Of a stretch of 64,000 bases of DNA, positions 1 to 64,000 are shown piece after piece (within the stretch, counting starts at the first letter, position 1; each line of letters starts with the position of its first letter). The position numbers and the translations under genes are program-made. This DNA comes from a virus. The DNA lies in the IMG/VR virus record IMGVR_UViG_3300007754_000004, positions 1 to 64,000 of that record; one strand, 5' to 3'. Under the pieces are notes generated by a model, which did no database searches, was not told the origin of the DNA, and saw nothing but the letters and a program-made list of their open reading frames with translations.

Positions 1-174
1 CCCTCTAGGGGTAGGCAGGTATTGAGACCGGGTTTTCGAGGTCATAGGCCCGTTATCGAGTTTCGGTTGCCATCCCTCTAGGGGTAGGCAGGTATTGAGA
101 CTTGGGAACGTGATCTACACGTCATCTGATTCCGTGGTGTTGCCATCCCTCTAGGGGTAGGCAGGTATTGAGAC
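1..174 (+). CRISPR. CRISPR array, end portion (three repeats, two spacers)
   Basis: Two complete 36-nt repeats (66-101 and 139-174) and the last 28 nt of a third (1-28) are identical where they overlap. They begin GTTGCC and end ATTGAGAC. The spacers at 29-65 and 102-138 are both 37 nt and unrelated to each other, giving a constant 73-nt period. The array continues beyond the window start. An ATTGAGAC-type 3' end usually marks the leader-distal side, so the array is probably read on the plus strand and ends at 174. No cas gene occurs in the window. Confidence 0.9.
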
Positions 175-182
175 TCTGGGGT

Positions 183-223
183 CTCTCGATCTGCTTAAAT
201 AGCGGATCGAGAGGGTAGTTTTC
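183..223 (+). terminator. Hairpin just after the CRISPR array
   Basis: A perfect 9-bp inverted repeat (183-191 with 205-213, CTCTCGATC/GATCGAGAG) has a 13-nt loop and is followed within a few bases by TTTT. It starts 9 nt after the last repeat, so it may end the pre-crRNA transcript. Confidence 0.5.
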
Positions 224-234
224 GAGCGGGTTAC

Positions 235-255
235 TTATGCACAGGGTTATCCACA
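235..255 (+). other. Two tandem DnaA-box matches
   Basis: TTATGCACA (235-243) and TTATCCACA (247-255) both fit the bacterial DnaA consensus TTATNCACA. They have the same orientation and lie 3 nt apart. They lie in the gene-free stretch between the CRISPR array and the end of the minus-strand operon. They could be an origin element, a DnaA titration site or chance; no long AT-rich unwinding region is visible next to them. Confidence 0.5.
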
Positions 256-326
256 GGTTGTGGGGGGACTCTGGGGCTGTCAAAGATCGGGATTCTCTTG
301 GAATCCTGGTAGGTTACTTCCGCGCG

Positions 327-361
327 AGCGGGTCCTGGGTTTCAGGCACCACGGACCCGCT
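327..361 (-). terminator. Inverted repeat at operon end
   Basis: A 9-bp perfect inverted repeat (327-335 with 353-361, AGCGGGTCC/GGACCCGCT) lies just past the stop codon of the last gene of the minus-strand operon. There is no T-run after it, so its role as a terminator is only suggested by position. Confidence 0.35.
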
Positions 362-374
362 CGAAAGGGCGGGG

Positions 375-614
375 CTACCCCAGCTTGGGATGGGGCTTGT
401 TCACGGTAAACTCCAGGTCCGGGATCTCCTGGGAGATGGCTGCGATTGCCTCTCGGGCTTCCTTGGCGGACTCGGAGATGGTATCGGGGAAGTGATCCTC
501 GATGGGCCCTACTTGTCGCTCCCAGGTAGCCGTAAGAGCCAACCCGGTGGCTTCCAACTGGCCGATCGCCTCGGAGATCTTCGTGAGCTGGAGAGTGAGG
601 AAGGCGGCGTTCAT
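375..614 (-). CDS. Small hypothetical protein
   Basis: This 79-residue protein matches no family I know. It is mostly helical by composition, with Ala-, Glu- and Leu-rich stretches and no membrane segment. The ATG overlaps the stop of the upstream gene in an ATGA arrangement, which supports both the start and translational coupling. It is the last gene of the minus-strand operon that starts in the ligase region. Confidence 0.7.
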   Translation of the reverse strand: MNAAFLTLQLTKISEAIGQLEATGLALTATWERQVGPIEDHFPDTISESAKEAREAIAAISQEIPDLEFTVNKPHPKLG

Positions 615-865
615 GTCGAGGAGTCCTTCGTCCGTTGGATCCCGGTAACGTCCCGGGGATCCAGTTCAATGGTGTTGCAGGACCGCAGGGTATCCGAGAG
701 ACCCTCGACCACGGAGACAGAGATCGGGTTCCAGTCGCGGGCCTTCGCCGCGCGAAGGAGGGCGTCCAGGTGTCCTGCGAATCGGAGAGCGTCGTCTCCC
801 CGAAAGAACACCCCGGGCCAGTCGTCCGGGGCTTGAACCACGCCGGTCTCCAACCTGTCAGCCAT
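611..865 (-). CDS. Small hypothetical protein
   Basis: An 84-residue soluble protein with no recognised domain. It overlaps its upstream neighbour by 8 nt and its downstream neighbour by 4 nt (ATGA), the packing used throughout this genome. Function unknown. Confidence 0.7.
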   Translation of the reverse strand: MADRLETGVVQAPDDWPGVFFRGDDALRFAGHLDALLRAAKARDWNPISVSVVEGLSDTLRSCNTIELDPRDVTGIQRTKDSST

Positions 866-1370
866 TGTCGTTCCTCTTCGGCAAGTAAGCTTCTTCCGGC
901 TGAGGGATGAAGATGCTGGTCAGCCTGACCCGCACCACCTTCCCCTCGTGAGTCCCTGTCCGGTACCAGGACTGCGCCTGGACGGGTTCCAGACGTACCC
1001 AGGCTTTCCTCTGCCCATCCTGTAGCCTGGGGCGAAGGAGCACCACCTTGTAGGTGTGGCGGTGGTAGCGGCACATCAGGGGAAGCCCCTTCTTCTGGGC
1101 TCGTCGGATTTTGTCCCGAGCCACGCATCCCTGGTAGTGCTTCCCAGCAGCCGGGATGGGGTCGAGGACGTGATCCCCACTCAGCTCTCTCCCCTTTCGG
1201 GAGACCTTCCGGAACTTCCGCTTCGCCTTGCGGACCTCCCTGCGATGAGGGTTCAGGTAGTCTTCGGTGTACCCCAGGTCCGGGGACTCCTCAGCTCGTC
1301 GGAGGATACCTGTAGAGATCCTCGATGGCGTCGCTCGGATGCGACGAATCCAGTCCCGGGTGTCCCTCAT
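858..1370 (-). CDS. Basic hypothetical protein
   Basis: This 170-residue protein is rich in Arg and Lys, especially between residues 40 and 95 (for example VRKAKRKFRKVSRKGREL), which suggests nucleic-acid binding. I recognise no family. An AAGG-type ribosome binding site lies 7 nt before the ATG. A long hairpin (1389-1418) lies in the leader just upstream. Confidence 0.65.
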   Translation of the reverse strand: MRDTRDWIRRIRATPSRISTGILRRAEESPDLGYTEDYLNPHRREVRKAKRKFRKVSRKGRELSGDHVLDPIPAAGKHYQGCVARDKIRRAQKKGLPLMCRYHRHTYKVVLLRPRLQDGQRKAWVRLEPVQAQSWYRTGTHEGKVVRVRLTSIFIPQPEEAYLPKRNDNG

Positions 1371-1388
1371 GCTGTAACCTTGTGGGTG

Positions 1389-1418
1389 CTGGAGGAGGCA
1401 GGAGCCATCCTCCTCCAG
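1389..1418 (-). promoter_or_regulatory. Leader hairpin before the 858-1370 gene
   Basis: A perfect 10-bp stem (1389-1398 with 1409-1418, CTGGAGGAGG/CCTCCTCCAG) with a 10-nt loop lies about 18 nt before the start codon at 1370. It has no T-run on the minus strand. It could stabilise or regulate the leader, or act as an attenuator. The rest of 1419-1589 contains a GCTCCCGGGAGC palindrome (1435-1446) and no convincing gene. Confidence 0.4.
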
Positions 1419-1589
1419 CGTAGCTCCCCACGGGCTCCCGGGAGCGGGTGTTACTTGGGGGCAGGAACCAGCCCCGGTTCACTAGGCATTTAAGGATTTA
1501 CCCCTTGCTCCTGGTGGTCGCCTAGGCTCGCTCCAGTTGCGTCAGGTTCCTGGGGTGTTTCTTTATACCCTTTCGGGGTCAAGGTTGGT

Positions 1590-1694
1590 TCAGTAGGGGG
1601 GGTACCAGAGGCAGGCGGGGTCATCCTCGACGGCGAAGAACTCGTTCAGCTTCCAGAAGGGCCAGGAGAGGACACGCTTGAGAGTCTTGAGCAT
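1590..1694 (-). CDS. 34-residue Trp-rich small protein
   Basis: ATG at 1694 opens a 34-codon frame ending in TGA at 1590. A GAGGTG ribosome binding site lies just before the ATG and overlaps the end of the upstream gene. The product begins MLKTLKRVLSWPFWK: an amphipathic basic N-terminus with three Trp overall, then an acidic middle (AVEDDP) and a WYPPY end. Its position directly behind a gene with a good ribosome binding site supports translation. Membrane association is possible; function unknown. Confidence 0.5.
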   Translation of the reverse strand: MLKTLKRVLSWPFWKLNEFFAVEDDPACLWYPPY

Positions 1695-1702
1695 CAGGCA
1701 CC

Positions 1703-2071
1703 TCAGACGTACAGGTGGAGGATGATGAAGGGAAGATAGACCCATTGAGCGTTATCGGGAGCGATATCCCGCCTTACCTCAACGGTTACCGGAATTGCCC
1801 GCTGGAGTCTCACTCGGATCGCCTCTGCGATGTAGGAAGCGAGGGAGGGGGGAAACCCGAATCGCGTCGCGAAGGGGCTAAGAGCGATCTCCTCCGAGCC
1901 TTTGCCGGAAATGAGGACTTCCCTGAGGTTCGCGTTCACCCAGGCGAGAGCCTGCCCAGCCTGGGCTCGCTCGTTCTGTTGTCGCTCCAGTAGCGCCTTC
2001 GGTGGGACGCTGTCTCGGGCCAGTCTCGCGGCGATCCGAGCTTCAGAGAGTGCTTTCATTTCACCAGCCAT
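1703..2071 (-). CDS. Hypothetical protein
   Basis: A 122-residue protein with a charged, helical N-terminal half (Ala, Arg, Glu and Gln rich) and a more hydrophobic C-terminus. No family recognised. It starts 1 nt after the stop of the upstream gene (TGACATG), so the two are probably coupled. Confidence 0.7.
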   Translation of the reverse strand: MAGEMKALSEARIAARLARDSVPPKALLERQQNERAQAGQALAWVNANLREVLISGKGSEEIALSPFATRFGFPPSLASYIAEAIRVRLQRAIPVTVEVRRDIAPDNAQWVYLPFIILHLYV

Positions 2072-2072
2072 G

Positions 2073-2384
2073 TCATTCCCTCATCTGGTTTGCGTTGAGA
2101 CGGCGACGCTTCTCTTCTTTCTCGGCCTCGACTCGCTGGGCGATCAGGATTTTCCTCTCGGCTTCCCGTCGCTCCCGCTCCCATGAGGCCCACTTCCAGG
2201 GCGGGACGTTGGTGCGAGGGATGAAGATACGAGAGACGAGGTTATCGATCTCACACCAGTTGTTCCCGTTGATCAGGAAGTGGTTCTTGACCTTGTGTCG
2301 AGACCACGCGACCCCGAAGAAGACACCCCAACCGAGCAAGGTTGCGCCGATCCCACAAAGACAGATGATCTCAATCAGGCCCAT
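2073..2384 (-). CDS. Membrane-anchored coiled-coil protein
   Basis: This 103-residue protein has one N-terminal membrane segment (about residues 2-27, rich in Gly, Ile, Leu and Phe) and a highly charged C-terminal helix rich in Arg, Glu and Lys (residues 68-103) likely to form a coiled coil. It follows the C-terminal ligase gene by 3 nt. A single-pass anchor with a cytoplasmic tail is the likely topology; the role is unknown. Confidence 0.7.
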   Translation of the reverse strand: MGLIEIICLCGIGATLLGWGVFFGVAWSRHKVKNHFLINGNNWCEIDNLVSRIFIPRTNVPPWKWASWERERREAERKILIAQRVEAEKEEKRRRLNANQMRE

Positions 2385-2387
2385 GGT

Positions 2388-4118
2388 TCACACTCCCGCC
2401 ATTTGCTCAGCCGCCGTGATCCCGATGACCTGGACTCCGTACTTTCGAGCCTTCTTCGCCTTCCCACTGTCGGCGGTGGGGTCGCTGGCGACGAGGTAGG
2501 TCAGGGACCTGCTGACCCCGGACTTCATCACGCCCCCGAGGCCCTCAATCGCCCGCTCCAGGTTGGAGTCACGGAAACCGGTGAAGCAGAAGCTCTTACC
2601 CTTCAGGGGGCCGGTCACCGGGGCCTTGATCGTGATCCCAGCCAGAAGGAGATGGTTGATGATCTCTTCGCGATCCCGGAGACCGTTGACGAATTCCCGA
2701 GCCTTCCTGGTCCCCACGCCGGGGATGGAAGCGATCTCCGCCTCGGTAGCCATCTCCATCTTCGGGAGGGTGTCGTAGCCCGCCTGGACGATCTTCTGGC
2801 ACATGGAGCGAGCCATCATGGGAATCCCCAGCGACCCGATGAGCAGGTGAAGCGGGAGGTCGGTCAGCTTCATCAGGTTGTCGTGAGCGATCTGGACCTT
2901 CCGACCCAAACGGGTCCCGTTCCCGTCCCGAATCTGCGTCGCCTTGGACAGGTTGAGCACATAGAGGTCCGCGGGCTCTCGGATGAGCCCGGCCTCGTAG
3001 AGAGGGACGATGATCCCATCACCCCAGCCCTTGATATCGAGCTTGGAGGTCCAGCGGTCAATCGCCCCGGCTCCCTGAGCCGGGCAGTTGTCGCCCAGAC
3101 ACTTCAGGAAGGCCCCGACCATCGTCAGCTTGCCGGAGCAGGAGGGACAGTCCGTGGGCTGACTCTGGAAGATGGGGGCGGCGTCGGTGGTCGCCTTGAC
3201 CCACTTCTCCACCTTGGGGATCACGTCCCCGCGGCGAGAGACGAAGATGGTGTCTCCGATCGCGAAAGCGGGCTTCCCACTCTTGTGGAGGAGGTCTCCG
3301 ATGATTCCCCAATTGGCGAGGGAGGCCCTCTTGACACTGGCTCCCGAGAGGACGACTTCCTTGAACACCGCGACGGGGGTAACGATCCCGGTCGGGCCGA
3401 CCTGATTCTCGATCCCCTCAAGAATCGTGTTGGCGGCGTCAGCCGTGAACTTGAACGCAGTGGAGCCCACCGGCCCCCGACCGCTGGTGCCCAGGCTGTC
3501 GAAGAAGTCCCGATCATCCTCCTCGTAGATCAGCCCATCGATATCGTAGTCGAGGGTTGCCCGCTTGGTGTCCTGGTACTCCTTGTGCCACGCCAGGGCA
3601 TCGGGGAGATCGATGAAGCACTCCCAGGCTGGGGTCCGGAAGCCCAGCCGCTCCAGCAAGCGGAACTCGACTCGCTTGCTGGCGATCTTCCTCCCGCCGT
3701 CTCGCCGGATCTCGTAGGCGATGACGGTGAGATGCTGATTGTCCGACCGAGCGGAGTCCTCACGCTTGGCGATGCCCACCGCTCCGTTGCGAGGGTTCAC
3801 CATCGTGGGAAAGTGAGCCTTCCAGTCGCTCTTGAGGAGCACGATCTCCGCTCGGATGAAGCCGGTGAAGCCCGGGATCACCTTCACGAGCCCCTTCATC
3901 AGCTTCACGTTCTCGGTGATATCGACCCCGACCATCCGGCCGGTCTGGGGATCCTTCTTCCCCCGGGTCACCCCTCGGGCGAGGCTCCCGTTCTCGTAGT
4001 AGAGAGCGCAGTTGTGAGCCAGGGCTCCGCTGCCGACAAAGTAGGCGTGAGTGTCCTTGACTTCCATGTCATAGGCCACCCGCTCTCCGGGGACTCTCTC
4101 GACGCTGACGACTCTCAT
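2388..4118 (-). CDS. ligA: NAD-dependent DNA ligase, C-terminal part, with C-intein
   Basis: Residues 1-36 are a C-terminal split-intein fragment (YDMEVKDTHAYF, ending LAHN before Cys37). From Cys37 the protein resumes a bacterial-type ligase at the sequence that follows the catalytic KxDG motif (CALYYENGSL), then gives the rest of the adenylation domain, OB fold, a four-Cys zinc finger (CPSC...CLGDNC), helix-hairpin-helix region and a C-terminal BRCT domain. The matching N-terminal half with the catalytic lysine is encoded at 7949-8635. Protein splicing in trans would give a ligase of about 670 residues, the usual LigA length. The gene has its own phage-type promoter (4186-4215). The ligase would seal nicks using NAD+ during phage replication. 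Confidence 0.93.
   Translation of the reverse strand: MRVVSVERVPGERVAYDMEVKDTHAYFVGSGALAHNCALYYENGSLARGVTRGKKDPQTGRMVGVDITENVKLMKGLVKVIPGFTGFIRAEIVLLKSDWKAHFPTMVNPRNGAVGIAKREDSARSDNQHLTVIAYEIRRDGGRKIASKRVEFRLLERLGFRTPAWECFIDLPDALAWHKEYQDTKRATLDYDIDGLIYEEDDRDFFDSLGTSGRGPVGSTAFKFTADAANTILEGIENQVGPTGIVTPVAVFKEVVLSGASVKRASLANWGIIGDLLHKSGKPAFAIGDTIFVSRRGDVIPKVEKWVKATTDAAPIFQSQPTDCPSCSGKLTMVGAFLKCLGDNCPAQGAGAIDRWTSKLDIKGWGDGIIVPLYEAGLIREPADLYVLNLSKATQIRDGNGTRLGRKVQIAHDNLMKLTDLPLHLLIGSLGIPMMARSMCQKIVQAGYDTLPKMEMATEAEIASIPGVGTRKAREFVNGLRDREEIINHLLLAGITIKAPVTGPLKGKSFCFTGFRDSNLERAIEGLGGVMKSGVSRSLTYLVASDPTADSGKAKKARKYGVQVIGITAAEQMAGV
4011..4118 (-). other. C-terminal half of the split intein in ligase
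   Basis: The 36 residues include the intein block F pattern and the terminal His-Asn, followed by the +1 nucleophile Cys. They must pair with the N-intein at 7952-8245 to splice. Together they make a mini-intein of about 134 residues with no endonuclease domain. Confidence 0.9.
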
Positions 4119-4185
4119 GGGCTGTTCCTATGTAGGAAAGCGTTCACCTTCTCCAGTACCCGAGAGGGACCACGCTTCCAATCTT

Positions 4186-4215
4186 CCCATACGACCAGCA
4201 CACGGAAACTTGCCG
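4186..4215 (-). promoter_or_regulatory. Phage-type (ECF-like) promoter before the C-terminal ligase gene
   Basis: The minus strand reads GGCAAGTTTCC, then GGTCGTATGG, with 20 nt between the first AA and TATG. This matches the shared promoter pattern of the window. It lies about 70 nt before the ATG at 4118. Confidence 0.7.
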
Positions 4216-4238
4216 ACCAAAATGCCCCCAGACACGAT

Positions 4239-4559
4239 TCAACGGACTGTAAACCAGTCTCTCATCCGAATTGCCCGATCAATGGCGTCTTTCGCGTCGT
4301 TGATCGACGGCTTGCAGTACCAGAGAGGGAAGTCTACCTGGAAGAAGCAGTGACCCCCATCTATATCCGGTAGCTGGATGATCCGAAAATTCTTGTAGAA
4401 GTGCTCCGTAGCTTCCCTTTGCAGGTCCCTGACATAGTGAAATTGTGCTCGGTCTAAGGCTGCCTCGCACCAGGGAACAACGATCAAACCTTCCTCTGAG
4501 ATGAAACCCTGGCAGGTATCGTATGGGTGGCATCGGTGAAATGTCAGGACTATACGCAT
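4239..4559 (-). CDS. Hypothetical protein between the ligase halves
   Basis: A 106-residue soluble protein with several His and Cys residues but no clear motif. AGAGGA lies 7 nt before the ATG. It sits between the two ligase halves. About 120 nt without a gene, holding the 4186-4215 promoter, separate it from the C-terminal ligase gene. Confidence 0.7.
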   Translation of the reverse strand: MRIVLTFHRCHPYDTCQGFISEEGLIVVPWCEAALDRAQFHYVRDLQREATEHFYKNFRIIQLPDIDGGHCFFQVDFPLWYCKPSINDAKDAIDRAIRMRDWFTVR

Positions 4560-4611
4560 GACGGAATCCTCTATTGATATCCGTCAGGTAGTACCGAGGC
4601 TGTAATCCGGT

Positions 4612-5244
4612 TCAGAACCCCCACCGGAGAGCTGTCCAGACCATCGTGTCTTTCCTGCTGACGTAGGGGTGAAGGGCTTCGGGCTCTACGGGTATCCCGA
4701 AGGCATCCCGCAGCATCTCGCGATACCTATCGTAGGTGTCGTTGGATCGGTATCTGGGGCTCCCGTCCACGTTTAGCACCAGGAGAAATTCGCCCAGCCT
4801 CTCCCGCTGCCGCTGAGCGAATCTGGCGAGGGCTCTCAAATCTCGCTGGATGGTTCTCTTCCCCTTGACTGCCCGGAAGGAGTCATAGACGAGGACTCCG
4901 ACCCGGTCGAAGGCCCCCACCCGCCGGAGGGCCGGAATCAGGGGGCCTTGATGCCAGCTTGCTGGAGCCTCGGGGCCATAGTGGTTTCTGCAACCTAGGA
5001 TGATTTCGGGGTCGGTGTCCACGCCGATAAAGCGAGCCGGGGACGCCAGGGCTTCCCGGTCGAGTAGGAGCCGGAGGGTGGGGGCTTGCGTCCCCGCTAG
5101 CTCCATCCAGTCGCAGCGGAGAGCCTGCTGGGAGCGAGACCAGAGGAAGGAAGACCGGCGGACGATCTTGAGGGCATGTAGCCGGGTCTCGTCCTTGGCC
5201 TCAAACCCCTGGTCGGAGAGAGTTGTGCTGGTGAAGTCAGTCAT
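4612..5244 (-). CDS. Hypothetical protein, possibly Rossmann-type
   Basis: 210 residues. The start at 5244 overlaps the upstream helicase by 8 nt, which fits local practice; an upstream extension of the frame runs through the helicase 3' end and is unlikely. The segment ARFIGVDTDPEII resembles the strand and acidic residue of an S-adenosylmethionine or nucleotide-binding fold, and a C-terminal Arg-rich half follows. No catalytic methyltransferase motif is visible. It is one of three genes between the ligase halves. Function unknown. Confidence 0.65.
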   Translation of the reverse strand: MTDFTSTTLSDQGFEAKDETRLHALKIVRRSSFLWSRSQQALRCDWMELAGTQAPTLRLLLDREALASPARFIGVDTDPEIILGCRNHYGPEAPASWHQGPLIPALRRVGAFDRVGVLVYDSFRAVKGKRTIQRDLRALARFAQRQRERLGEFLLVLNVDGSPRYRSNDTYDRYREMLRDAFGIPVEPEALHPYVSRKDTMVWTALRWGF

Positions 5245-7945
5245 CAGCCAGCTCGTCCAGATTGGCGGGGACAAAGGGTGTCTTGGCTCGGGGGTTCTTT
5301 TTGAACCCCCGGTCGTGTAAAAGCCGGGCGAGTGAGGACCCCCCCGGAAGGCCCCACTTTCCTCGGGCGATGGCGAGGTTGAGTCCTTGCCAGGACGTGT
5401 GAAAACCAATGTAGGGGAAAGCGTCGTCGGTCATCTTGGTTTTGGGGAACTGCCCAAATTGCCGGTAAAACTTGATCGCAGCGTTCACCACTGCATCTTC
5501 TGTCAGATCCGAGGGCTTGATTATCTTGTTCACCTTGAGCCCCCTCTCATGGAGGAGTCTCGCCAGGGAGCTGCTTCCCGGCAGGCCCCACCACCCCTCT
5601 TTTAATGCTATGTCCACACTCCCCCATGATGTAGAGAAATTAAAATGATTGTCCGCCCGACCGGAAGCCGCTTGGGGCCAAACTCCATTTTCTCTGTGGA
5701 AATTCTGGGAAGCTTGGACCACATCATTTTCCGTAAGGTCCACCGGTTTGACTGCTTGACTAAATTTGAGCCCCCTCTGGTGAAGTAGTTGGGGGAGGGT
5801 TGAACCCCCTGGTAAGGATTGAAAACCGCGATCCAATGCCGCGGCAACTCCTCTCCAGGAGACGGGAAAACCAAATTCCCGGGAGGCATCCCCCGATGTT
5901 TCGGTGGGCCACTTCCCGGTTCTATTGTGAAAGCCTTTGGCGGCTGTCACGATTAGTTCTTCTGTCAATCCGGGCCTGGATGCCAGATTGGCTCGTAACC
6001 CCCGCCTATGCAATAGTTGTGCAAAGGTCTCCCCACCAGGAAGCCCTCTTAAACCCTCATAGAGGGCACAATGGACAGCCGTCCACGTTTCCCGAAACCC
6101 GAAATCCTTGGCTGCATCCCCCGTGTTTGAGGAGGGCCACCTTCCCGTTCTCGCATGGTGTCTTTTGGCGGCCTCCACGATCATGTCTTCGGTAAGATTC
6201 GGCTTGTTGAAGTATGCCGTGAGGCGACCTACCACGTCCTTCGCATCCTTCCCCGTGAACGCTGAATAGACCGCCAGGACCCGCGCAGCTTCGGTGTAGG
6301 TCTGATCCCGGTAATCCGCGAGAATCTCGTTCCAGGCCGCGATGTAATCCTCGCGGATTTCTCCTATTGGGAGAGCTGGGCGAGTAGCTCCGACGAACTC
6401 CCCCGCCAGTTGCAACCCGGCTTGATGCTCTACAGGACTCAGGCTCAAGCTCGTCAGGTATCCCTGTAGCTGGCCGACGTTGGGGGCTTCCCCTGTCCGG
6501 GATTCATACAGGCCCGCCCAATTTGTGAGACGGGCTCGCATCCTCAGCAGAATGTGGTCCGGGACCTCCACACGCTGACGGTCCCGAATCCGCTGGACTC
6601 GATCCCCCTCGCCTCTCGGTGGACGTGACCAGGATCTCTCCATCCGAATTCGCAGATCCGCTCGGACTTCTCTCGCGACCTCCCAATCCGCCATGTAGCA
6701 GGCGAGCAGGAAGGCGTAGTTGTGGTGCTGCTTTTCAAACTGAGCCAGCACATCGTCCGGGACCTGCTGAACGAAGAGGGTAATCCGGGCATCCTCCGGG
6801 TGTGGGTGGCCGGCGATTTCGCTCTTGTTCCGGAAAGCCCGACCCCATCGCTGAAGGATCAGCCCGAAGCTGCGGGGGATCCCCATGTTGTAGACGTGGG
6901 AGCAGAGGGGCCAGTCCGTGCCCTCATCAAACCGCTTACAGGCGAGGATGACGTCCGTAGTTGAATCCTCATACCGAGAGACCTCTTTATCGACCTCCAG
7001 TGCCGCCTGAAGCCGCTCAGCGACGTCTCTACCCACCCCGACCGCATCAACTACCCGCACGCCAGGAGAGGCCGCCTGGAGGGCTTTCAGAAGCCGGTTC
7101 GTGAACCGACGAGACCGCTTCGCAGGGACGATAAAGACCGCTTTCGGCTTTCCGTCCGCGACCCACTTGTCTACGAGCCACCGATGGGCTGTCCCGGAGT
7201 TGTTCTCCTGGGCGGATAGCTCCTCTCCAGCGTACTGCCGAGCCGTTTCGGCTACGGAATCCATGAGCACGGTCTGAATCTGGAAGTTGCCAGGGGCGTA
7301 CCCCGAAGCGGCGTGATCAGAAATCGTCCAGATGTGCGTCTTGGTGCCTTCCGGGAAGACCTCTTGACCGTCTGACCGGAAGGGGGTCGCCGTAGTCCGG
7401 AGGACGGTCCCGCCCCGGGACTCCCATGCCACACCGAAATCACCGATCTTGGTATTCAGCCGCCTGTCGGAGTCGCTGGTCCCTGCGTGGTGCCCCTCGT
7501 CCAGAATGAGTAGCTTCCCTGTCAGGTCATCCGGGAGGGTACGTTCGCCCCAGCAGGCGAGCTGCTGGTGGGTCGTCAACAGAAACGGCGTGTCCAACTC
7601 CCCCGTCAAGAGCGACCTGAAGTTCTCCTGCTTGTGCTCTTCTTCTCGCAGGCGGAGAAATTCACCCTCCCGAGCGGTGAACGCCACGGCGGCGGACGAC
7701 CAGGGGATATCGTGAGGATCGACCTGGAGGTACCAGTCCTGCTTGAAATTCTCTTCGATCTGAATCGAGGGAGCCGCGATCACGACCCCGGAGAATATCG
7801 GCCGGGTCTTGGAGACGAGACCCGCCAGGATGAGGCTCTTCCCGCTCCCGGTCGGGGCGACTAGACCCAGGCTCTTATGCCCATCAGAGGCATAGGCTGA
7901 CAGGTCCAGCACCGCATCCCACTGGTATGGGCGAAGGGTCTTCAA
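5237..7945 (-). CDS. SF2 helicase with four C-terminal helicase-associated repeats
   Basis: 902 residues. Residues 1-450 form a superfamily 2 ATPase: Walker A APTGSGKS (30-37), DEGHH (149-153), TTATPF (184-189) and a motif VI (QRWGRAFR). Four tandem repeats of about 76 residues follow at 584-659, 660-736, 737-813 and 814-902, each LTExxIVxAA...GxWP...SW...AL..G..GLPGGSSLARLLHxRG. They probably bind DNA. I associate similar repeats with Planctomycetota proteins (from memory, not searched). The gene starts 3 nt after the N-terminal ligase half, so it lies inside the divided ligase locus. It may act in replication, repair or defence. Confidence 0.88.
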   Translation of the reverse strand: MKTLRPYQWDAVLDLSAYASDGHKSLGLVAPTGSGKSLILAGLVSKTRPIFSGVVIAAPSIQIEENFKQDWYLQVDPHDIPWSSAAVAFTAREGEFLRLREEEHKQENFRSLLTGELDTPFLLTTHQQLACWGERTLPDDLTGKLLILDEGHHAGTSDSDRRLNTKIGDFGVAWESRGGTVLRTTATPFRSDGQEVFPEGTKTHIWTISDHAASGYAPGNFQIQTVLMDSVAETARQYAGEELSAQENNSGTAHRWLVDKWVADGKPKAVFIVPAKRSRRFTNRLLKALQAASPGVRVVDAVGVGRDVAERLQAALEVDKEVSRYEDSTTDVILACKRFDEGTDWPLCSHVYNMGIPRSFGLILQRWGRAFRNKSEIAGHPHPEDARITLFVQQVPDDVLAQFEKQHHNYAFLLACYMADWEVAREVRADLRIRMERSWSRPPRGEGDRVQRIRDRQRVEVPDHILLRMRARLTNWAGLYESRTGEAPNVGQLQGYLTSLSLSPVEHQAGLQLAGEFVGATRPALPIGEIREDYIAAWNEILADYRDQTYTEAARVLAVYSAFTGKDAKDVVGRLTAYFNKPNLTEDMIVEAAKRHHARTGRWPSSNTGDAAKDFGFRETWTAVHCALYEGLRGLPGGETFAQLLHRRGLRANLASRPGLTEELIVTAAKGFHNRTGKWPTETSGDASREFGFPVSWRGVAAALDRGFQSLPGGSTLPQLLHQRGLKFSQAVKPVDLTENDVVQASQNFHRENGVWPQAASGRADNHFNFSTSWGSVDIALKEGWWGLPGSSSLARLLHERGLKVNKIIKPSDLTEDAVVNAAIKFYRQFGQFPKTKMTDDAFPYIGFHTSWQGLNLAIARGKWGLPGGSSLARLLHDRGFKKNPRAKTPFVPANLDELADD

Positions 7946-7948
7946 GAC

Positions 7949-8635
7949 CTACTCCCGGTTGTCGGTGACTTCCTTTCCAGCCAGGAAGCGGGCTTCCACC
8001 CACCCCTCTCCCTCGACGTGGAACTTGTGGTCCTCAGTCACGACTACGGTGGTGCCGTCCTCAAAGGTCAACTTGACCCAATTGTCCCGCACGCCGTTGT
8101 TGAACGTATTGGTCACCCGGCTGGTCGTGATCCCACCCTCCGGGCTCCAGGTCAGCACCTCGGGACGGAGGCCCTCCTCCACGATCTCCCGAATCGGGAC
8201 CTGCTCCCCGTTGGCGAGATGGATGAGGGTACCGCCATCGAAGCAGGAGAAACCGTCGAGTTTTTCTGACCCTACGATGCTGGGGAGCCTCCCCGGCCGC
8301 CTCGCGGCGTGGGTCTTCCACCAGCCCTCAAACTCTTTCGGGTTCTTAGACTTGTTCTGGCTCCCCATCGGAGCCGTGTGGGAGAACTTGCTGAAGCTGG
8401 TCGCTTCCAGCTCGTCCTCAGGATCGACGGCGTCCCCCCAGACCATGTCGAGGAATGCTCGACCTCCCTTCACCTCGGGCTTGTTGGGGCTGAACTTCTC
8501 AGCCAGCTCCAGGGCGATCTTGAACTTGTCGTAAGCGGCGTCATAGACCGCGTCGGATACCTCCGGGCTCCCCGCTCGGTAAGCGGCATTCCACTGGATA
8601 AGCTGGGCGAGCTGGGCTGCGATCTTGGACGCCAT
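7949..8635 (-). CDS. ligA: NAD-dependent DNA ligase, N-terminal part, with N-intein
   Basis: Residues 1-130 are the start of a NAD-type ligase: an N-terminal NMN-binding-like domain (VSDAVYDAAYD), the HTAPMGS element, and the adenylation motif EKLDGFS with catalytic Lys125. Residues 131-228 are an N-terminal intein fragment starting at Cys131 (CFDGGTLIHLANGEQVPI) with a block B-type TEDHKFHVEGEGW. The break lies two residues after KLDG, exactly where the partner at 2388-4118 resumes. The start has an AGAGGAG ribosome binding site and a phage-type promoter at 8656-8684. Confidence 0.93.
   Translation of the reverse strand: MASKIAAQLAQLIQWNAAYRAGSPEVSDAVYDAAYDKFKIALELAEKFSPNKPEVKGGRAFLDMVWGDAVDPEDELEATSFSKFSHTAPMGSQNKSKNPKEFEGWWKTHAARRPGRLPSIVGSEKLDGFSCFDGGTLIHLANGEQVPIREIVEEGLRPEVLTWSPEGGITTSRVTNTFNNGVRDNWVKLTFEDGTTVVVTEDHKFHVEGEGWVEARFLAGKEVTDNRE
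7952..8245 (-). other. N-terminal half of the split intein in ligase
   Basis: 98 residues from the catalytic Cys to the end of the gene product. Blocks A and B are clear. The C-terminal partner (4011-4118) lies about 3.8 kb away with three genes between. Confidence 0.9.
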
Positions 8636-8655
8636 TAGGGGATGCTCCTCTGTCG

Positions 8656-8684
8656 GGTATACGACCCGCGTGTGGGAAGATACC
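8656..8684 (-). promoter_or_regulatory. Phage-type promoter before the N-terminal ligase gene
   Basis: The minus strand reads GGTATCTTCC, then GGGTCGTATAC, with the standard 20-nt spacing. It lies about 21 nt before the ATG at 8635 and ends 2 bp short of the stop codon of the next gene. Confidence 0.7.
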
Positions 8685-8686
8685 TA

Positions 8687-9379
8687 TCAGTACCAGGAGG
8701 GGGATCTGGTGCCCTCACTCTCGATATCTTCGCGGACAGTCTTCTCAAAGGCGGCCTGCTCCTCCGGCTCCCAGCCTTCCAGGCCCTTCTCCAGGGGCTC
8801 GTAGGGCGGCGGGTAGGTCGTGGCCCCCTCGCTGAACTTCCGCCCCTTGAAGCCGATATGTCGAGCCCACAGGAGGTTCCGGAGGTTGATCAGGTGATCC
8901 AGGCTCTCGTTGTAGAAAGCCACCATCTTGAAGCCCACATAGACCCGGAGAGAGCCCATGAAGATGGCTCCAGCCACGCACCAGTTGAAGAGAGTGAGAC
9001 TCCCGGAGTTGTCGGCCCCCGCGACGAGCCCCATGACGCCCGCGAGGACGGTACCGGCCAGGAAGCTGTAGCTGGCTCGGTGGTGCCGCTCGGCGTGGCC
9101 CTTGAGGTTCTCGACCTTTCGGCGGAACTCGCCCTCCATGTCCCGGGACCTGTTCGCCCGGGTGAGCAGGATCTTCATGGCGGCGACGAACGGAGGCCCC
9201 GGCGCCGCGTTGCACAGCTTGATCGCCCGATCGACGTTGTTCGCCATCACAAGCTTCTGGATCTGGGTGTAGAACGCCTGGGCGTTGATCCGCTCCCGGA
9301 GATAGAACGGGACGAGTGAGAGGAGTGCTGCGAGGGAGAACCCGCCCAGCACGACGACGAAGGGGAGTAGCTGTTCCAT
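8687..9379 (-). CDS. ExbB/TolQ/MotA-like membrane protein
   Basis: 230 residues starting at the ATG at 9379 (a longer frame reads back through the promoter and terminator). Membrane segments lie near residues 6-26, 113-132 and 146-166. The region between the first two (LVMANNVDRAIKLC...PPFVAAMKILLTRA) has the form of the cytoplasmic domain of ExbB/TolQ/MotA proton-channel subunits. No ExbD/TolR/MotB partner is visible here. The -10 element is only about 7 nt before the ATG, so the mRNA may be leaderless. The role in a phage is unclear. Confidence 0.65.
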   Translation of the reverse strand: MEQLLPFVVVLGGFSLAALLSLVPFYLRERINAQAFYTQIQKLVMANNVDRAIKLCNAAPGPPFVAAMKILLTRANRSRDMEGEFRRKVENLKGHAERHHRASYSFLAGTVLAGVMGLVAGADNSGSLTLFNWCVAGAIFMGSLRVYVGFKMVAFYNESLDHLINLRNLLWARHIGFKGRKFSEGATTYPPPYEPLEKGLEGWEPEEQAAFEKTVREDIESEGTRSPSWY

Positions 9380-9384
9380 GATGG

Positions 9385-9412
9385 CGTATACGACCCGTCC
9401 CGAGAAACTTTC
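9385..9412 (-). promoter_or_regulatory. Phage-type promoter, possibly giving a leaderless mRNA
   Basis: The minus strand reads GAAAGTTTCTC, then GGGTCGTATAC, with 20-nt spacing. The -10-like element ends only about 7 nt before the ATG at 9379, and no ribosome binding site fits between. Confidence 0.7.
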
Positions 9413-9423
9413 TCGGGAAAAGT

Positions 9424-9459
9424 GAAAGGGCCCCACACCAGCTTCCTGGGGGCCCTTTC
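9424..9459 (-). terminator. Rho-independent terminator
   Basis: A perfect 11-bp stem (9424-9434 with 9449-9459, GAAAGGGCCCC/GGGGCCCTTTC) is followed on the minus strand by ACTTTTCCC. It would end the transcript coming from the 9720-9748 promoter, just before the next promoter. Confidence 0.75.
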
Positions 9460-9497
9460 GGAGGTTTACAACCCCACAGGAAGTCAGTGGGGAGGGA

Positions 9498-9719
9498 GTA
9501 GACACGGCAAGCAAGAGAGGCTTACGGTCCCGGTCTGGAGTCCGTGCCACTCCAATTGATCGGGTTTTTCGCCTGTTAACTCAGATTTCTGGGAAACTCC
9601 TCGTCACCCCACCCGATCACCCCGGGTGGGCCCGGTCCCCGTCCAACGCAACGCCGCGGGGATGACAGCAGGTGACCGATTTACCGCGAACGACTCATCA
9701 GGCGCCCTGCCGTGTCTAC
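9498..9719 (-). ncRNA. Candidate structured non-coding RNA
   Basis: Gene-free interval between a phage-type promoter (9720-9748) and a terminator (9424-9459). Its ends are a perfect 12-nt inverted repeat (9708-9719 with 9498-9509, GTAGACACGGCA/TGCCGTGTCTAC), which would close an RNA of about 222 nt. Local stems lie at 9536-9541/9549-9554 (6 bp), 9608-9615/9623-9630 (8 bp) and 9636-9641/9657-9662 (6 bp). No open frame with a ribosome binding site is present. I cannot assign a known family. If transcription starts a few bases inside the repeat, the closing stem would be shorter. Confidence 0.5.
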
Positions 9720-9748
9720 CTATACGAGGAGCCCCCGGATAATTTCCC
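9720..9748 (-). promoter_or_regulatory. Phage-type promoter for the candidate ncRNA
   Basis: The minus strand reads GGGAAATTATCC, then CTCCTCGTATAG, with the standard 20-nt spacing. No coding region follows on the minus strand until 9379. Confidence 0.65.
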
Positions 9749-9756
9749 CTGAAGCC

Positions 9757-10026
9757 TCAACTTTTCTTGTTGGGCTCTCTCGCTTCAACTTCTGTCCGGA
9801 GCTGGAGGCTGAGAGCCTCCCCCATGACCAGATAGTAATTGAAGCCCAGCCACTCCCCGGAGTCATTGACCACTCGGGTCTTCTCCAGCCGCGTCCCGGC
9901 GGGGATCTCCTCCCCCTGCCCCCACTTCCCGAGGAGGCGGTCTACCAGAGCCATGAGGCCGGCGTTGTCTACCGATTCAGGGCTCTCCCCTTCCTCCGCC
10001 CTGGCGTCCATGACGAGCAGCCTCAC
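9757..10026 (-). CDS. Hypothetical protein
   Basis: An 89-residue soluble protein with no recognised motif. The start overlaps the upstream gene in an ATGA arrangement. It is the last gene of the replication/nucleotide operon before the ncRNA locus. Confidence 0.7.
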   Translation of the reverse strand: MRLLVMDARAEEGESPESVDNAGLMALVDRLLGKWGQGEEIPAGTRLEKTRVVNDSGEWLGFNYYLVMGEALSLQLRTEVEAREPNKKS

Positions 10027-10388
10027 GTCATCTCCCAGACGGATTTGTGCTCATAGTCTATGGATACCAGCCCCCCCGGCCACACCCAATTCCCCGGAAG
10101 CTTCGGGATGACAGCGTAGTTCTCGGTGCCGGAGCCTCGAAAGCGAGCCGCGATCTGCCCCAGGTGAACCCGGTTGTCCCTGGCGGCGTAGAGGCGACCC
10201 TCTCGCCGTCCGTCGATAGGGACGACGATCAAGCTGAATCTCGCGGGGGAATCATCAGCCAGGGCGATGCCCAGCTCTTTCGGCATCACTCGGGAAATGG
10301 CAGCCATCACCCCCCCGTATTCATCCACCGAGATCAATCGGGCAGCGGTCATCAGTTGACGGAAAATCTCTTCAGCATCCGGTAGCAC
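10023..10388 (-). CDS. Hypothetical protein
   Basis: A 121-residue protein of alternating hydrophobic strands, perhaps an alpha/beta fold. No family recognised. It starts 10 nt after the C-terminal methyltransferase half. Confidence 0.7.
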   Translation of the reverse strand: MLPDAEEIFRQLMTAARLISVDEYGGVMAAISRVMPKELGIALADDSPARFSLIVVPIDGRREGRLYAARDNRVHLGQIAARFRGSGTENYAVIPKLPGNWVWPGGLVSIDYEHKSVWEMT

Positions 10389-10397
10389 AAGCAGCCT

Positions 10398-11600
10398 CTA
10401 CCCCAACAGGTCGTCGAATGAAAGTTTCTTCCTAGGTGGGCGGGAGTCTGCCTCCGAATCGATCTCCGCCTGATCCCACGGTCGCAGTTGCCTGTTCCAA
10501 TGTCTGATCCTGGCGTCGGAGAGCAGGAGATAACTCTCCTGCTTTTCGATACCCACAAAATCACGATCCGTGGACAAGGCAGCGATCCCGGTGGACCCGC
10601 TCCCCAGGAAGGGGTCCAGCACCGGGCCCTCTCCGGGGAACTCTTCCAAGAGCCACTTCATGATCGCAGAGGGTTTGACTGTCGGATGGTGGTTCCCTCT
10701 CTTGCGGCCCTCGACGAAGTATTTCTCCATGCCCTCCGGGATCCCTCTCCGCTCTACACCCGCGGTGATATCCCGGTCAGGGAAGTGTTGTTGGAGATCA
10801 GCCAGCTCGGTGGGGTCTTCAGACCCCGGGTACCAGAGATACTCGCCCGTCACACCTCGGGCGAGGTGAGCTGTCCCGGCGTTTCTCTCCGTCTGGGAAG
10901 CCTTCGCCGTGTAGAAGACCTCTCCAGGTTCCTGAGCGAGGAACAAGGCGTCTCGGATTTCAAATCCCTGGTCTTCGGCATGACAGGCCCCCGTGTGACC
11001 GGTAGGCTGGTCTTCGGGAGCGATGAGCATCAGGTGAGCCCCGGGCTTGAGAGCCCTCCAGATCTCTTCCAGCCAGGGGGGAGGGTCTGGGGTAGACCAG
11101 CCTCGGATAATCGCTCCATGAAGCGATGCGTCCTCGTGTCGAGACCAGTCATAGGACTCGGGCTCCAGGCAGATGACGGACACCCCGCCGATGTGGGTCG
11201 GGGTGATCATCGTGTAGAGGTAGTCCAGTAGCTCTTGGGGTAGATCCCGGGTCATAGTCTCTCGCCTTATTTGCTTGAAGAAGCGGGAGGTGTCCCCTGA
11301 AGCCGGGCAGCCAGGGCCGCAAATCCAGTGGGCAACGGTCTCACCCCCTTCCCGCCGACAGCCGGGTCGGTGTATGAGAATCAGGTTCGGGGGCCAGCGG
11401 CCTTCGGCGTTGGTAGGCTGGAATCCTGCTTGTTGCCCGTAGGTCTGCCGGTCGTTCCGAGTTGGCTGAAACGGTCGCTTGTGGTCTCCGTTGGACGAGA
11501 TCCTTGAGGCGTCGATGTTCAACGCCCCGGCTCCGTGAGCGAGAGTGTTGGCGGCGAGGGTGCTCTCTGCCAAGGGCTTTCTCGCGACCGTGACGTTCAC
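10398..11600 (-). CDS. DNA methyltransferase, C-terminal half
   Basis: 400 residues. It begins VTVARKPLAESTLAANTL, then GALNID and GRWPPNLI, which in the phage/bacterial N4/N6 methyltransferase family lie in the middle of the protein. It ends with HPTVKPSAIMKWL and the cofactor motif LDPFLGSGSTG. The DPPY half is encoded separately at 12972-13754. Between SRFF and the FYTAKAS element is an insert of about 140 residues that itself resembles part of a methyltransferase fold (LEEIWRALKPGAHLMLIAP). The GTG start overlaps the thymidine kinase stop (GTGA). The halves probably associate to form one enzyme. Confidence 0.85.
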   Translation of the reverse strand: MNVTVARKPLAESTLAANTLAHGAGALNIDASRISSNGDHKRPFQPTRNDRQTYGQQAGFQPTNAEGRWPPNLILIHRPGCRREGGETVAHWICGPGCPASGDTSRFFKQIRRETMTRDLPQELLDYLYTMITPTHIGGVSVICLEPESYDWSRHEDASLHGAIIRGWSTPDPPPWLEEIWRALKPGAHLMLIAPEDQPTGHTGACHAEDQGFEIRDALFLAQEPGEVFYTAKASQTERNAGTAHLARGVTGEYLWYPGSEDPTELADLQQHFPDRDITAGVERRGIPEGMEKYFVEGRKRGNHHPTVKPSAIMKWLLEEFPGEGPVLDPFLGSGSTGIAALSTDRDFVGIEKQESYLLLSDARIRHWNRQLRPWDQAEIDSEADSRPPRKKLSFDDLLG

Positions 11601-12196
11601 CCATCCATCTCCAGAATGTTCTCCTGACGGGAGAACAGGGGCTCAGGGCTCCAGTGAGTCCAACAGCGTGCTTCGTATACGGCTGCGGCCCCCACAACCA
11701 CCTGCTCCCTGTTGTCTGCGATCCTCTGGCTCCGGGTGGCGTCCTGACCACAGACGGTGCAGACAGCTCGCAGCTTAACCACGTCCTCCGCTTCTGCCAT
11801 CAGCAGGGGAGCGGGTCCAAAAGGATGCCCCCGGTAATCCAGGTCCAGAGTCGCGATGATCACCCGGTGGCCCCGAGAGGCCAGAGTCCGGGCAACCTGG
11901 ACAACATCCCGGGGGAAGAACTGTCCTTCGTCGATCCCTACCACCTGCACTTCCTTCGGGACCTGAAGCATTCTCTCTACATCCTGTGATGGAATCATCT
12001 CACTCGGAAAGCGGGCATCGGAGTGGGAGTGGATATCGCCGGAGTAGCGAGTGTCGATATCCGGCTTGAAGCATACGACCTTCTGCTTCGCGATGGTGGC
12101 TCGCCTGAGCCGTCGAATCAGCTCTTCTGACTTTCCCGAAAACATTCCCCCAGCGATAACCTCGATCCAGCCTGATTGACTCCTGAACTGTCGCAT
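11597..12196 (-). CDS. tdk: Thymidine kinase (type II)
   Basis: 199 residues with the Walker A GGMFSGKS (16-23), the DEGQFF motif, zinc-ligand Cys residues (CTVCG) and the lasso-type VVGAAAVYEARCWTHW near the C-terminus. Length fits bacterial/phage thymidine kinases. It phosphorylates thymidine to dTMP with ATP. It lies between dCTP deaminase and the C-terminal methyltransferase half in one operon. Confidence 0.95.
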   Translation of the reverse strand: MRQFRSQSGWIEVIAGGMFSGKSEELIRRLRRATIAKQKVVCFKPDIDTRYSGDIHSHSDARFPSEMIPSQDVERMLQVPKEVQVVGIDEGQFFPRDVVQVARTLASRGHRVIIATLDLDYRGHPFGPAPLLMAEAEDVVKLRAVCTVCGQDATRSQRIADNREQVVVGAAAVYEARCWTHWSPEPLFSRQENILEMDG

Positions 12197-12205
12197 CTCA
12201 ACCTC

Positions 12206-12766
12206 CTACCAAACGGTCGCTTTCCCTTCGTGGAAGCGAGAGGGAGTTGCTTCCTCCTGGTCTTGATACCGGCCTAGATAGAGACGAGGAGCACCGGTCA
12301 TGCCCATAAACCAGATCTGGCAGATGCGAACGTTGGGGAGCACTCGGACGGGGTGAATTACGCTCATCTCCAGTGTGATCGTCCCCCGAAAGCCGGTGTC
12401 GATAAACCCCGCCGTCGCGTGAATCTGCATCCCCAGCCGGCCCACACTGGACCGACCATCGACCTTCATCACGTAGTCCCTCGTGTGAATCTTCTCGACC
12501 GTTCTCCCCAGGTACAGCGTCCCCGGGACGAGGACGAGGCCCTCCTCTGGAATGGTCAAGCGAGTCGTCGGATTCTCCCCCGACATAGACAGAGGAGGCG
12601 GGTGTGGGCGGAATCCCGGCCCGTAGGGGAGGTCCCCATACACCAGCAGCTCCGGATGGAGCCGGAGGTCCAGGCTGTTAGGCCCCACGTTCTTCTGCTC
12701 AAAGGGAGAGATTTCAATCTTTCCCTGAGCCACCTGCCGCTCAATTTCAGGACCAGTCAACACCAC
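12206..12766 (-). CDS. dcd: dCTP deaminase
   Basis: About 186 residues from the GTG at 12766, chosen because GGAG lies 7 nt before it and because it overlaps the upstream stop; the next codon (GTG 12763) is an alternative. The family signature is clear: GRSSVGRLGMQIHATAGFID followed by GFRGTITLEM, plus RICQIWF. The enzyme deaminates dCTP to dUTP, feeding dTMP synthesis, and may also hydrolyse dUTP as some family members do. With thymidine kinase it forms a dTTP supply pair. Confidence 0.93.
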   Translation of the reverse strand: MVLTGPEIERQVAQGKIEISPFEQKNVGPNSLDLRLHPELLVYGDLPYGPGFRPHPPPLSMSGENPTTRLTIPEEGLVLVPGTLYLGRTVEKIHTRDYVMKVDGRSSVGRLGMQIHATAGFIDTGFRGTITLEMSVIHPVRVLPNVRICQIWFMGMTGAPRLYLGRYQDQEEATPSRFHEGKATVW

Positions 12767-12975
12767 GTTGCAACTCCAGCAAGCAGGGCGAATCGGTGGA
12801 AGCACCCAGCACACAAGACCCGCTCTCGTAGGTGCCGGGGGACGACTTGACGCCAGAAGTCGTCGGGGACGCGAAAATCGTAATTCATCACGACCCCGCA
12901 GACCTTACAGCTCATCTGCTGGTCTCGTCGGATCGGCCTGGGGGACGGGTTCACGGACACAACCCCACCCATCAT
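12757..12975 (-). CDS. Small zinc-ribbon protein
   Basis: 72 residues if started at the ATG (12975) that overlaps the methyltransferase stop; an internal ATG at 12915 would give 52 residues. The pattern CKVC...CAGC indicates a zinc-binding ribbon. It may bind nucleic acid or another protein. It is the first of three genes between the two methyltransferase halves. Confidence 0.65.
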   Translation of the reverse strand: MMGGVVSVNPSPRPIRRDQQMSCKVCGVVMNYDFRVPDDFWRQVVPRHLRERVLCAGCFHRFALLAGVATWC

Positions 12976-13754
12976 GGTTTGCGTGCTGTTAACACACATT
13001 CCCATGCCGGTTTTAACGCCGTCCCCCAGCCATCCCATGCAGCGGCTTCCGGTGTCCGGTGGACCTTGTCCGGCCTGTAGTCCGCCTTCAACCCGTTCTT
13101 CGCCTTTCCCGTAGCCCCACCCTTGTCCAGAGCGACTCGGTCTACAGAGGGGCCATGTCCTTGTACTGAACGAGGGTTGCCAAGGAAACGGTCGATCGCC
13201 TTGGAGATGTTGTGTGATTTGGGAAAGCCATTGGCAAAGGCCCACGACCTCATTTCCACATCCCGGAAGCCGGCCCCCTCCATTGCTGCCGCGAGCCGAT
13301 GGAAGGTCCGAGTCCCGCTGAAAGCCACCACGTAGCCTCCCGGGACGAGCTTGTCATAGACCGCCTTCAACCACCGCTGATGCCACAATTGCATCTGCTG
13401 GGCTTGTTTCCTAGCGACTTTCTGACCAAGCTGGTGACCAGAGACAACCGGCTCACCACCCACTCGCCAATCTGGGTCCTCGCAGGAACACTTACGTGAC
13501 CCCCGTAGACGACCTCCACAGGTAGCACACGTCGGGTTCGACCCACCGAAGGAAGTAGTCCCCCCAAACGCCGGCCAGGGGATCTCTCGATCACCTATCC
13601 CCGGTTGAGCCATTCCGCTGCCTGTCTCCCAGAGACGATCCCACTCTTTCCCCATGAATTCAAGCCCATACGGCGGATCCGTCAGAACCAGACCGATTTC
13701 GGGGACCTCCTCCAACCGGGCTAGGTTGTCTCCTTTCAGGAGGAGAACCCTCAT
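12972..13754 (-). CDS. DNA methyltransferase, N-terminal half
   Basis: 260 residues. It has the catalytic motif TDPPYGLEF (about residues 25-33), then LVPGGYVVAFSGTRTFHRLAA and SWAFANGFPKSHNISKAID, typical of N4/N6 methyltransferases of phages and bacteria. An extra zinc-ribbon-like segment (CATC...CSC) is inserted after DPPY. It stops at GTALKPAWECVLTARKP, exactly where the second half (10398-11600) picks up with VARKPL. So the enzyme is split, with three genes between the halves. It lacks the DPFLGSG motif and could not bind cofactor alone. Confidence 0.87.
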   Translation of the reverse strand: MRVLLLKGDNLARLEEVPEIGLVLTDPPYGLEFMGKEWDRLWETGSGMAQPGIGDREIPWPAFGGTTSFGGSNPTCATCGGRLRGSRKCSCEDPDWRVGGEPVVSGHQLGQKVARKQAQQMQLWHQRWLKAVYDKLVPGGYVVAFSGTRTFHRLAAAMEGAGFRDVEMRSWAFANGFPKSHNISKAIDRFLGNPRSVQGHGPSVDRVALDKGGATGKAKNGLKADYRPDKVHRTPEAAAWDGWGTALKPAWECVLTARKP

Positions 13755-15283
13755 GACTTGCCCAGCCCGTCGAGGATCGCCTGATCAATCTCGGCTCCGA
13801 GATCTTCGGCCTCACTCATCGCGGTCTCCTTGAGGGTCAAGATTCGCCTCTGGGGGAACACTACCCGGGCCTTGAACGGATCTGGCTTCGCGTGGTCTCT
13901 CGCCTTGAGAGTCTGGAAGAGAACCTCGTTGGCTTTCTCCAGGTCTGGATCCACCCAGGATGCCGTGACGATATCTGAAGACCGCTCGGCCTCGTTGCTA
14001 TAGCTGAGGTGAGTCAGGTTGTAGGGGTACTCGCTGCCGGCCTTACGGAGCTTCTCAGCCGCTTTGTAGCCCTCCCGGGAGATCTGGAAGAGGACCACGA
14101 TAGCGATCCCCATACCCCGGCGGAAGTTCATCGACAGCCGCTTGAGGTTCCTCAAAACCTCGTTGAGCCGCTCCGTGGTGCTCGGGACCCACTTCCGCGG
14201 AGCCATGAGGCCGGCGTGATCGACGAAGATCATGTGGAAGGGACTCTGCTGGTAAATCAACTCCGCCCGAGCCCGAAGGTCCGAGACCATGTAGTCAGAT
14301 TTATCCGGGTCGCTGACCTCAATGTGGAGAGCCCCATATCCGGGGTGGGTCTTCTTCTTCGGATCGAGAGGATCCGGACACACGTAGTCCCCGTTGAGAT
14401 CCGGGACGACGTAGTTTCGGAAGAAGTCCTCCTGCTCGTCAGTGAGGGAGCCGTCTCGGAGCCCCATGTAGGGGATGGGCGGGTGGATCTTCTTGAACTT
14501 CTCGTGTCGCGAGTGCATCGCGATGAGCATGTTCCGACACTGCTCGTAGGGCATCTCCAGAGAGAGGAAGAGGACGCTGTTCCGGTAGAACACCGTTTGG
14601 TTGTAGGCCCAATTGAGGGCGTAGGTGCTCTTGAGGCCGCCTGTAAAGGCGGCGTGCGTCCACAACTCCGCTCGCTTGGCTCCCTTGAACGCCTCGTCGA
14701 ATTGGGTGATCCCGGTGAAAAACCCGACCCCGGCTTTGGGGTCCGCCTTCACACGATCATATCGGGCGAGAGAGTCGTGACCGTCGCTGGTCACGTTGCC
14801 GTAGAGTCGCTGCCCCGTCGTCGGGGTCACAATGTCATGACTCCTCGACATGACATACTGGATGGCGTGGTATGGGCCCTTGAGGATCTTCTCAACCCGC
14901 CCTTCTTTGAGCGTGATCCCGTCCTTCACGATCCTGGCGGCTTCCGTCAGGATCTCCTTCATCGTTCGGGTTCGCCGGTCCTCCGCCCTCTCGTTGAGCC
15001 GCTGAAGAAAATCTCCCTGATAGCGAGGGGTCATCGCGATCAAGTGTTCCAGCCGGTCTACTACCTCCATCTCTTTCTGGCGGGTGAAGTGCTCCCGCAG
15101 AGAGGTGTAAGCAGGGACATGCTGGTGCTGTCGGACAAAATCCGACAGGTAGGTCCAAATCGCGGTGTCCTCGACCTGCTCGAAACCCAGACCAGCGTTC
15201 GCGAGAGCGAAATGGTTCTCTAGAGCGAGGGCTTTGTCGTCCCTCGGATTTGCCGTGAAACACGACCTGAGCAGGATCTTCAC
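13751..15283 (-). CDS. dnaB: DnaB-like replicative helicase
   Basis: 510 residues. A DnaB-type N-terminal helical domain (about 20-100) precedes a RecA-type ATPase with Walker A FTGGLKST (near 213-220), LSLEMP, Walker B MIFVDHAGLM and a FQISREG sensor. It would unwind DNA at the phage replication fork. The GTG start overlaps the upstream gene (GTGA), and the stop overlaps the methyltransferase half. Confidence 0.88.
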   Translation of the reverse strand: MKILLRSCFTANPRDDKALALENHFALANAGLGFEQVEDTAIWTYLSDFVRQHQHVPAYTSLREHFTRQKEMEVVDRLEHLIAMTPRYQGDFLQRLNERAEDRRTRTMKEILTEAARIVKDGITLKEGRVEKILKGPYHAIQYVMSRSHDIVTPTTGQRLYGNVTSDGHDSLARYDRVKADPKAGVGFFTGITQFDEAFKGAKRAELWTHAAFTGGLKSTYALNWAYNQTVFYRNSVLFLSLEMPYEQCRNMLIAMHSRHEKFKKIHPPIPYMGLRDGSLTDEQEDFFRNYVVPDLNGDYVCPDPLDPKKKTHPGYGALHIEVSDPDKSDYMVSDLRARAELIYQQSPFHMIFVDHAGLMAPRKWVPSTTERLNEVLRNLKRLSMNFRRGMGIAIVVLFQISREGYKAAEKLRKAGSEYPYNLTHLSYSNEAERSSDIVTASWVDPDLEKANEVLFQTLKARDHAKPDPFKARVVFPQRRILTLKETAMSEAEDLGAEIDQAILDGLGKS

Positions 15284-16107
15284 TTCTTACGCCTCCTCTC
15301 CCACGGCTTCTTTTTCTTCTTGCTATCCGAATCGAGACCAAGATCTACGTTGACGGCTCGGGTCCCTCCCGTAGACCTCGCGAACCTCGGGTCAGTGGCC
15401 GCGGAAGGACGCGGCGGGCCCCCCACACTTGGCTCGAAAGCCATCTCTTCATAGCCCCGAGAGGGCTTCCGAACCGAAGGTGTCCGAGACTGCCCGTAGA
15501 CTCGCTCCCAACCCCGGACGAAATCTCCAACCAGATGGTCATAGGAGAGGTGCCCGTCTTCCAGCGGGTAGTTCGGCTGATCTACTATCCAGGTAGGGTT
15601 GCCTGCGTGGAGCCGGAGCATCAGGGCTTCCAGAAAGACCTCCGCCATCGCGGAGTTGCGAGCCGCCTTGACCCCGAGGTAGATGACCAGCAGTTCAGCG
15701 GGGGCGACCAGATCTTCCAGGGAGTAGTGAGACGCGGTGACCACCATCGCATCCGGGTCAAAGATCTCTGCTCCTTTGACCGCGTGGCTGGCTAACCACG
15801 CCGTCATGAGCTGGGCGTCCGTGACTACCTGAAACGACCAGGATGGGGGCCGGCGGATCGCGACATGCCTCATGTGCTCCACGAACCAGCCACGGGGAGC
15901 GGTGATCCAGGTGTTCTTCTCGACCCGCTCCGTGAGTGGGCTGCTTGGAATCGGGTCGGCTTTCAGAAGGCCGGGCATTCCTCGTTCCACATTTCGCTTG
16001 ATCGCCTCCCGAAGGCGGCAACCACACCGCTGGACGACTGGTGGCACGAGTCCCTCTTGAGGGACTGGAACGACACCAGCCCCTCCACATACGACACACT
16101 CAGCCAT
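15280..16107 (-). CDS. Putative helicase loader with N-terminal zinc ribbon
   Basis: 275 residues. The N-terminus has two Cys pairs (CVVCGGAG...CGC). The middle (DLVAPAELLVIYLGVKAARNSAMAEVFLEALM) resembles the Walker B region of DnaC/DnaI-like loaders, but no Walker A is visible. The C-terminus is disordered and Lys/Arg-rich (KKKKKPWERRRKK). Its position directly before the DnaB-like gene supports a loader role. An unrelated replication accessory protein is possible. Confidence 0.5.
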   Translation of the reverse strand: MAECVVCGGAGVVPVPQEGLVPPVVQRCGCRLREAIKRNVERGMPGLLKADPIPSSPLTERVEKNTWITAPRGWFVEHMRHVAIRRPPSWSFQVVTDAQLMTAWLASHAVKGAEIFDPDAMVVTASHYSLEDLVAPAELLVIYLGVKAARNSAMAEVFLEALMLRLHAGNPTWIVDQPNYPLEDGHLSYDHLVGDFVRGWERVYGQSRTPSVRKPSRGYEEMAFEPSVGGPPRPSAATDPRFARSTGGTRAVNVDLGLDSDSKKKKKPWERRRKK

Positions 16108-19100
16108 CGCTACCTCCAGCGCGAGCGTCTTCTACCAGCCCGTCAAAGACTTCCCGAAGCTCGTTGATCTCCTCGATAATCTCCTCGTTCTCCTCTTCTT
16201 CGTCCCCCTCCCCTTTGATCCTCTTCCCGAGGATAGCTTCGACCAGCTTGAGCTTCTTCCGACAGGTCCCCAGAGTCCGCTCATCCACGGTCCCCCGTGC
16301 AATCAGGTGGATCGCATAGACCATGTCATGCAAGATCCCGATCCGAATCATCCGACCGAGAATCTGCAAGTAAATCCCAGCCGACCAGGGCGTGTCCAGA
16401 AAGACGATCGCCTTCGCTGCCTGGAGATTGATGCTATCGGAACCCGCCTTGGTAATCCAGACGATATTCACCCCGGAATCGTGAGCCTGGAAGGCGTCCA
16501 TCGCAGCCTGTCGAGCCGCGATGGTGTTCTCATCTCCGGTCACCCGGACTGACTTGACCTTGAGCTTCTTCTCCAGCCAGGGCTTCCCGAAGTTCACCAT
16601 CTCCTTGAATCGGGTGTAGATGATGACCTTCTGACCTTCCAACTCCCCGCCCGGAGCCAGGAGGTCAGCCAACACGTCCAGCTTCTCAGACGTCTCCTCG
16701 TCGAAGCCGATGAGGCAGGGGTGATTCACAATCTCCTGGCAGTAGGTGATCGCGGTGAGATGCGTGGTCTCTCTCAGCTCACCGTCTCCAACCTCCAGCA
16801 ACCCCTCCAACGCCTCCGCGTATTTAGCCGCCTGGAAGGAGGTGAGCCCGTGGCGGATTTCTTTGATCTGAAGCGGCGGGAGATCCTGCGCTACCTGGAA
16901 CTTCGCCCTTCCCAGGTGGAAGGGGTCGATCTTGGCCTTGAACCGAGCGATATCCTTCGGCCGATACCCTCGGATAACCGGGACCTTCCTGCCTCGACCG
17001 ATCGGCTGCATCTGGACGATGCAGTAGTCGTTCATAAAGGCGTTCCGGCTGTGGGTAAACAACCCAGGGACCAGCACCTTCATGATCCCAAACCCTTCCA
17101 TCAGGTTGTTCTGAATCAGCGTCGCTGTCATTCCCCAGACGCGGTTTGCCCTCTCCACCCCCCCGAGGTGCCTCATGATCTGGTGAATCTGAGACGACGG
17201 ATTCTTGAACGCCTGACAGTTTGACACCAGGGTGCCGTTGGCAAAGAAATTGTGGTTACCTTCGACCTCCAAGTCATAGACATATCGGTCTTTCTTGGGG
17301 TCAGATGGAACCCAAGTTCCGGTCTCTGTGACCCAATCCAGAATTGTTCTTTGCTGGGGACGGGTGTCAAAGTCGGAAGCCCTGGCACAAGTCTTTTCAG
17401 GAAACTTGTACATGACTCCAGGAAACCCACATGGAAGCAGGTTCAGGAACACTGATGTTGCTTGGTCATTGAGATAAAGGAGGAGGTGCCCTCTCTTAGA
17501 CACCTTGATTTGTGCCTTGACCCCCCACTTCCACCACAACCACCCAGCCAACAGCTCAACCTCGCCCCTGTCAAACCCACTTGTATGGAGTGTGACTCGG
17601 CGGGTCCTACCGTCTTTGCAAACGTGCTCATTCAGGGAGCCGTCATCGGCATACCACACAGCCAAACCAAGAGGCCCAACATGATTTAGCCAAGAGGCTG
17701 TGATCCTCTTACCACCTTGCCAAACGCGGTTCTGCACCGCCCAAGAAGTGACAGCCTCATTGGTTTGGAGCTTGAATCGAGCATAACCCTTCGGCTGTCC
17801 GTCTGTTCTAGGGAAGCCGCCGTTGGCTGATGTGTCTACCTCCGACACCCCCAGAGACTTCAAGATTTCTCGCTTGAAAATCAGGTAGTCCTTCTGGACC
17901 TCAGAATGGCCGAAGGCCACTCCGACCCGGACGTTGTTTGGATAGGCTAGACTGGAGTCCCCCAACAAAGCCCCGAAAATGACTTGCCATTGATCCTCAG
18001 AAGGGACATTTGAGCAGAGGTGTTGTACCTTGGAGCCTTCTTTGAGACGACTCGCCAGAACCTTTCCTCCCTCGGGGGTATAGAACTTGTGGGTGCTGGT
18101 GACACGAAGCCGTCCCCCGAACCGAAAACCGAGATGGAGTAGGTTTCTTCTCCGGCCCCTTTGGAAGGGAACCCGATGCCAATCAACAACTCTCTTCGGC
18201 TCGACCTCTCCTGTTTCTGGGTTCCAAGAAAGAACCTCAACAGGTAATTTCTGAGAGACAATCTTCCCGATTAACTCGGTACTACCGTCCGCTAGGAGGA
18301 CGGGGGTGTGGTACTGGAAGCACTCATCTGCGATGAGGATGTAGTCTTGCCACCCCTGCATCTGCCGGAAGTCCCGCCGGACAGACCCGTAGCCCATAAC
18401 CAGGACCGGATAGCGATCCTTCTCCTGCCAAGCCTTATATGCCTTCTTCCTCTTCACGGGGGTCCCCGCGGAGACGACCGGATCGACCACCCGGGTGAAA
18501 TTCTTAAAAGCGAGAGCCCACTGAGTGACAGCGGACTTGTTGCAGATAATGATCACTTTGCGAGTGGGATCCTCGATTTCCCAGAGGAAGCAGAGGGCCG
18601 CGATCACCTCTAAGGTGTTGTGGTTGACTAAGCCGTTACCCACGAAGCAGTGGCGGGGGTCATCCACCTCAATGTCCACAACCTCCTTGAACCCGGTTTT
18701 GATGGATTCGATGGGGTCGTAGAAAAACCTCCGTGATAGAAGCTTTTCGATGCCCTTATAGGCAGGGTGGTCCTTAGCCACCCCCACCTCGTAGGCCACC
18801 TCCAGCATCCACTCCAGAAACCCGTAGGTAGGGTTCCTGCGCCTAGCCCGGACGTGGGTGAGCGTGTTGTAGAAGGAGGACCCCCATCGAGTGCTAATCG
18901 AGAACCCATGCTTCTTGCAGCCGACAAGAATCTCCGACCGCAACAGCTCGACAGCACCCCAAGCGAACGGGACAATATCGTGGTTGGGGTTGGACTTGTT
19001 CGGGATGGCTCCCGCCAAACTACTCTTCTTACGAGAGGAGATGAAACCCACCTCGGCCTCGAAAATCCGGGCGTCCTCCCCGAACATTGTGAGCCGCCAG

Positions 19101-20179
19101 TAGGTGTGGTCGCGACCCTGGACCATCTTGGGGGAACGATTGGAGACGATTCCCAGGCGCAAGAGGAGGAGTTGAACCTCTCGAAGAAGCCTCTCAGAGG
19201 CGGAGCTGATCTCCACACCACCAGAAACAACGGACCCCTCTCCCTCAAACAGACCTCGGAGGAACGCTACCTGTGAATCCCGGGTCCCGATCATGACGGG
19301 GTCAGGAACGCGCTTGTCAGCGGGCAAGCCGTAGTCCACCCCCATCCCCTCCAGATACTTGCGGAGGTAGACGCTATCGATCCGCATCTCTTTCTGGTCG
19401 GACTCCTTGCCCCATCCGAACTGCTCCGCCAGGAGCCCCTGAATGTCTCGATGAACCGCTGGATTCTTCTCGGGACACTGCGAGATAGTGAACACGTAGG
19501 GGTGATTCACCCAGGCTTCCCCCACGATGTATCCGAGCAAACGGGCTAGGCTCGGGTTGAGCTGCGTAGGGACAGAATACACCTTGGCGTTAGGGGCCAC
19601 GGTGGGGAGCCGGAGCGGGGGCTCCTCGTCGGGGAACTGCGTAGGAGTCCTGTCCACGCAGAGGTAGTCCCCGACTTCCAGTTCTCCTGTCTTGATGAAC
19701 TGCTCTCCCGTGATCCCCCTCACGAACAGAGGGTGGACCAGTGAGCCCTCAACCTCGAATCCGTAGCGGCTCCGCACCCTCCGGGTCGGCTTGTTCCCGC
19801 AGTAGTAGAAGCTCTTGACCAGGACCATGTCGGACCCGATCCGAACCTGAACCCCAGAGCCCTCCAGGGAGGCGAAGGAGTCGGGGTCCATAGGACCCGG
19901 CTGGAGATCCCCGATGGGGACCAGCCCCCTATTGGTGTCCAGCAGGGTGTCTTTCGTGACGCACTTACCCAAGCCCGTGTCGTCCCCCACCAGGAACCTC
20001 TTCATGGAGAGGAGATGGACGACCATCTGGGCCTGATAGTAGCGGAGGGAGAAAGGCTTCTCGGTCCCGTCTAGTGCCTTGTACGAGGGCACCATCAGCG
20101 ACGAGGCCCGGAGAACCAAGTCCTCTTTCTCCCGGACAGCTTTCAGCTTCTCATAAGTGGCAGCCAGTACGGGATCCAT
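16100..20179 (-). CDS. SNF2-type helicase with two inteins
   Basis: 1359 residues from the ATG at 20179, which has a GAGGAGG ribosome binding site; a GTG at 20209 is less likely. Removing the inteins leaves about 542 residues. Motif I (DDTGLGK|TLEV) is split by the first intein and motif II (IADE|CQAFKNP) by the second. Motif III (GMTATLIQN) and motif VI (QILGRMIRIG) are intact. The last 60 residues are acidic. The extein would be an ATP-dependent DNA translocase or helicase acting in replication or repair. Both inteins must splice out for activity. The gene precedes the loader and DnaB genes, overlapping the former by 8 nt. Confidence 0.92.
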   Translation of the reverse strand: MDPVLAATYEKLKAVREKEDLVLRASSLMVPSYKALDGTEKPFSLRYYQAQMVVHLLSMKRFLVGDDTGLGKCVTKDTLLDTNRGLVPIGDLQPGPMDPDSFASLEGSGVQVRIGSDMVLVKSFYYCGNKPTRRVRSRYGFEVEGSLVHPLFVRGITGEQFIKTGELEVGDYLCVDRTPTQFPDEEPPLRLPTVAPNAKVYSVPTQLNPSLARLLGYIVGEAWVNHPYVFTISQCPEKNPAVHRDIQGLLAEQFGWGKESDQKEMRIDSVYLRKYLEGMGVDYGLPADKRVPDPVMIGTRDSQVAFLRGLFEGEGSVVSGGVEISSASERLLREVQLLLLRLGIVSNRSPKMVQGRDHTYWRLTMFGEDARIFEAEVGFISSRKKSSLAGAIPNKSNPNHDIVPFAWGAVELLRSEILVGCKKHGFSISTRWGSSFYNTLTHVRARRRNPTYGFLEWMLEVAYEVGVAKDHPAYKGIEKLLSRRFFYDPIESIKTGFKEVVDIEVDDPRHCFVGNGLVNHNTLEVIAALCFLWEIEDPTRKVIIICNKSAVTQWALAFKNFTRVVDPVVSAGTPVKRKKAYKAWQEKDRYPVLVMGYGSVRRDFRQMQGWQDYILIADECFQYHTPVLLADGSTELIGKIVSQKLPVEVLSWNPETGEVEPKRVVDWHRVPFQRGRRRNLLHLGFRFGGRLRVTSTHKFYTPEGGKVLASRLKEGSKVQHLCSNVPSEDQWQVIFGALLGDSSLAYPNNVRVGVAFGHSEVQKDYLIFKREILKSLGVSEVDTSANGGFPRTDGQPKGYARFKLQTNEAVTSWAVQNRVWQGGKRITASWLNHVGPLGLAVWYADDGSLNEHVCKDGRTRRVTLHTSGFDRGEVELLAGWLWWKWGVKAQIKVSKRGHLLLYLNDQATSVFLNLLPCGFPGVMYKFPEKTCARASDFDTRPQQRTILDWVTETGTWVPSDPKKDRYVYDLEVEGNHNFFANGTLVSNCQAFKNPSSQIHQIMRHLGGVERANRVWGMTATLIQNNLMEGFGIMKVLVPGLFTHSRNAFMNDYCIVQMQPIGRGRKVPVIRGYRPKDIARFKAKIDPFHLGRAKFQVAQDLPPLQIKEIRHGLTSFQAAKYAEALEGLLEVGDGELRETTHLTAITYCQEIVNHPCLIGFDEETSEKLDVLADLLAPGGELEGQKVIIYTRFKEMVNFGKPWLEKKLKVKSVRVTGDENTIAARQAAMDAFQAHDSGVNIVWITKAGSDSINLQAAKAIVFLDTPWSAGIYLQILGRMIRIGILHDMVYAIHLIARGTVDERTLGTCRKKLKLVEAILGKRIKGEGDEEEENEEIIEEINELREVFDGLVEDARAGGSDG
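17219..18322 (-). other. Intein 2 in the DEAD-type motif, with LAGLIDADG endonuclease
   Basis: 368 residues from CFQYHTPVLLADG to TLVSN. Block B (VTSTHKFYTPEGG) and block F (YVYDLEVEGNHNFFANG) are clear. The penultimate residue is Ser, not the usual His. The +1 residue is Cys. The helices VIFGALLGDSSL and LAVWYADDGSL look like an intact LAGLIDADG endonuclease. It sits directly after Asp-Glu of motif II. Confidence 0.93.
18617..19963 (-). other. Intein 1 in Walker A, with LAGLIDADG endonuclease
   Basis: 449 residues from CVTKDTLLD to LVNHN. Block A starts with Cys and block B holds LVHPLF. The C-terminus has His-Asn, followed by Thr as +1 nucleophile. Two LAGLIDADG helices (LARLLGYIVGEA and FLRGLFEGEGS) keep acidic residues, so the endonuclease may be active. 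It separates GLGK from the following Thr of the P-loop. Confidence 0.93.
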
Positions 20180-20245
20180 AAGCCTCCTCGGGACCCCTCC
20201 CTCTACCACACCGGGAGGCTTCTTAGCCCCCCGACTGCGTCAACC

Positions 20246-20827
20246 TTACCGAGTCTCCGACCACCCGAAGAGCACCGTCCTCAGCAAGACCCCCTTGCTG
20301 AACCACTGAGGTCGCTTGTCCACCGCTTCTGTAAGACGAAGTTTGATGTATCGAGTCAGATTTGCCCCCGTAGGTGCAGAGGGGTGTGCCCTCTCTAGTA
20401 CCCGGGTCATATCTTTCCTCTTTGTTTTCACGAGGTTATCGACCAAGGAGCTAATCCTCGGCCGGAGGCTCTGGACTGACCACGCCCCGAGAGCGTCCGC
20501 GGCGTTGAAGAGATTGTCCTCTGATCCCTCAGGGGGGACATGCACCTGCCCCCAGGTGGCGGAACCTCCGGCTTGCCACACCGAGAGGAGCACACGAAGT
20601 CCTGGAGAATAATGACCTGACGACTGGAGAGACCGCTTCCCCGCAGGGCTCGCGAGGCTGTACCGGAAGTACCCCCTGTCCAGGTTGTGTACCACGGCGA
20701 TCCGATCGATCTGCTGCTCGATCTCAGGCACCAGTCGAGGAAGCCCCGCGAGAACCGCCTCCCCGAGCCCGATCAGGATTCGATTGCGGGGCGTCCTGGC
20801 CTCGCGAATGGTCTCCAAGAAATTCAT
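20246..20827 (-). CDS. Hypothetical protein in the lysis group
   Basis: 193 residues from the ATG at 20827, 1 nt after the upstream stop (TGAAATG). No domain recognised. It is mixed helix and strand, without a signal peptide or membrane segment. Being coupled to a peptidoglycan-binding protein, it may help lysis or virion entry. Confidence 0.65.
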   Translation of the reverse strand: MNFLETIREARTPRNRILIGLGEAVLAGLPRLVPEIEQQIDRIAVVHNLDRGYFRYSLASPAGKRSLQSSGHYSPGLRVLLSVWQAGGSATWGQVHVPPEGSEDNLFNAADALGAWSVQSLRPRISSLVDNLVKTKRKDMTRVLERAHPSAPTGANLTRYIKLRLTEAVDKRPQWFSKGVLLRTVLFGWSETR

Positions 20828-20828
20828 T

Positions 20829-21608
20829 TCAGCCTCCAATTTCCACGATAAGCCTTCCGGGCCCTTCAATCGCCAGGGAAGCTCCTTGAGCTGTTTGAAC
20901 CGCGGCGACTCCACCCGTGGCGATGGTCCTCACGACGCCGGGAGCCACCACGTATCCCCAGCGACGCGATGCCTTCCCGGAGACGCTCTCGGGGATCTCA
21001 CCGAGGGCAACCGCAGCCTTCGTGAGCGGCTGCCCCTGGAGCCCCAGGGAACGCAAAGCTGAACTGGTCCGCGGGCCGATGATCCCATCCACGGGACCGC
21101 AAGGAGCCCCGAGTCGATGGAGCTGGGCTTGGACAAATCGCTCCGTCGTCTTGCCCCCACCCCAGGTCCCCACATCCACCTGTGCCGCCGCACATACGGA
21201 CTTCCAGGCGACTTCCCCTCTCCCCTCGCCCAGGAGAGAATCATACAACCTCTGCCAGGGTCCGAAAAAGTGAAACACGCCCTGCGTAGGGCTCGGGAGG
21301 GGGTATCGATCGAAGGGCGTAAACCCCAGGGGGATGACCAACCCCCAGAGAGCCTCCAGGGACTCCTGAGACGCTCTACCGGCTACCTCCAGGGTCAGGG
21401 TCACCTCCCGCCCTGAACGCCGAAGAGAGAGGCTCTCAGGCAGCCCTGTGAGACCCGCATCCGTCTTGACCTGGGTTCTCCGAACCCCTGTCGCTGTCAG
21501 GGCTCCGAAGCCTCTCTCAGCAGCTCGCCTGTTGGCCTGACGCAGTCCTTCCACGAGGTCCGGCGTAAACACCGAGGAGCGAGTGCTGATCAGGGAGGTT
21601 CGGAACAT
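20829..21608 (-). CDS. Peptidoglycan-binding-domain protein (putative endolysin component)
   Basis: 259 residues. Residues about 155-200 (TERFVQAQLHRLGAPCGPVDGIIGPRTSSALRSLGL, split over two lines in the fold) match the PG_binding_1 repeat, with its GPVDGIIGPRT core. The N-terminal part (FTPFDRYPLPSP...HFFGPWQ) may be a catalytic or second binding domain, but I cannot name it. AGGAG lies 8 nt before the ATG. With the holin-like gene upstream it suggests a lysis cassette. Confidence 0.7.
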   Translation of the reverse strand: MFRTSLISTRSSVFTPDLVEGLRQANRRAAERGFGALTATGVRRTQVKTDAGLTGLPESLSLRRSGREVTLTLEVAGRASQESLEALWGLVIPLGFTPFDRYPLPSPTQGVFHFFGPWQRLYDSLLGEGRGEVAWKSVCAAAQVDVGTWGGGKTTERFVQAQLHRLGAPCGPVDGIIGPRTSSALRSLGLQGQPLTKAAVALGEIPESVSGKASRRWGYVVAPGVVRTIATGGVAAVQTAQGASLAIEGPGRLIVEIGG

Positions 21609-21650
21609 CCAGGGGTCTCCTATCCCGAGAGGGGCATAGGAGGTATACCG

Positions 21651-22124
21651 CTAGGGCCCCTTGGGCTGGAGAGCCCCGATATGCTTGAAGAGAGCTTCCC
21701 ACCCCCCGATCGCCGCGAGTCCCGCGGTCAATCCCTGCATCAGGGCAGCGTCAACCGCGGCGTTTGCTGAGAGGGCCGCCCCCGTGGTTCCGAGTACGGC
21801 GAGGCTCAAAGTCACCCACGGCACCGCTTTCTTAGGGACCTTGTTCTTCAAGGCGTACTTTCGAGCCAGAGCTACCAGGATGCTGAGGAGCAGGCCGACC
21901 ACCACCGGCCAGGACTTGCTATCCAGGGCTCCCACAAGAAGCCCGACTTCGTCTGCGACCTCCTGAAGGGCTTCAGCTCCCTCGACAATCGCCTCTTCAA
22001 TCTCCTCCGGATTCGGAGCGTCTCCCACCCGCTCCACGGGTGCCGGCTCAGACGGAGGGCTATCCTGTCCATAAGCGACAGGGGAGGCCAAAGAGACCAT
22101 CAGGAAGAAGTAGAGAAATCGCAT
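21651..22124 (-). CDS. Holin-like membrane protein with signal peptide
   Basis: 157 residues from the ATG at 22124, with GAGGA before it. It has an N-terminal signal peptide (FLYFFLMVSLASPVAYG), an acidic linker, then membrane segments near residues 72-88 and 102-120 and a short Ala/Gly-rich hydrophobic stretch near 124-140. This layout suits a holin or holin-like pore regulator. It precedes the peptidoglycan-binding gene by 42 nt. Confidence 0.6.
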   Translation of the reverse strand: MRFLYFFLMVSLASPVAYGQDSPPSEPAPVERVGDAPNPEEIEEAIVEGAEALQEVADEVGLLVGALDSKSWPVVVGLLLSILVALARKYALKNKVPKKAVPWVTLSLAVLGTTGAALSANAAVDAALMQGLTAGLAAIGGWEALFKHIGALQPKGP

Positions 22125-22132
22125 GGTCGTCC

Positions 22133-22495
22133 TCAACGATGAGCGAGGATGGTTTCGACAATCCTCGCTTTTGTCATGTCCGGGGTTACGAGAGCACCCT
22201 CTCCCCGAGCCACCGTCAGGAGATCGGATTTAGGGAGACGTTGAAGAGCCGATCGACTCAACAGGATGGGGCTCGGTTCACCGGTCCCGGGGTCGATAGC
22301 CCCTGGAGGCGGGGGGCTGTCCGCCCGGTAGGTCTTAGGCTTACCCAACTCCAACAGCCGTCGCTTCACGTTCTGCCTCTGGTCCTCAGAAAGTCCCGGG
22401 TTCAACAAAGCAGACCTGAGCTGAGACCGGTACCTCGCGAGGTGTTGTTCCCGCAGCTCAAAGGGAACGTCCATCTGACTCAAGAAGTGAGGCAT
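22133..22495 (-). CDS. Hypothetical protein with SAP-like C-terminus
   Basis: About 120 residues. The ATG at 22495 overlaps the stop of the giant tail protein (TGATG). The C-terminal 40 residues (SALQRLPKSDLLTVARGEG, then TKARIVETILAHR) have the helix-extended-helix form of SAP/Rho-N domains. The middle is Pro-rich. It may be a virion assembly or DNA-binding factor. Confidence 0.6.
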   Translation of the reverse strand: MPHFLSQMDVPFELREQHLARYRSQLRSALLNPGLSEDQRQNVKRRLLELGKPKTYRADSPPPPGAIDPGTGEPSPILLSRSALQRLPKSDLLTVARGEGALVTPDMTKARIVETILAHR

Positions 22496-25400
22496 CAACC
22501 CACCGTGCTAGAGACGTCGCCGCCAGAGTAGACAGCCAACACAACGCCGGCCACATCGGGCGAACTCCGACGACGACCCTTGACCATCGGCCGCCCCTCA
22601 AGCCGATACCTGTCCGCGGCGGCGTAGCCTTCGCCATATCCGCTCGGGGAGATGATCCCACTCAAGGAGAGACCATCATCCTGAATGCTGCTCCCCAGGA
22701 GCCCGTAGGTCGCGACGACCATCTGAACCTCGTCTCCCTGGCTCACCTGAGCGTTGGTGGAAAACGCCTGCTCGGGGAAGTTCCGGACCAGCATTGCCTT
22801 GCAGACCAGGACGCCACCCTTGAGGACCGGCTTGAGGCTGGCCTCAAGGGCTCCGCTTACCCAATCCACGGGACCACCCGGGTTGGGGTCGTCCATGACG
22901 AACACGGAGCCCCCGCCGCGATAGAGGCGGTACTTCTTGCTGCCCGTCGGCTCGTTCACGTCGTGGTACGCCGTGTAGGCCAGGATCCCACCGTCCGCCA
23001 TCCCGACCCAATGACCCGCCCCACCCGTGAAACGGGTGTAGGCCCCGCTCCCGCTGTTTGTCAACGGAAGGAGAGTCTGTACCGGCCGAATCCCAGGCGG
23101 GAGCGTCTGCATCGCAGATGCTTTGTTGCCCAGGGGATCCTCGCAAAGGAAGTCGCTGTCCTGAAGGAGAATCCCAAGCGGGAGTCGCTCCGTCATTCCC
23201 GTCAAGTCAATCTGAGAGGTGCCCGACCCGGCGTTCATCACCAGATCAGACCCATCCCGGAGATTCGCCGCCGTCGGGGTGCCCACTCCGGGCTCCGGCG
23301 TCGTCGGAGTCAGAAGCTTGAACGCCGCCGGAGTGTCGTGAGACACCTTGATCCCATTCCCCTGAGCACCTACAGGGACCGCCTCGATCAACAGGACGTC
23401 GTCACCCTCCGTCCGCGCCGTCACCACCGCCGTCAAAGACGTGTGGGCGTTGATCCCAGCGACCAGATTCACGATCGAAGCCGCAGCGTCAGCTCCGACC
23501 TGAAACTCAGTTTGGTCCGCAGGGGACCCCGAAACTGCCGTGAGGGTAATCTTTGTCCCGCTCAAGTTGTAGATGGTCAGAATAGCCCCGGTCAGGGAGC
23601 CGTTAGCAATGACCTGAAGGAGAACGGAAGCCCTTGAGTTGTTTTCCCGCTGGCCCTCACTGAACGCCCTGGGGAGAATCCTCCAGGGGTTCGCGGAGGC
23701 TGAAGCCGGCACCCGAGAGGCTGCCGCTGCGGTGTCCTCCGTGTATCCGACGTCGAGGATCGTCCCGGCCTTGAGCTGGCCTCCGACCTTCCCTGTTCCG
23801 AGGGTCGTGTAGAAGTCGATGCTGGCGAGCACCTGAACTACTCGCCGGTTGGGGGTCTCGATTTGAAGAACCCCGGAGCTGTCGAATTGCTGAATCGGAG
23901 TCGCCAGAGCGTAGGCATCTGAGACAGCGATCTGCCCATAGCGATGCTGGTAGTCGCTGGTAGTGCGGGTACTCCCCGCTCGCGTCATGTAGGGGTCCCC
24001 CTGATAGACCGTCCGGTCGTATCCGACATACACCTGATCGTTAAGGGGTGCCGCAGCGGGGATCGTCATGTTGATCCCTTCCAGCTCCACGTTGGTCCCT
24101 TCGGTGACCGCAGCACCGGCCCCCGTGTTCCTCCGAGCGAGGACGAAGTTGTTCAGGTTGATGAATCCCCGGGCGAAACCGAAGACCACGCACTCAACCA
24201 CATACTCCAGGTCGTCGAAGGTCTCGCCGGAGACATAATCCGGGCTCAGGCTGATATCGAGGGCGTTGGACGGAATCACGTAGGTGTGATCGTCCGCGTC
24301 GCCGGTCACGTCGTTCGCCCCACCCTTCCGAATGAACAGGGTTTGAGCCTTGGCGTCCTTCCTCAAGAGGTTGGTCGCCGCGTCTGAAGACACCGTGACC
24401 CGGTCGGCGTCGAAAGTCGCCCCACCCTTATCGATGAAGTTCCGACGATCATAGACGCCGTAGAGGCGAGCAATACCCAGATAGGGAGGCAGCTCGATCC
24501 CCTTCAGAGTCCGTCCGAGATCTGAAGAGACTACCGTGGTGTCCGTGACCAGCCGGGCCTGATACGCCGGGGTCGCGGGACCGGCGATGGTTCCATACTC
24601 CCCGTAATCCAGACCCGAAGTGCTCCCGGTCTGGAGGTAGAGAGAGGACACCAGATTCCCAGCGGAGTCGTTGTTCTGCCCGCCCACGACATAGAAGACC
24701 GGCTTGGTCTCGTCAGCGTCATCGGTAAAGAGGTGGTTGATCCCAGGGAGAAAGGTCCCCGTGGTCACCGAGGTGTCATGGTAGGGAATGTCCTGGCGAC
24801 CAAACCGGGGCATGTACTCCCAGGGGACCACGAATCCCATCCTCAGGTTTGAGGTAAAGATCGTCGCCCCATCCTTGTCTGTCCCGATGGTCGGGGCCGG
24901 GCCCGGATAAGTGGTCGCGCCGACTAGGCTGGAAGCCGCCATGTTCACGGAGAACATGGTCATGCTCCGGTCCAAGAAAGGCCGGAAGACAAGAGACTTG
25001 CTCCCCTTATCGAAGAAGACCTCAACCTCTCGATCCTGCTCCGAGAACGCGATGATCTCGCCCCCGTGGGCCGGGGCAGCGGAGCCATCCAGCCCCAGGC
25101 CACTCAAACGATTCCAGACCTGGACATGAGCCGAGTCGAAGTGCGTCTCTGCGGACGCGACCCCGGACTCAGAGGAGAACGTGGAGTCCAGCGTAGACCC
25201 CGCCTGCCGGAGATAGTTCGCCCCAGCACTCCTCACGGCGACGCGGCGGATTTCGTCCGCGACTCTCGCTGTACCGCCACGACCAGGGTGATACAGCAGA
25301 GAGGTGGAGAGGATCGCCTTGCTGGCGATCGGCTGGCTGATCGCGTTGGCCCCGAGCGTCCCCGCTGCCCAGGGAGCGGATCCCGCTCCCTCCAGGTCCG

Positions 25401-27846
25401 TCAGGACAACACAAGCTGCCGCCTTCCCGTCCGTGAACCCGGTCCCGTCCTGAGAGTTGCAGTGCTGTGACCGCACCTCAGCGTTCAGAGTCCCCGAGCT
25501 GGGCAACGTAAACTCAGTCACGCCCTGACAGATAAATTCCACCCGGAGACGATCCGCAGCGGAGGCATCCTTGTCGGTGTACCCAGCCGTCCCCGCTCCG
25601 ACGACCTTGAAAACTCCGTTGTTGTCCGCGTTGGTGTCGTCCCCATACACCACGATGTAGACTTCAGAGCTAGCCCCTGTCCGATCCTGACCTCCGTTGG
25701 TCAGCATGTCATACAGCGTGCGGGTGCTGTTGATCAGAGTCTTCGATGACCCCGTCGTAGACAGGCTCATGTCTCCGTTGGTCTCCAACGAGAACCACGT
25801 ACCTGCGGTGTCGAAGTCTAGACCCGGGAGATCGATCTCGTACTCACTGGACGAAGGGCTGTCGTTGACCAGGGTGACCGCGGAGACCTGGAGGTCGTTG
25901 TGCAGCAACCCGCCCAGGAACATGAAAGGCTTCTCAAAGTTCTCTGAAGCCAGAGGGTACATAGGCCCCGGATGCAGAGCGGCGACCTCACCCGGGGCGG
26001 CCGGGTTCATCGCGTCCTCTTCAATGAACCGGAGAGTCACGGACTTCTGGAGCCCCGTGGAGCTGTCCGGGTCATCGGTCTTCCAGTATTCCCGGGGGGA
26101 CAGGAACCGGACGGCTCGCTCTGTGGTGTCCCGGAAGGTGGCCCTTGCTCCCTCGGAGCCGTTGTCCCCGCCGATGTGGAGGAAGAATACGGAGCCGTTG
26201 TTGAACCCCGTCGCGTCCGTCATGAAGCCGCTGGGCTTGAAGTCCGCCCCTACATCCCACTCTGTCACTGCATCAAAGCTCGTGACGCTCCCGCTGGTCT
26301 GCGTTGCCTCGTCATCTAGGAGGACCGTCACCCCAGGCTGAATGACCGCGGCGTCAGACCAAATGGTCCGGATCCCGTCAGGACCATCCACCGCTTGCGT
26401 CTGGTTGGGTACGGAAGCAGCCCCGTTGGCGTAGAGGTAGTCTACCTCCACCACCGAAGGCCCCTGCGTGTCTCCCGTGTCCGACTGCTTGTGGCACGTC
26501 TGGAGGCGACCAAGGATCAGCTTCGTCAGGTTGTGGCGGAGCAGGTGGTCGTAATCCCACTGGCCCAGGGAGATCCCCCGGCGAAGGTCCAGCACATCCC
26601 CCGCTGCGATCTCATCCGCAAAGCGACCATCCGGCCGGCTGTTGAAGAAGCCGATGGAGGCACCCGCCGAATGAGGGAGAGCCATCGAGCCATTGCGACC
26701 CCGGCCGCCCGTCGGGATTGTGATCGTCCCGGCGGTCGTGTCCACCGCCGAGATCCCCATGACCTCCCCATCGATCACCATGAAGGTGCTCGAAACCGAG
26801 AGGCTCGGGTCATCCCAGCCAGAGTTGGTCAGCCCCGTGACCTGGATAGCTCCCGTGTCATCCTCATCGATCGCGTTCGTCAGGGTCGCGGTTCCAAAAG
26901 CCTTCGCCCCATCCCGGGGGTTCGTCAGGGACGCCGCGGAAGGGTTCCGATCAAAAGAGCCGTTCTGGTTCGCGTTACCTGAAGTCTCCACCGCTACGAA
27001 GGCGTTCGCGTTCCTCCGGAAGACCGCACATAGGGGGATCGCGTACACGTAGCCGTCATAGGTCCCCAGGCTGTTGGTCGCGTCTCCATCACCCGCCCGC
27101 CAAAGCGAAGGGTCGCCCAAAGTCTCCCGCATGTTCGTGAAGACCATGCCGCTAACCGGAGCCGTCGCCACCCCCTGCCCCAGCACGTTGGGGTCGTCCA
27201 GCCCGTCCGGATACTGGTCCAGCGCAACAGAGGAACCCGATCCCGCCCCCTGCCCAAATACCCGAATCCGATACTGAAGCTGGAGTCGCTCTGTCGTCTC
27301 AAACCCGAAAGCCGGGTCTTCAATATCGTCCGTGATGTTGGTCCCCCCATACTCCACGTTCCCCCACTTGTAGACGGTGGAAGCTGAAGGCTTGTTCGTG
27401 GTGCTCGGGTTAGGCCCCACCTGAGTCAGCCACACCTCCAGAAAGACCAGATCGGTTCTGGCATCCGTAGCCGGAGGGGGGAAGAGCTTGACGAGGTGGC
27501 TCGTGTCCGTGTCCGCAGACACAGCGGTTCCTACAACCGGAACCACCCAACCATTGACCAGAGCCCAGAGGATCGGCTCCAGCTCCCCAGACTGCTGCCG
27601 GCCGAACTTGAAGTAGTTGCTCCAGGCAGAGTTGAATTCGTAATCCGTCAGGGCAGACACCGGATCCAGCAAGAAGCCTGAGTGGGATTGACTCTGGAGA
27701 GCCTCCCGCATCCTCTCCCAGGCAATTTGAGCCATTAGATTTAGCTCATGATCTAACGGCGGTTTCCCAGCCTGCCATACTACTGAGGCGAACTGCCTGT
27801 CAAGAGCAGACAGGGTACGACTAGGTCCATTGAATCGCTCAGCCAT
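22495..27846 (-). CDS. Giant baseplate/tail-type structural protein
   Basis: 1783 residues. The N-terminus (LSALDRQFASVVWQAGKPPL, then DHELNL) has the QxGxPxxDxxLNL signature seen at the start of tail and baseplate proteins. The first 560 residues or so are similar to the 1096-residue protein at 54402-57692: FLEVW, GNVE..DDIED...ETTxRxQxQYR, LWxAGDG, YAIPxCxVFRRN and RPDGxFxDxI...DLLDLRR are shared. A beta-rich repeat domain with VGADAAASIVNLVAGINAHT lies near residues 1470-1600. GAGGTG lies just before the ATG, and the start overlaps the HNH gene by 8 nt. Confidence 0.85.
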   Translation of the reverse strand: MAERFNGPSRTLSALDRQFASVVWQAGKPPLDHELNLMAQIAWERMREALQSQSHSGFLLDPVSALTDYEFNSAWSNYFKFGRQQSGELEPILWALVNGWVVPVVGTAVSADTDTSHLVKLFPPPATDARTDLVFLEVWLTQVGPNPSTTNKPSASTVYKWGNVEYGGTNITDDIEDPAFGFETTERLQLQYRIRVFGQGAGSGSSVALDQYPDGLDDPNVLGQGVATAPVSGMVFTNMRETLGDPSLWRAGDGDATNSLGTYDGYVYAIPLCAVFRRNANAFVAVETSGNANQNGSFDRNPSAASLTNPRDGAKAFGTATLTNAIDEDDTGAIQVTGLTNSGWDDPSLSVSSTFMVIDGEVMGISAVDTTAGTITIPTGGRGRNGSMALPHSAGASIGFFNSRPDGRFADEIAAGDVLDLRRGISLGQWDYDHLLRHNLTKLILGRLQTCHKQSDTGDTQGPSVVEVDYLYANGAASVPNQTQAVDGPDGIRTIWSDAAVIQPGVTVLLDDEATQTSGSVTSFDAVTEWDVGADFKPSGFMTDATGFNNGSVFFLHIGGDNGSEGARATFRDTTERAVRFLSPREYWKTDDPDSSTGLQKSVTLRFIEEDAMNPAAPGEVAALHPGPMYPLASENFEKPFMFLGGLLHNDLQVSAVTLVNDSPSSSEYEIDLPGLDFDTAGTWFSLETNGDMSLSTTGSSKTLINSTRTLYDMLTNGGQDRTGASSEVYIVVYGDDTNADNNGVFKVVGAGTAGYTDKDASAADRLRVEFICQGVTEFTLPSSGTLNAEVRSQHCNSQDGTGFTDGKAAACVVLTDLEGAGSAPWAAGTLGANAISQPIASKAILSTSLLYHPGRGGTARVADEIRRVAVRSAGANYLRQAGSTLDSTFSSESGVASAETHFDSAHVQVWNRLSGLGLDGSAAPAHGGEIIAFSEQDREVEVFFDKGSKSLVFRPFLDRSMTMFSVNMAASSLVGATTYPGPAPTIGTDKDGATIFTSNLRMGFVVPWEYMPRFGRQDIPYHDTSVTTGTFLPGINHLFTDDADETKPVFYVVGGQNNDSAGNLVSSLYLQTGSTSGLDYGEYGTIAGPATPAYQARLVTDTTVVSSDLGRTLKGIELPPYLGIARLYGVYDRRNFIDKGGATFDADRVTVSSDAATNLLRKDAKAQTLFIRKGGANDVTGDADDHTYVIPSNALDISLSPDYVSGETFDDLEYVVECVVFGFARGFINLNNFVLARRNTGAGAAVTEGTNVELEGINMTIPAAAPLNDQVYVGYDRTVYQGDPYMTRAGSTRTTSDYQHRYGQIAVSDAYALATPIQQFDSSGVLQIETPNRRVVQVLASIDFYTTLGTGKVGGQLKAGTILDVGYTEDTAAAASRVPASASANPWRILPRAFSEGQRENNSRASVLLQVIANGSLTGAILTIYNLSGTKITLTAVSGSPADQTEFQVGADAAASIVNLVAGINAHTSLTAVVTARTEGDDVLLIEAVPVGAQGNGIKVSHDTPAAFKLLTPTTPEPGVGTPTAANLRDGSDLVMNAGSGTSQIDLTGMTERLPLGILLQDSDFLCEDPLGNKASAMQTLPPGIRPVQTLLPLTNSGSGAYTRFTGGAGHWVGMADGGILAYTAYHDVNEPTGSKKYRLYRGGGSVFVMDDPNPGGPVDWVSGALEASLKPVLKGGVLVCKAMLVRNFPEQAFSTNAQVSQGDEVQMVVATYGLLGSSIQDDGLSLSGIISPSGYGEGYAAADRYRLEGRPMVKGRRRSSPDVAGVVLAVYSGGDVSSTVG

Positions 27847-28456
27847 AGGACACCTCAGAGTTTAGAGGGAACGACCTGGGGCCGCCGTTTCTCCCTTGCT
27901 TGGAAAAACTCGGAATCCCCATCCGTTTCCGATATATACAGACCATCGACTTGGAGACACCACCGATTTCGGCTACCGCTGCGTCGGTCATGGTCCCGGC
28001 TAATGGGTGCCAATCTCGATGGGGTGGCTTCGATGTTTTGAGTCGGTAAGGCACGAAGTCTGCGGGTGCTTCTACCTGAGTCTTGAGCCCCTTCCCACGT
28101 CGCTTCCACACCATGTCAATGTCTGCGGGGTCATTTCGGGAAGCCCCCTTACTCGTCTGCTGAGTCCGCTCTCGGTGGCAGTTGGCACAGACCACCTCAC
28201 ACTTGGCAGCCTCAGCACGGATGGCATCCTTCGATCCCATGTGAAGAACGCAGCCCAGCTTCCTACCCCGAACGTGGTCGAAATCGAGCTGACAGTAGTG
28301 CCACGCCAATCCGCTCCACTCCCGCTTTGCGGCCCGCTCGCACTCCCGACACTGGCGGTGACGAGGCCGGAAATCACCGGGTTCCCCACACTTTGAACAC
28401 AACTGCCGCTGGAGGGCTGAGAGCGTCCAGGAAGCGTTCGGGGTTTTCTCTGCCAT
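27839..28456 (-). CDS. HNH endonuclease (homing-type)
   Basis: 205 residues. A four-Cys zinc finger (C20, C23, C36, C39) precedes an HNH core (DFDHVRGRK...VVCANCHRER). The C-terminus has a helix-turn-helix-like segment (TDAAVAEIGGVSKSMVCIYR, then MGIPSF) typical of free-standing phage homing endonucleases. The first 19 residues (MAE...TLSALQRQL) mimic the N-terminus of the tail protein that follows. It overlaps that gene by 8 nt. AGGA lies 7 nt before the ATG. Confidence 0.88.
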   Translation of the reverse strand: MAEKTPNASWTLSALQRQLCSKCGEPGDFRPRHRQCRECERAAKREWSGLAWHYCQLDFDHVRGRKLGCVLHMGSKDAIRAEAAKCEVVCANCHRERTQQTSKGASRNDPADIDMVWKRRGKGLKTQVEAPADFVPYRLKTSKPPHRDWHPLAGTMTDAAVAEIGGVSKSMVCIYRKRMGIPSFSKQGRNGGPRSFPLNSEVSYG

Positions 28457-28482
28457 CGATCGATCCTAGGCGTGGTTCAGTA

Positions 28483-28495
28483 GGCTGAGTCAGCC
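28483..28495. promoter_or_regulatory. Palindrome upstream of the HNH gene
   Basis: GGCTGAGTCAGCC is a perfect 13-nt palindrome in the 89-nt gap between the receiver-domain gene and the HNH gene, about 27 nt before the HNH start. It could be an operator. No standard phage-type promoter is visible in this gap. Confidence 0.35.
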
Positions 28496-28545
28496 CTCAG
28501 ACCCTACCCAGGCTCCCCTATAGCCTCCTTACCACGGATCACATC

Positions 28546-29142
28546 TCAGCCGGACTCGTAGGGCTCCACTTCATCGTGATCGTAGTATCCCTCGCCTCCC
28601 GCCTCATGCCGGACCTTGTACATCAAACCGTGGGAATCACTGACCTCAACGACCTCTCCCACAACACCCCAACGACACCGCTCGCGGACACCCGGCGCCC
28701 ACCCAGCTTCTTCGCTGGACGGTTCCAGCGTCCGAACTGAGGCCCCCACCGTCAGCCGATTCTTCCGGCCGATGATATATCGGACGTCCCGAAGGGGTTC
28801 CGCCATCCATCCGATCAGCCGCGTCCCTCCGCAGAGAATCCCGGCTTCAGACAGGGCCCCCATCATCTCCCGACGCCCCAAGTCGTGATTGGTGTTGACC
28901 AGGACCGGGATGGTGAACCCGTGCTTTACCAATCGCTCGCAAAGCCACTCCCCGTTACCCGGGCCCATGCTGTAGTCGAGGATGATCACGTCAAAGCAGG
29001 GATCCTGACCCATGAGGAGATAGTCCAGAGCTTCCTGCCCATTCTGCTTCCAGACGAGGTCACAGGCATGACCCAGCTTCTTCTGAGCGGCTTCCCACTC
29101 CGTGCTCATGTCGTCCACGACCAGGACTCGAAACTTCGTCAT
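28546..29142 (-). CDS. Response-regulator receiver domain protein
   Basis: 198 residues. Residues 1-120 are a CheY-like receiver: acidic pair Asp10/Asp11 (VLVVDD) and phospho-acceptor Asp56 (DVIILDYSM). The conserved Lys before the KP motif seems replaced (GWMAEPL), so phosphorylation-driven switching may be altered. Residues 130-198 look like a small SH3/KOW-like beta domain (RWGVVGEVVEVSD...YYDHDEVEPY). No output DNA-binding domain. The start overlaps the upstream stop (TGATG). Confidence 0.75.
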   Translation of the reverse strand: MTKFRVLVVDDMSTEWEAAQKKLGHACDLVWKQNGQEALDYLLMGQDPCFDVIILDYSMGPGNGEWLCERLVKHGFTIPVLVNTNHDLGRREMMGALSEAGILCGGTRLIGWMAEPLRDVRYIIGRKNRLTVGASVRTLEPSSEEAGWAPGVRERCRWGVVGEVVEVSDSHGLMYKVRHEAGGEGYYDHDEVEPYESG

Positions 29143-29726
29143 CAGGGGCTCCCCATCGGAGGGTCGGGAAGCCCGAGGGCTTCTCGCAGGTTGGTCAGGG
29201 CTTGCCTGACTAGGAAGTGGTCATCCCGCCGAATATCAGGCATCCCATCCAAGACCACACGGGTGGGGCTCCCGTAGGGAAGCGAGACGATCTCGAAATC
29301 CAAGGCGTGCCCCTCATCCCGGCGATCTCGGTACCGGAAATATCGATCAGGGACTTCCGACAGGTCCGCCTCGCGAGCCTTCTTGTACCAATCCGCAAAC
29401 ACGACAGGGATCACCCTGGCCTGAAACCAGGAGCCTTCAGCCGGGAAGTTCTGCGTCCACCGGAACACCCGGAGATTTTGAACGGAGGGGATTACCAGAA
29501 CAAAGCCATCCGGGAAATCCGAGGTACAAGAGTCGAACACCGTGGTCGCCCGAGCTACCCGCAAGGTACCGCTCCCCCAGGCTACCAACCCCTGTCTGTC
29601 CATCAGGTCATAGAGAGCCGAGACCGTCTGACCCAGAAGGAGATCCCGGCGACAGCAACTCTCATAGAGAGCCGACACCAGCTCTTCGTTGTCACACCAG
29701 GGGTGATCGTGGAGGTAGAACCTCAC
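29142..29726 (-). CDS. Hypothetical protein
   Basis: 194 residues from the GTG at 29726, chosen for the GTGA overlap with the upstream stop; an upstream GTG in the same frame lies inside the previous gene. No family recognised. It is mixed alpha/beta and soluble. Confidence 0.65.
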   Translation of the reverse strand: MRFYLHDHPWCDNEELVSALYESCCRRDLLLGQTVSALYDLMDRQGLVAWGSGTLRVARATTVFDSCTSDFPDGFVLVIPSVQNLRVFRWTQNFPAEGSWFQARVIPVVFADWYKKAREADLSEVPDRYFRYRDRRDEGHALDFEIVSLPYGSPTRVVLDGMPDIRRDDHFLVRQALTNLREALGLPDPPMGSP

Positions 29727-30208
29727 GACTGCCCCGAAGAGTTGGACCACGCATAGACCACCCGGGCCTTCTCCAGCCCATGCTCCTCCTCAAATCGATC
29801 GAGGGTGAACCGGGGACGGTCAGGGTTCGACCCAAGGGGGCTCCCCTTGGTCGGCATCTCCCCCTCAGGGACAAGCTCCGCTCCGAGGAGGAAGAGACGA
29901 CGGTCCATCTCTACCGCCATCGCGGTCAGATCGTCCCCGATGTGTTCCTCCTTGAGGAAGGGAAGACCTTCAACCCGCCTGTAAAGCAGGGCGGGGCCAA
30001 ACTCATCCTTGAGGGAGACAAAGAGAGACCACTGATGGCGACCTGAACGCCGCTCCAAGGCCCCCTGTGACGCCTCCCAGGGGAGGAAGTAGACCCACCC
30101 CATGAGCCCGAACTCCGGATGCCTCGCCGGGACACGGATAGCGGCGTCGATTGGCTCACCTCGCTCAAGAGCGTCGAAGGCTTCTTCTTTGGTGCTCGGG
30201 GTGGTCAT
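29723..30208 (-). CDS. Hypothetical protein, paralogue of 30577-31068
   Basis: 161 residues. Shares with the 30577-31068 product a DAAIRVP-type start, a WVYF/WLYF strand, DRxLFxLGAEvV and a Phe-rich DRFEEEHGLEKARVVY-type end. The two lie one gene apart and probably arose by duplication. Function unknown. Confidence 0.7.
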   Translation of the reverse strand: MTTPSTKEEAFDALERGEPIDAAIRVPARHPEFGLMGWVYFLPWEASQGALERRSGRHQWSLFVSLKDEFGPALLYRRVEGLPFLKEEHIGDDLTAMAVEMDRRLFLLGAELVPEGEMPTKGSPLGSNPDRPRFTLDRFEEEHGLEKARVVYAWSNSSGQS

Positions 30209-30567
30209 ACCTGCTCCAGGGCGTTCGCGATTTCATCCAGATATCGAGAGCCTTCCAGAATCCTGAGTCGGCCGGACGACTCCGTGAGGTACCAGTCCCC
30301 GGCGTTCCCGTTTCGCCGGCCCTTGACGACCAGCCGGATCCCGCTGCCTGGACCCTCCTCCACGAGGGTATCCACGTCCTCCTCCAGATAGCGGCGATGA
30401 GCCTCCCGGAACATCCCGACCAGTAGAGCCCTTTCCTGAGTAGGCTGGACAACCTGCTTCCCCCCATCCCGAGCCCTCCCGAGCCACGTCCCCTCCTGTA
30501 GGAGGAGCCGATGCTCCTTCCTGCTCACCAGGATAGGGAAGTAGCCGTTGGATTGCCGAACAACCAA
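30205..30567 (-). CDS. Hypothetical protein with uncertain start
   Basis: Up to 120 residues, starting at TTG 30567 just after the upstream stop. A better ATG overlaps that stop (ATGA), but it is in another frame. Loss of one C from the five-C run at 30568-30572 would join it to this frame as MSYPLVVRQ. So the start may be TTG, frameshifted, or affected by a sequence difference. The protein is soluble and basic, with no family recognised. Confidence 0.6.
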   Translation of the reverse strand: MVVRQSNGYFPILVSRKEHRLLLQEGTWLGRARDGGKQVVQPTQERALLVGMFREAHRRYLEEDVDTLVEEGPGSGIRLVVKGRRNGNAGDWYLTESSGRLRILEGSRYLDEIANALEQV

Positions 30568-30576
30568 GGGGGTAGC

Positions 30577-31068
30577 TCATGACCGCTCCCTTGAGCTACC
30601 CCGGAAGACCAGCTTTCGGGCTTCCTCTCGCCCCAGATCATCCATCGCCCACCGCAAGCTGAACGGGGGGCGATCCTCCCGGTACCCAGCCCCGACGCAG
30701 TTGCCCGGCCACTCGCCATCAAGGACGACCTCCGCCCCCAGGCGGAAGAGGTAGCGATCCACCGCCACCGAGATCTGCTCCGCGGTCATGCTGCTGTCCA
30801 TCTCGATCTGGGCATACTCCAGCCCGACCTCTCCAACCTTGCCATAGGCCGGCTGACCCTGGTATGCCTCCACAGCGGACACGGAACCGATGCCCCCCAT
30901 GTGACTCCGCCCCCACCAGCGACCCATCTGGTTCCAGCAGCGGAAGTAGAGCCAGCGGCCGGTGTTGGTTCCGTCCGAGAGATAGACCGGGACCCGAATC
31001 GCGGCCCGGATCGCGATGCCCTCGTTGAGGAGGTCTTGGGCGTGTCCCTGGCTGGTCGGGCGGATCAT
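30577..31068 (-). CDS. Hypothetical protein, paralogue of 29723-30208
   Basis: 163 residues. RAAIRVP, RWLYFRCW and VDRYLFRLGAEVVLDGEWP align with the product at 29723-30208. GAGG lies 6 nt before the ATG, and a phage-type promoter lies just upstream (31097-31125). It is probably the first gene of the transcript that runs toward the tail gene. Confidence 0.7.
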   Translation of the reverse strand: MIRPTSQGHAQDLLNEGIAIRAAIRVPVYLSDGTNTGRWLYFRCWNQMGRWWGRSHMGGIGSVSAVEAYQGQPAYGKVGEVGLEYAQIEMDSSMTAEQISVAVDRYLFRLGAEVVLDGEWPGNCVGAGYREDRPPFSLRWAMDDLGREEARKLVFRGSSRERS

Positions 31069-31096
31069 GAGCTACCTCGTGTCTAAAGTCCCTGGT

Positions 31097-31125
31097 GTAT
31101 ACGAACTTGCTCGAAAAACTTACCT
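31097..31125 (-). promoter_or_regulatory. Phage-type promoter
   Basis: The minus strand reads GGTAAGTTTTTCG, then AGTTCGTATAC, with 20-nt spacing. Its upstream element overlaps the stop codon of the gene at 31120-31368. Confidence 0.7.
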
Positions 31126-31368
31126 GTAAAGATCAAGGTCTCGGACTTCCCCGACCACACTCCGCATCACATCGACAGCCTCCTGCTCGGAGTTATAGAT
31201 GGGTGCGGAGTTGACGAGGGGCTTCCACTTCATCCGGTCATGGTCGATCAACTCGATCCACCCGGTCCACTTCCCCTCTTCATTAGGCCCCCCCGCGGTA
31301 CAGGAGACGTCGCGGGTTTGGATGATCAGCATGGTCCCGCGACTCAACCTTGCGGTGAGGGGACTCAT
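31120..31368 (-). CDS. Small hypothetical protein
   Basis: 82 residues, beta-rich, with no recognised family. The start overlaps the upstream stop (ATGA). It is followed directly by a promoter for the next operon. Confidence 0.65.
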   Translation of the reverse strand: MSPLTARLSRGTMLIIQTRDVSCTAGGPNEEGKWTGWIELIDHDRMKWKPLVNSAPIYNSEQEAVDVMRSVVGEVRDLDLYR

Positions 31369-32264
31369 CGGTCTAGCTTTGACCAGGAAGGAGCCTCCCA
31401 GGTAACCGGCTCGTGGCCGAACCCGCTTCGGTGCTCGCTGACACGCCGCACCAGCTCTTCAGCGTCATCCTTGTGGATGTAGACGAAGTGGTAGCCCCGT
31501 CCATCCCTCCACTCGATCCGCAGGTCTTCACAGAGCTGAGTGGTGTGCTCCGCCGCCGCCTCGGCGGGGTAGAGATAGCGAGAGAAATACTGGTTCTGCA
31601 TCCCGAAGAGCCGGGAGAACGTCCGGATCTCGTAGAAGCCATCCCAGAACCAGCTCATCCAGAGCTTGAAGAGATCCCACCGAGCCTGGGCGAGTCTCCA
31701 GGCGACCATCGGGGTCTCATCCTCCCCATAGGCGGTGACCCGGAAGCAACCCGGGTCGTTCCAGAACTTCCCACCATGCCCCAGCCACCCGCCGAAGCGA
31801 TACTCCCGAACCGGCTCCGCCTTCATCATGGCGTGGATGAAGTCACGTCGGTCATGTCGTGAGGAGTGGGCCCCACACCGGTTCACCAGCACATCGTAGA
31901 CGGCTACCGCCTGCTCCTCAGTCAGGGTCCGCGGATCCCGGCGAGGGGTCGGCCAGTCGAACGACGGCGGGGGCTTGGGGATCTCCTCCGTGAGACCCTT
32001 CAGGTAGTGCCCCAGGTAGGCGTTAGCGGCCTCCCAGCGGGTCTTGAAGGGCCCGAGGGACTCCCGGGGGCTGGTCAGCTTGAGGTGGACGTACCAATCC
32101 CCTCGCTTGCCCTCCACGGTGCAGAGATACACCGGGATGTTCCCCTTGAAGGGAGGGAGGTTCCGATCAGGCTGAGTCCAGTCGCAGTAATAGCTGTGAC
32201 GACCCTCACCCCTGCCGCTGATGTGGCGGCCTCGGAAACTGAAATCAATCTCGGCACCCATCAT
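31365..32264 (-). CDS. Hypothetical protein
   Basis: 299 residues from the ATG at 32264, which overlaps the upstream stop (ATGATG). Rich in aromatic residues and Arg, with segments such as WDLFKLWMSWFWDGFYEI. No signal peptide or family recognised. It is the second gene of a three-gene operon from the 32487 promoter. Confidence 0.65.
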   Translation of the reverse strand: MMGAEIDFSFRGRHISGRGEGRHSYYCDWTQPDRNLPPFKGNIPVYLCTVEGKRGDWYVHLKLTSPRESLGPFKTRWEAANAYLGHYLKGLTEEIPKPPPSFDWPTPRRDPRTLTEEQAVAVYDVLVNRCGAHSSRHDRRDFIHAMMKAEPVREYRFGGWLGHGGKFWNDPGCFRVTAYGEDETPMVAWRLAQARWDLFKLWMSWFWDGFYEIRTFSRLFGMQNQYFSRYLYPAEAAAEHTTQLCEDLRIEWRDGRGYHFVYIHKDDAEELVRRVSEHRSGFGHEPVTWEAPSWSKLDR

Positions 32265-32470
32265 CGTGTCCACCTTTCGATCCTCTCGACCGCTTCCTCT
32301 ACGTCTTCGGCCATCGCGAGGAGCACGTCCGCCGTCTCCTCGTCCACATGACCAGCCTGAGACCGAAGGATCTCCGGGTCCGGCATGTTGGCGATCAGAC
32401 CCTCCAGAAGGGCCACCACGGCTCGCCTGTCAAGCCCTCGCACCCGCTCTCGTAGCCTCAACCTGTCCAT
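32261..32470 (-). CDS. Small acidic hypothetical protein
   Basis: 69 residues from the ATG at 32470, which has AGGAG 6 nt before it. The longer open frame reads through the promoter and is rejected. A Leu/Arg N-terminal helix precedes a very acidic C-terminal helix. Function unknown. Confidence 0.65.
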   Translation of the reverse strand: MDRLRLRERVRGLDRRAVVALLEGLIANMPDPEILRSQAGHVDEETADVLLAMAEDVEEAVERIERWTR

Positions 32471-32486
32471 TCGTATCTCCTGATTG

Positions 32487-32515
32487 AGTATACGAATGGG
32501 ATCAAGAAAGTTACC
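32487..32515 (-). promoter_or_regulatory. Phage-type promoter
   Basis: The minus strand reads GGTAACTTTCTTG, then CATTCGTATAC, with 20-nt spacing. It lies about 17 nt before the ATG at 32470. Confidence 0.72.
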
Positions 32516-32517
32516 GG

Positions 32518-33213
32518 CTAAGAGCAGGAAGCTTCCCACCAGAGTGCCACGGGGATGCCTTGTTCGTCGCAGGAGAGCATGACCACGACGTTTCCACCGT
32601 CTCCCCACCCGGTCTCCAGGGTAGCGAGGCAGGAGGCACTGACGCCGTCATGAGAGGGGAAGACGGGCTCCTGATTGAACCCAGGCTGGCCTCCCCATTG
32701 GTCCACACCATGAGGTCTGGGGAGGACCCTTCCGCTGGTCAGGTCGTCCAGAGCCATCTGCTTGTGGTGAATCTGACTGAGTACCTCCCGCCATCCCAGA
32801 GTCCGAAACTGCCCGTTAGAGCGGTAGGCTCCATCATGGAGCCGGTTGATCTCGGATTCCAGAGCGGCCACCTTCTTCCGAGCCTCCCCCACTTCGTCAT
32901 ACGGGGTGAAGGGTGTCTCCGGTTCGCTCACCGGGAAGAAATAACCGATGACGCCGTCATACCCCCCAGCTCGGGAGCACTGAAGAGCGAGCACCACCCG
33001 ATAGTTCTGACCATGGATGGGGACGATGATCCCTGATCCATGGGGTCTCCCAGGGTAAAGCCGCGGGGAGAACAGCTCCGGCCACCGAGAGGTCTTGTAG
33101 TGGATTGTCTCCCCGGAATCCGAGATCAGGTGTTCCCACTGGCAAACCTCTAAGCCCTTCAGGGGGCCCGGCGGCCGGTAAGGGGCCCGCTTTGCGGTCA
33201 GGGTGATCAGCAT
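32518..33213 (-). CDS. Hypothetical protein
   Basis: 231 residues with a charged helical stretch (EARKKVAALESEINRLHDG) in the middle and beta-rich ends. It overlaps the upstream gene by 7 nt. No family recognised. Confidence 0.65.
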   Translation of the reverse strand: MLITLTAKRAPYRPPGPLKGLEVCQWEHLISDSGETIHYKTSRWPELFSPRLYPGRPHGSGIIVPIHGQNYRVVLALQCSRAGGYDGVIGYFFPVSEPETPFTPYDEVGEARKKVAALESEINRLHDGAYRSNGQFRTLGWREVLSQIHHKQMALDDLTSGRVLPRPHGVDQWGGQPGFNQEPVFPSHDGVSASCLATLETGWGDGGNVVVMLSCDEQGIPVALWWEASCS

Positions 33214-33731
33214 AGGATTATCTTAATCAAGGGGAGGGAGCCGCAACCCTTACAGGTGGTCTCCAAGGTAGGCCCCACCACCCGCACCTGAAGGGGATGA
33301 CAGAGGCTCGGGGAGGTCTGAAGCGAGGGACAGCGAACCTTCTTCATCAAGAGAGTTGAATCTGCTCTCCGATACGTCCTGATAGGACCACCGCAGGGGG
33401 AGCAGACCACATGGACGAGCCCCGGAGCCAACCAGACGTTGACAAACTGGTAAATGCACCGGGAGCACTTCAGAACCTCCGTCCCCGAAAAGGAGCCCTC
33501 TCTGGGGGACCAGTCTGGGTAAAGGCTCTCCGGAAGCTGCCCAGCGGGGCAACCTGACCCGTGCTCGGGTCGTGGGCCCCGCCACCACTCATGGCAGTGG
33601 AGGCACTTCGACAGCTTGCTATCACCGAGCCCGCCCTGTGAGGCTAGGATCCCCCCGTAGCTGCTCCAGCCAGGGCCCGGGTCTCTCGCCTGGAAGCCGG
33701 GTGGGGCTCCAATGGGGGGTTTCCAAGCCAT
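33207..33731 (-). CDS. Cys-rich zinc-ribbon-like protein
   Basis: 174 residues with several CxxC pairs (CLHC, CSRC, CSPC, CKGC), consistent with two or more zinc ribbons. AGGAG lies 7 nt before the ATG, and a phage-type promoter lies at 33752. Nucleic-acid or protein binding is likely. Confidence 0.65.
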   Translation of the reverse strand: MAWKPPIGAPPGFQARDPGPGWSSYGGILASQGGLGDSKLSKCLHCHEWWRGPRPEHGSGCPAGQLPESLYPDWSPREGSFSGTEVLKCSRCIYQFVNVWLAPGLVHVVCSPCGGPIRTYRRADSTLLMKKVRCPSLQTSPSLCHPLQVRVVGPTLETTCKGCGSLPLIKIILC

Positions 33732-33751
33732 CGCTTCGCTCCTACTCCCCG

Positions 33752-33780
33752 CTATACGAACGAGGTCCCCATTATTGCCG
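33752..33780 (-). promoter_or_regulatory. Phage-type promoter
   Basis: The minus strand reads GGCAATAATGGGG, then CGTTCGTATAG, with 20-nt spacing. Its upstream element overlaps the 3' end of the methyltransferase gene at 33772-35187. Confidence 0.6.
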
Positions 33781-35187
33781 GCTCTTGTGGAGGATCATGT
33801 ACACCGTATTGATCCGAGTGCCTGATTCAAGGAAAGACTCAGGGGGGAGATCGGTGAAGAGATGCCCCCACCGGGACTTCTGACTCTTCGCCCAGGCCCG
33901 GAACCGCTTGTGCTTCGCGGTGGTGCCCAGGTCCGCGGAGATAGGCAGCACCGCGACCAGAGTGCCCCCCGGAGCCAGGAAGTCAAAGGCGTGGGTGACG
34001 TGCTCCATCCAGTGAGTCCCGTAGAACGGGGGGTTCATCACCACATGGGTGTAGATCGGATTGGCGGGGAGGTTCAGGAAGTTCGCCGGAATCACGGTGA
34101 GGCGAGGATTGTTGATCCCCTCCAGGGCAGAGACGCGGTCAGGATGAATCTCCACCGCGTCCACCTGACCGGCACCCTGACTCAGAAGATGGCGGACGAT
34201 ATGACCCGTTCCAGCGGACGGCTCCAACACCCGGGAGCCTTCGGAAAAGCGAACCCGATCGAGGATCTTCCCCACGACCGGGCTCGGAGTCGGGTAGAAG
34301 CTGAGATTCTTTGCGGGGAGGCCCGCCTTGGTCTTGAGGCTGTCCGCCGTGTCCCCACGAGGAGCCGCGTCCGGGAGAACCTCCCCGTAGTAGTCCGCCA
34401 GGACTTGATTGGCCTTCTCGACCAGATCATCCCGCCGGAACCAGAGGTGTGCGTTCCCATTCTTGAAACACCGCACGCGGAAATAGGGAGTCTCCGCGTA
34501 GGACTGTCGGGGGTTGTAGCCCCGGCCCCGGGTTTCCTCGATCGCCTTGGTCAGGGCACCGGGCTCCGGCTTCTTGCCGTCCAAGACAGCGAAGACACGC
34601 TCGATATCCGCCATCGTGTCCCGCATCCCGGAGTGGTAATTCCACGACCCCCACGAGTCGAACACGTTGGTCAGAATGATCCGGGTCCCGAGCTTGAACC
34701 CGTCGTGAGACTTGAACCTCCGATCCAAGTGCGTGAAAGCTCTGGCGAGCCCACGCTGAAAGATGAGGTTGGCGTCTGAGAGCAGGCTCTCAAGAATCCC
34801 CCGAACGTTGTCCACCGTGACCTCAGGCACGTCCCCACAGAGATCCTTCTCCAGGTCTTCCTTCGCCTTCCGGTCCATCAGGGTCCCCATCCCTGTCAAG
34901 ACGACGAGGTTCTTCCAGACACGGGCGTCCACGTACTTACGCCACACGTCCAGGGACGCCCCCGGATCGAACTGCTGGAAGAGGCGACGATAGGCCCCAT
35001 CCTCAGAGCGGTCGCGGAGGGCAAAGACGGCAGCCCCGTGAGCCTCCCGGGCGATCACTGCTGCCTCATCCACCATGTCATGACCCGCCTGGATCATCTC
35101 CACAGCTCGCCGCATCCTCTCAATGGAGGCATCGCGGGCAGCCACGATCCGAACGATCGTAGTCCGGGGGATAAGCTCCTGATCCAC
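33772..35187 (-). CDS. Adenine-type DNA methyltransferase with DUF4942-like N-terminus
   Basis: 471 residues. The C-terminal third has the cofactor motif VLEPSAGTGHIV and the catalytic NPPF (VVMNPPFYG), as in N6-adenine methyltransferases. The N-terminal two thirds (AFTHLDRRFKSHDGFKLGTR, then SWNYHSGMRDTMADIERVF) resemble the DUF4942 domain of methyltransferases on bacterial mobile elements. The GTG start has AGGAG 7 nt before it and a phage-type promoter. It could modify phage DNA against restriction. Confidence 0.8.
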   Translation of the reverse strand: MDQELIPRTTIVRIVAARDASIERMRRAVEMIQAGHDMVDEAAVIAREAHGAAVFALRDRSEDGAYRRLFQQFDPGASLDVWRKYVDARVWKNLVVLTGMGTLMDRKAKEDLEKDLCGDVPEVTVDNVRGILESLLSDANLIFQRGLARAFTHLDRRFKSHDGFKLGTRIILTNVFDSWGSWNYHSGMRDTMADIERVFAVLDGKKPEPGALTKAIEETRGRGYNPRQSYAETPYFRVRCFKNGNAHLWFRRDDLVEKANQVLADYYGEVLPDAAPRGDTADSLKTKAGLPAKNLSFYPTPSPVVGKILDRVRFSEGSRVLEPSAGTGHIVRHLLSQGAGQVDAVEIHPDRVSALEGINNPRLTVIPANFLNLPANPIYTHVVMNPPFYGTHWMEHVTHAFDFLAPGGTLVAVLPISADLGTTAKHKRFRAWAKSQKSRWGHLFTDLPPESFLESGTRINTVYMILHKSRQ

Positions 35188-35211
35188 GGGACAACTCCTG
35201 TTGTTGACTTT

Positions 35212-35239
35212 GTATACGACCCGACCCCAGAAAGTTACC
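35212..35239 (-). promoter_or_regulatory. Phage-type promoter
   Basis: The minus strand reads GGTAACTTTCTGG, then GGGTCGTATAC, with 20-nt spacing. It drives the methyltransferase at 33772-35187 and lies back to back with a possible plus-strand promoter. Confidence 0.75.
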
Positions 35240-35243
35240 CCCT

Positions 35244-35266
35244 AAAGTTCCTGGGCTAGCGTATAC
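35244..35266 (+). promoter_or_regulatory. Possible divergent plus-strand promoter
   Basis: AAAGTTCC followed by GCGTATAC resembles the phage pattern, but the spacing is only 17 nt instead of 20. It lies before the plus-strand membrane-protein gene at 35295. Confidence 0.4.
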
Positions 35267-35294
35267 CGGGTATGAGCCAACGTGAGACAAGCCC

Positions 35295-35705
35295 GTGATA
35301 GCCCTTGTTCGTTTCCTGAAGCGGCGTCTCGGGGTGAAGACATGGCATGTAGAGTCAGCCTTCGTCCTCTCGGTGCTGGTAGCCGTCGCTTCCCTGAACT
35401 GGTCCCGTTGGGAGGAGTGGCTTGGGGTAGCCGCTGTTTGGCTCACCTTCGGCCACGCCTCGGTCTCTGACCGGCTCTCTGAGAAAGAAGGACTCCGAGC
35501 AGCCTCCGGGGACCCCAGCATCGTTGAGTGCTGGGAATGGGAGCGGAGGTACTTCTACGGCAAAGAAGTGACGTGGTTCGTCTATTTCCTCGCCTTGGAA
35601 GCGTGGAGTGCCCTGGTGGGGGTGGTGGTCTTCCTCTTCCATCGGAAGTGGAGAGCCCACTGGAGAGCCTACAAGTCAGTTACCGAAGAGACCGGACCAG
35701 AATAG
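35295..35705 (+). CDS. Small multi-pass membrane protein
   Basis: 136 residues from a GTG start. Three hydrophobic segments lie near residues 22-38, 42-58 and 92-115, and the termini are charged. It is one of few plus-strand genes in this half of the window and overlaps the minus-strand gene at 35669 tail to tail. It may be a membrane-modifying or superinfection protein; function unknown. Confidence 0.65.
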   Translation: MIALVRFLKRRLGVKTWHVESAFVLSVLVAVASLNWSRWEEWLGVAAVWLTFGHASVSDRLSEKEGLRAASGDPSIVECWEWERRYFYGKEVTWFVYFLALEAWSALVGVVVFLFHRKWRAHWRAYKSVTEETGPE

Positions 35706-36049
35706 GGATAGGGATAGGAGTAAAGCCCACCCGCCCGCACGTAGAAGGTGTCCCCATCAGAGCAGGCGGCGAAGATGACGTTGGCCTCTTCTGGGGAGCA
35801 CTCTCCAGAAGGGATGCTCATCTCCTCGATCGACTGGACAAGCGCATTGGCCTCAGCCCACTCAGGATCCTTGAAAAAGCGGAAACGAACCCCCGCGGCT
35901 TCCAGGGCTTTCACCATGTCCCTTTGGGGAGCCCCTGAGGACCACTTCGTCGGTGGTCTGGGATAGTAGAAGTGTAAGAGATTGATTCGGACTCCCCGGC
36001 GAGTACAGCCGGGGTGAGTCGGGTCGCCTTGGAACTCCAGACCGAACAT
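35669..36049 (-). CDS. Hypothetical protein
   Basis: 126 residues from the ATG at 36049 (GAGG 5 nt before it). Soluble, mixed fold, Tyr-rich near the C-terminus (GGLYSYPYPYSG). A phage-type promoter lies just upstream. Confidence 0.65.
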   Translation of the reverse strand: MFGLEFQGDPTHPGCTRRGVRINLLHFYYPRPPTKWSSGAPQRDMVKALEAAGVRFRFFKDPEWAEANALVQSIEEMSIPSGECSPEEANVIFAACSDGDTFYVRAGGLYSYPYPYSGPVSSVTDL

Positions 36050-36065
36050 GATCACCTCGGTCCTT

Positions 36066-36094
36066 CTATACGACCGAGGCTCGGATAGTTTCAG
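36066..36094 (-). promoter_or_regulatory. Phage-type promoter
   Basis: The minus strand reads TGAAACTATCC, then CGGTCGTATAG, with 20-nt spacing. This copy is closest to a classical ECF form (TGAAAC, 15 nt, CGTATA). Its upstream element overlaps the stop codon of the gene at 36091. Confidence 0.72.
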
Positions 36095-36849
36095 AAGAGG
36101 ATCGAGTAGGCGGCGAGGTATCTCTTCGTGGACGTGCTTCGGTTCACGAAAGCGAGCCTCAAGGTGGCGGACTTCACGCAGAAGCCTGTAGGCTCCAATC
36201 TGCCTACCTGCGTCCAGGCGAGCCCGTCATTGAGACTCAGGTGGACCTCAAAATCCCCAGGCTCCTGGTTGGTCTCCGTGACGGACTTGACCGCGGGGGA
36301 GTTAGTCCCGCTGGTCGCCCCGTAGGAGGATCGAATGTCGTGGCTGGTGGAGAAATCATAGATCTGCCACCAGACCATAAACTCGTCCGCCCCGACGCCG
36401 CTGGTCTGAGCTGAGATATCAATGGAGTCTGTGACTACGCAGCCGGGGCGAACCGGTGTCACCATGGCATTCTGGGAGAGGATCGCAGTCATACAGGGAG
36501 CGGTGCCCGTCGCTGCGGGGCCCGTACCCCGACCTGTCTGCACCCGAGCAATCGCGGATCCCGGCCCGGTGGTGCTGAGGTCCAGGTCAGCCACGTCGGA
36601 TGCAGACAGGAGAGGGTTGAAAACGATGTTCCCGTATTGGGGATACTGAGCGAGTAACCCAGCTTGAGCCAAGCTGGAGACGTCTCCCCCATCCACAGGA
36701 GAGATGTACGAAGCCGGACCCACCTCGACCTTGGCCCCATCCGGGACGGGAATAATGAACTTCCCGTTGAATGGAGTGGGATCGCCCACCGCCGGGGTCT
36801 TCTCGACCTGAAGAATCTTCAGATCTGCGAAGTTTCCGAGGATCCTCAT
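36091..36849 (-). CDS. Probable virion structural protein
   Basis: 252 residues, Gly/Ser/Thr-rich and beta-rich. The start overlaps the stop of the 3412-residue protein, so the two are made together. The C-terminus (CVKSATLRLAFVNRSTSTKR) looks like a jelly-roll or carbohydrate-binding edge. It may be a partner or tip protein of the fibre. Confidence 0.6.
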   Translation of the reverse strand: MRILGNFADLKILQVEKTPAVGDPTPFNGKFIIPVPDGAKVEVGPASYISPVDGGDVSSLAQAGLLAQYPQYGNIVFNPLLSASDVADLDLSTTGPGSAIARVQTGRGTGPAATGTAPCMTAILSQNAMVTPVRPGCVVTDSIDISAQTSGVGADEFMVWWQIYDFSTSHDIRSSYGATSGTNSPAVKSVTETNQEPGDFEVHLSLNDGLAWTQVGRLEPTGFCVKSATLRLAFVNRSTSTKRYLAAYSILF

Positions 36850-39800
36850 CGGTCATTCCCCAGGTGGTTGACGTTCTCCACATAGGCGGTGCCGTCTGCG
36901 GTCTCGACCTCAAAGGCCGCCTTCACGCTACCCACCCAGCAACCCGCTCCGGTGGAATTGGTCACGTCGCCATTACCCGCGGTGATTTCCAGGTACACCC
37001 GAGCCCCTGGAGGCAACATAGACCCAGATGGGGCCGCGATACCGTACCTCTCCAAGATGTAGTCCAGCCAGTTGCCCACCTTGAAGGGCCTGTCCTTCGG
37101 ACGGAAGCTCCCAGGAGTCAGCCGGCGACCGAACTTCTGGATGCTGGCCGAGTCCGTCGCGTCGAAGTCATCCCCAACCGGGGTGAGCGCGATCGTGAAG
37201 GCGTGGGGACAGGTCGTAGGGACATTGTTGATCGCTGATCCGGCGTTGATATCCGGAGCCTTCGGGTTCTCGCCGCCATGAGCGACCACGATCCCTGTCA
37301 ACGCCTGCGGGCAGACAGCAGGCGGGGTCGTACCCGAGAAATCATCCATGTCCGGCCAGAGACCGCTGGTGAAGGCCGAACGAATTCCGCCGCTCGTAAG
37401 GGAGGACCGAGGCAGAGGGCTTGCGAGCACAAGGGAGTCATCCCGAGCCCCCCAGACGCTCGCCGTGAAGTCCTGAGAGCCCCAGACAATCGGGTTGTGG
37501 GCGTTCCCCAGATAACTGATGGAGCCGTGAAGGTCGTTCGCTGAGGACTCACTGGAGCAGCCGAAGCCGTACTCGGGATCTCCGGTACGCCAGTCAGACT
37601 CCGCGCCTGGAGTGTTGGAGGGGCCCGCGTCCACCCAACGCTCCATCACGTTGGGCATGATATCCCCGGCTTCCCGGTTCACGTACAGGGGAACCACGAC
37701 GGCACCGCCCGCCTTGTGAGTCCCTGTGTTGTCGTCGTGGTTGTACATGACCGTAGGAGCCCGGCCACCGAAGGGGCTGATTCCCGGACCTGAAGCGTAG
37801 GGGTGCTCCTCAAGGGAGATCCCCGACTTGAACTCGCGGGCGTGTGAACCCGGAAGCTCCACGATCAGGTTGAACGCCATGTAGTAGGGGGCCAACGGAT
37901 CACCGCTGGTGTCCACATAGCCCGGGGTGGCTTCCTCACCTCGGCTGGGGAGATTGTTGCCCCAGACGCCGAAGTTTACCCAGAGCCGAAGCAGTCGAGC
38001 ACCCTTGGGCTGCTTCCCCGGGAAGGGAGAGGCGATTCCGCCACCCGGCTGCATCGCCTGGGTGAAGGCGTCCGTCAGGTCCACCCGGAGGGTGGGCATC
38101 GGCTCCTCTGCGTCCCGCTGGTTGTCCGGGCTGGGAACCCAGAGCTGCCACCAAGCAGGTCCAGGAGTCCAGACGTAATTCCGTCCGGTGTCCGCATTCC
38201 AAAGCAGCGTACCCGTCCGGCCGGAGACCATTGACCGATCCATCAGTACCCAGGGCGTCGAGAGATCGAACCCAAGCCCCGAGGTGGTGTTGGTCATCAC
38301 CTTGGGCCCTGTTCCAACATCTACGTCGCCAGAGGTCGTGGCTCCCGGGACTACCCAGGTGCTCGACTTCATGTTGTTGGGGGAGATGGTGACGATCCGC
38401 TCGCGAGCGACCGGCTGGATGGCGTACTGCATCACGTAGTTGTGTCCCCGAGAGGGGATCTCCCCCGACACCGTGTCCGGCCAGAATCCATAAACCCCAA
38501 GAGGGGAATAGAGCAGAGGCCGACCTCGTCCTGAGTCTCCGTTGGTACCAGAGACCACTCGACCCACCTTGATCAGCTCAGTGTAATACTCCTCGCAGTC
38601 TCCCCCGAGGATCAAATCCGCGGTGGTCGGGCACCGGTTGATCCGGAAGATATCCACCTGCTCGTCGATATCATCGCCAGGGTACGGGTTTCCACCCACC
38701 CATGCCTTCGTGGTCAGGGAAGCCCCTGCTTCGGACTGCGAAGCCAAGAGCGTGTTGAACCGGTACTTCGCCGGCCTCTTCAGGTGGACATAAGACCCCG
38801 AGTGCTCTTCCGTCAGGGGAGCTGAGAACACCCACCGGAGACCGGCAGCGGCAGACCGAGAGAAATGCTGGCTGTTGTCTACGATGGGGAGAGCGTTGTT
38901 TCGATCACCGAAGCCCCGGTCAAGCTGAGAGGCGTGACCCGGGTAGGAGTGGAACCCGATCGACATGGGATCACGAGCGTTCCCCGCTGTCGGCATCGTG
39001 TGACCGGTAGACGTAGAGAGCCACTCCACCCGGAGTGCTGCCCGGTTGCCTGTCACCTGAGCCGCTTGGGTAGCGGTGAGCAGGCTCAGGTCGTAGGTGA
39101 CCTCCAGGGAAGCCCCGTTGCTGGACCAGACAATGAACTGAACCCCGAAAGAGGTCGAGAGCCCGTTGAACGCTGCCGTGCTGTTCAACAACGTCACGAT
39201 CCCATCCGGGTCTGCGGAACCCGGAGCCAGGATGGTAGGCCCAGCCGTGTAGAATGAAGCCCCGGTGTTGTCCGTAATCCACAGGGACATGTTGCCGAAG
39301 TCACCCGGCGTCCCGGACATGAGAGATTGATTCGTCCGGAAGTTGCTCGCAGCCTCAAGCAAAGGAGCCCGAGCGACCAGCGGAAGAGCCCCATCGAAAG
39401 TGGTGGAGTGTTTCTTCGCGTCACCCTCTCGACGAAGCTTCCGAACTACGGCTACCGAAGTCGTCAGAGCCGCATTTGCTCCGGTCCCGTCGAACTCGTT
39501 CACAATAGCTGGCTGGACCTCGTAGTTGTCCAGCACGTCAATGACGACCCACCATCCCGTGTACTTATAGTTGTACGTCCCGCAGATGTAGATCATCCGA
39601 CCTACATCCCCCGCTCCGAAGTCACCCCCAGGGGGTTTGAAGGAGTACCGGGTGGAGTAGAAGATCGCGTCGGCGGAGTCGATAGACGTCGTGGGATCCG
39701 TGGCGTCCGTCCACGGCGGAATGAGGCCGCCCCCTACTCCCCGAGGCCCGAGCACCGGGACAAACTCCACGTTCGGAGTGATCCGATACCGGTGACCCAC

Positions 39801-42800
39801 CAGGGGCCGACGAACCTGCTCAATTTCCTGATCCGAAGCAGCGACCACGACGGTGACCGTGTCAATCCGATCACCGAAGCCGTTGGAGGTACCGTTCACC
39901 GTGTCCGCTTCCGGGTCTTCGCTCACGTCCACGTAGGGCCCGATATCGTAGACCACCTGAAGCTCGTTGGTCACGCCCCCGTGGTTGATGGTAATGCTCC
40001 CGTTGATCGGACCGCGGGTGCCATTCCCCAACTCTCCGGAGAGGGTGTTCACGTTCGTGTAAGCGAACTCTCGACCCAGGTGCCCGGCGGTGAAGAAGCA
40101 CCCGTTGGACACATCCTCGATGACCATCCCATCGAGGATCCGCATCTGCTCCGCGGTCCCGCTATTGGGGTAGTCCCCCGTAACGCTGCGGCTGCGAGAG
40201 TGCCGGTACGCCTGAGACAGGACCCCCGGACCTGCTTCGTGGGAAGCCGGCCCTTCGGTCCTGTCCCCATCCTTGGTCCTCTCCGCGGAAGAGAAACACA
40301 TCTCGGGGCTGATTCCGAAATCCGTGGTCTTGTTGGCCCGGAATTCATACAGCGGGGTGTCCGTCGGGGTGCTTCCCACCGCGGTGTCGGTGACGAAATC
40401 CGCCCACCCGCTACCCGCCATCGTCGGGGGGCCCTTCGGGAGGAGGAGACACTCCCCGAATGTCGGGACCTCAATCCCACGGATACCCGAGCTGGGTGCC
40501 CCCAGAAGGGCGTTCATACCCTGGTGACCACCCTTGGCGTCGATTACCCGGAAGGGCCTCTCATAGCGGACGGTACCCGGCGAGCGGAACCTGATGCCCG
40601 ACCAGGGAGCCGGGAAGAGGCTGTCATTCGGTGTGATGTGGATATTGGGTTCGTCCGTACCTCCCAGATCAGGACTGGTCCTGGCGATGAGCAGTCGGGC
40701 GGGGCTCGCGAATGAACTCGCCGCGACAGCGTTCTCCTTCAACCTGAAGGGCAACCCCTGAGCCGCTCGGGCATCTTCAAACTGGAGAGAGCCGTGGGGG
40801 CCTACGACCGTGGCGTCCTCAAAGAATTCAACAGTGTTGAACGTAGAGGGGACGCTGGGGGCCCCGTGGCTCCGAGACCTGAAGTGGGAGGTCAGGGGCC
40901 ACGCCGACGCCTGACCGACGACGGAGAATCCCGCGAGGGTCTCCATCTCTACCGGACGGGGAGTTGCCCGGAAGGCGGAAGCCATCACCAGACCGAGGCC
41001 GCCATCCAACAGGACACCGGGACCAAGTCGCTGAGTGTGTCCGACGAAGCTGACACGCCCCGCCCTGTCCATCGCGAATTCTCCCCAGGTGCTCGCAGAG
41101 GAGAGGTCGTCGAGCCCGTCAGCCCGAGCCGTCGCATGGACTACCGCTCGGGCATAGACGTGGTGGGTGGTGGTCGTGCCGGGAGTCCCGGACCAGGAGA
41201 ACCAAGCGTGGCTGGTGACCCGTCCCCGGGAGTCTTCAGAGGATCGAATACCCAACAGCCGAGCCGCTCCTGGGAGCGGCCAGCGATCGGTACCCGGACC
41301 ATCCCGGAAGACCGGGATCATCTCCATCGGGAGATCTTCCCGCCCGAGCCAGCTCGGATCCAGGCTCATCCCGTGGATGCCCTGCGGGGCACCAGTCGGA
41401 GAACCTCCGGGATCCACTACGTCCGCGACGTAAACCTTTTCCGTCGCCTGGATATCCGCGTAAATGCCCCAGGGGTGACCCTGAAGCTGGTTGGCCCGGA
41501 CACTCTCCGGAACAAAGCTTTCAAGGGTCGCCGCGACGTTAGCATCATTCGCAGGCGGGACCGCGTACCTCTCAACGCGGAGCTGGAGGACAGAGACGAC
41601 GGCGGAGGCCGGGAGAGTGCCGTCTTCCATGTCCCGGATGTTTGCGGTCGATCCCGTCTGACCGGTCGCGAGGGAAGTCAGAGCCGGGAACTTGCTCTCC
41701 AGCTCAGCACTCAACCCGGACATGGTGATCACCGGAGCCCCGACGATCCTCCACACCCCGTTGTTGTTGTCGCTGGTGTATCCCCCAGACGTATCCTCAA
41801 GCTGGAGATACTTGCCCTCAAGGAAAGGCATCAGGACAGGCATGTCCGGATTGCCAACCCACCACGCTGCCCGAAGAGCACCGATCGCGTCGGCCCCCCG
41901 GATCAAGTCGTCCTGGGTACCGGGCCAGTCAAGCTGACCCGATGCCATGAGGAAGGCGTGGAGGTCGGCCCGGGTCAGACCCAGGCTTACCGTCGCCTCC
42001 TGAATGAACATGGTCTCGGCAGCACTACCCGCTCGTCGAGCAGCTCCGAAACCGGAGATCGCGTGAGCCATCCCGTTGTCGTAGCCACCCGTTGCAGCGG
42101 GGCCGACCTCCATGAGGTTCCACCCGACGGAGCCCTTAACGGCCAACATCCGACGGACGTAGGCAGTCGCCTGCGTGGAGGCCAGAGGGCGGGGATTGGT
42201 CAACCAGATCTGAGCGTCACCAGACACCCTGAGACCCGCCACACCGCCGACATGGGCTCCCCCGGCGTAAGACCCCTTGGGGAGCCTCTGGAGGCTCTCA
42301 GAGGTGCTCTCACCGGTCGCAAGGCCCTGATCGTAAACGCCACCTGAGTCCGGGGCGGGCCAGTCGAGGTTACCCAGGGCGACCGAAGTCGAAAAGACCC
42401 CGCTCTCAAGGAAGGTGGTGGTGACCTGAAGAGGGGAAGCCGCGAGACCCTCTCCCACAACCGGCGTGGTAAACGAGACACCGGGGAGAGCTGAAGGCCC
42501 GATCAGGCTGATGAGGTCTACTCGACCTCCGCCGACCAGGACACCGGAGAATGAAGATGTAGCTGTGGTGTCTGCCGAGCCTCCGTCAAGCCCCTGTCCG
42601 TACTCATCCGACGTGTTGGTCAGTGCCGTATTGGCGTGCTTCGCCAGTGACCTGAAAGCGGAAGCGAACTGGTTGAATCCCGGTCGGGGAATGATCGAGA
42701 CTTCCAGGTCCGTCGAAGCGGTGTTCGCCGTAGGGGAGAACGCTCCAATGGACGTGGGCTGGAAGCCCTGAGGGAGGAGATGACCATCCGTGGTCTCGTA

Positions 42801-45800
42801 AGTCCCTCGGGAGACCACCAACAGCTCGCCCGTGTTGGTAGAAGTATCCCAAGCCAGCACCCGCCCCTCAAAGGCTTCCGTGGTGCCGTCCCTGATGCCC
42901 GTAACCAGATCCCCGGCGGCGATCGAATTGGGAGCCACCGAAGGTGAGTCGAACTCCGTTCCAGTCGCCGTCACCTCGATGAGGAAGGACGGGTAGCCGA
43001 CCTGGGAAGTCGCTGTCAGAAGACAGGAGAACCCCATCTCCCCATGCGGGGAGAGACCGTAGCTCACCCAGATATCCGCGAGTCCGGCAGCGGAACCCGT
43101 CGTCCGGTCGATAACCGTCAGATCCTCGGCACCCCAGACCCACCGGCCCATGTAGCCGTACTCATAACCCTTGTCAGGCCACGCCTGAGCCGGCGTCGAT
43201 CCCGGCTCCAGGTCTGTCCCCACTTGGAAGACCGGCGCCCGACGAGGACCAGCGAACCAATCCGAGCCATGCCCGCGAAGGATCTCGATCCGAGCCCGAA
43301 GAGGACTCGATGCCGTGCTCTTGACGCGGTGAGATCCGACGAGATGCCCTAGCGGACGAACACCATTCTGGGAGAAACCGAGATCCGTGGCTCCCGAGTT
43401 GGCCGCCGCTTCCGAAGGGAAGTCACCCGCAACCGGAGGCGAGGGAGTGTCATTGGCGTCGTCCCCGAAAAAGAGCCCACAGGTGGGGATCTCGTAAGGG
43501 TCCGGGTCGAAGTCCCCAGCGAGGAGCCCCGCGATATCCCCTGACGAGTCCTCCGCGTTGACTCGCCCGACCTCAATCATGACATTGTAGAAGTCCTGAG
43601 CAGACGCGCTAGCGTCACCAGAACCCCACCCACCGCAGATGAGGCAGACCGTCTCCGAGCCCGTCGGGTGACGGGCATCCCCTGGTCCAATGAAGAGGAA
43701 CTGACGCTCTCCAACAGGGGCTCCAGTCGGAGCCGCGATCGACCCGGCAGCGGCACCGCCAATCCAGGCGTTCGGGGAAGCCGAGACCCCCGCGGGGGTC
43801 TCGTAGAACCCCGCATCGTCCAGCTTGTCCCCAACATACCCGGCGTAGGTGGTCTCGTAGAGAGCCTGATTCAGGAAAGCTGCGACCTCATCCGGATCCG
43901 TGGACGTGATCGTCGTGTCGTAGTTCAGAACGAGGGTAGCCCACTTGCTGCCGTTGTCGTTCTTGGGATCTGCGGAGAACACCGACAGAGCGAACCCAGA
44001 GGCCACGCTGGTGGTGAACGGGTTGAGGGCGTTGATTACCTGAGACTCCAGGTAATACTGAGCCGGGAGGACCCGGACCTGTCGGCCGGACACAAGGAGC
44101 CGCTCAGTGGCCCCACTCCCCTCCGTTGTTGATGGAGAGGAGGCCGGGGTGAGCCCGGAATAATGGCTGTTGATCGCCGTCTGGATATCAGTGGGGCTAT
44201 CACTCCCCACCGCCGTGTAAGCGAACCAGTTGAGGGGGTTCGCGGGGGCCTCGGCATACTCCCGGGCGGTGATCAGCTTCCCACCAGCACGCCCGAAGAT
44301 CTTAGCGTCTACCACCAGCCGCACACCGGCTACCAGCGGCGTCCAAGAGGCGTTCTCTGCCGACGCGATGGTGGAGCCTTCCACCACGGCACAGAGCCCC
44401 GCCACGTTGGTCGGGAGAGCCGTCTGGAAGACCGAAGAAGCCTCATCCACCACGAGGTCAAACTGATTCGGCGGGGAGGCAGAATCAGGGATCGTAGCGT
44501 TAACCGAAGAGACCTGCTCCACTCGGTTGAGGAACCGGGTGCTGGAGAGCGTCCCGGCTGCGAAATCTAGCGACAAGGAGGCGTAGAGACGTCCCCTCGC
44601 CACCTCCAACCCGACCTCGTTGTCCTCAGAGTCCGAAGCCCAGGAGGGTGCTGTGGTCGTCCACCGGTTCGACTTCGTATCGAGGAAGAGACGGGCCACC
44701 TCTGACGAGCCGCCCAGAGGGAAGCCCGCCCTCAACTCCGCCGCCGGCCCCTGGACCGCAGTTGGGGTGATCAGCAGAGAACCATCCGGCTGAGCCGTCA
44801 AATCACCGTAGGCGATTCGCCATGTACCTGACCGCCACTTTGCACCATAGGTGGTATCCAGGCGGAGATCGCCGTCGCCCTTCCTCAGAACCACGGTCGC
44901 CGGAACGGTGAACGGAATGGCGGCGTCCGTCGCCACACCAGTCAGGTCAAACGTCGTACCCGTGACGTTCCCGAGCCCGGTCCAGAAAATCCGACCCTGG
45001 CTCAACCCGAGAGGGCTTCCCCCCTCGTAAAGCACTTCGGCGGAACCCGTCTCCGGCCAGTTGGCCGAGTTGGTCCCCGTCAAGGTCATAGTGTGCGGGT
45101 TGCTGCCAGCCGCATGAGCAGTCAGCGTCGCGTGAACCCGACCCCCGAACACATCCCGCTGCGTCGCGGAAGAATAGCCCAGGGTCGCGGACTCCAGATC
45201 GCCACCCGTGACCCGTAGCCCCACGCCCGTCTGCCCTGACTCACGGGAATACGGGACACAGGCAGCGAAGAGCACCACCTCACCCCGAGGGTTGTTTCCC
45301 CCGGAACCGATGATCCCCGCCGGGACAATCGCCCCCCCGGAGGACGCCGGGGGTGCGTGGGAGAGGTAAACGAGTCCGCCAGCGTAGTCCACCTCGATGA
45401 ACTGGCTGTCTGTAGTGACCGAAGGATCGATCACCACATCCCGAGTGTAGATCGGCCGGCTGAAATCCGGGACCGCGTCCCCACCGCCGTCATCCTTCGC
45501 AGGGAAGAGCACCATCCGGAAGCCCAGGTCCAACAAGCTCCCAGGATCCGCCTGCCCGGTCCCGGATTCTGTATCGAAGATGGACCGATCCGCCCGACCC
45601 GGGCTCCCGCCAGAAGGCACCTTGCCGGAGGCATCGATCTTGGTCGTTCTGCGGACCCACTCCGGATCGATCAGATTCCCGAGCCTCGCCGCCTCAACCC
45701 GGTCCAGATCGAAATCACCCGTGAACAACTCGCTGATGGCATCGTGGAGCGTGAAAGTCACCTCCACCTTGGCAGCACCGGTATGCCCCGTGGTGTCAAA

Positions 45801-47084
45801 GTAAGGACCGGGGCCGAAGAAGTACCGACCCGTCGCCGGGTCCACTTCAGGCAACCTCTTGAGCTGGTACTCGTCCGCGGCAGAGGCGTCCACGATCTCG
45901 TAGTAGCCAAGAAGGGCCGCCTCATCTCCGTGAGACAGGGCCGCCCCGTCTACCAGATTGACACCCGTGACCCGGACAACCTTGCCGGCGTCTCCCGCAA
46001 CGACAGGGCTCCCCGCAATATCCTGAATCCGCCAGATCCCAGGACCGTCAGCAGGGGTGCCGCCGCCGTATTCCACCACACCTTGCATGGTCCTGCGGGC
46101 TACAGGGATGGGCGTCGCCGCCTGTCCGCCGTAAGAAGCCACCTCACCTGCCGTTGAGGTAGCCTCAAACCCTCCGTCCTCCCACACCTTGTAAGGAGGG
46201 TAGAAGCCGGAAGAAGCCGTGTTCTCCGGCGGCACCACGACAAAGATCCGCTCCCGCCCCACTGCGGGGCCGGAACCCGGCATACCAACCAGCCTCGTAA
46301 CCTGAGGCTGGAAGAGCATGATGGAACGGAGGGCCGGGTTCAAAGGAATCGTGAAGACGCTGGACAACCTCTTTTCAGAGGCCAGCGTGATCACCCCGCC
46401 CGTGTAGGAGGACACCCGGAAGATTTCAAACCGAGCGGACCCCACATACTTGCTCAGCGGAGTCAGCCCATTGACCCCAGCCGCCAGGGTGCCGTCCACG
46501 GATCCCGTGTCCGAGATCACCAGATAGAGGCCCCCGTTGTAGGCAGAGATCCCCGTCCCGGAGAGGTTGTAGGCTTCTGCGAGATCGGCGGCAGACCGCG
46601 AGCCGCTAGGCCCGTCCGCCATCGTCAGAGTGTCATTGTTCCCTACAGATCCGACCGTCCACTGCCAGTCGCAGAAGGGAGAGGCCTTCGTGGGTCCAAT
46701 GACATGGAAAGCGATCGGGTGACCGAGCAGCGAGGGGCCCTTTGGCCCGAACCGATGGGAGCCGTGGTCATAGGGCCTGAAGTTAATCTCAGGGTGGCCC
46801 GCGAGACCAAGTCGAGAGTCGATGGTCTGAACGTCGTGGGGGAACGCCGTCGCTGTCGATCCGCTCTTGTCCGCATTGCTGGAGTCGGGCTCCTGAGTCG
46901 CCTGGAAGCTCCGCTCAAGAGAACCAGCCCAGGAACCAGCGAGACCCGAGACGACCTCACTGCTCTGAATCTGAGCAACGCGGCTCAGATGCTCCTGCCA
47001 AGCCTCGCGAACGAAATCCGTGGCAGCCCTGTTCTCCAGAGCCTTGCGTAGGCGGATCAGGGTTTCGTCGTCACGAGTCGCCAT
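36846..47084 (-). CDS. Giant tail-fibre-type structural protein
   Basis: 3412 residues, rich in Gly, Ser, Thr, Asp and Pro, with no catalytic motif and few Cys or Lys. The length and composition fit an elongated tail fibre, tape or adhesin of a phage virion. Scattered short units such as GVWRIVGAP and GYYEIVDASAAD recur and also occur in the 1783-residue protein (GVFKVVGAG), which suggests shared small beta domains. The ATG has GGGAG 8 nt before it. It is co-transcribed with the 252-residue gene. Confidence 0.8.
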   Translation of the reverse strand: MATRDDETLIRLRKALENRAATDFVREAWQEHLSRVAQIQSSEVVSGLAGSWAGSLERSFQATQEPDSSNADKSGSTATAFPHDVQTIDSRLGLAGHPEINFRPYDHGSHRFGPKGPSLLGHPIAFHVIGPTKASPFCDWQWTVGSVGNNDTLTMADGPSGSRSAADLAEAYNLSGTGISAYNGGLYLVISDTGSVDGTLAAGVNGLTPLSKYVGSARFEIFRVSSYTGGVITLASEKRLSSVFTIPLNPALRSIMLFQPQVTRLVGMPGSGPAVGRERIFVVVPPENTASSGFYPPYKVWEDGGFEATSTAGEVASYGGQAATPIPVARRTMQGVVEYGGGTPADGPGIWRIQDIAGSPVVAGDAGKVVRVTGVNLVDGAALSHGDEAALLGYYEIVDASAADEYQLKRLPEVDPATGRYFFGPGPYFDTTGHTGAAKVEVTFTLHDAISELFTGDFDLDRVEAARLGNLIDPEWVRRTTKIDASGKVPSGGSPGRADRSIFDTESGTGQADPGSLLDLGFRMVLFPAKDDGGGDAVPDFSRPIYTRDVVIDPSVTTDSQFIEVDYAGGLVYLSHAPPASSGGAIVPAGIIGSGGNNPRGEVVLFAACVPYSRESGQTGVGLRVTGGDLESATLGYSSATQRDVFGGRVHATLTAHAAGSNPHTMTLTGTNSANWPETGSAEVLYEGGSPLGLSQGRIFWTGLGNVTGTTFDLTGVATDAAIPFTVPATVVLRKGDGDLRLDTTYGAKWRSGTWRIAYGDLTAQPDGSLLITPTAVQGPAAELRAGFPLGGSSEVARLFLDTKSNRWTTTAPSWASDSEDNEVGLEVARGRLYASLSLDFAAGTLSSTRFLNRVEQVSSVNATIPDSASPPNQFDLVVDEASSVFQTALPTNVAGLCAVVEGSTIASAENASWTPLVAGVRLVVDAKIFGRAGGKLITAREYAEAPANPLNWFAYTAVGSDSPTDIQTAINSHYSGLTPASSPSTTEGSGATERLLVSGRQVRVLPAQYYLESQVINALNPFTTSVASGFALSVFSADPKNDNGSKWATLVLNYDTTITSTDPDEVAAFLNQALYETTYAGYVGDKLDDAGFYETPAGVSASPNAWIGGAAAGSIAAPTGAPVGERQFLFIGPGDARHPTGSETVCLICGGWGSGDASASAQDFYNVMIEVGRVNAEDSSGDIAGLLAGDFDPDPYEIPTCGLFFGDDANDTPSPPVAGDFPSEAAANSGATDLGFSQNGVRPLGHLVGSHRVKSTASSPLRARIEILRGHGSDWFAGPRRAPVFQVGTDLEPGSTPAQAWPDKGYEYGYMGRWVWGAEDLTVIDRTTGSAAGLADIWVSYGLSPHGEMGFSCLLTATSQVGYPSFLIEVTATGTEFDSPSVAPNSIAAGDLVTGIRDGTTEAFEGRVLAWDTSTNTGELLVVSRGTYETTDGHLLPQGFQPTSIGAFSPTANTASTDLEVSIIPRPGFNQFASAFRSLAKHANTALTNTSDEYGQGLDGGSADTTATSSFSGVLVGGGRVDLISLIGPSALPGVSFTTPVVGEGLAASPLQVTTTFLESGVFSTSVALGNLDWPAPDSGGVYDQGLATGESTSESLQRLPKGSYAGGAHVGGVAGLRVSGDAQIWLTNPRPLASTQATAYVRRMLAVKGSVGWNLMEVGPAATGGYDNGMAHAISGFGAARRAGSAAETMFIQEATVSLGLTRADLHAFLMASGQLDWPGTQDDLIRGADAIGALRAAWWVGNPDMPVLMPFLEGKYLQLEDTSGGYTSDNNNGVWRIVGAPVITMSGLSAELESKFPALTSLATGQTGSTANIRDMEDGTLPASAVVSVLQLRVERYAVPPANDANVAATLESFVPESVRANQLQGHPWGIYADIQATEKVYVADVVDPGGSPTGAPQGIHGMSLDPSWLGREDLPMEMIPVFRDGPGTDRWPLPGAARLLGIRSSEDSRGRVTSHAWFSWSGTPGTTTTHHVYARAVVHATARADGLDDLSSASTWGEFAMDRAGRVSFVGHTQRLGPGVLLDGGLGLVMASAFRATPRPVEMETLAGFSVVGQASAWPLTSHFRSRSHGAPSVPSTFNTVEFFEDATVVGPHGSLQFEDARAAQGLPFRLKENAVAASSFASPARLLIARTSPDLGGTDEPNIHITPNDSLFPAPWSGIRFRSPGTVRYERPFRVIDAKGGHQGMNALLGAPSSGIRGIEVPTFGECLLLPKGPPTMAGSGWADFVTDTAVGSTPTDTPLYEFRANKTTDFGISPEMCFSSAERTKDGDRTEGPASHEAGPGVLSQAYRHSRSRSVTGDYPNSGTAEQMRILDGMVIEDVSNGCFFTAGHLGREFAYTNVNTLSGELGNGTRGPINGSITINHGGVTNELQVVYDIGPYVDVSEDPEADTVNGTSNGFGDRIDTVTVVVAASDQEIEQVRRPLVGHRYRITPNVEFVPVLGPRGVGGGLIPPWTDATDPTTSIDSADAIFYSTRYSFKPPGGDFGAGDVGRMIYICGTYNYKYTGWWVVIDVLDNYEVQPAIVNEFDGTGANAALTTSVAVVRKLRREGDAKKHSTTFDGALPLVARAPLLEAASNFRTNQSLMSGTPGDFGNMSLWITDNTGASFYTAGPTILAPGSADPDGIVTLLNSTAAFNGLSTSFGVQFIVWSSNGASLEVTYDLSLLTATQAAQVTGNRAALRVEWLSTSTGHTMPTAGNARDPMSIGFHSYPGHASQLDRGFGDRNNALPIVDNSQHFSRSAAAGLRWVFSAPLTEEHSGSYVHLKRPAKYRFNTLLASQSEAGASLTTKAWVGGNPYPGDDIDEQVDIFRINRCPTTADLILGGDCEEYYTELIKVGRVVSGTNGDSGRGRPLLYSPLGVYGFWPDTVSGEIPSRGHNYVMQYAIQPVARERIVTISPNNMKSSTWVVPGATTSGDVDVGTGPKVMTNTTSGLGFDLSTPWVLMDRSMVSGRTGTLLWNADTGRNYVWTPGPAWWQLWVPSPDNQRDAEEPMPTLRVDLTDAFTQAMQPGGGIASPFPGKQPKGARLLRLWVNFGVWGNNLPSRGEEATPGYVDTSGDPLAPYYMAFNLIVELPGSHAREFKSGISLEEHPYASGPGISPFGGRAPTVMYNHDDNTGTHKAGGAVVVPLYVNREAGDIMPNVMERWVDAGPSNTPGAESDWRTGDPEYGFGCSSESSANDLHGSISYLGNAHNPIVWGSQDFTASVWGARDDSLVLASPLPRSSLTSGGIRSAFTSGLWPDMDDFSGTTPPAVCPQALTGIVVAHGGENPKAPDINAGSAINNVPTTCPHAFTIALTPVGDDFDATDSASIQKFGRRLTPGSFRPKDRPFKVGNWLDYILERYGIAAPSGSMLPPGARVYLEITAGNGDVTNSTGAGCWVGSVKAAFEVETADGTAYVENVNHLGNDR

Positions 47085-47147
47085 GCAATTAGCTCCCGGT
47101 AGCCTGAGGCACCTCTACCGAAGGGCCGGCTATAGCCCTCATATTGA

Positions 47148-47176
47148 GAGGTAATTTCCAGGGGCCAGATCGTATG
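47148..47176 (+). promoter_or_regulatory. Phage-type promoter on the plus strand
   Basis: The plus strand reads GAGGTAATTTCC, then AGATCGTATG, with 20-nt spacing. It lies 23 nt before the ATG of the interrupted gene at 47199. Confidence 0.68.
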
Positions 47177-47198
47177 ACCCAGCAACCGGAGTAGATAA

Positions 47199-47627
47199 AT
47201 GAGTCTCTTCCTTTCCCTGGTCGTCGGGGCTACCCTGCTCGCCATCCTCCTCGCGGGCTCCCTAAAGCAGAAGCCACGGAAGCCGCCCCCCCTCGCCCTG
47301 GTAGGACCAGCCCCGTACATCGGGCCGGCGACCCACACCCACTCCTCAATGGGGACTCCCTACGGGAAGGAGCTGCCCTGGCAGGAAGCCACCCCGGACG
47401 GACACCTCGCGTGGGCTCACGTCCTGCTGGGCTCCGCTCCGCTGGATGAAGGAGCGGGCTACTTCCACAACGTCGGCCACGAAGCTGTCGTGCTGAAGAC
47501 GGATCTCTCGCCGGAGCTGGTGGCAGCGTCCATCGCAACCACCTCTGGGCTTCAGGGGCAGGTGCGACGCAGCGGATCCTACCCGAACACCTACCGCTGG
47601 ATCAGCTACGAGGTCTCCTCGACGGAG
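47199..47627 (+). pseudogene. Interrupted gene, 5' part (membrane-anchored protein)
   Basis: The first 143 codons of a gene that would have 163: an N-terminal membrane anchor (FLSLVVGATLLAILLAG), a basic Pro-rich linker, then a soluble domain ending YEVSSTE. After 47627 the frame runs into inserted DNA and reads antisense to a methyltransferase. The missing last 20 codons, plus a repeat of the preceding 58, lie at 50386-50623. GGAG lies 7 nt before the ATG. The function is unknown; the gene is probably inactivated or truncated. Confidence 0.75.
47453..47627 (+). repeat. 175-bp direct repeat, left copy
   Basis: Matches 50386-50560 over 175 nt with a single G/A difference that I can see. It codes for the C-terminal part of the interrupted membrane-protein gene. 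Confidence 0.92.
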
Positions 47628-47666
47628 TCGGACGACTGCTCCATGGAGTGTGTATCCGAAGGTCTC

Positions 47667-48770
47667 TTACCAACCGAGCGAGAGTTGACCTCCAATGCCC
47701 TTTCGCACCACTTTTCCGGTTCTCCGCCGCTCCAAGGCCACCAGCACCGCTTCCCCAAGCCGCCGAGCCAAGAGGGGGGGCACGGCATTTCCCACTTGGT
47801 GGGCAGTTGGTACAGTCTTGCCAACAAAGATGAAATCGTCGGGGAAGCTCTGAAGACGAGCGGCCTCACGCATGGTGATGTTCCGGTCGGCCACCGGGTG
47901 GGCGAAACGGCCGCGGGTAAAACTATTACACTTGGTGGTGATGGTTCCCGCAGGCTTATCCCAGTGGAGACGACCGTAAACGCCTCGGTGGCCAGCCTTT
48001 TCCACGCTGACCCGGTGACATGGAAGACGGAGTTCCTCGGGGATATCTGCTCGGCCGCCGCCCATTGGGACGTGGGAAATACGCCGGCGATTCTGGGCCG
48101 AGATGTTGTCTCGGTTGTGATTGGGAATTCTGGATGCGGCCTCCGGACGGGCAAACGGACACGGAAGGTCGCCTATAGCGTCACGAACTGTAGACCACGA
48201 CTCCGAATTGTGGGTCGGTTCCGGCCAAATGAAAGCCTTGGGGCGATCGACTCGTTCGCCGACCAAAAACGCACGTTTTCGATGTTGAGGCACACCAAAA
48301 TCAGCGGCATTCAATGTGTTCACATCGGTTCGGTAACCGAGAGTTCTTGCAAATTCAATCGCTTGAGACAATTGCGCCTTGCCCCTCCTGTTGCGGATGG
48401 CGGCGACATTCTCCATGATGAAGAACTCAGGCTCCATCTCACCAACTAACCGAATGAAATCGAGTACGAGTTGGTTTCGATCGTCTTCGTTGCTTCCCCG
48501 TCGCTGTCGGGAAAAACCCTGACATGGAGGGCCGCCGACAACAAGAGCGGGGTCTCCTCGATACAAATTAGCCTTGGCGAGCAGCATGTCCCCATGTAGC
48601 GTCGAGGCATCAGCCTCCAACACATGGTCGCCGAGGTTGTGGCGGTGGGTTCTGACGGCCTCCGTGTTCCAGTCGAAGGCGGCGCCTAAGCGGAAGCCGG
48701 CTTGGAGCAAGCCAAAAGCGAACCCGCCGGCTCCGGCGAAGCAGTCGATAGCAACGGGAAGGTCGCTCAC
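47667..48770 (-). CDS. DNA cytosine-C5 methyltransferase
   Basis: 367 residues with the ordered C5 motifs: motif I (AIDCFAGAGGFAFG), motif IV with catalytic Cys83 (GGPPCQGFSRQ), motif VI (FIMENV) and motif X (QVGNAVPPLLA). The target-recognition region lies between motifs VIII and IX. The GTG start overlaps the upstream stop (GTGA). It transfers methyl from S-adenosylmethionine to cytosine C5 in a target not predictable here. It may protect phage DNA from a host endonuclease. No restriction enzyme is present. Confidence 0.95.
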   Translation of the reverse strand: MSDLPVAIDCFAGAGGFAFGLLQAGFRLGAAFDWNTEAVRTHRHNLGDHVLEADASTLHGDMLLAKANLYRGDPALVVGGPPCQGFSRQRRGSNEDDRNQLVLDFIRLVGEMEPEFFIMENVAAIRNRRGKAQLSQAIEFARTLGYRTDVNTLNAADFGVPQHRKRAFLVGERVDRPKAFIWPEPTHNSESWSTVRDAIGDLPCPFARPEAASRIPNHNRDNISAQNRRRISHVPMGGGRADIPEELRLPCHRVSVEKAGHRGVYGRLHWDKPAGTITTKCNSFTRGRFAHPVADRNITMREAARLQSFPDDFIFVGKTVPTAHQVGNAVPPLLARRLGEAVLVALERRRTGKVVRKGIGGQLSLGW

Positions 48771-50068
48771 TTGAGCCTCTTGGTGTGCTTGCGACCAGGG
48801 ATGCTGCTCGAGAACGAGTTGCTGGTCGGCTCCAATACATCACCGTCCGTGTTCATCTCGACGACCTCGTTCGGATCGCGGGACAACTCCGTCAAGATGT
48901 GAGCAGCCAGATGAGCGGCGAATTGCGGCGGCACGGCGTTGCCAATCTGCTGAAACCTGTCGTCAAATGGTCCCTCAAACATCCAAGAGGAGGGGAAGGC
49001 TTGCAACAGGGCCGCTTCTCGGATGGACAGGCCACGGTCTTGTTCCGGATGAACGTACCGACCGCTGGCCGGATTGCGGGAGTAGCCGGTGATCGTGTTG
49101 GCAGGTCGATCCCAGAACATGCGCCCGTAAACATCACGGTAACCATCCACTCTGTCGAGGCACTTTGGACCTACGCCGGGTGGTCTTGAGCCGCCGTCCT
49201 TGGGGATTTGTCGAATCGTAGCGACGGTGCTGGCTCGGTGTCGGGTACAGGCATGCATCGGATCGTCGGGTGACGGGGAGCGGGGCCCGATGGGAGGCAG
49301 GTGCCCAATGGCGGAGCGTACGGTGCGGTAGTCAGCGCTGTCGGTCAGGAAGGGGTCAGGCATTCGGAATGGGCGTGGAGAGGCCAACACCAGGGCTCGG
49401 AATCGGGCCTGAGGTACACCAAAACCAGCAAGGTTGTGGATGCGGGCCCGCACAATGTAGTCGGGATCGAGCAATTTCTTCAGGGACTGAAAACGGTCTA
49501 AGTACTTATGAGCCAGCAACTCCGGCACATTTTCCATGACTATGAAGTCAGGGTTGAGACGGCGTGCGATGCGAGCAAAGGCGTCTACGAGGTGGTTGCG
49601 TTCGTCAGATTCCCGGCGAAGGCGCTTTCCGTGAGCGGAGAAGCCCTGACACGGGGGCCCCCCGATGAGAACCTTGGGGGCCCCCGAAACGAGGCCGAGG
49701 CTACTCAAGAAGTTGTCGATGTTGTCATCGGATGCCGCGACAACGGCCAGATCTTCTCGTCGCACCCGTACCGGCAGGTTGCGGTCGAACGTGTCGGCCG
49801 CGTGGGGGTCGAGGTCTGCCGCACCCGCCAGTCGGAAACTGTTGATAGAGCGCCCGATAGCTTCAAAGCCGGCAGCAAGCCCACCACAACCGCAGAAGAG
49901 GTCAATGACTTCGATCGGGCCGGAGGCCGGGGGGGCTTGAGGATCGAAGGCGGCGACAGCCTGCTCCGCTATCGCGCGGAGTGGATACCGAGCCCCTTCT
50001 CCGCCTTGGCCCTCTCGACTTGTGGCCAACGGTTTCGGCTGAATCTGGCTGGACGGGACAATTCTCAT
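48767..50068 (-). CDS. DNA cytosine-C5 methyltransferase
   Basis: 433 residues from the ATG at 50068, which overlaps the regulator stop (TGATG). C5 motifs are complete: IDLFCGCGGLAAGFEA, GGPPCQGFSAHGKR with the catalytic Cys, FIVMENVPELL and QIGNAVPPQFAAH. Clearly a distinct enzyme from the one downstream. Two adjacent C5 methyltransferases often serve an asymmetric site, one per strand. Its C-terminus ends in a basic tail. Confidence 0.95.
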   Translation of the reverse strand: MRIVPSSQIQPKPLATSREGQGGEGARYPLRAIAEQAVAAFDPQAPPASGPIEVIDLFCGCGGLAAGFEAIGRSINSFRLAGAADLDPHAADTFDRNLPVRVRREDLAVVAASDDNIDNFLSSLGLVSGAPKVLIGGPPCQGFSAHGKRLRRESDERNHLVDAFARIARRLNPDFIVMENVPELLAHKYLDRFQSLKKLLDPDYIVRARIHNLAGFGVPQARFRALVLASPRPFRMPDPFLTDSADYRTVRSAIGHLPPIGPRSPSPDDPMHACTRHRASTVATIRQIPKDGGSRPPGVGPKCLDRVDGYRDVYGRMFWDRPANTITGYSRNPASGRYVHPEQDRGLSIREAALLQAFPSSWMFEGPFDDRFQQIGNAVPPQFAAHLAAHILTELSRDPNEVVEMNTDGDVLEPTSNSFSSSIPGRKHTKRLK

Positions 50069-50277
50069 CAGGGCTGCTTCCGGTTGACGGGGTCGAAGAG
50101 GGGGCGTTGTTCGGGGAAGCCGACCGCGTCCAGGTGTTGCTTGATCAGGTGATCTGCAAACGTGCTTTTCTTGCGGCATGTCTGCTCGCAATAGGCTTGG
50201 TAGCGCTCATACTCAACAAGGCTGAGGCAGACGGTGATGCGTCGAGTGGTCTGGTGCTGTTTGCTCTCCGCAGGCAT
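50068..50277 (-). CDS. Ribbon-helix-helix regulator
   Basis: 69 residues from the ATG at 50277, with AGGAG 6 nt before it. A strand (RRITVCLSL) followed by two helices (EYERYQAYCEQT and KSTFADHLIKQHLDA) is the ribbon-helix-helix layout of CopG/MetJ-like repressors. It heads the methyltransferase operon and probably controls it. Candidate operators lie at 50340-50366. Confidence 0.75.
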   Translation of the reverse strand: MPAESKQHQTTRRITVCLSLVEYERYQAYCEQTCRKKSTFADHLIKQHLDAVGFPEQRPLFDPVNRKQP

Positions 50278-50298
50278 GGGTCGCTCCTCTCTCCCGGC

Positions 50299-50328
50299 AG
50301 TATAACAAGCCTGCACAAGATTGCGCAA
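50299..50328 (-). promoter_or_regulatory. Sigma-70-like promoter of the methyltransferase cassette
   Basis: The minus strand has TTGCGC (50323-50328), 18 nt, then TATACT (50299-50304), with TG one base before it (extended -10). TTGCGCAA overlapping the -35 is itself palindromic. Confidence 0.75.
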
Positions 50329-50339
50329 AACATCTCAAA

Positions 50340-50366
50340 AGTGCGCACTCTTACGTCATAGTGCGC
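50340..50366. promoter_or_regulatory. Candidate operator, repeated AGTGCGC
   Basis: AGTGCGC occurs at 50340-50346 and 50360-50366, exactly 20 bp apart (two helical turns); the first copy lies in a 10-bp palindrome, AGTGCGCACT. With TTGCGCAA at the promoter, these GC-centred sites could be bound by the ribbon-helix-helix protein. Confidence 0.4.
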
Positions 50367-50385
50367 TATTCGCCGAAGGAAGCGA

Positions 50386-50560
50386 AGCGGGCTACTTCCA
50401 CAACGTCGGCCACGAAGCTGTCGTGCTGAAGACGGATCTCTCGCCGGAGCTGGTGGCAGCGTCCATCGCAACCACCTCTGGGCTTCAGGGGCAGGTGCGA
50501 CACAGCGGATCCTACCCGAACACCTACCGCTGGATCAGCTACGAGGTCTCCTCGACGGAG
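50386..50560 (+). repeat. 175-bp direct repeat, right copy
   Basis: Right-hand copy of 47453-47627. It is followed directly by the original 3' end of the interrupted gene. Confidence 0.92.
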
Positions 50561-50623
50561 GCCCGACGCCGGGACTTCGGAACCTACACCCGATTCTCTA
50601 TCGAAGTCCGGCGCCTGACATAG
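50386..50623 (+). pseudogene. Interrupted gene, 3' part
   Basis: Carries the repeated 58 codons and the last 20 codons (ARRRDFGTYTRFSIEVRRLT) with the TAG stop. No start codon with a ribosome binding site is evident, and the membrane anchor is absent. Joining it to 47199-47627 would give a 163-residue protein. It overlaps the lipoprotein-like gene tail to tail by 26 nt. Confidence 0.75.
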
Positions 50624-51290
50624 TCACCTCGATAGCGACGTAGGTGTAGCGGTCATCCTGAGTAGGGACGCTCCCCGTAGTCACCACTAGCGTGTGGTCT
50701 CCCCGATCCCACTCGCGGTAGACTCGGACATATCCCCACTCGACTGCGTAGAAGAAGGGGACTTGGCTGCTCTCCCAATCCCGACAACGGAAGTTGGTGA
50801 AGTAGCCCTGAGCGGAGGGGTTGCTCCAATCGCAGTGCTTCCCGGGCGTCCGGGAAGGGGTCGGGAGGGAGCGCATCCTTCCCCGGCCCTCCTTCAACCA
50901 GAGTGCCTCATCCCAGACGAAGGACTCTTCGTACTCCCCCTTGAGGGACGCCGTGAGAGCCTCGAAATAAGCCCACTCTTCGTCGGTGGATCGCTCAGGG
51001 CTGTAGAAGAGCTGGCTGTCGTTCCCAGGGTACAACGGCTCCGGGAGGAACAACCACTGAACCAGTGTCCCCCCTTCGTCGAACCTGTACTCCGTCTCCC
51101 CCGCAACCCCCATCCGAGTCTCCTTGTACCGGAGAATACCGGACTGGACCAGGAGAGGCGGGAGGCCCTGATGGGCGTGGCGGACCAGATGCTCGGAGGA
51201 GCCCAGCGGGGGCCCCATCATGTCAAAGGTCACGGGGCCCTTGTCACAAGCCAGGGTCAGCAGGCAGAAAATCGTCGGGGGAAGTCTCAT
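50598..51290 (-). CDS. Possible secreted or lipoprotein-type protein
   Basis: 230 residues. A short N-terminus (MRLPPTIFCLLTLACDKG) resembles a signal peptide with an imperfect lipobox. The rest is soluble with several aromatic residues. A phage-type promoter lies 25 nt upstream. No family recognised. Confidence 0.6.
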   Translation of the reverse strand: MRLPPTIFCLLTLACDKGPVTFDMMGPPLGSSEHLVRHAHQGLPPLLVQSGILRYKETRMGVAGETEYRFDEGGTLVQWLFLPEPLYPGNDSQLFYSPERSTDEEWAYFEALTASLKGEYEESFVWDEALWLKEGRGRMRSLPTPSRTPGKHCDWSNPSAQGYFTNFRCRDWESSQVPFFYAVEWGYVRVYREWDRGDHTLVVTTGSVPTQDDRYTYVAIEVTMSGAGLR

Positions 51291-51313
51291 CTCATTGCTC
51301 AGTAGTTCCCTTC

Positions 51314-51342
51314 CCTATACGAACCCGCCCAGGAAACTTTCC
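51314..51342 (-). promoter_or_regulatory. Phage-type promoter
   Basis: The minus strand reads GGAAAGTTTCC, then GGGTTCGTATAG, with 20-nt spacing. The upstream element is a perfect GGAAAGTTTCC. Confidence 0.75.
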
Positions 51343-51387
51343 GAAGAAAGATTCCAAGAAACCTGTGGGCCCGCGTATATAGGGGGT

Positions 51388-54300
51388 TTACGAGCGGATA
51401 ATTTCCAAACCCACGAGGCCGCGGAGGTTATCTACGGTGCCGCTGCTACCCCCCTGCTCCAGGTTGAGGGCCTTCCCTCCGGCGGTATCCTTGATGATAA
51501 CCTTCACGAGGACCGGGACGGTCCCTTCAGCGGAGACGAAGAGAGTCGCCGCTGGACCTACGTGGACCCGCACCTGACACTCCACAACGCCCGAGACAGC
51601 GTCCACATCATCAAACGTGGCAGGTCCCGTGACCTGACAGCCGGCTCCATCTTGGAAGGAATCCTGCTTGCTAGGGCCGGCACCGTCGCCCCGCCCAAGG
51701 TCCATCCAGGTCGTCCGTCCAGGGACCTTGACCAGGATAGCAATCTCCGGAGCCCCAGGCCCGGGAGGATCGTAAGCGAAATCGTTGAGGAGAAGGCCCT
51801 TCACCTTGAGAGTGAATAGGGCTGAACCTTCGGCTGCAACCGGGGTACCCGAATTCTTGAACCCTACATCGAAGGCTCGGATGTAGATCCGGTCTCCAGT
51901 CTCCGAGCTGTAATCCGGCTGGTCTGCGGCGATATCAGAATCCCCTGAAGGACCGGAGGGACGCATCCCGGAGCTGTAGTCGTGCTGGGGGAAAATCAAC
52001 ACGCCTGCGCTGGGGAAAGCAGACGCCACCCCGTCCGAGAGGGGCGGGTTCCGATCCGGGAGACCCGCGACCTGAAGCTCTCCCGCAGGGATGGAGCTGA
52101 GATGGTTCCCAAGCTGCACCCAGGAACTCGTATCGTAGCCCGAGACCGCCGTAGTCCCCGCTCGTACAGGGACGTCAATCGCAGAAGAGGCCCCGCCGAG
52201 CCCTGGCCCCACCAGGAGAGCCTGATCTCCCGCCGACACCCCCGGGAAGGTAGCATCATAGCGGTAGACCTCATCAAGGAACCGCTCCTCTACGTCCTTC
52301 TGAGCCGTCTGAGTACCCGCCGCCGCAGTGGTCGCCGTCGCGGGGTTGGCATACACGGACTCATCGGTGCTGTGGAAGAGCAGGGTGTCCCCGTTGGTCT
52401 CCAGAATCGTTGTTCCATACACGGCCGTCGCCGCTGCGCTGTTCCCCAGGGGACGACGGATAAACATCCTGACCCGAGCATCCCTGGAGAAGCTGGGAGC
52501 CGAATCGTCCCCCGTGGGCTGGAAGCCTGTACCGGCGATCGTAAAATCAGCCTTGTCCGTGAGACCAGGAGGGGCGACCAGGGAGAAAGGACCGTCAGTG
52601 TCCCCGAGATGAGTCATGTTCATCTCAATCCGGCCTGCCTTGGACGTGCCTGTACCAGCGGGCACGGAAAAGGTCGTCCCCTGAGCGAACGGGCCCACCC
52701 AGAGGAAACCGACGTCAGGGCCTTCCAAGCCAGAAGAAGCGGGGGTCCCGTTCCCCACTCGATAGCTGCTATCCCAGACCCCCGTCGCCTCCATCGGGAG
52801 CGACGTGATCTTCCAGGGGTTGAGCTGGGTGGACGGGATGAAGTAGCTGACACCGCTCAACACCTGGACGTTCACCGGAGAACCCGGGTCAAAGGTGTAG
52901 ACCGTGTTGACAAACACGGGAGCCGCCGTGCCGTCATCATCCTCGATATGAGCACCGCGGACGATGCGGTAGCTCCCCGCCGGATCGAAGGGCGAGGAAC
53001 CCGTGGAGAGGTTGGCCGGAAGCTCCACGTTGGTCCAATTGACGATATTGGCAGACCATAGGGCACTGTCCGCAGGGGAGGTGCCGTCCACCACGAGGGC
53101 CTCAAAAGCGGCCTCCGTCTTGAAGTGGAGGAGCAGGAAGGAGCCGATATCCCGGGCGTCGCCGCCAGCTACCGTGGGGAACTCGAACCGCTGACGGAAA
53201 CGAGCCAATTGGAAGGTCCAATAGGTCGTCTCAAAATCGGTGAAATCACCCGCCTGAGTGAGATCCGTCCCTGCATTGAGGGCGATTGTCGGCTTGCTGA
53301 AATAGCGAGTCCGCTCTGCCGTCGGTGTGAATCGCAACCCCGTCGAGGTGCTGTAGTCGTTCAGGTAGGGCAACCTGTATCGGAAGAAGTTGTTGTCATC
53401 CCGGTTGTCCGCCGCTCCCGCGAGTGTGGGAGCCGACGCGGAGGTAGTTCCCCCGAGGATATCGAAGCCCAGACGGGTCATGCCGACCGTCGTGTCCGCC
53501 GCCGGGGGGGAGACGCCACCCGTGGAAGAGACTCCCGTGTGCAACTCAGAGAGATCAAACTGACCTGTTGCTCGCCCAGGGAAGGTATAGGGATCAAAGC
53601 CGTCTGAAGTCGAGTCTCCCAGCGTGAACATCCCGCCCGGGTCACCGTCGCATCCAGAAACCTTCCCCGATCCAAGGGAGAGAGCGGCGATGCACCGAAG
53701 GTTCTGAGCCTGACCGGTGAAATCCGCAAGGGTTCCTCCGGCTGGGAAGTACAGGAGAGCCAACACGCCTCGATCAGCGGGGTAAACCGCGCCGCTGACT
53801 ACAGCGTAGCTGTTCCCTGATCCGGGCTTCGGCATCACCCGAGCGGTCTCGATGACCGCACTCCCCCGAGTGAACCCGCCCTGATAAGTGTCCCCTGAAC
53901 CCCCGCCCGTATAAGTCCCGTCCGCGACGTTGAAGGTGCTGTCCGTTGAGGGGTCATTCCCCGGCGTCGTGAAGCCGTCAGCGTACTTCGGGAGGACGTG
54001 GAAATAGGGGTAGATATCCGTGTCAGCGTTGGGGGCTGTTATGTCCGGACATGTCACCACACCATTAGCGACGAGGCCGGCGTCGTTCAGCTTCAGGACT
54101 CCCCAATCCGGGACACCAGAGAACGTCAGGTAGCTGAGATCCTTCCCCAGACCAGGAGGTCGGGGCGGAACCAGAGCAGCCAGCTCGTCAAAACCCTCCT
54201 GCGTGCTGTCTCCGTCAAAGGAGCCCGACTCGTCTTCCAGAGCGATGGCTGACGCCGCGTGAGCGGCTGTCGGGTCATCAACATGCCCGCTGACGCTGGA

Positions 54301-54402
54301 AACCCCGCCCGCGCTTGGGGCAAGGGAAACAGCCTCAACGCTGTCCTGGGCAGCGAGACCCGACCCGACCTGGAGGTCACCGGGGTTGTTACTACGAGGC
54401 AT
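51388..54402 (-). CDS. Large virion structural protein
   Basis: 1004 residues, Gly/Ser/Thr/Asp/Pro-rich with no catalytic motif, matching the other large structural proteins in composition. The ATG overlaps the stop of the 1096-residue gene (TGATG). Probably a tail fibre, baseplate or adhesin component. Confidence 0.75.
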   Translation of the reverse strand: MPRSNNPGDLQVGSGLAAQDSVEAVSLAPSAGGVSSVSGHVDDPTAAHAASAIALEDESGSFDGDSTQEGFDELAALVPPRPPGLGKDLSYLTFSGVPDWGVLKLNDAGLVANGVVTCPDITAPNADTDIYPYFHVLPKYADGFTTPGNDPSTDSTFNVADGTYTGGGSGDTYQGGFTRGSAVIETARVMPKPGSGNSYAVVSGAVYPADRGVLALLYFPAGGTLADFTGQAQNLRCIAALSLGSGKVSGCDGDPGGMFTLGDSTSDGFDPYTFPGRATGQFDLSELHTGVSSTGGVSPPAADTTVGMTRLGFDILGGTTSASAPTLAGAADNRDDNNFFRYRLPYLNDYSTSTGLRFTPTAERTRYFSKPTIALNAGTDLTQAGDFTDFETTYWTFQLARFRQRFEFPTVAGGDARDIGSFLLLHFKTEAAFEALVVDGTSPADSALWSANIVNWTNVELPANLSTGSSPFDPAGSYRIVRGAHIEDDDGTAAPVFVNTVYTFDPGSPVNVQVLSGVSYFIPSTQLNPWKITSLPMEATGVWDSSYRVGNGTPASSGLEGPDVGFLWVGPFAQGTTFSVPAGTGTSKAGRIEMNMTHLGDTDGPFSLVAPPGLTDKADFTIAGTGFQPTGDDSAPSFSRDARVRMFIRRPLGNSAAATAVYGTTILETNGDTLLFHSTDESVYANPATATTAAAGTQTAQKDVEERFLDEVYRYDATFPGVSAGDQALLVGPGLGGASSAIDVPVRAGTTAVSGYDTSSWVQLGNHLSSIPAGELQVAGLPDRNPPLSDGVASAFPSAGVLIFPQHDYSSGMRPSGPSGDSDIAADQPDYSSETGDRIYIRAFDVGFKNSGTPVAAEGSALFTLKVKGLLLNDFAYDPPGPGAPEIAILVKVPGRTTWMDLGRGDGAGPSKQDSFQDGAGCQVTGPATFDDVDAVSGVVECQVRVHVGPAATLFVSAEGTVPVLVKVIIKDTAGGKALNLEQGGSSGTVDNLRGLVGLEIIRS

Positions 54403-57400
54403 CAGCTACTCACCGTCAACAAGAGGTTGCGAGTCCGATAAACCGCGGCACAGGTTCGGTTACCTGAGTCCACGAATCGGACAGTGTTTTCCTCGTCCAA
54501 CTCTGCAAGGCGACTGACCACCACCAACAACACCTCATCCTTCCGGAAGAGCAGCGAGTCCGCCGTCGCTCGGGCCAGGAAAGGAATGAAGACCTTGTGG
54601 CGGACGACTCCGCTGAGACCCTGGGCGAACGCGGTAGGCCGGTAAGAGGAGGTGTCCGAGACCTTGTACATTGCCCGGAACTCAACATCCTTGTCCGCAG
54701 ACGAGAACGTGAAGTTCCCGGTGCCGTCTACAGGAACCAGCCCACGGAGGTTGAGCAACCCTGTCTCTGCGTTGAAATCGTCAATGGAGATGTTGCTCGT
54801 CGCCGCGAAGTACCACTCACCTGGGAAGTTGCTGGTCCCGTCGTCGTTGACGGGAATCTGATCCAGGGGAGCCAGATACGGGTAAGGCAGATCGACCGAC
54901 CCCATCCCTACCTGACCCGTCCACAGCCCCTCGGACATAACCAGAGGTTCTACCGTCAGGGGATCCGGAAGCTCGCTCATCGGAGCGTTTCGAGTGCCCA
55001 CAGTTTGAGGTGCGTTGCTACGGAAGTAAACCCCGACCTGATAGCCGCCCCCGCTGGCACCATAGTTCGGGACCGGGTCCTGAGCGAAATACGTGATCTG
55101 GCAGAGGGTCTGCCCCGCTCCGGAGAGAGGATCCTTGGACGGTGATCCACCCGCAGTGTCGAGCACGATCTTTCGGCTACTCGACCCGTACTCGGTAGAC
55201 GCAGCGGCTACATCATGTGCCTGAGAAGCCACCTGATCCGTAACCCCCGTGAGGTGAGACCCTGACCCGTAGATCCGGCGAAGAGGGTGGATGTTGGTCG
55301 TGTCCCGTGAGACCACCGTGTCCGTGATAGGGGTACCTGATCCGAAACCGGTCCCGGGGTCGTTCGCTATATACTCCAGCCCGACCTCACGATAACCGCT
55401 ACGGAAAGTCGGGCTCAAGAGATTCTCCATGTCGCCGGGGCGTTGGCTGGTGGCGTTCTCCAGAACCGGACCACGAGGCCAGGGGCCAGCGTCCGGGCTC
55501 AAGGTCACGTCCGGGGTATCCGTGACGCCCACACCCATCGGGTAGGTCAGCTCAACCTCAAGGAAGACCCGCCGCTGAGAACCAACGTCCGAGCTGGTGC
55601 CCACCATCGCATGATCAGGGTTCCCAGAGTCGCCCCCGTTCACCTGAACCTCATTAGCGTCCAGAGTGAGCTGGAGATGACCCGTCCCGACCCCGGTGAT
55701 GGACTTGAACTGGACCGCCTGATCTACAGCGGTGGTGTAGTGCCCGTCATCATGCCACGCCCCGAGAACATCCGTAATCATCGTCCCTGGAGGAGCGAAA
55801 TCAAGAACACTCGCGTTGTGACCAGGACCGGGGCCCGAGAAGGTCGCGTTCGCGGGATCAAAAGCCCCCATCGTGGAAGCATTCAACTCCGTCAAGTCCA
55901 GGTTGAGAACGTCGCCCTCACCCCAGCCATTCCAGGCTCCATTCGCCTGGGCCACATACTTCCCAGGGTATGTCCCTGAGTCATAGGAAGGCACGAACTC
56001 GAAAACCACCCGCTCGACCACCGCCTGATCAGCAAATCGTCGAGCGACGTGATCGAAATTCCGGATCGTGTCACCGCGAGTTGTCGAACCGCTCGTGGGG
56101 TTGTTTCCGCCGTGGGTCGTGTCTCGGCCAATCTGATTGCAGACCAGGAACTTCGTGGACACATCACCCGAGCCTGACCCGAGGGTCTGCTTGTCCGAAG
56201 CGTCCACAGCCCAGGTAGCCGTCTGCCCGTCAAGGAGACTCTGCATCTGGAATTGCAGCTCAGCGGCGAAGTCAAAGCCCATCGCCGCGACGTGCCGCCG
56301 GAGGTCAAGGAGGTCCCGGCTGTTAATCGCGTCCGAGAAGGCGCCGTCAGGACGATCGGACTCTCCCACCGCAATGACACCAACCTGAGGATTCGTGAAC
56401 CCCGTGTGCGTGCTGGGGAGCCCTCCGTTCGCGTTCGTCTGCGGATCCCAACCTGATCCAGCCCCCCCGTTGTAGGAGTTGTTCCGCCGGAACACGAAAC
56501 ATACCGGGATGGCGTAGACGAAACCATCTACCGTGCCCAGAGCACTCGCCGCAGTGGAGGAACCATCACCCGCGACCCACAACCCGCTGTCCTCTCGATC
56601 ATAGGCGACAGCGGAGCTGTTGGAGCTGGTAGAAGACAGGTCCGCGGCGACAAAGGGATAGCCAGCGACCGGGCTGGCTTCCGCCCCTTGAGCGAGAATC
56701 GCGGTGTTGGAGAAACCCTCGGGCTGTGTCTTGTGGTTGACCGCGATGGTCTGACCCGTCGTGCGAAGCCGATACTGGACCTGCACCCGCTTGGTCGTCT
56801 CCGCGTCCACCACCGTGTCCTCGATATCATCATCAAGCCACACGCCGCTGGGAGAGTCTACATTGCCGTGCCGGTAGATCTTGTCCTGAGCAGGCTTGTT
56901 CGCCGTATCAGAACCCCCAGCCAGAGTCGCCCCGGATAGGACGAAAGCCGTCGCATCGCTAGTCGCCAGAGTGATCGAGTTGCCGGCGGCGCCTGGGGTC
57001 GCGGCCTTGACGGTGACCGTGTCCGTTCCGTTGGACGCCGCGGTCACCGTCGTGATGTAGGTCCCGATAGCCGAAGCGAGGTTGGACGCCGTCAGAACAT
57101 CCGACGCCCCAATCAAAAACTCGTTCGCCCCGGGAGCAGCAGCCCTCGCCGTCAGCACAGTCCCGTCAATGGTCGTTGTGTCCCCGTCGTCCATATTGGA
57201 GGTGACCGTCTGAATAGTCCCGGACGCCCGAGGGGACCGAGAAACCAGGGCTCGCCACACCTCCAAGAAGACAAAATCTGTCCGCTTCACGTCCGGGGCT
57301 GAGCCCCCGAAGACCGGAGCCGAGTCCAGGGTGATCAGGTTGTCTCCGCTCGTGGTGGTCCCCGTAAACTCAACCACCACAGGCATCCCGGCGACTACAG

Positions 57401-57692
57401 CGGTCCTCCTCGTCATATGGAAGGCGTCAACCGCAAATCCGGGATCCGCAGGAAGATCAAAGCTGAAATCGGCGTACCCGTTGTGTCGAGTCTGACCCCT
57501 GAGCCAACCCGAGGGATGCTGCCATTGGCGGAGCAAGCCCCGAACCTCTTGAGCGATATCCCCCGGGAGGTTCAAATCCGCGTCCAAGACCGGATGACCC
57601 GCCTGCATCACCACGGCATCGAAGGACCGCTCCCCTGCGGGGAGATGCCGCGATACATCTGATCCCGAGAAATACTTATCGCGGTTCGCCAC
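54402..57692 (-). CDS. Large baseplate/tail-type structural protein
   Basis: 1096 residues. Its N-terminus (ERSFDAVVMQAGHPVLDADLNL, one block) has the QxGxPxxDxxLNL signature and aligns with the 1783-residue protein over more than 400 residues (FLEVW, DDIED, ETTKRVQVQYR, YAIPVCFVFRRN, RPDGAFSDAI). A repeat domain (VLTASNLASAIGTYITTVTA, then GAAGNSITL) sits inside this homologous part, whereas the related domain in the other protein is near its C-terminus. GTG start with CGGAGG 4 nt before it. Confidence 0.8.
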   Translation of the reverse strand: MANRDKYFSGSDVSRHLPAGERSFDAVVMQAGHPVLDADLNLPGDIAQEVRGLLRQWQHPSGWLRGQTRHNGYADFSFDLPADPGFAVDAFHMTRRTAVVAGMPVVVEFTGTTTSGDNLITLDSAPVFGGSAPDVKRTDFVFLEVWRALVSRSPRASGTIQTVTSNMDDGDTTTIDGTVLTARAAAPGANEFLIGASDVLTASNLASAIGTYITTVTAASNGTDTVTVKAATPGAAGNSITLATSDATAFVLSGATLAGGSDTANKPAQDKIYRHGNVDSPSGVWLDDDIEDTVVDAETTKRVQVQYRLRTTGQTIAVNHKTQPEGFSNTAILAQGAEASPVAGYPFVAADLSSTSSNSSAVAYDREDSGLWVAGDGSSTAASALGTVDGFVYAIPVCFVFRRNNSYNGGAGSGWDPQTNANGGLPSTHTGFTNPQVGVIAVGESDRPDGAFSDAINSRDLLDLRRHVAAMGFDFAAELQFQMQSLLDGQTATWAVDASDKQTLGSGSGDVSTKFLVCNQIGRDTTHGGNNPTSGSTTRGDTIRNFDHVARRFADQAVVERVVFEFVPSYDSGTYPGKYVAQANGAWNGWGEGDVLNLDLTELNASTMGAFDPANATFSGPGPGHNASVLDFAPPGTMITDVLGAWHDDGHYTTAVDQAVQFKSITGVGTGHLQLTLDANEVQVNGGDSGNPDHAMVGTSSDVGSQRRVFLEVELTYPMGVGVTDTPDVTLSPDAGPWPRGPVLENATSQRPGDMENLLSPTFRSGYREVGLEYIANDPGTGFGSGTPITDTVVSRDTTNIHPLRRIYGSGSHLTGVTDQVASQAHDVAAASTEYGSSSRKIVLDTAGGSPSKDPLSGAGQTLCQITYFAQDPVPNYGASGGGYQVGVYFRSNAPQTVGTRNAPMSELPDPLTVEPLVMSEGLWTGQVGMGSVDLPYPYLAPLDQIPVNDDGTSNFPGEWYFAATSNISIDDFNAETGLLNLRGLVPVDGTGNFTFSSADKDVEFRAMYKVSDTSSYRPTAFAQGLSGVVRHKVFIPFLARATADSLLFRKDEVLLVVVSRLAELDEENTVRFVDSGNRTCAAVYRTRNLLLTVSS

Positions 57693-57753
57693 GTAGCCTC
57701 CGAAGGACTCGACCTTACCTGCTGCCTGCTATAGAGCGCCTACCGGAAGAGGA

Positions 57754-58410
57754 CTACGATTCGCCTTCATTGGTGACCCAGAAGTCTCGGGTCAGCATAG
57801 AAGCTCGCCCCTCAGACATGCTTATGGCTTCCTTTACCCGCAGGCCGATCCCTGACTTGAGCGTCTGCGAACCCTGCTTGAGACGATGAAGGTTCAAATA
57901 CACAATCTCTTGCGCGGTCACGTCCACGAACCCAACAAGAAGCTGGGAAGGGTCGTCCGCGAGGAGGAGGCTATGACCCTCAAGGGCTCTCGCCCTCATC
58001 GTCTTCAAGTAACTATCCAACGAATCAGGCCGGATAACCGCTCGCCAGTCCGAATTTGGGTTCCGCCCTGTGTCTATGTCGTCTGAAGGCAGGGGATCCC
58101 CGGACCAGAAGGCTTCCGTCAGAAGGAACGCCCGTCCAGCCGGGTACCGGATTGCTTCCCGGATTCTTTGAGCTTGGGAGCCCGCCGGCTCATCGTCACC
58201 GCCTCCCCATCCCTTGATGTATCGAAGGCCCACCTTGAAGGACTCGCCTGTATCCTTATCCACGAAGCCAATATGTCGAGTCCGAGGGTTATCCTCGCTC
58301 TCCAAGGAGGCCCCCGCCTCTACCCGAAGCTTGATCTCCGCAAGAAACTCGTCGAAGGAGTAGAACTCAACGATCCTACCCAGATCAAAGACACCGTGCC
58401 CTTTTTTCAT
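57754..58410 (-). CDS. Hypothetical protein with internal duplication
   Basis: 218 residues from the ATG at 58410 (AGGGAAGAGAG before it). Two halves of about 95 residues align: SFDEFLAEIKLRVEAGASL with SLDSYLKTMRARALEGHSLL, HIGFVDKDTGE with LVGFVDVTAQE, and REAIRYPAGRAFLLTEAFW with KEAISMSEGRASMLTRDFW. Family unknown. Confidence 0.65.
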   Translation of the reverse strand: MKKGHGVFDLGRIVEFYSFDEFLAEIKLRVEAGASLESEDNPRTRHIGFVDKDTGESFKVGLRYIKGWGGGDDEPAGSQAQRIREAIRYPAGRAFLLTEAFWSGDPLPSDDIDTGRNPNSDWRAVIRPDSLDSYLKTMRARALEGHSLLLADDPSQLLVGFVDVTAQEIVYLNLHRLKQGSQTLKSGIGLRVKEAISMSEGRASMLTRDFWVTNEGES

Positions 58411-58587
58411 CTCTCTTCCCTCTATGCCTGGGCACATTACCCGAGATACTCGTATAAGAGCGTGACCCTCAAACCGAGCAACCTTTGACACCGCTCCAAG
58501 AACTCTGCTGCCTCGTAGGATTCCCGGCCAGCATCGACCGAGACCTGCTCATCACGAGAGCCGTGAGCCGACACTGCGGAGGCAACC

Positions 58588-59034
58588 GTGTTCCCTAGCC
58601 ACGACCTGTCCGGTCTCTATGGCTTCCTCTCCCCTTCCCAGGGTCAGCAGTTGGCAGCCCTGGAGAAGGACTACCGGAGGCTCCTCGCAGCCGCGGAAAA
58701 GGACCGTCAGATTCTCCTCGGCGTGCTCGACACCATCGGAGTGCGGCTGGACGAGCTGGTCCCGGACCCCGAGGTAGCCAAGGCCCGGGTTCTCCACTAT
58801 ATGAACCTCTGGAAGGAGGATAGGGCAGACTCCTCCCGATGGCAGGAGATCGACCAGGAAGACGAATCGACGTGGCCCCCGAACAACGAGTGGACTCTCA
58901 ACTGGAACGAGAGTGAGTGGTACGTCGAGGTCCCCGGGAATTTCCGAGGGATGGTGGACGAGTCCCCTGAACACTTCCACGGGATCAAATACCTCATCCT
59001 CTCCTTCCACGGGAAGGTGCCCGGTGGATCCTGA
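58588..59034 (+). CDS. Hypothetical protein
   Basis: 148 residues from the GTG at 58588 (GGAGG 5 nt before it). An N-terminal helical part (QQLAALEKDYRRLLAAAEKD) precedes a Trp-rich C-terminal half. Unknown family. The 58411-58587 gap separates it from a divergent minus-strand gene and holds no convincing phage-type promoter. Confidence 0.65.
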   Translation: MFPSHDLSGLYGFLSPSQGQQLAALEKDYRRLLAAAEKDRQILLGVLDTIGVRLDELVPDPEVAKARVLHYMNLWKEDRADSSRWQEIDQEDESTWPPNNEWTLNWNESEWYVEVPGNFRGMVDESPEHFHGIKYLILSFHGKVPGGS

Positions 59035-59566
59035 ATCCTGGCCCGCCGCCCTCCCCAGCGGCAGCACCTACGCCAATATCCAACATCCGGTACTCGCCCG
59101 AAGTCAATCGCACAAAGAGCCCGTGAGAGCGATCCTAGGCCCCTATCGGCGGGGTGAGCTGGTCGTCCCCGACTACCAGAGGGGGCGAGTCTGGACGCCT
59201 CGACAGCAGGCGGAATTCACGGGCTTCCTGCTGGAAGGCGGACCCGTCCCCGCGATCTTCATCCGAGACGTGGACACCGACGATGGGTTCCGAGACGAGC
59301 TGGTAGACGGGCAGCAACGGATCCTCGCCCTCATCGCGTGGGAAGATGAGAAGATCCCCGCGATCCTGCCCTCGCAGAACCGCTGCATCTGGAAGCGAGA
59401 TATGGAGTGGCCCGGCTGGAGGATGAACATCTGCCTACCGGTTGGCCGTTTCCGAGGAACCCGAGCAGAAGCCATGAGCCTCTACCTCGCCATCAACACC
59501 AAGGGGACGCCGCATACACAAGCGGAACTCGACCGGGTTCGGGGAATGTTGGAAAAGGAGAGGTAA
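59024..59566 (+). CDS. DUF262-type protein
   Basis: 180 residues from the GTG at 59024, overlapping the previous gene (GGAAGG before it). The core PDYQRGRVWTPRQQAEFTGF, then LVDGQQRILALIAW, is the DGQQR signature of DUF262, found in GmrS-type and other nucleotide-dependent DNA-modification proteins. The protein ends after this domain, so the usual C-terminal HNH-type domain is missing. It may regulate or block a host defence, or act on DNA with partners. Confidence 0.75.
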   Translation: MDPESWPAALPSGSTYANIQHPVLARSQSHKEPVRAILGPYRRGELVVPDYQRGRVWTPRQQAEFTGFLLEGGPVPAIFIRDVDTDDGFRDELVDGQQRILALIAWEDEKIPAILPSQNRCIWKRDMEWPGWRMNICLPVGRFRGTRAEAMSLYLAINTKGTPHTQAELDRVRGMLEKER

Positions 59567-59590
59567 CTCTTAGGGGGTTGGTTCGTATAC
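59561..59590 (+). promoter_or_regulatory. Phage-type promoter (weaker match)
   Basis: AGGTAACTCTTAG followed by TTCGTATAC on the plus strand. The spacing is 21 nt, one more than usual. It lies 22 nt before the ATG at 59612. Confidence 0.5.
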
Positions 59591-59611
59591 CCCATTAACC
59601 TGGAGTTGAAC

Positions 59612-59830
59612 ATGTCCCCCCGACTCATCAACCTCACCAAGAGAATTCTCCGGGCGCGTTCCGTCATCGCGGCGGACGTGAATCGGGCGAGTCCTGAGAA
59701 CGACCTCCTGAGAGGGGTCGCTGGGAGCCTGTCTCACCTCACCCGGGATATCGCGACCCTGACCGTTCTCATGGAGAACGAGGGTGCCGCCTGGGAGGAA
59801 ATCCTCGCTCATCTGGAGAACAGCTCGTGA
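59612..59830 (+). CDS. Small hypothetical protein
   Basis: 72 residues from the ATG at 59612 (GGAG 6 nt before it). Helical by composition. Its stop overlaps the next gene's GTG. Confidence 0.6.
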   Translation: MSPRLINLTKRILRARSVIAADVNRASPENDLLRGVAGSLSHLTRDIATLTVLMENEGAAWEEILAHLENSS

Positions 59831-60117
59831 CCGTCGAACGTTTCGTCAAGTCTCCTGGGGAAGCCCCCTCCACCACCCTCCCCGACGGCTCCACGATGAC
59901 CGTCTACGGCGACCACACGCCCACCTGGGTCCGCCTCCCGCCGGACCTGGGAGGCGCCCGAGTGGCCGTGACCCACGCCCGGGAAGTGACGTGCCCCATG
60001 ATGGGCTGCGGGAGTCACCGGGGCTTCGTTACCTCCGCGCCCGCTCCCAGGGACGGGATGATCGCCTTGGTGGAATGCCCAGAGTCCTCCCGGATCTTCT
60101 GGGTTCGGGTTCAGTGA
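59827..60117 (+). CDS. Small hypothetical protein
   Basis: 96 residues from the GTG that overlaps the upstream stop (GTGA). Contains Cys residues (CPMMGCG) that may bind metal. Unknown function. Confidence 0.6.
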   Translation: MTVERFVKSPGEAPSTTLPDGSTMTVYGDHTPTWVRLPPDLGGARVAVTHAREVTCPMMGCGSHRGFVTSAPAPRDGMIALVECPESSRIFWVRVQ

Positions 60118-60151
60118 GACTCGCCTGGAGTCTCCTCTCGGAGGCTGAGAC

Positions 60152-60673
60152 GTGAACCTCCCAGACTTATGCGAAGCCCTCGGGATCCCTTATTCTCCGG
60201 ACACCGCCCATCGTACCGAAGACAAGATGTGGGAGACCCCCTGGGATGGGAAGCAGCTCCACGGGGCTTGTGAGGGCGGCCTGAGTCGTGAAGCGGACCT
60301 CTTTCACGATATCGGACACTGGCTAGTGGCGTCTCCTGACCGCCGACACCTCATCGGTTTCGGTCTAGGACCGTCCTACGACGGAGCTGGGGGGGATCAA
60401 AAAGACGATCCCCTCTTCAAAGCCTATGTCCTGGTGGAACCGGAAGTCCAAGCCTCCGCCGTTGGAATCCTACTCCACGCACAACAGGATCCAACTCAGG
60501 CCGGCTTCCATGCCGACGAACATGGCTGGTTTGACCCCGGGGATCGCTGGACAGATCTCCGAGAATCTATCCGGAAAGAGATCCCGGAACGAGTCCTCGT
60601 GCTCCTAGAATCCGCTGGTGTGGAGATTGACTGGTCCTGCATCGATTTCAGGAAGTCAACCCCTCCTCAGTGA
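60152..60673 (+). CDS. Hypothetical protein
   Basis: 173 residues from a GTG with GGAGG 7 nt before it. Contains HDIGHWL and other His/Asp clusters that could bind metal, but I cannot name a family. It overlaps the convergent gene at 60648-60959 by 26 nt. Confidence 0.6.
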   Translation: MNLPDLCEALGIPYSPDTAHRTEDKMWETPWDGKQLHGACEGGLSREADLFHDIGHWLVASPDRRHLIGFGLGPSYDGAGGDQKDDPLFKAYVLVEPEVQASAVGILLHAQQDPTQAGFHADEHGWFDPGDRWTDLRESIRKEIPERVLVLLESAGVEIDWSCIDFRKSTPPQ

Positions 60674-60959
60674 CCGTGAATTCATCCCGCTCCGTCACCT
60701 CGTTCATCTCCTTGGAGTCCGGTGCATACTCCTTGGGGAGACCCTTGACCTTCAAACGGTCAATCCCATCCCCATCCACGAACACCTTGACGACCCGACT
60801 GGAACCCCAGACCCCGAGTAGTTCCACGGCTCCAAGGAAACGACAGATCTTCTGGACGGTCTCGGGTCTCCCCGAGATTTTCAAGTCCACCGTCTCGGTC
60901 TCCTGAGCCTGACGACGAAGCCAATGGCCGGCAACACGAGAGGATGAGGGTTTGGACAC
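60648..60959 (-). CDS. Small hypothetical protein, sigma-70-driven
   Basis: 103 residues from the GTG at 60959, chosen because AGGAGG lies 5 nt before it; upstream alternatives lack a site. A sigma-70-like promoter (61063-61092) lies about 100 nt upstream. No family recognised. Host-type promoter use suggests early expression. Confidence 0.65.
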   Translation of the reverse strand: MSKPSSSRVAGHWLRRQAQETETVDLKISGRPETVQKICRFLGAVELLGVWGSSRVVKVFVDGDGIDRLKVKGLPKEYAPDSKEMNEVTERDEFTVTEEGLTS

Positions 60960-61062
60960 GGTAACCTCCTGTTCCATCCAGGAACATAGAGGGACTACCA
61001 CCTCAAACGAAACGACCTAGCTCGTCCCGTGACGACAAGCAGAGCAGGTTTTCATGCCTGGG

Positions 61063-61092
61063 ATATTAGGTTTTCCCTACCCGCTACGTCAA
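61063..61092 (-). promoter_or_regulatory. Sigma-70-like promoter
   Basis: The minus strand has TTGACG (61087-61092), 18 nt, then TAATAT (61063-61068). It is close to the bacterial housekeeping consensus and unlike the phage-type promoters. Confidence 0.7.
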
Positions 61093-61098
61093 GTGATT

Positions 61099-61746
61099 TT
61101 AACCCGAGCTGATCCGCCACGTAACCCCGAAACGAGCCGTTGCGGCGATCGTGACGACCCCGTGGGTCAAGTAGTTCGCGAGGATATCGTAGTTGGTGAG
61201 GTCCACCGTCGTATCCCGAGTCGGGTAGGTGTCCGGGTTATGGTTCTTCACCGCGACGTTGGAGGAGATGGTGGACAACAAGCCCATCTCATTGAGAGGG
61301 CCTACAGCCTCTCCCTCCCCGAACGAGACCGTATAGTCCACGATGTTGGTCGGGTAGCTGACCGCTGCCCCATCAGTATCCCGATAGACGACGGAGCTGA
61401 AGGCTTTCCGGGCGATCTCAGCGTTGAGCTTCCGCTGAGCCTTGTCAGGAGCGTCAGGGGACAGCAGGGCTCCTGTAGCCCCGGTACCCACCGCCAACAT
61501 GTTGATCCCGTTGGTTCGACTGGAAGGATCCTTGAGGAGGATCGCGGCTAGGATGCCGGCGTCGTGGGTGATGAGGTTCCGCTTGTGGAACTTGTGGAGG
61601 GTTCGCCCGGTCTTCGCATCCCAGGCGTGGAAGAACACCTCCCCGATCTTCTGACCCGGAGCCGGGTCAGCGTAATGGAAGTGGAAAGCCATCGACACGT
61701 CATCGCCGCCGGGCTTCATCTCGTCGTAGTGAATGATGTTGCTCAT
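61099..61746 (-). CDS. Probable virion structural protein
   Basis: 215 residues, beta-rich. GAGGACTTT lies before the ATG. Coupled in position to the following structural gene. Composition resembles tail or baseplate proteins. Confidence 0.6.
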   Translation of the reverse strand: MSNIIHYDEMKPGGDDVSMAFHFHYADPAPGQKIGEVFFHAWDAKTGRTLHKFHKRNLITHDAGILAAILLKDPSSRTNGINMLAVGTGATGALLSPDAPDKAQRKLNAEIARKAFSSVVYRDTDGAAVSYPTNIVDYTVSFGEGEAVGPLNEMGLLSTISSNVAVKNHNPDTYPTRDTTVDLTNYDILANYLTHGVVTIAATARFGVTWRISSG

Positions 61747-61775
61747 AAAGTCCTCGATGCCACCTTACCGGGGCC

Positions 61776-64000
61776 TCAGTTAGCTGCTTCCACGGAACCA
61801 TCCGTGATCGTCGGAGCGTCCACGGCAGCCCCACCGAGAAGAACGAATTCGCTGCCATCCAGAGCGACCCCGCCCGCCAGGAGACTCTCCTGGTTGAGAG
61901 CGACGAGCCCCGGACCCCAGGGGGCCGCTCTGGAGTAGAGCCCGGCACCGTCCGTGATTCGATACGCGGCAGCCCCGTTGCCTTCCGCCCCTGCGGTGCC
62001 GTTGCCCCCATCGACGGTCGCCGGAGGAGCATTGTCCGTCCCCAGAGCGACCGTGTCCTCAAGAGCCGTCTCACTCCCAACATCATTGGCGTCGGTCAAA
62101 ACCGACCGGATCTTGAGATCCCAGGAGACCCGCTTTCGGGTGGGGCTCCGGGTCGATTGACCGGAGTGCTGAGCATTGGGCCAGAGGAGCATGGTGCCTG
62201 GGCCCAGAGTCCCTCCGGTGTACACTCCCCCAGAGCAGAAGAACAGGCTCGTTTGCTGGTGGCTGTTGTCCAGGCTGTCCTGAATCAGGGCATCTGACTT
62301 GACCGCCTGTTCGGTAAACTGCGTCCCCTCCAGCGTGATCTCAATCAGCCCCTCACCGATAGCAGGACCATCGCAGAGCATAGAGAGGAGTCCTTCCTCC
62401 CCCCCATCGTCCGCCTCAAAGAAGTCCAGGGATTCATAGCGGGCGTCGGGGTCCTTCGTCTGAACCGTCCGATAGGGGTCGTTCAGGATGAAATCCATGT
62501 CCCCGAGCGTGTCGTTGGGGTCGTTGACCCGCGACCCGTGCTGGACCTCCGTGGTTGTCGTTCCCAGCTCGCTCTTGGGGAAGGGGGGAGTCCCCTCGTT
62601 CAACCGGGTGACCGTTTGATGGAAAGCCTGCCCCTGGAGGTACGTGCTGGTAACCGGACCCCCAGGAGCGAAAGTCACCGTCACCCCGGAGGTGGGGTCA
62701 GTCAACGCCGTCGTCAGGGTGATCGTCTGGGCGTCCGCGTCGAAAGTCCAAGCGGAGGAACTGAGTACGACCCCACCCGCAGTCACCGAGAAGACCCGAC
62801 TCGCGTTGATGTGGGCGGGGCGGAGGGAGACCAGGGTGGCAGTCAAGGGAGTGACTACCACGGTCTCCACCGACACATCTGTCCCCAGCTCGCCGCTGTG
62901 GATGATGTTGCCGCGGTTGAGAACCATGTGGTGCGGCGAGATGAAGTCTTCTGTCGGATACTGGTAGATCCGGTAGCGGACTTCTTTCCATCTCTGCTGG
63001 GTAATCGAGCCCGCCCCTAAAGCCCCCCAACGGACCATTCCGAAGGACTCGCTGGACCGCGGGAGGTCCCGGTACTCTACGTTGATCCACGCCGCGGAAG
63101 GCTCCGTGGTCTCCGTCGCGAAGTCCCCATCATACCCTGAAGGCAGGTCCATATCGGGGCGGAGGAGACTGACTCCCCAGGCCGGATCCCGATGGAGACG
63201 GAGACGAATCGGGCTCCTCCAATCCATTTCCTGAAGCGTGGCTGCCGTAGAGGAGTTGACTGCGTCGGTCCCGTCCGTCCGGGGTAGCCGCCAATGGTCA
63301 ATATCCCCCGGCGTTGTCCCTACGAAGATGCCGAGAGTACGCTTGGCGGTGGCGGGAGGAAGCTCTTGGACGCTGAAGGAATCGACGTCCATTGAAAATG
63401 CCGTGTCGGCCCCCATCGCACCCACAAACGCCATTGTATCCGTGGTCGCGAGGGTAAAATCAGTGAGCGTCGCCGTCCCCTGGAGGACGTCGTCCACCAG
63501 GAGGGAGACCACACCCGTCGTGGGATCCGCCAACACTCGATAGACGTGATGAGCCGCATCAGTCCAGTCAAAGCTGAAGGTCGCGATCGGGGTCCCGTCG
63601 CTGTGTAGGATCACCCTCGCCGGGTTGGCGAGGAAACCCACGGCTACCGTCCGAGCCGCTGGCGCGGTGCCTACCTCCGCTCCCCAGACAGGCCCCATTT
63701 CATCAGACCCGTTCGCCGTGTAGCTGAGCACGGCAGCCCGAGCCTCGATGATCCGACCTCCGCTGGCTGGGGTTTTCAGGTCGGAAAACCATGTCCCCGT
63801 CTGACCGACGACCTGGGTAATCCTGATGAGCGAGTTTTCAGCCGCCGCCGTGATATCCAAACCCGTAGCCGCGGTCCAACCGGCTCCCGCTGGTGTCTCA
63901 AGCCCGGAGAGAGACGCCTCGCTCAAGGTCAGGAGAGATCGGGTGGAGCCCGACTCCTGGTAGAGCAACGTCCCGAGCTGAACCTTCCGAGTCGCGTCGT
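61776..64000 (-). CDS. Large structural protein, truncated at the window edge
   Basis: At least 730 residues; the frame stays open to the end of the window, so the true start lies beyond 64000. Gly/Ser/Thr-rich and beta-rich, with a jelly-roll or LamG-like region near the visible N-terminus (VYRVLADPTTGVVSLLVDD). Probably a tail or receptor-binding component. Confidence 0.75.
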   Translation of the reverse strand, partial: DATRKVQLGTLLYQESGSTRSLLTLSEASLSGLETPAGAGWTAATGLDITAAAENSLIRITQVVGQTGTWFSDLKTPASGGRIIEARAAVLSYTANGSDEMGPVWGAEVGTAPAARTVAVGFLANPARVILHSDGTPIATFSFDWTDAAHHVYRVLADPTTGVVSLLVDDVLQGTATLTDFTLATTDTMAFVGAMGADTAFSMDVDSFSVQELPPATAKRTLGIFVGTTPGDIDHWRLPRTDGTDAVNSSTAATLQEMDWRSPIRLRLHRDPAWGVSLLRPDMDLPSGYDGDFATETTEPSAAWINVEYRDLPRSSESFGMVRWGALGAGSITQQRWKEVRYRIYQYPTEDFISPHHMVLNRGNIIHSGELGTDVSVETVVVTPLTATLVSLRPAHINASRVFSVTAGGVVLSSSAWTFDADAQTITLTTALTDPTSGVTVTFAPGGPVTSTYLQGQAFHQTVTRLNEGTPPFPKSELGTTTTEVQHGSRVNDPNDTLGDMDFILNDPYRTVQTKDPDARYESLDFFEADDGGEEGLLSMLCDGPAIGEGLIEITLEGTQFTEQAVKSDALIQDSLDNSHQQTSLFFCSGGVYTGGTLGPGTMLLWPNAQHSGQSTRSPTRKRVSWDLKIRSVLTDANDVGSETALEDTVALGTDNAPPATVDGGNGTAGAEGNGAAAYRITDGAGLYSRAAPWGPGLVALNQESLLAGGVALDGSEFVLLGGAAVDAPTITDGSVEAAN

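Follow-up and report, generated by a model that had tools for sequence, protein, structure and literature searches.

To what use could a virus put a CheY-like receiver domain that has lost the lysine of its KP motif? This question is raised by an open reading frame at 28546–29142 on the minus strand of the window, that is, the 64,000-nt stretch of virus record IMGVR_UViG_3300007754_000004 analyzed here; the record as a whole comprises 84,412 bases and is itself a fragment. An earlier note had suggested that the 198-amino-acid product, described as a CheY-like domain fused to an SH3-like domain, could sequester or mimic host two-component signaling.

The receiver domain and its lysine site

The ATG start of the receiver gene shares sequence with the stop codon of its upstream neighbor (29142–29750, minus strand), which encodes a 202-aa orphan protein with no Pfam or PHROGs family, and its G+C contents at the three codon positions (0.66, 0.42, and 0.73) were similar to those of five other genes measured. 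Pfam assigned residues 6–87 of the 198-aa protein to the receiver family PF00072 (Response_reg) with an E value of 1.8e-7 and 31.8 bits versus a cut-off of 30.2. Judged by this score, the match, which covers profile positions 1–80 of 111 and ends ahead of the lysine region, is well above chance. NCBIfam listed response regulators, kinases with receivers, and CheB, all below cut-off, and PHROGs returned three unnamed families.

The residues that the earlier note had reported as kept were found in both the translation and the alignments, namely the acidic metal-binding pair D10-D11 (29110–29115) and D56 at the phospho-acceptor position (28975–28977); T84, the conserved threonine after β4 (28891–28893), is kept as well, all being encoded on the minus strand. 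The lysine is not. E115 (GAA, 28798–28800, minus strand) occupies its place, followed by P116, and lies in the motif GWMAEP where CheY-type receivers read GYVVKP. In a MAFFT alignment with 13 receivers from viral contigs, read by eye, E115 fell in a column that held lysine in 12, the exception being L100 with glutamine. It fell in the same column upon alignment with 12 receivers from records related through a conserved 1783-aa gene (see below), a set that omits the duplicates of a second 402-kb record, the window's own copies, and the weak L074 (E 0.0176). Lysine occurred there in 10 of the 12, and the other two (L070 with a gap and L073 with Q) each had a nearby lysine that the aligner placed elsewhere. 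Furthermore, the lysines of the protein are at residues 3, 21, 22, 32, 73, 127, and 176; the stretch 74–126 has none, so that no alignment register there can place a lysine at the β5 site. The claimed loss of the KP lysine is thus borne out.

With K replaced by E115, the set of residues for receiver competence (DD, D, T, and K) is incomplete. According to Bourret et al. 2025 (PMC12632262), a receiver without at least one of these residues is a pseudo-receiver. Since the protein combines a receiver family match with the K-to-E replacement, it is, on its sequence, a pseudo-receiver by this definition. The same source estimates that pseudo-receivers make up about 6% of bacterial receivers (about 13% in the authors' earlier inference) and gives about 65% as the share of these in which D, T, or K, each counted separately, is found. 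The phage protein differs from the bacterial ones in being phage borne, in keeping the other four residues, and in carrying a predicted SH3-like barrel in place of an output domain recognized by Pfam. With the CheY-like receivers of PF00072 it shares the profile match, the modeled fold, DD, D, and T, whereas it differs from them not only in the Lys-to-Glu replacement but also in a Gly instead of Pro at D+4, a Trp at K−3, and, in the alignment, about 7–9 extra residues ahead of β5.

Predicted fold of the two halves

The AlphaFold model made from the single sequence had a mean pLDDT of 46.7 and was poor from residue 84 onward. When a shallow alignment of 13 viral receivers was supplied, the mean pLDDT was 68.6 and a full (βα)5 receiver domain appeared at residues 3–131 (28750–29136, minus strand), although the receiver fold is not independent of an alignment that held 13 other receivers, 12 with Lys in the aligned column. 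In this shallow-alignment model, β5 spans 109–112 and α5 spans 116–131, and the site structurally equivalent to that of the lysine, closely behind β5, holds E115 and no lysine. Searching with the model by Foldseek and VIA-align listed ordinary receivers first (best E 3.3e-7), and the top PDB fold matches had a Z of 15.6 and an rmsd of 1.8–2.0 over 112–117 residues. Together with the Pfam score, this sustains the description of a CheY-like domain. The matches listed span model residues of about 2–132 only, and hence barely cover the C-terminal half.

For that half, the model gave five strands (153–156, 161–169, 172–179, 184–188, and 192–194), with a short helix preceding the last, in an order that fits an SH3-like barrel (residues 150–194; 28561–28695, minus strand). 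The block pLDDT was 46–68, of medium to low confidence, and the barrel was modeled only within the full protein; no Pfam match to the C-terminal half was found. The fused SH3-like domain of the earlier note corresponds to this putative barrel, predicted at medium confidence, and the C-terminal half is probably a small SH3-like barrel.

It is worth mentioning that the best PDB match of the 198-aa protein by sequence was a DAHP synthase chain (1vs1_A), at a weak E of 0.011 over residues 71–113, followed by three receiver or kinase chains at 0.012–0.038; NCBIfam also listed DAHP synthase, at E 0.023 and 0.045. The likeness (28804–28932, minus strand) falls on the stretch expected for β4–β5. It is probably due to chance or to a general likeness of β-α units. 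Because of it, the receiver domain is less secure in its second half than in its first, whereas the missing lysine is unaffected, and so are the probabilities given below.

Divergent phage receivers of the cRec type (PF20274) are described as predicted cyclic-phosphate enzymes encoded beside RNA-repair and NAD enzymes (PMC7824862, PMC9503650), and the phage protein resembles them as those sources describe them, being a divergent phage receiver with the catalytic Asp kept and no adjoining kinase found. Its PF20274 match runs nearly end to end (profile positions 4–87 of 88, E 0.0013), its D+4 residue is Gly, as in the two over-cut-off cRec proteins that we found, and no kinase was found in its record. 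The match, however, scored 19.8 bits, or 21.3 when the receiver part was searched by itself, versus a cut-off of 27 and was 12 bits under PF00072. In one and the same search, moreover, a receiver with an intact lysine from a related phage record (G013) reached 25 bits versus 21.9 for the 198-aa protein, so that a weak match of this kind says little. The protein also differs from cRec in having β5-α5 in the model, and no RNA-repair enzyme was found among the proteins scanned, a partial scan (30 window proteins against Pfam and 26 against PHROGs) in which nothing matched RNA ligase, Nudix, sirtuin, or Macro families. Among viral predicted structures, giant-virus and some phage receivers or kinases came first, and the first cRec-named protein ranked 20th. 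A cRec-type cyclic-phosphate enzyme is thus very improbable indeed, and this identity was set aside on the grounds that PF20274 was below cut-off and that the protein was outscored both by PF00072 and by the lysine-bearing receiver. The two over-cut-off cRec proteins lie in two related phage records (G041:C1:248394-248744 and G030:C1:38893-39165), one of them within about 5 kb of the kinase cluster of its record.

An NAD-dependent DNA ligase, looked at with regard to a cRec-type gene neighborhood, is encoded about 20 kb from the receiver gene. It is divided over two minus-strand genes (7949–8635 and 2388–4118) joined by intein halves: the N part ends in EKLDGFS, after which the intein starts with CFDGG, and the C part opens with an intein end, ALAHN, followed by CALYYENG. 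A helicase gene (5237–7945) and shorter open reading frames lie between the parts. By its sequence, the split ligase has the appearance of a fractured gene whose intein is naturally split. Another open reading frame, for a 1369-aa SNF2-type helicase (16100–20209, minus strand), matched intein splicing and, twice, LAGLIDADG endonuclease.

Relatives and the cargo island

The earlier note had proposed a search for relatives in other phages. Two viral contigs (L006 and L007) were found to encode an identical protein, but no diverged relative turned up. Querying viral contigs with the full protein, the receiver half, or the C-terminal half gave none beyond these two, and among genome contigs none of 35 candidate stretches was confirmed for the full protein and none of 328 for the C-terminal half; both searches need exact short peptides and thus reach close relatives only. 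The phage search with the full protein returned 1 record at E ≤0.01 and 12 at E ≤10, and the plasmid search 269 records at E ≤10, those listed being receivers and hybrid kinases; the C-terminal half gave none in either. As only identical copies are known, selection on the receiver protein is not measurable.

The lysine site was read by eye in six fecal scaffolds of the 12 phage-search records, five having K and one (L114) having R. The loop NTNHD of the phage protein recurs as VTNHD in two receivers of unverified fecal scaffolds (L111 and L112), a likeness that, as far as sequence goes, speaks for an ordinary receiver loop. Upon comparison with 12 loci, the sole matches were receivers of four kinase clusters (L094–L097), at 28–36% identity over 53–102 residues. 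A special kinship to these receivers was rejected, since bacterial receivers reach an identity at least as high (38.8% at most, over 41% of the query).

The receiver gene lies between two conserved genes on the minus strand. Downstream is the 1783-aa gene (22495–27846), found at 43 loci. The viral contigs that carry it reach 618,736 bases, which points to a virus from among the large and huge phages; two of the 43 loci are the contigs with the identical receiver protein, and some of the loci are copies of one virus. Upstream is a 252-aa gene (36091–36849), which precedes the 1783-aa gene in 40 of the 43 loci. The gap between the two genes in these 40 was 13–1,359 bases (≤110 in 22, 111–300 in 9, and 534–1,359 in 9), versus 8,244 bases in the window (27847–36090, minus strand). 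Related loci match both flanks of this island and inside it match only an HNH endonuclease gene at its edge (27839–28456, minus strand), which has no Pfam HNH match and was assigned by PHROG HNH families (best E 1.3e-12). L025 and L028 have matches to the HNH gene within the corresponding gap (best pieces of 51–54% identity), as do, more weakly, L029, L030, and L034. Besides the HNH gene, the island contains the receiver gene, a gene for a DUF4942-methyltransferase protein, and genes to which the families scanned gave no name. No relative of the receiver protein was found in the other 41 loci, and the PF00072 matches in records carrying the 1783-aa gene lie away from those loci. Given the long gap and the absence of the island genes other than the HNH gene from related loci, the receiver gene is cargo in an apparent hot spot. 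The contigs L006 and L007 confirm the side running from the receiver gene through the HNH gene to the 1783-aa gene; because both stop inside the methyltransferase gene, the other island junction is seen in one record only.

These flanks bear on whether the receiver protein could be a virion or assembly protein. The 1783-aa gene, which has a weak match to an unnamed PHROG, is presumed from its size and neighbors to encode a virion protein, and no family among those scanned named it or its conserved neighbors; we infer that the conserved flanks form a virion module. A gene sitting between large genes of such a presumed module, conserved across related contigs, might itself serve the virion. Nevertheless, the island with the receiver gene is missing from related loci and the neighbors in it are the HNH gene, the methyltransferase gene, and orphan genes, which makes a virion role very unlikely.

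Several other features of the island were observed. The HNH protein (start 28456) and the 1783-aa protein (start 27846), both on the minus strand, open with similar residues (MAEKTPNASWTLSALQRQ and MAERFNGPSRTLSALDRQ), as though the gene start had been copied by the insertion, although the DNA identity is just 40/80 over the first 80 bases. Two orphan proteins (29723–30208 and 30577–31068, minus strand) appear by eye to be paralogue-like, sharing AIRVP and LGAE segments. The DUF4942 and methyltransferase protein (33772–35187, minus strand) has relatives at 59–61% identity in viral contigs L104–L106, and its methyltransferase part matches the PADLOC model mad2 (E 3.7e-21). No tRNA and no Rfam family was found. 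Across 27800–36200, no sigma-70-like promoter was found, and the 7 terminator-like sites versus a mean of 5.6 are near chance.

Kinases in related phages and a possible role for the protein

The 84-kb record yielded neither a histidine kinase ATPase domain (HATPase_c) nor a second receiver; as it is incomplete, the genome could encode a cognate kinase outside it. Among 44 records, nine carried over-cut-off receivers, three of these nine being the studied virus and its copies. Over-cut-off HATPase_c domains occurred in 6 of the 20 records searched, each adjoining a receiver; as two of the six share length and match coordinates, five are distinct. The kinase-receiver clusters (L094 at 6001–8867, L095–L097, G008 at 191–194 kb, and G022 at 223–226 kb) lie in contigs of 123–619 kb and comprise a receiver with a membrane segment (seen by eye in L094–L097), a histidine kinase (SHDL..PL, by eye), and a small receiver. 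The receivers of L094–L097 differ from the protein studied here in having the lysine and an adjoining kinase, and one of each two differs also in its membrane segment, as read by eye. These clusters of related phage contigs are of wider interest than the receiver protein itself.

A kinase adjoining receivers in five distinct related records, together with the kept DD, D, and T, is what could be expected if the protein were a phosphorylatable response regulator of the ordinary sort whose active site is unusual, supplied by a kinase of the phage, encoded outside the record, or of the host. With DD, D56, and T84 all kept, classical phosphorylation could still occur, and Bourret et al. (PMC12632262) state that phosphorylation is not necessarily lost altogether when DD, T, or K is substituted and that some pseudo-receivers keeping the Asp may regulate less efficiently. 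Against an ordinary regulator stand the lysine-free stretch and the related-record receivers, which keep the lysine in the aligned column or have one nearby. We consider this explanation unlikely.

The kept receiver surface and D56 would also suit a decoy of host two-component signaling, as the earlier note had in mind, which would dock on host kinases and drain or block phosphoryl flow. There is a precedent in principle, as the phage protein PIT4 binds Pseudomonas histidine kinase domains (PMC10714779). The precedent, however, is one of kinase binding by a protein that may or may not have a receiver fold. Moreover, the searches gave no diverged relatives, and loss of the lysine does not specifically indicate a decoy. 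We therefore regard a decoy of host signaling as rather doubtful. Still less probable is a more elaborate version, in which the Glu-for-Lys decoy would dock on and silence the host's kinases or receivers, or those of competing large phages that have kinase-receiver systems of their own, with the barrel recruiting the target.

The reading that we favor, at a probability of about one-half, is that of an orphan phage pseudo-receiver acting as an accessory adaptor, in which the metal site and acceptor Asp are kept, the Lys is replaced by Glu, and a barrel is joined. It is supported by the over-cut-off PF00072 match, the receiver fold, the K-to-E replacement, the lack of any HATPase_c or second receiver found, and the absence of the island from related loci. 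For the phage, the protein would fulfil an accessory (cargo) function and not be a component of the virion. Its receiver half may offer a docking surface for a histidine kinase, an Hpt protein, or another receiver, and its barrel may tether or inhibit a second partner. Phosphorylation of D56, if any, would be uncoupled from the usual conformational switch: with the lysine gone, it should not drive that switch, and the protein would work constitutively as an adaptor or could serve, at best, as a weak sink for phosphate.

Phage receivers as such have already been published, CDS-30 of Alteromonas phage V22 (PMC7289586) being one of them. A literature search, with most subscription journals outside its scope, found no published phage pseudo-receiver or phage-encoded two-component system. 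Altered receivers are common in bacteria, and the phage protein is an unusual one, not a radically new viral gene. As a small viral pseudo-receiver with four of the five residues, it would be a convenient test case, and binding to a host kinase, if it occurred, would make it a phage anti-signaling protein with a receiver fold.
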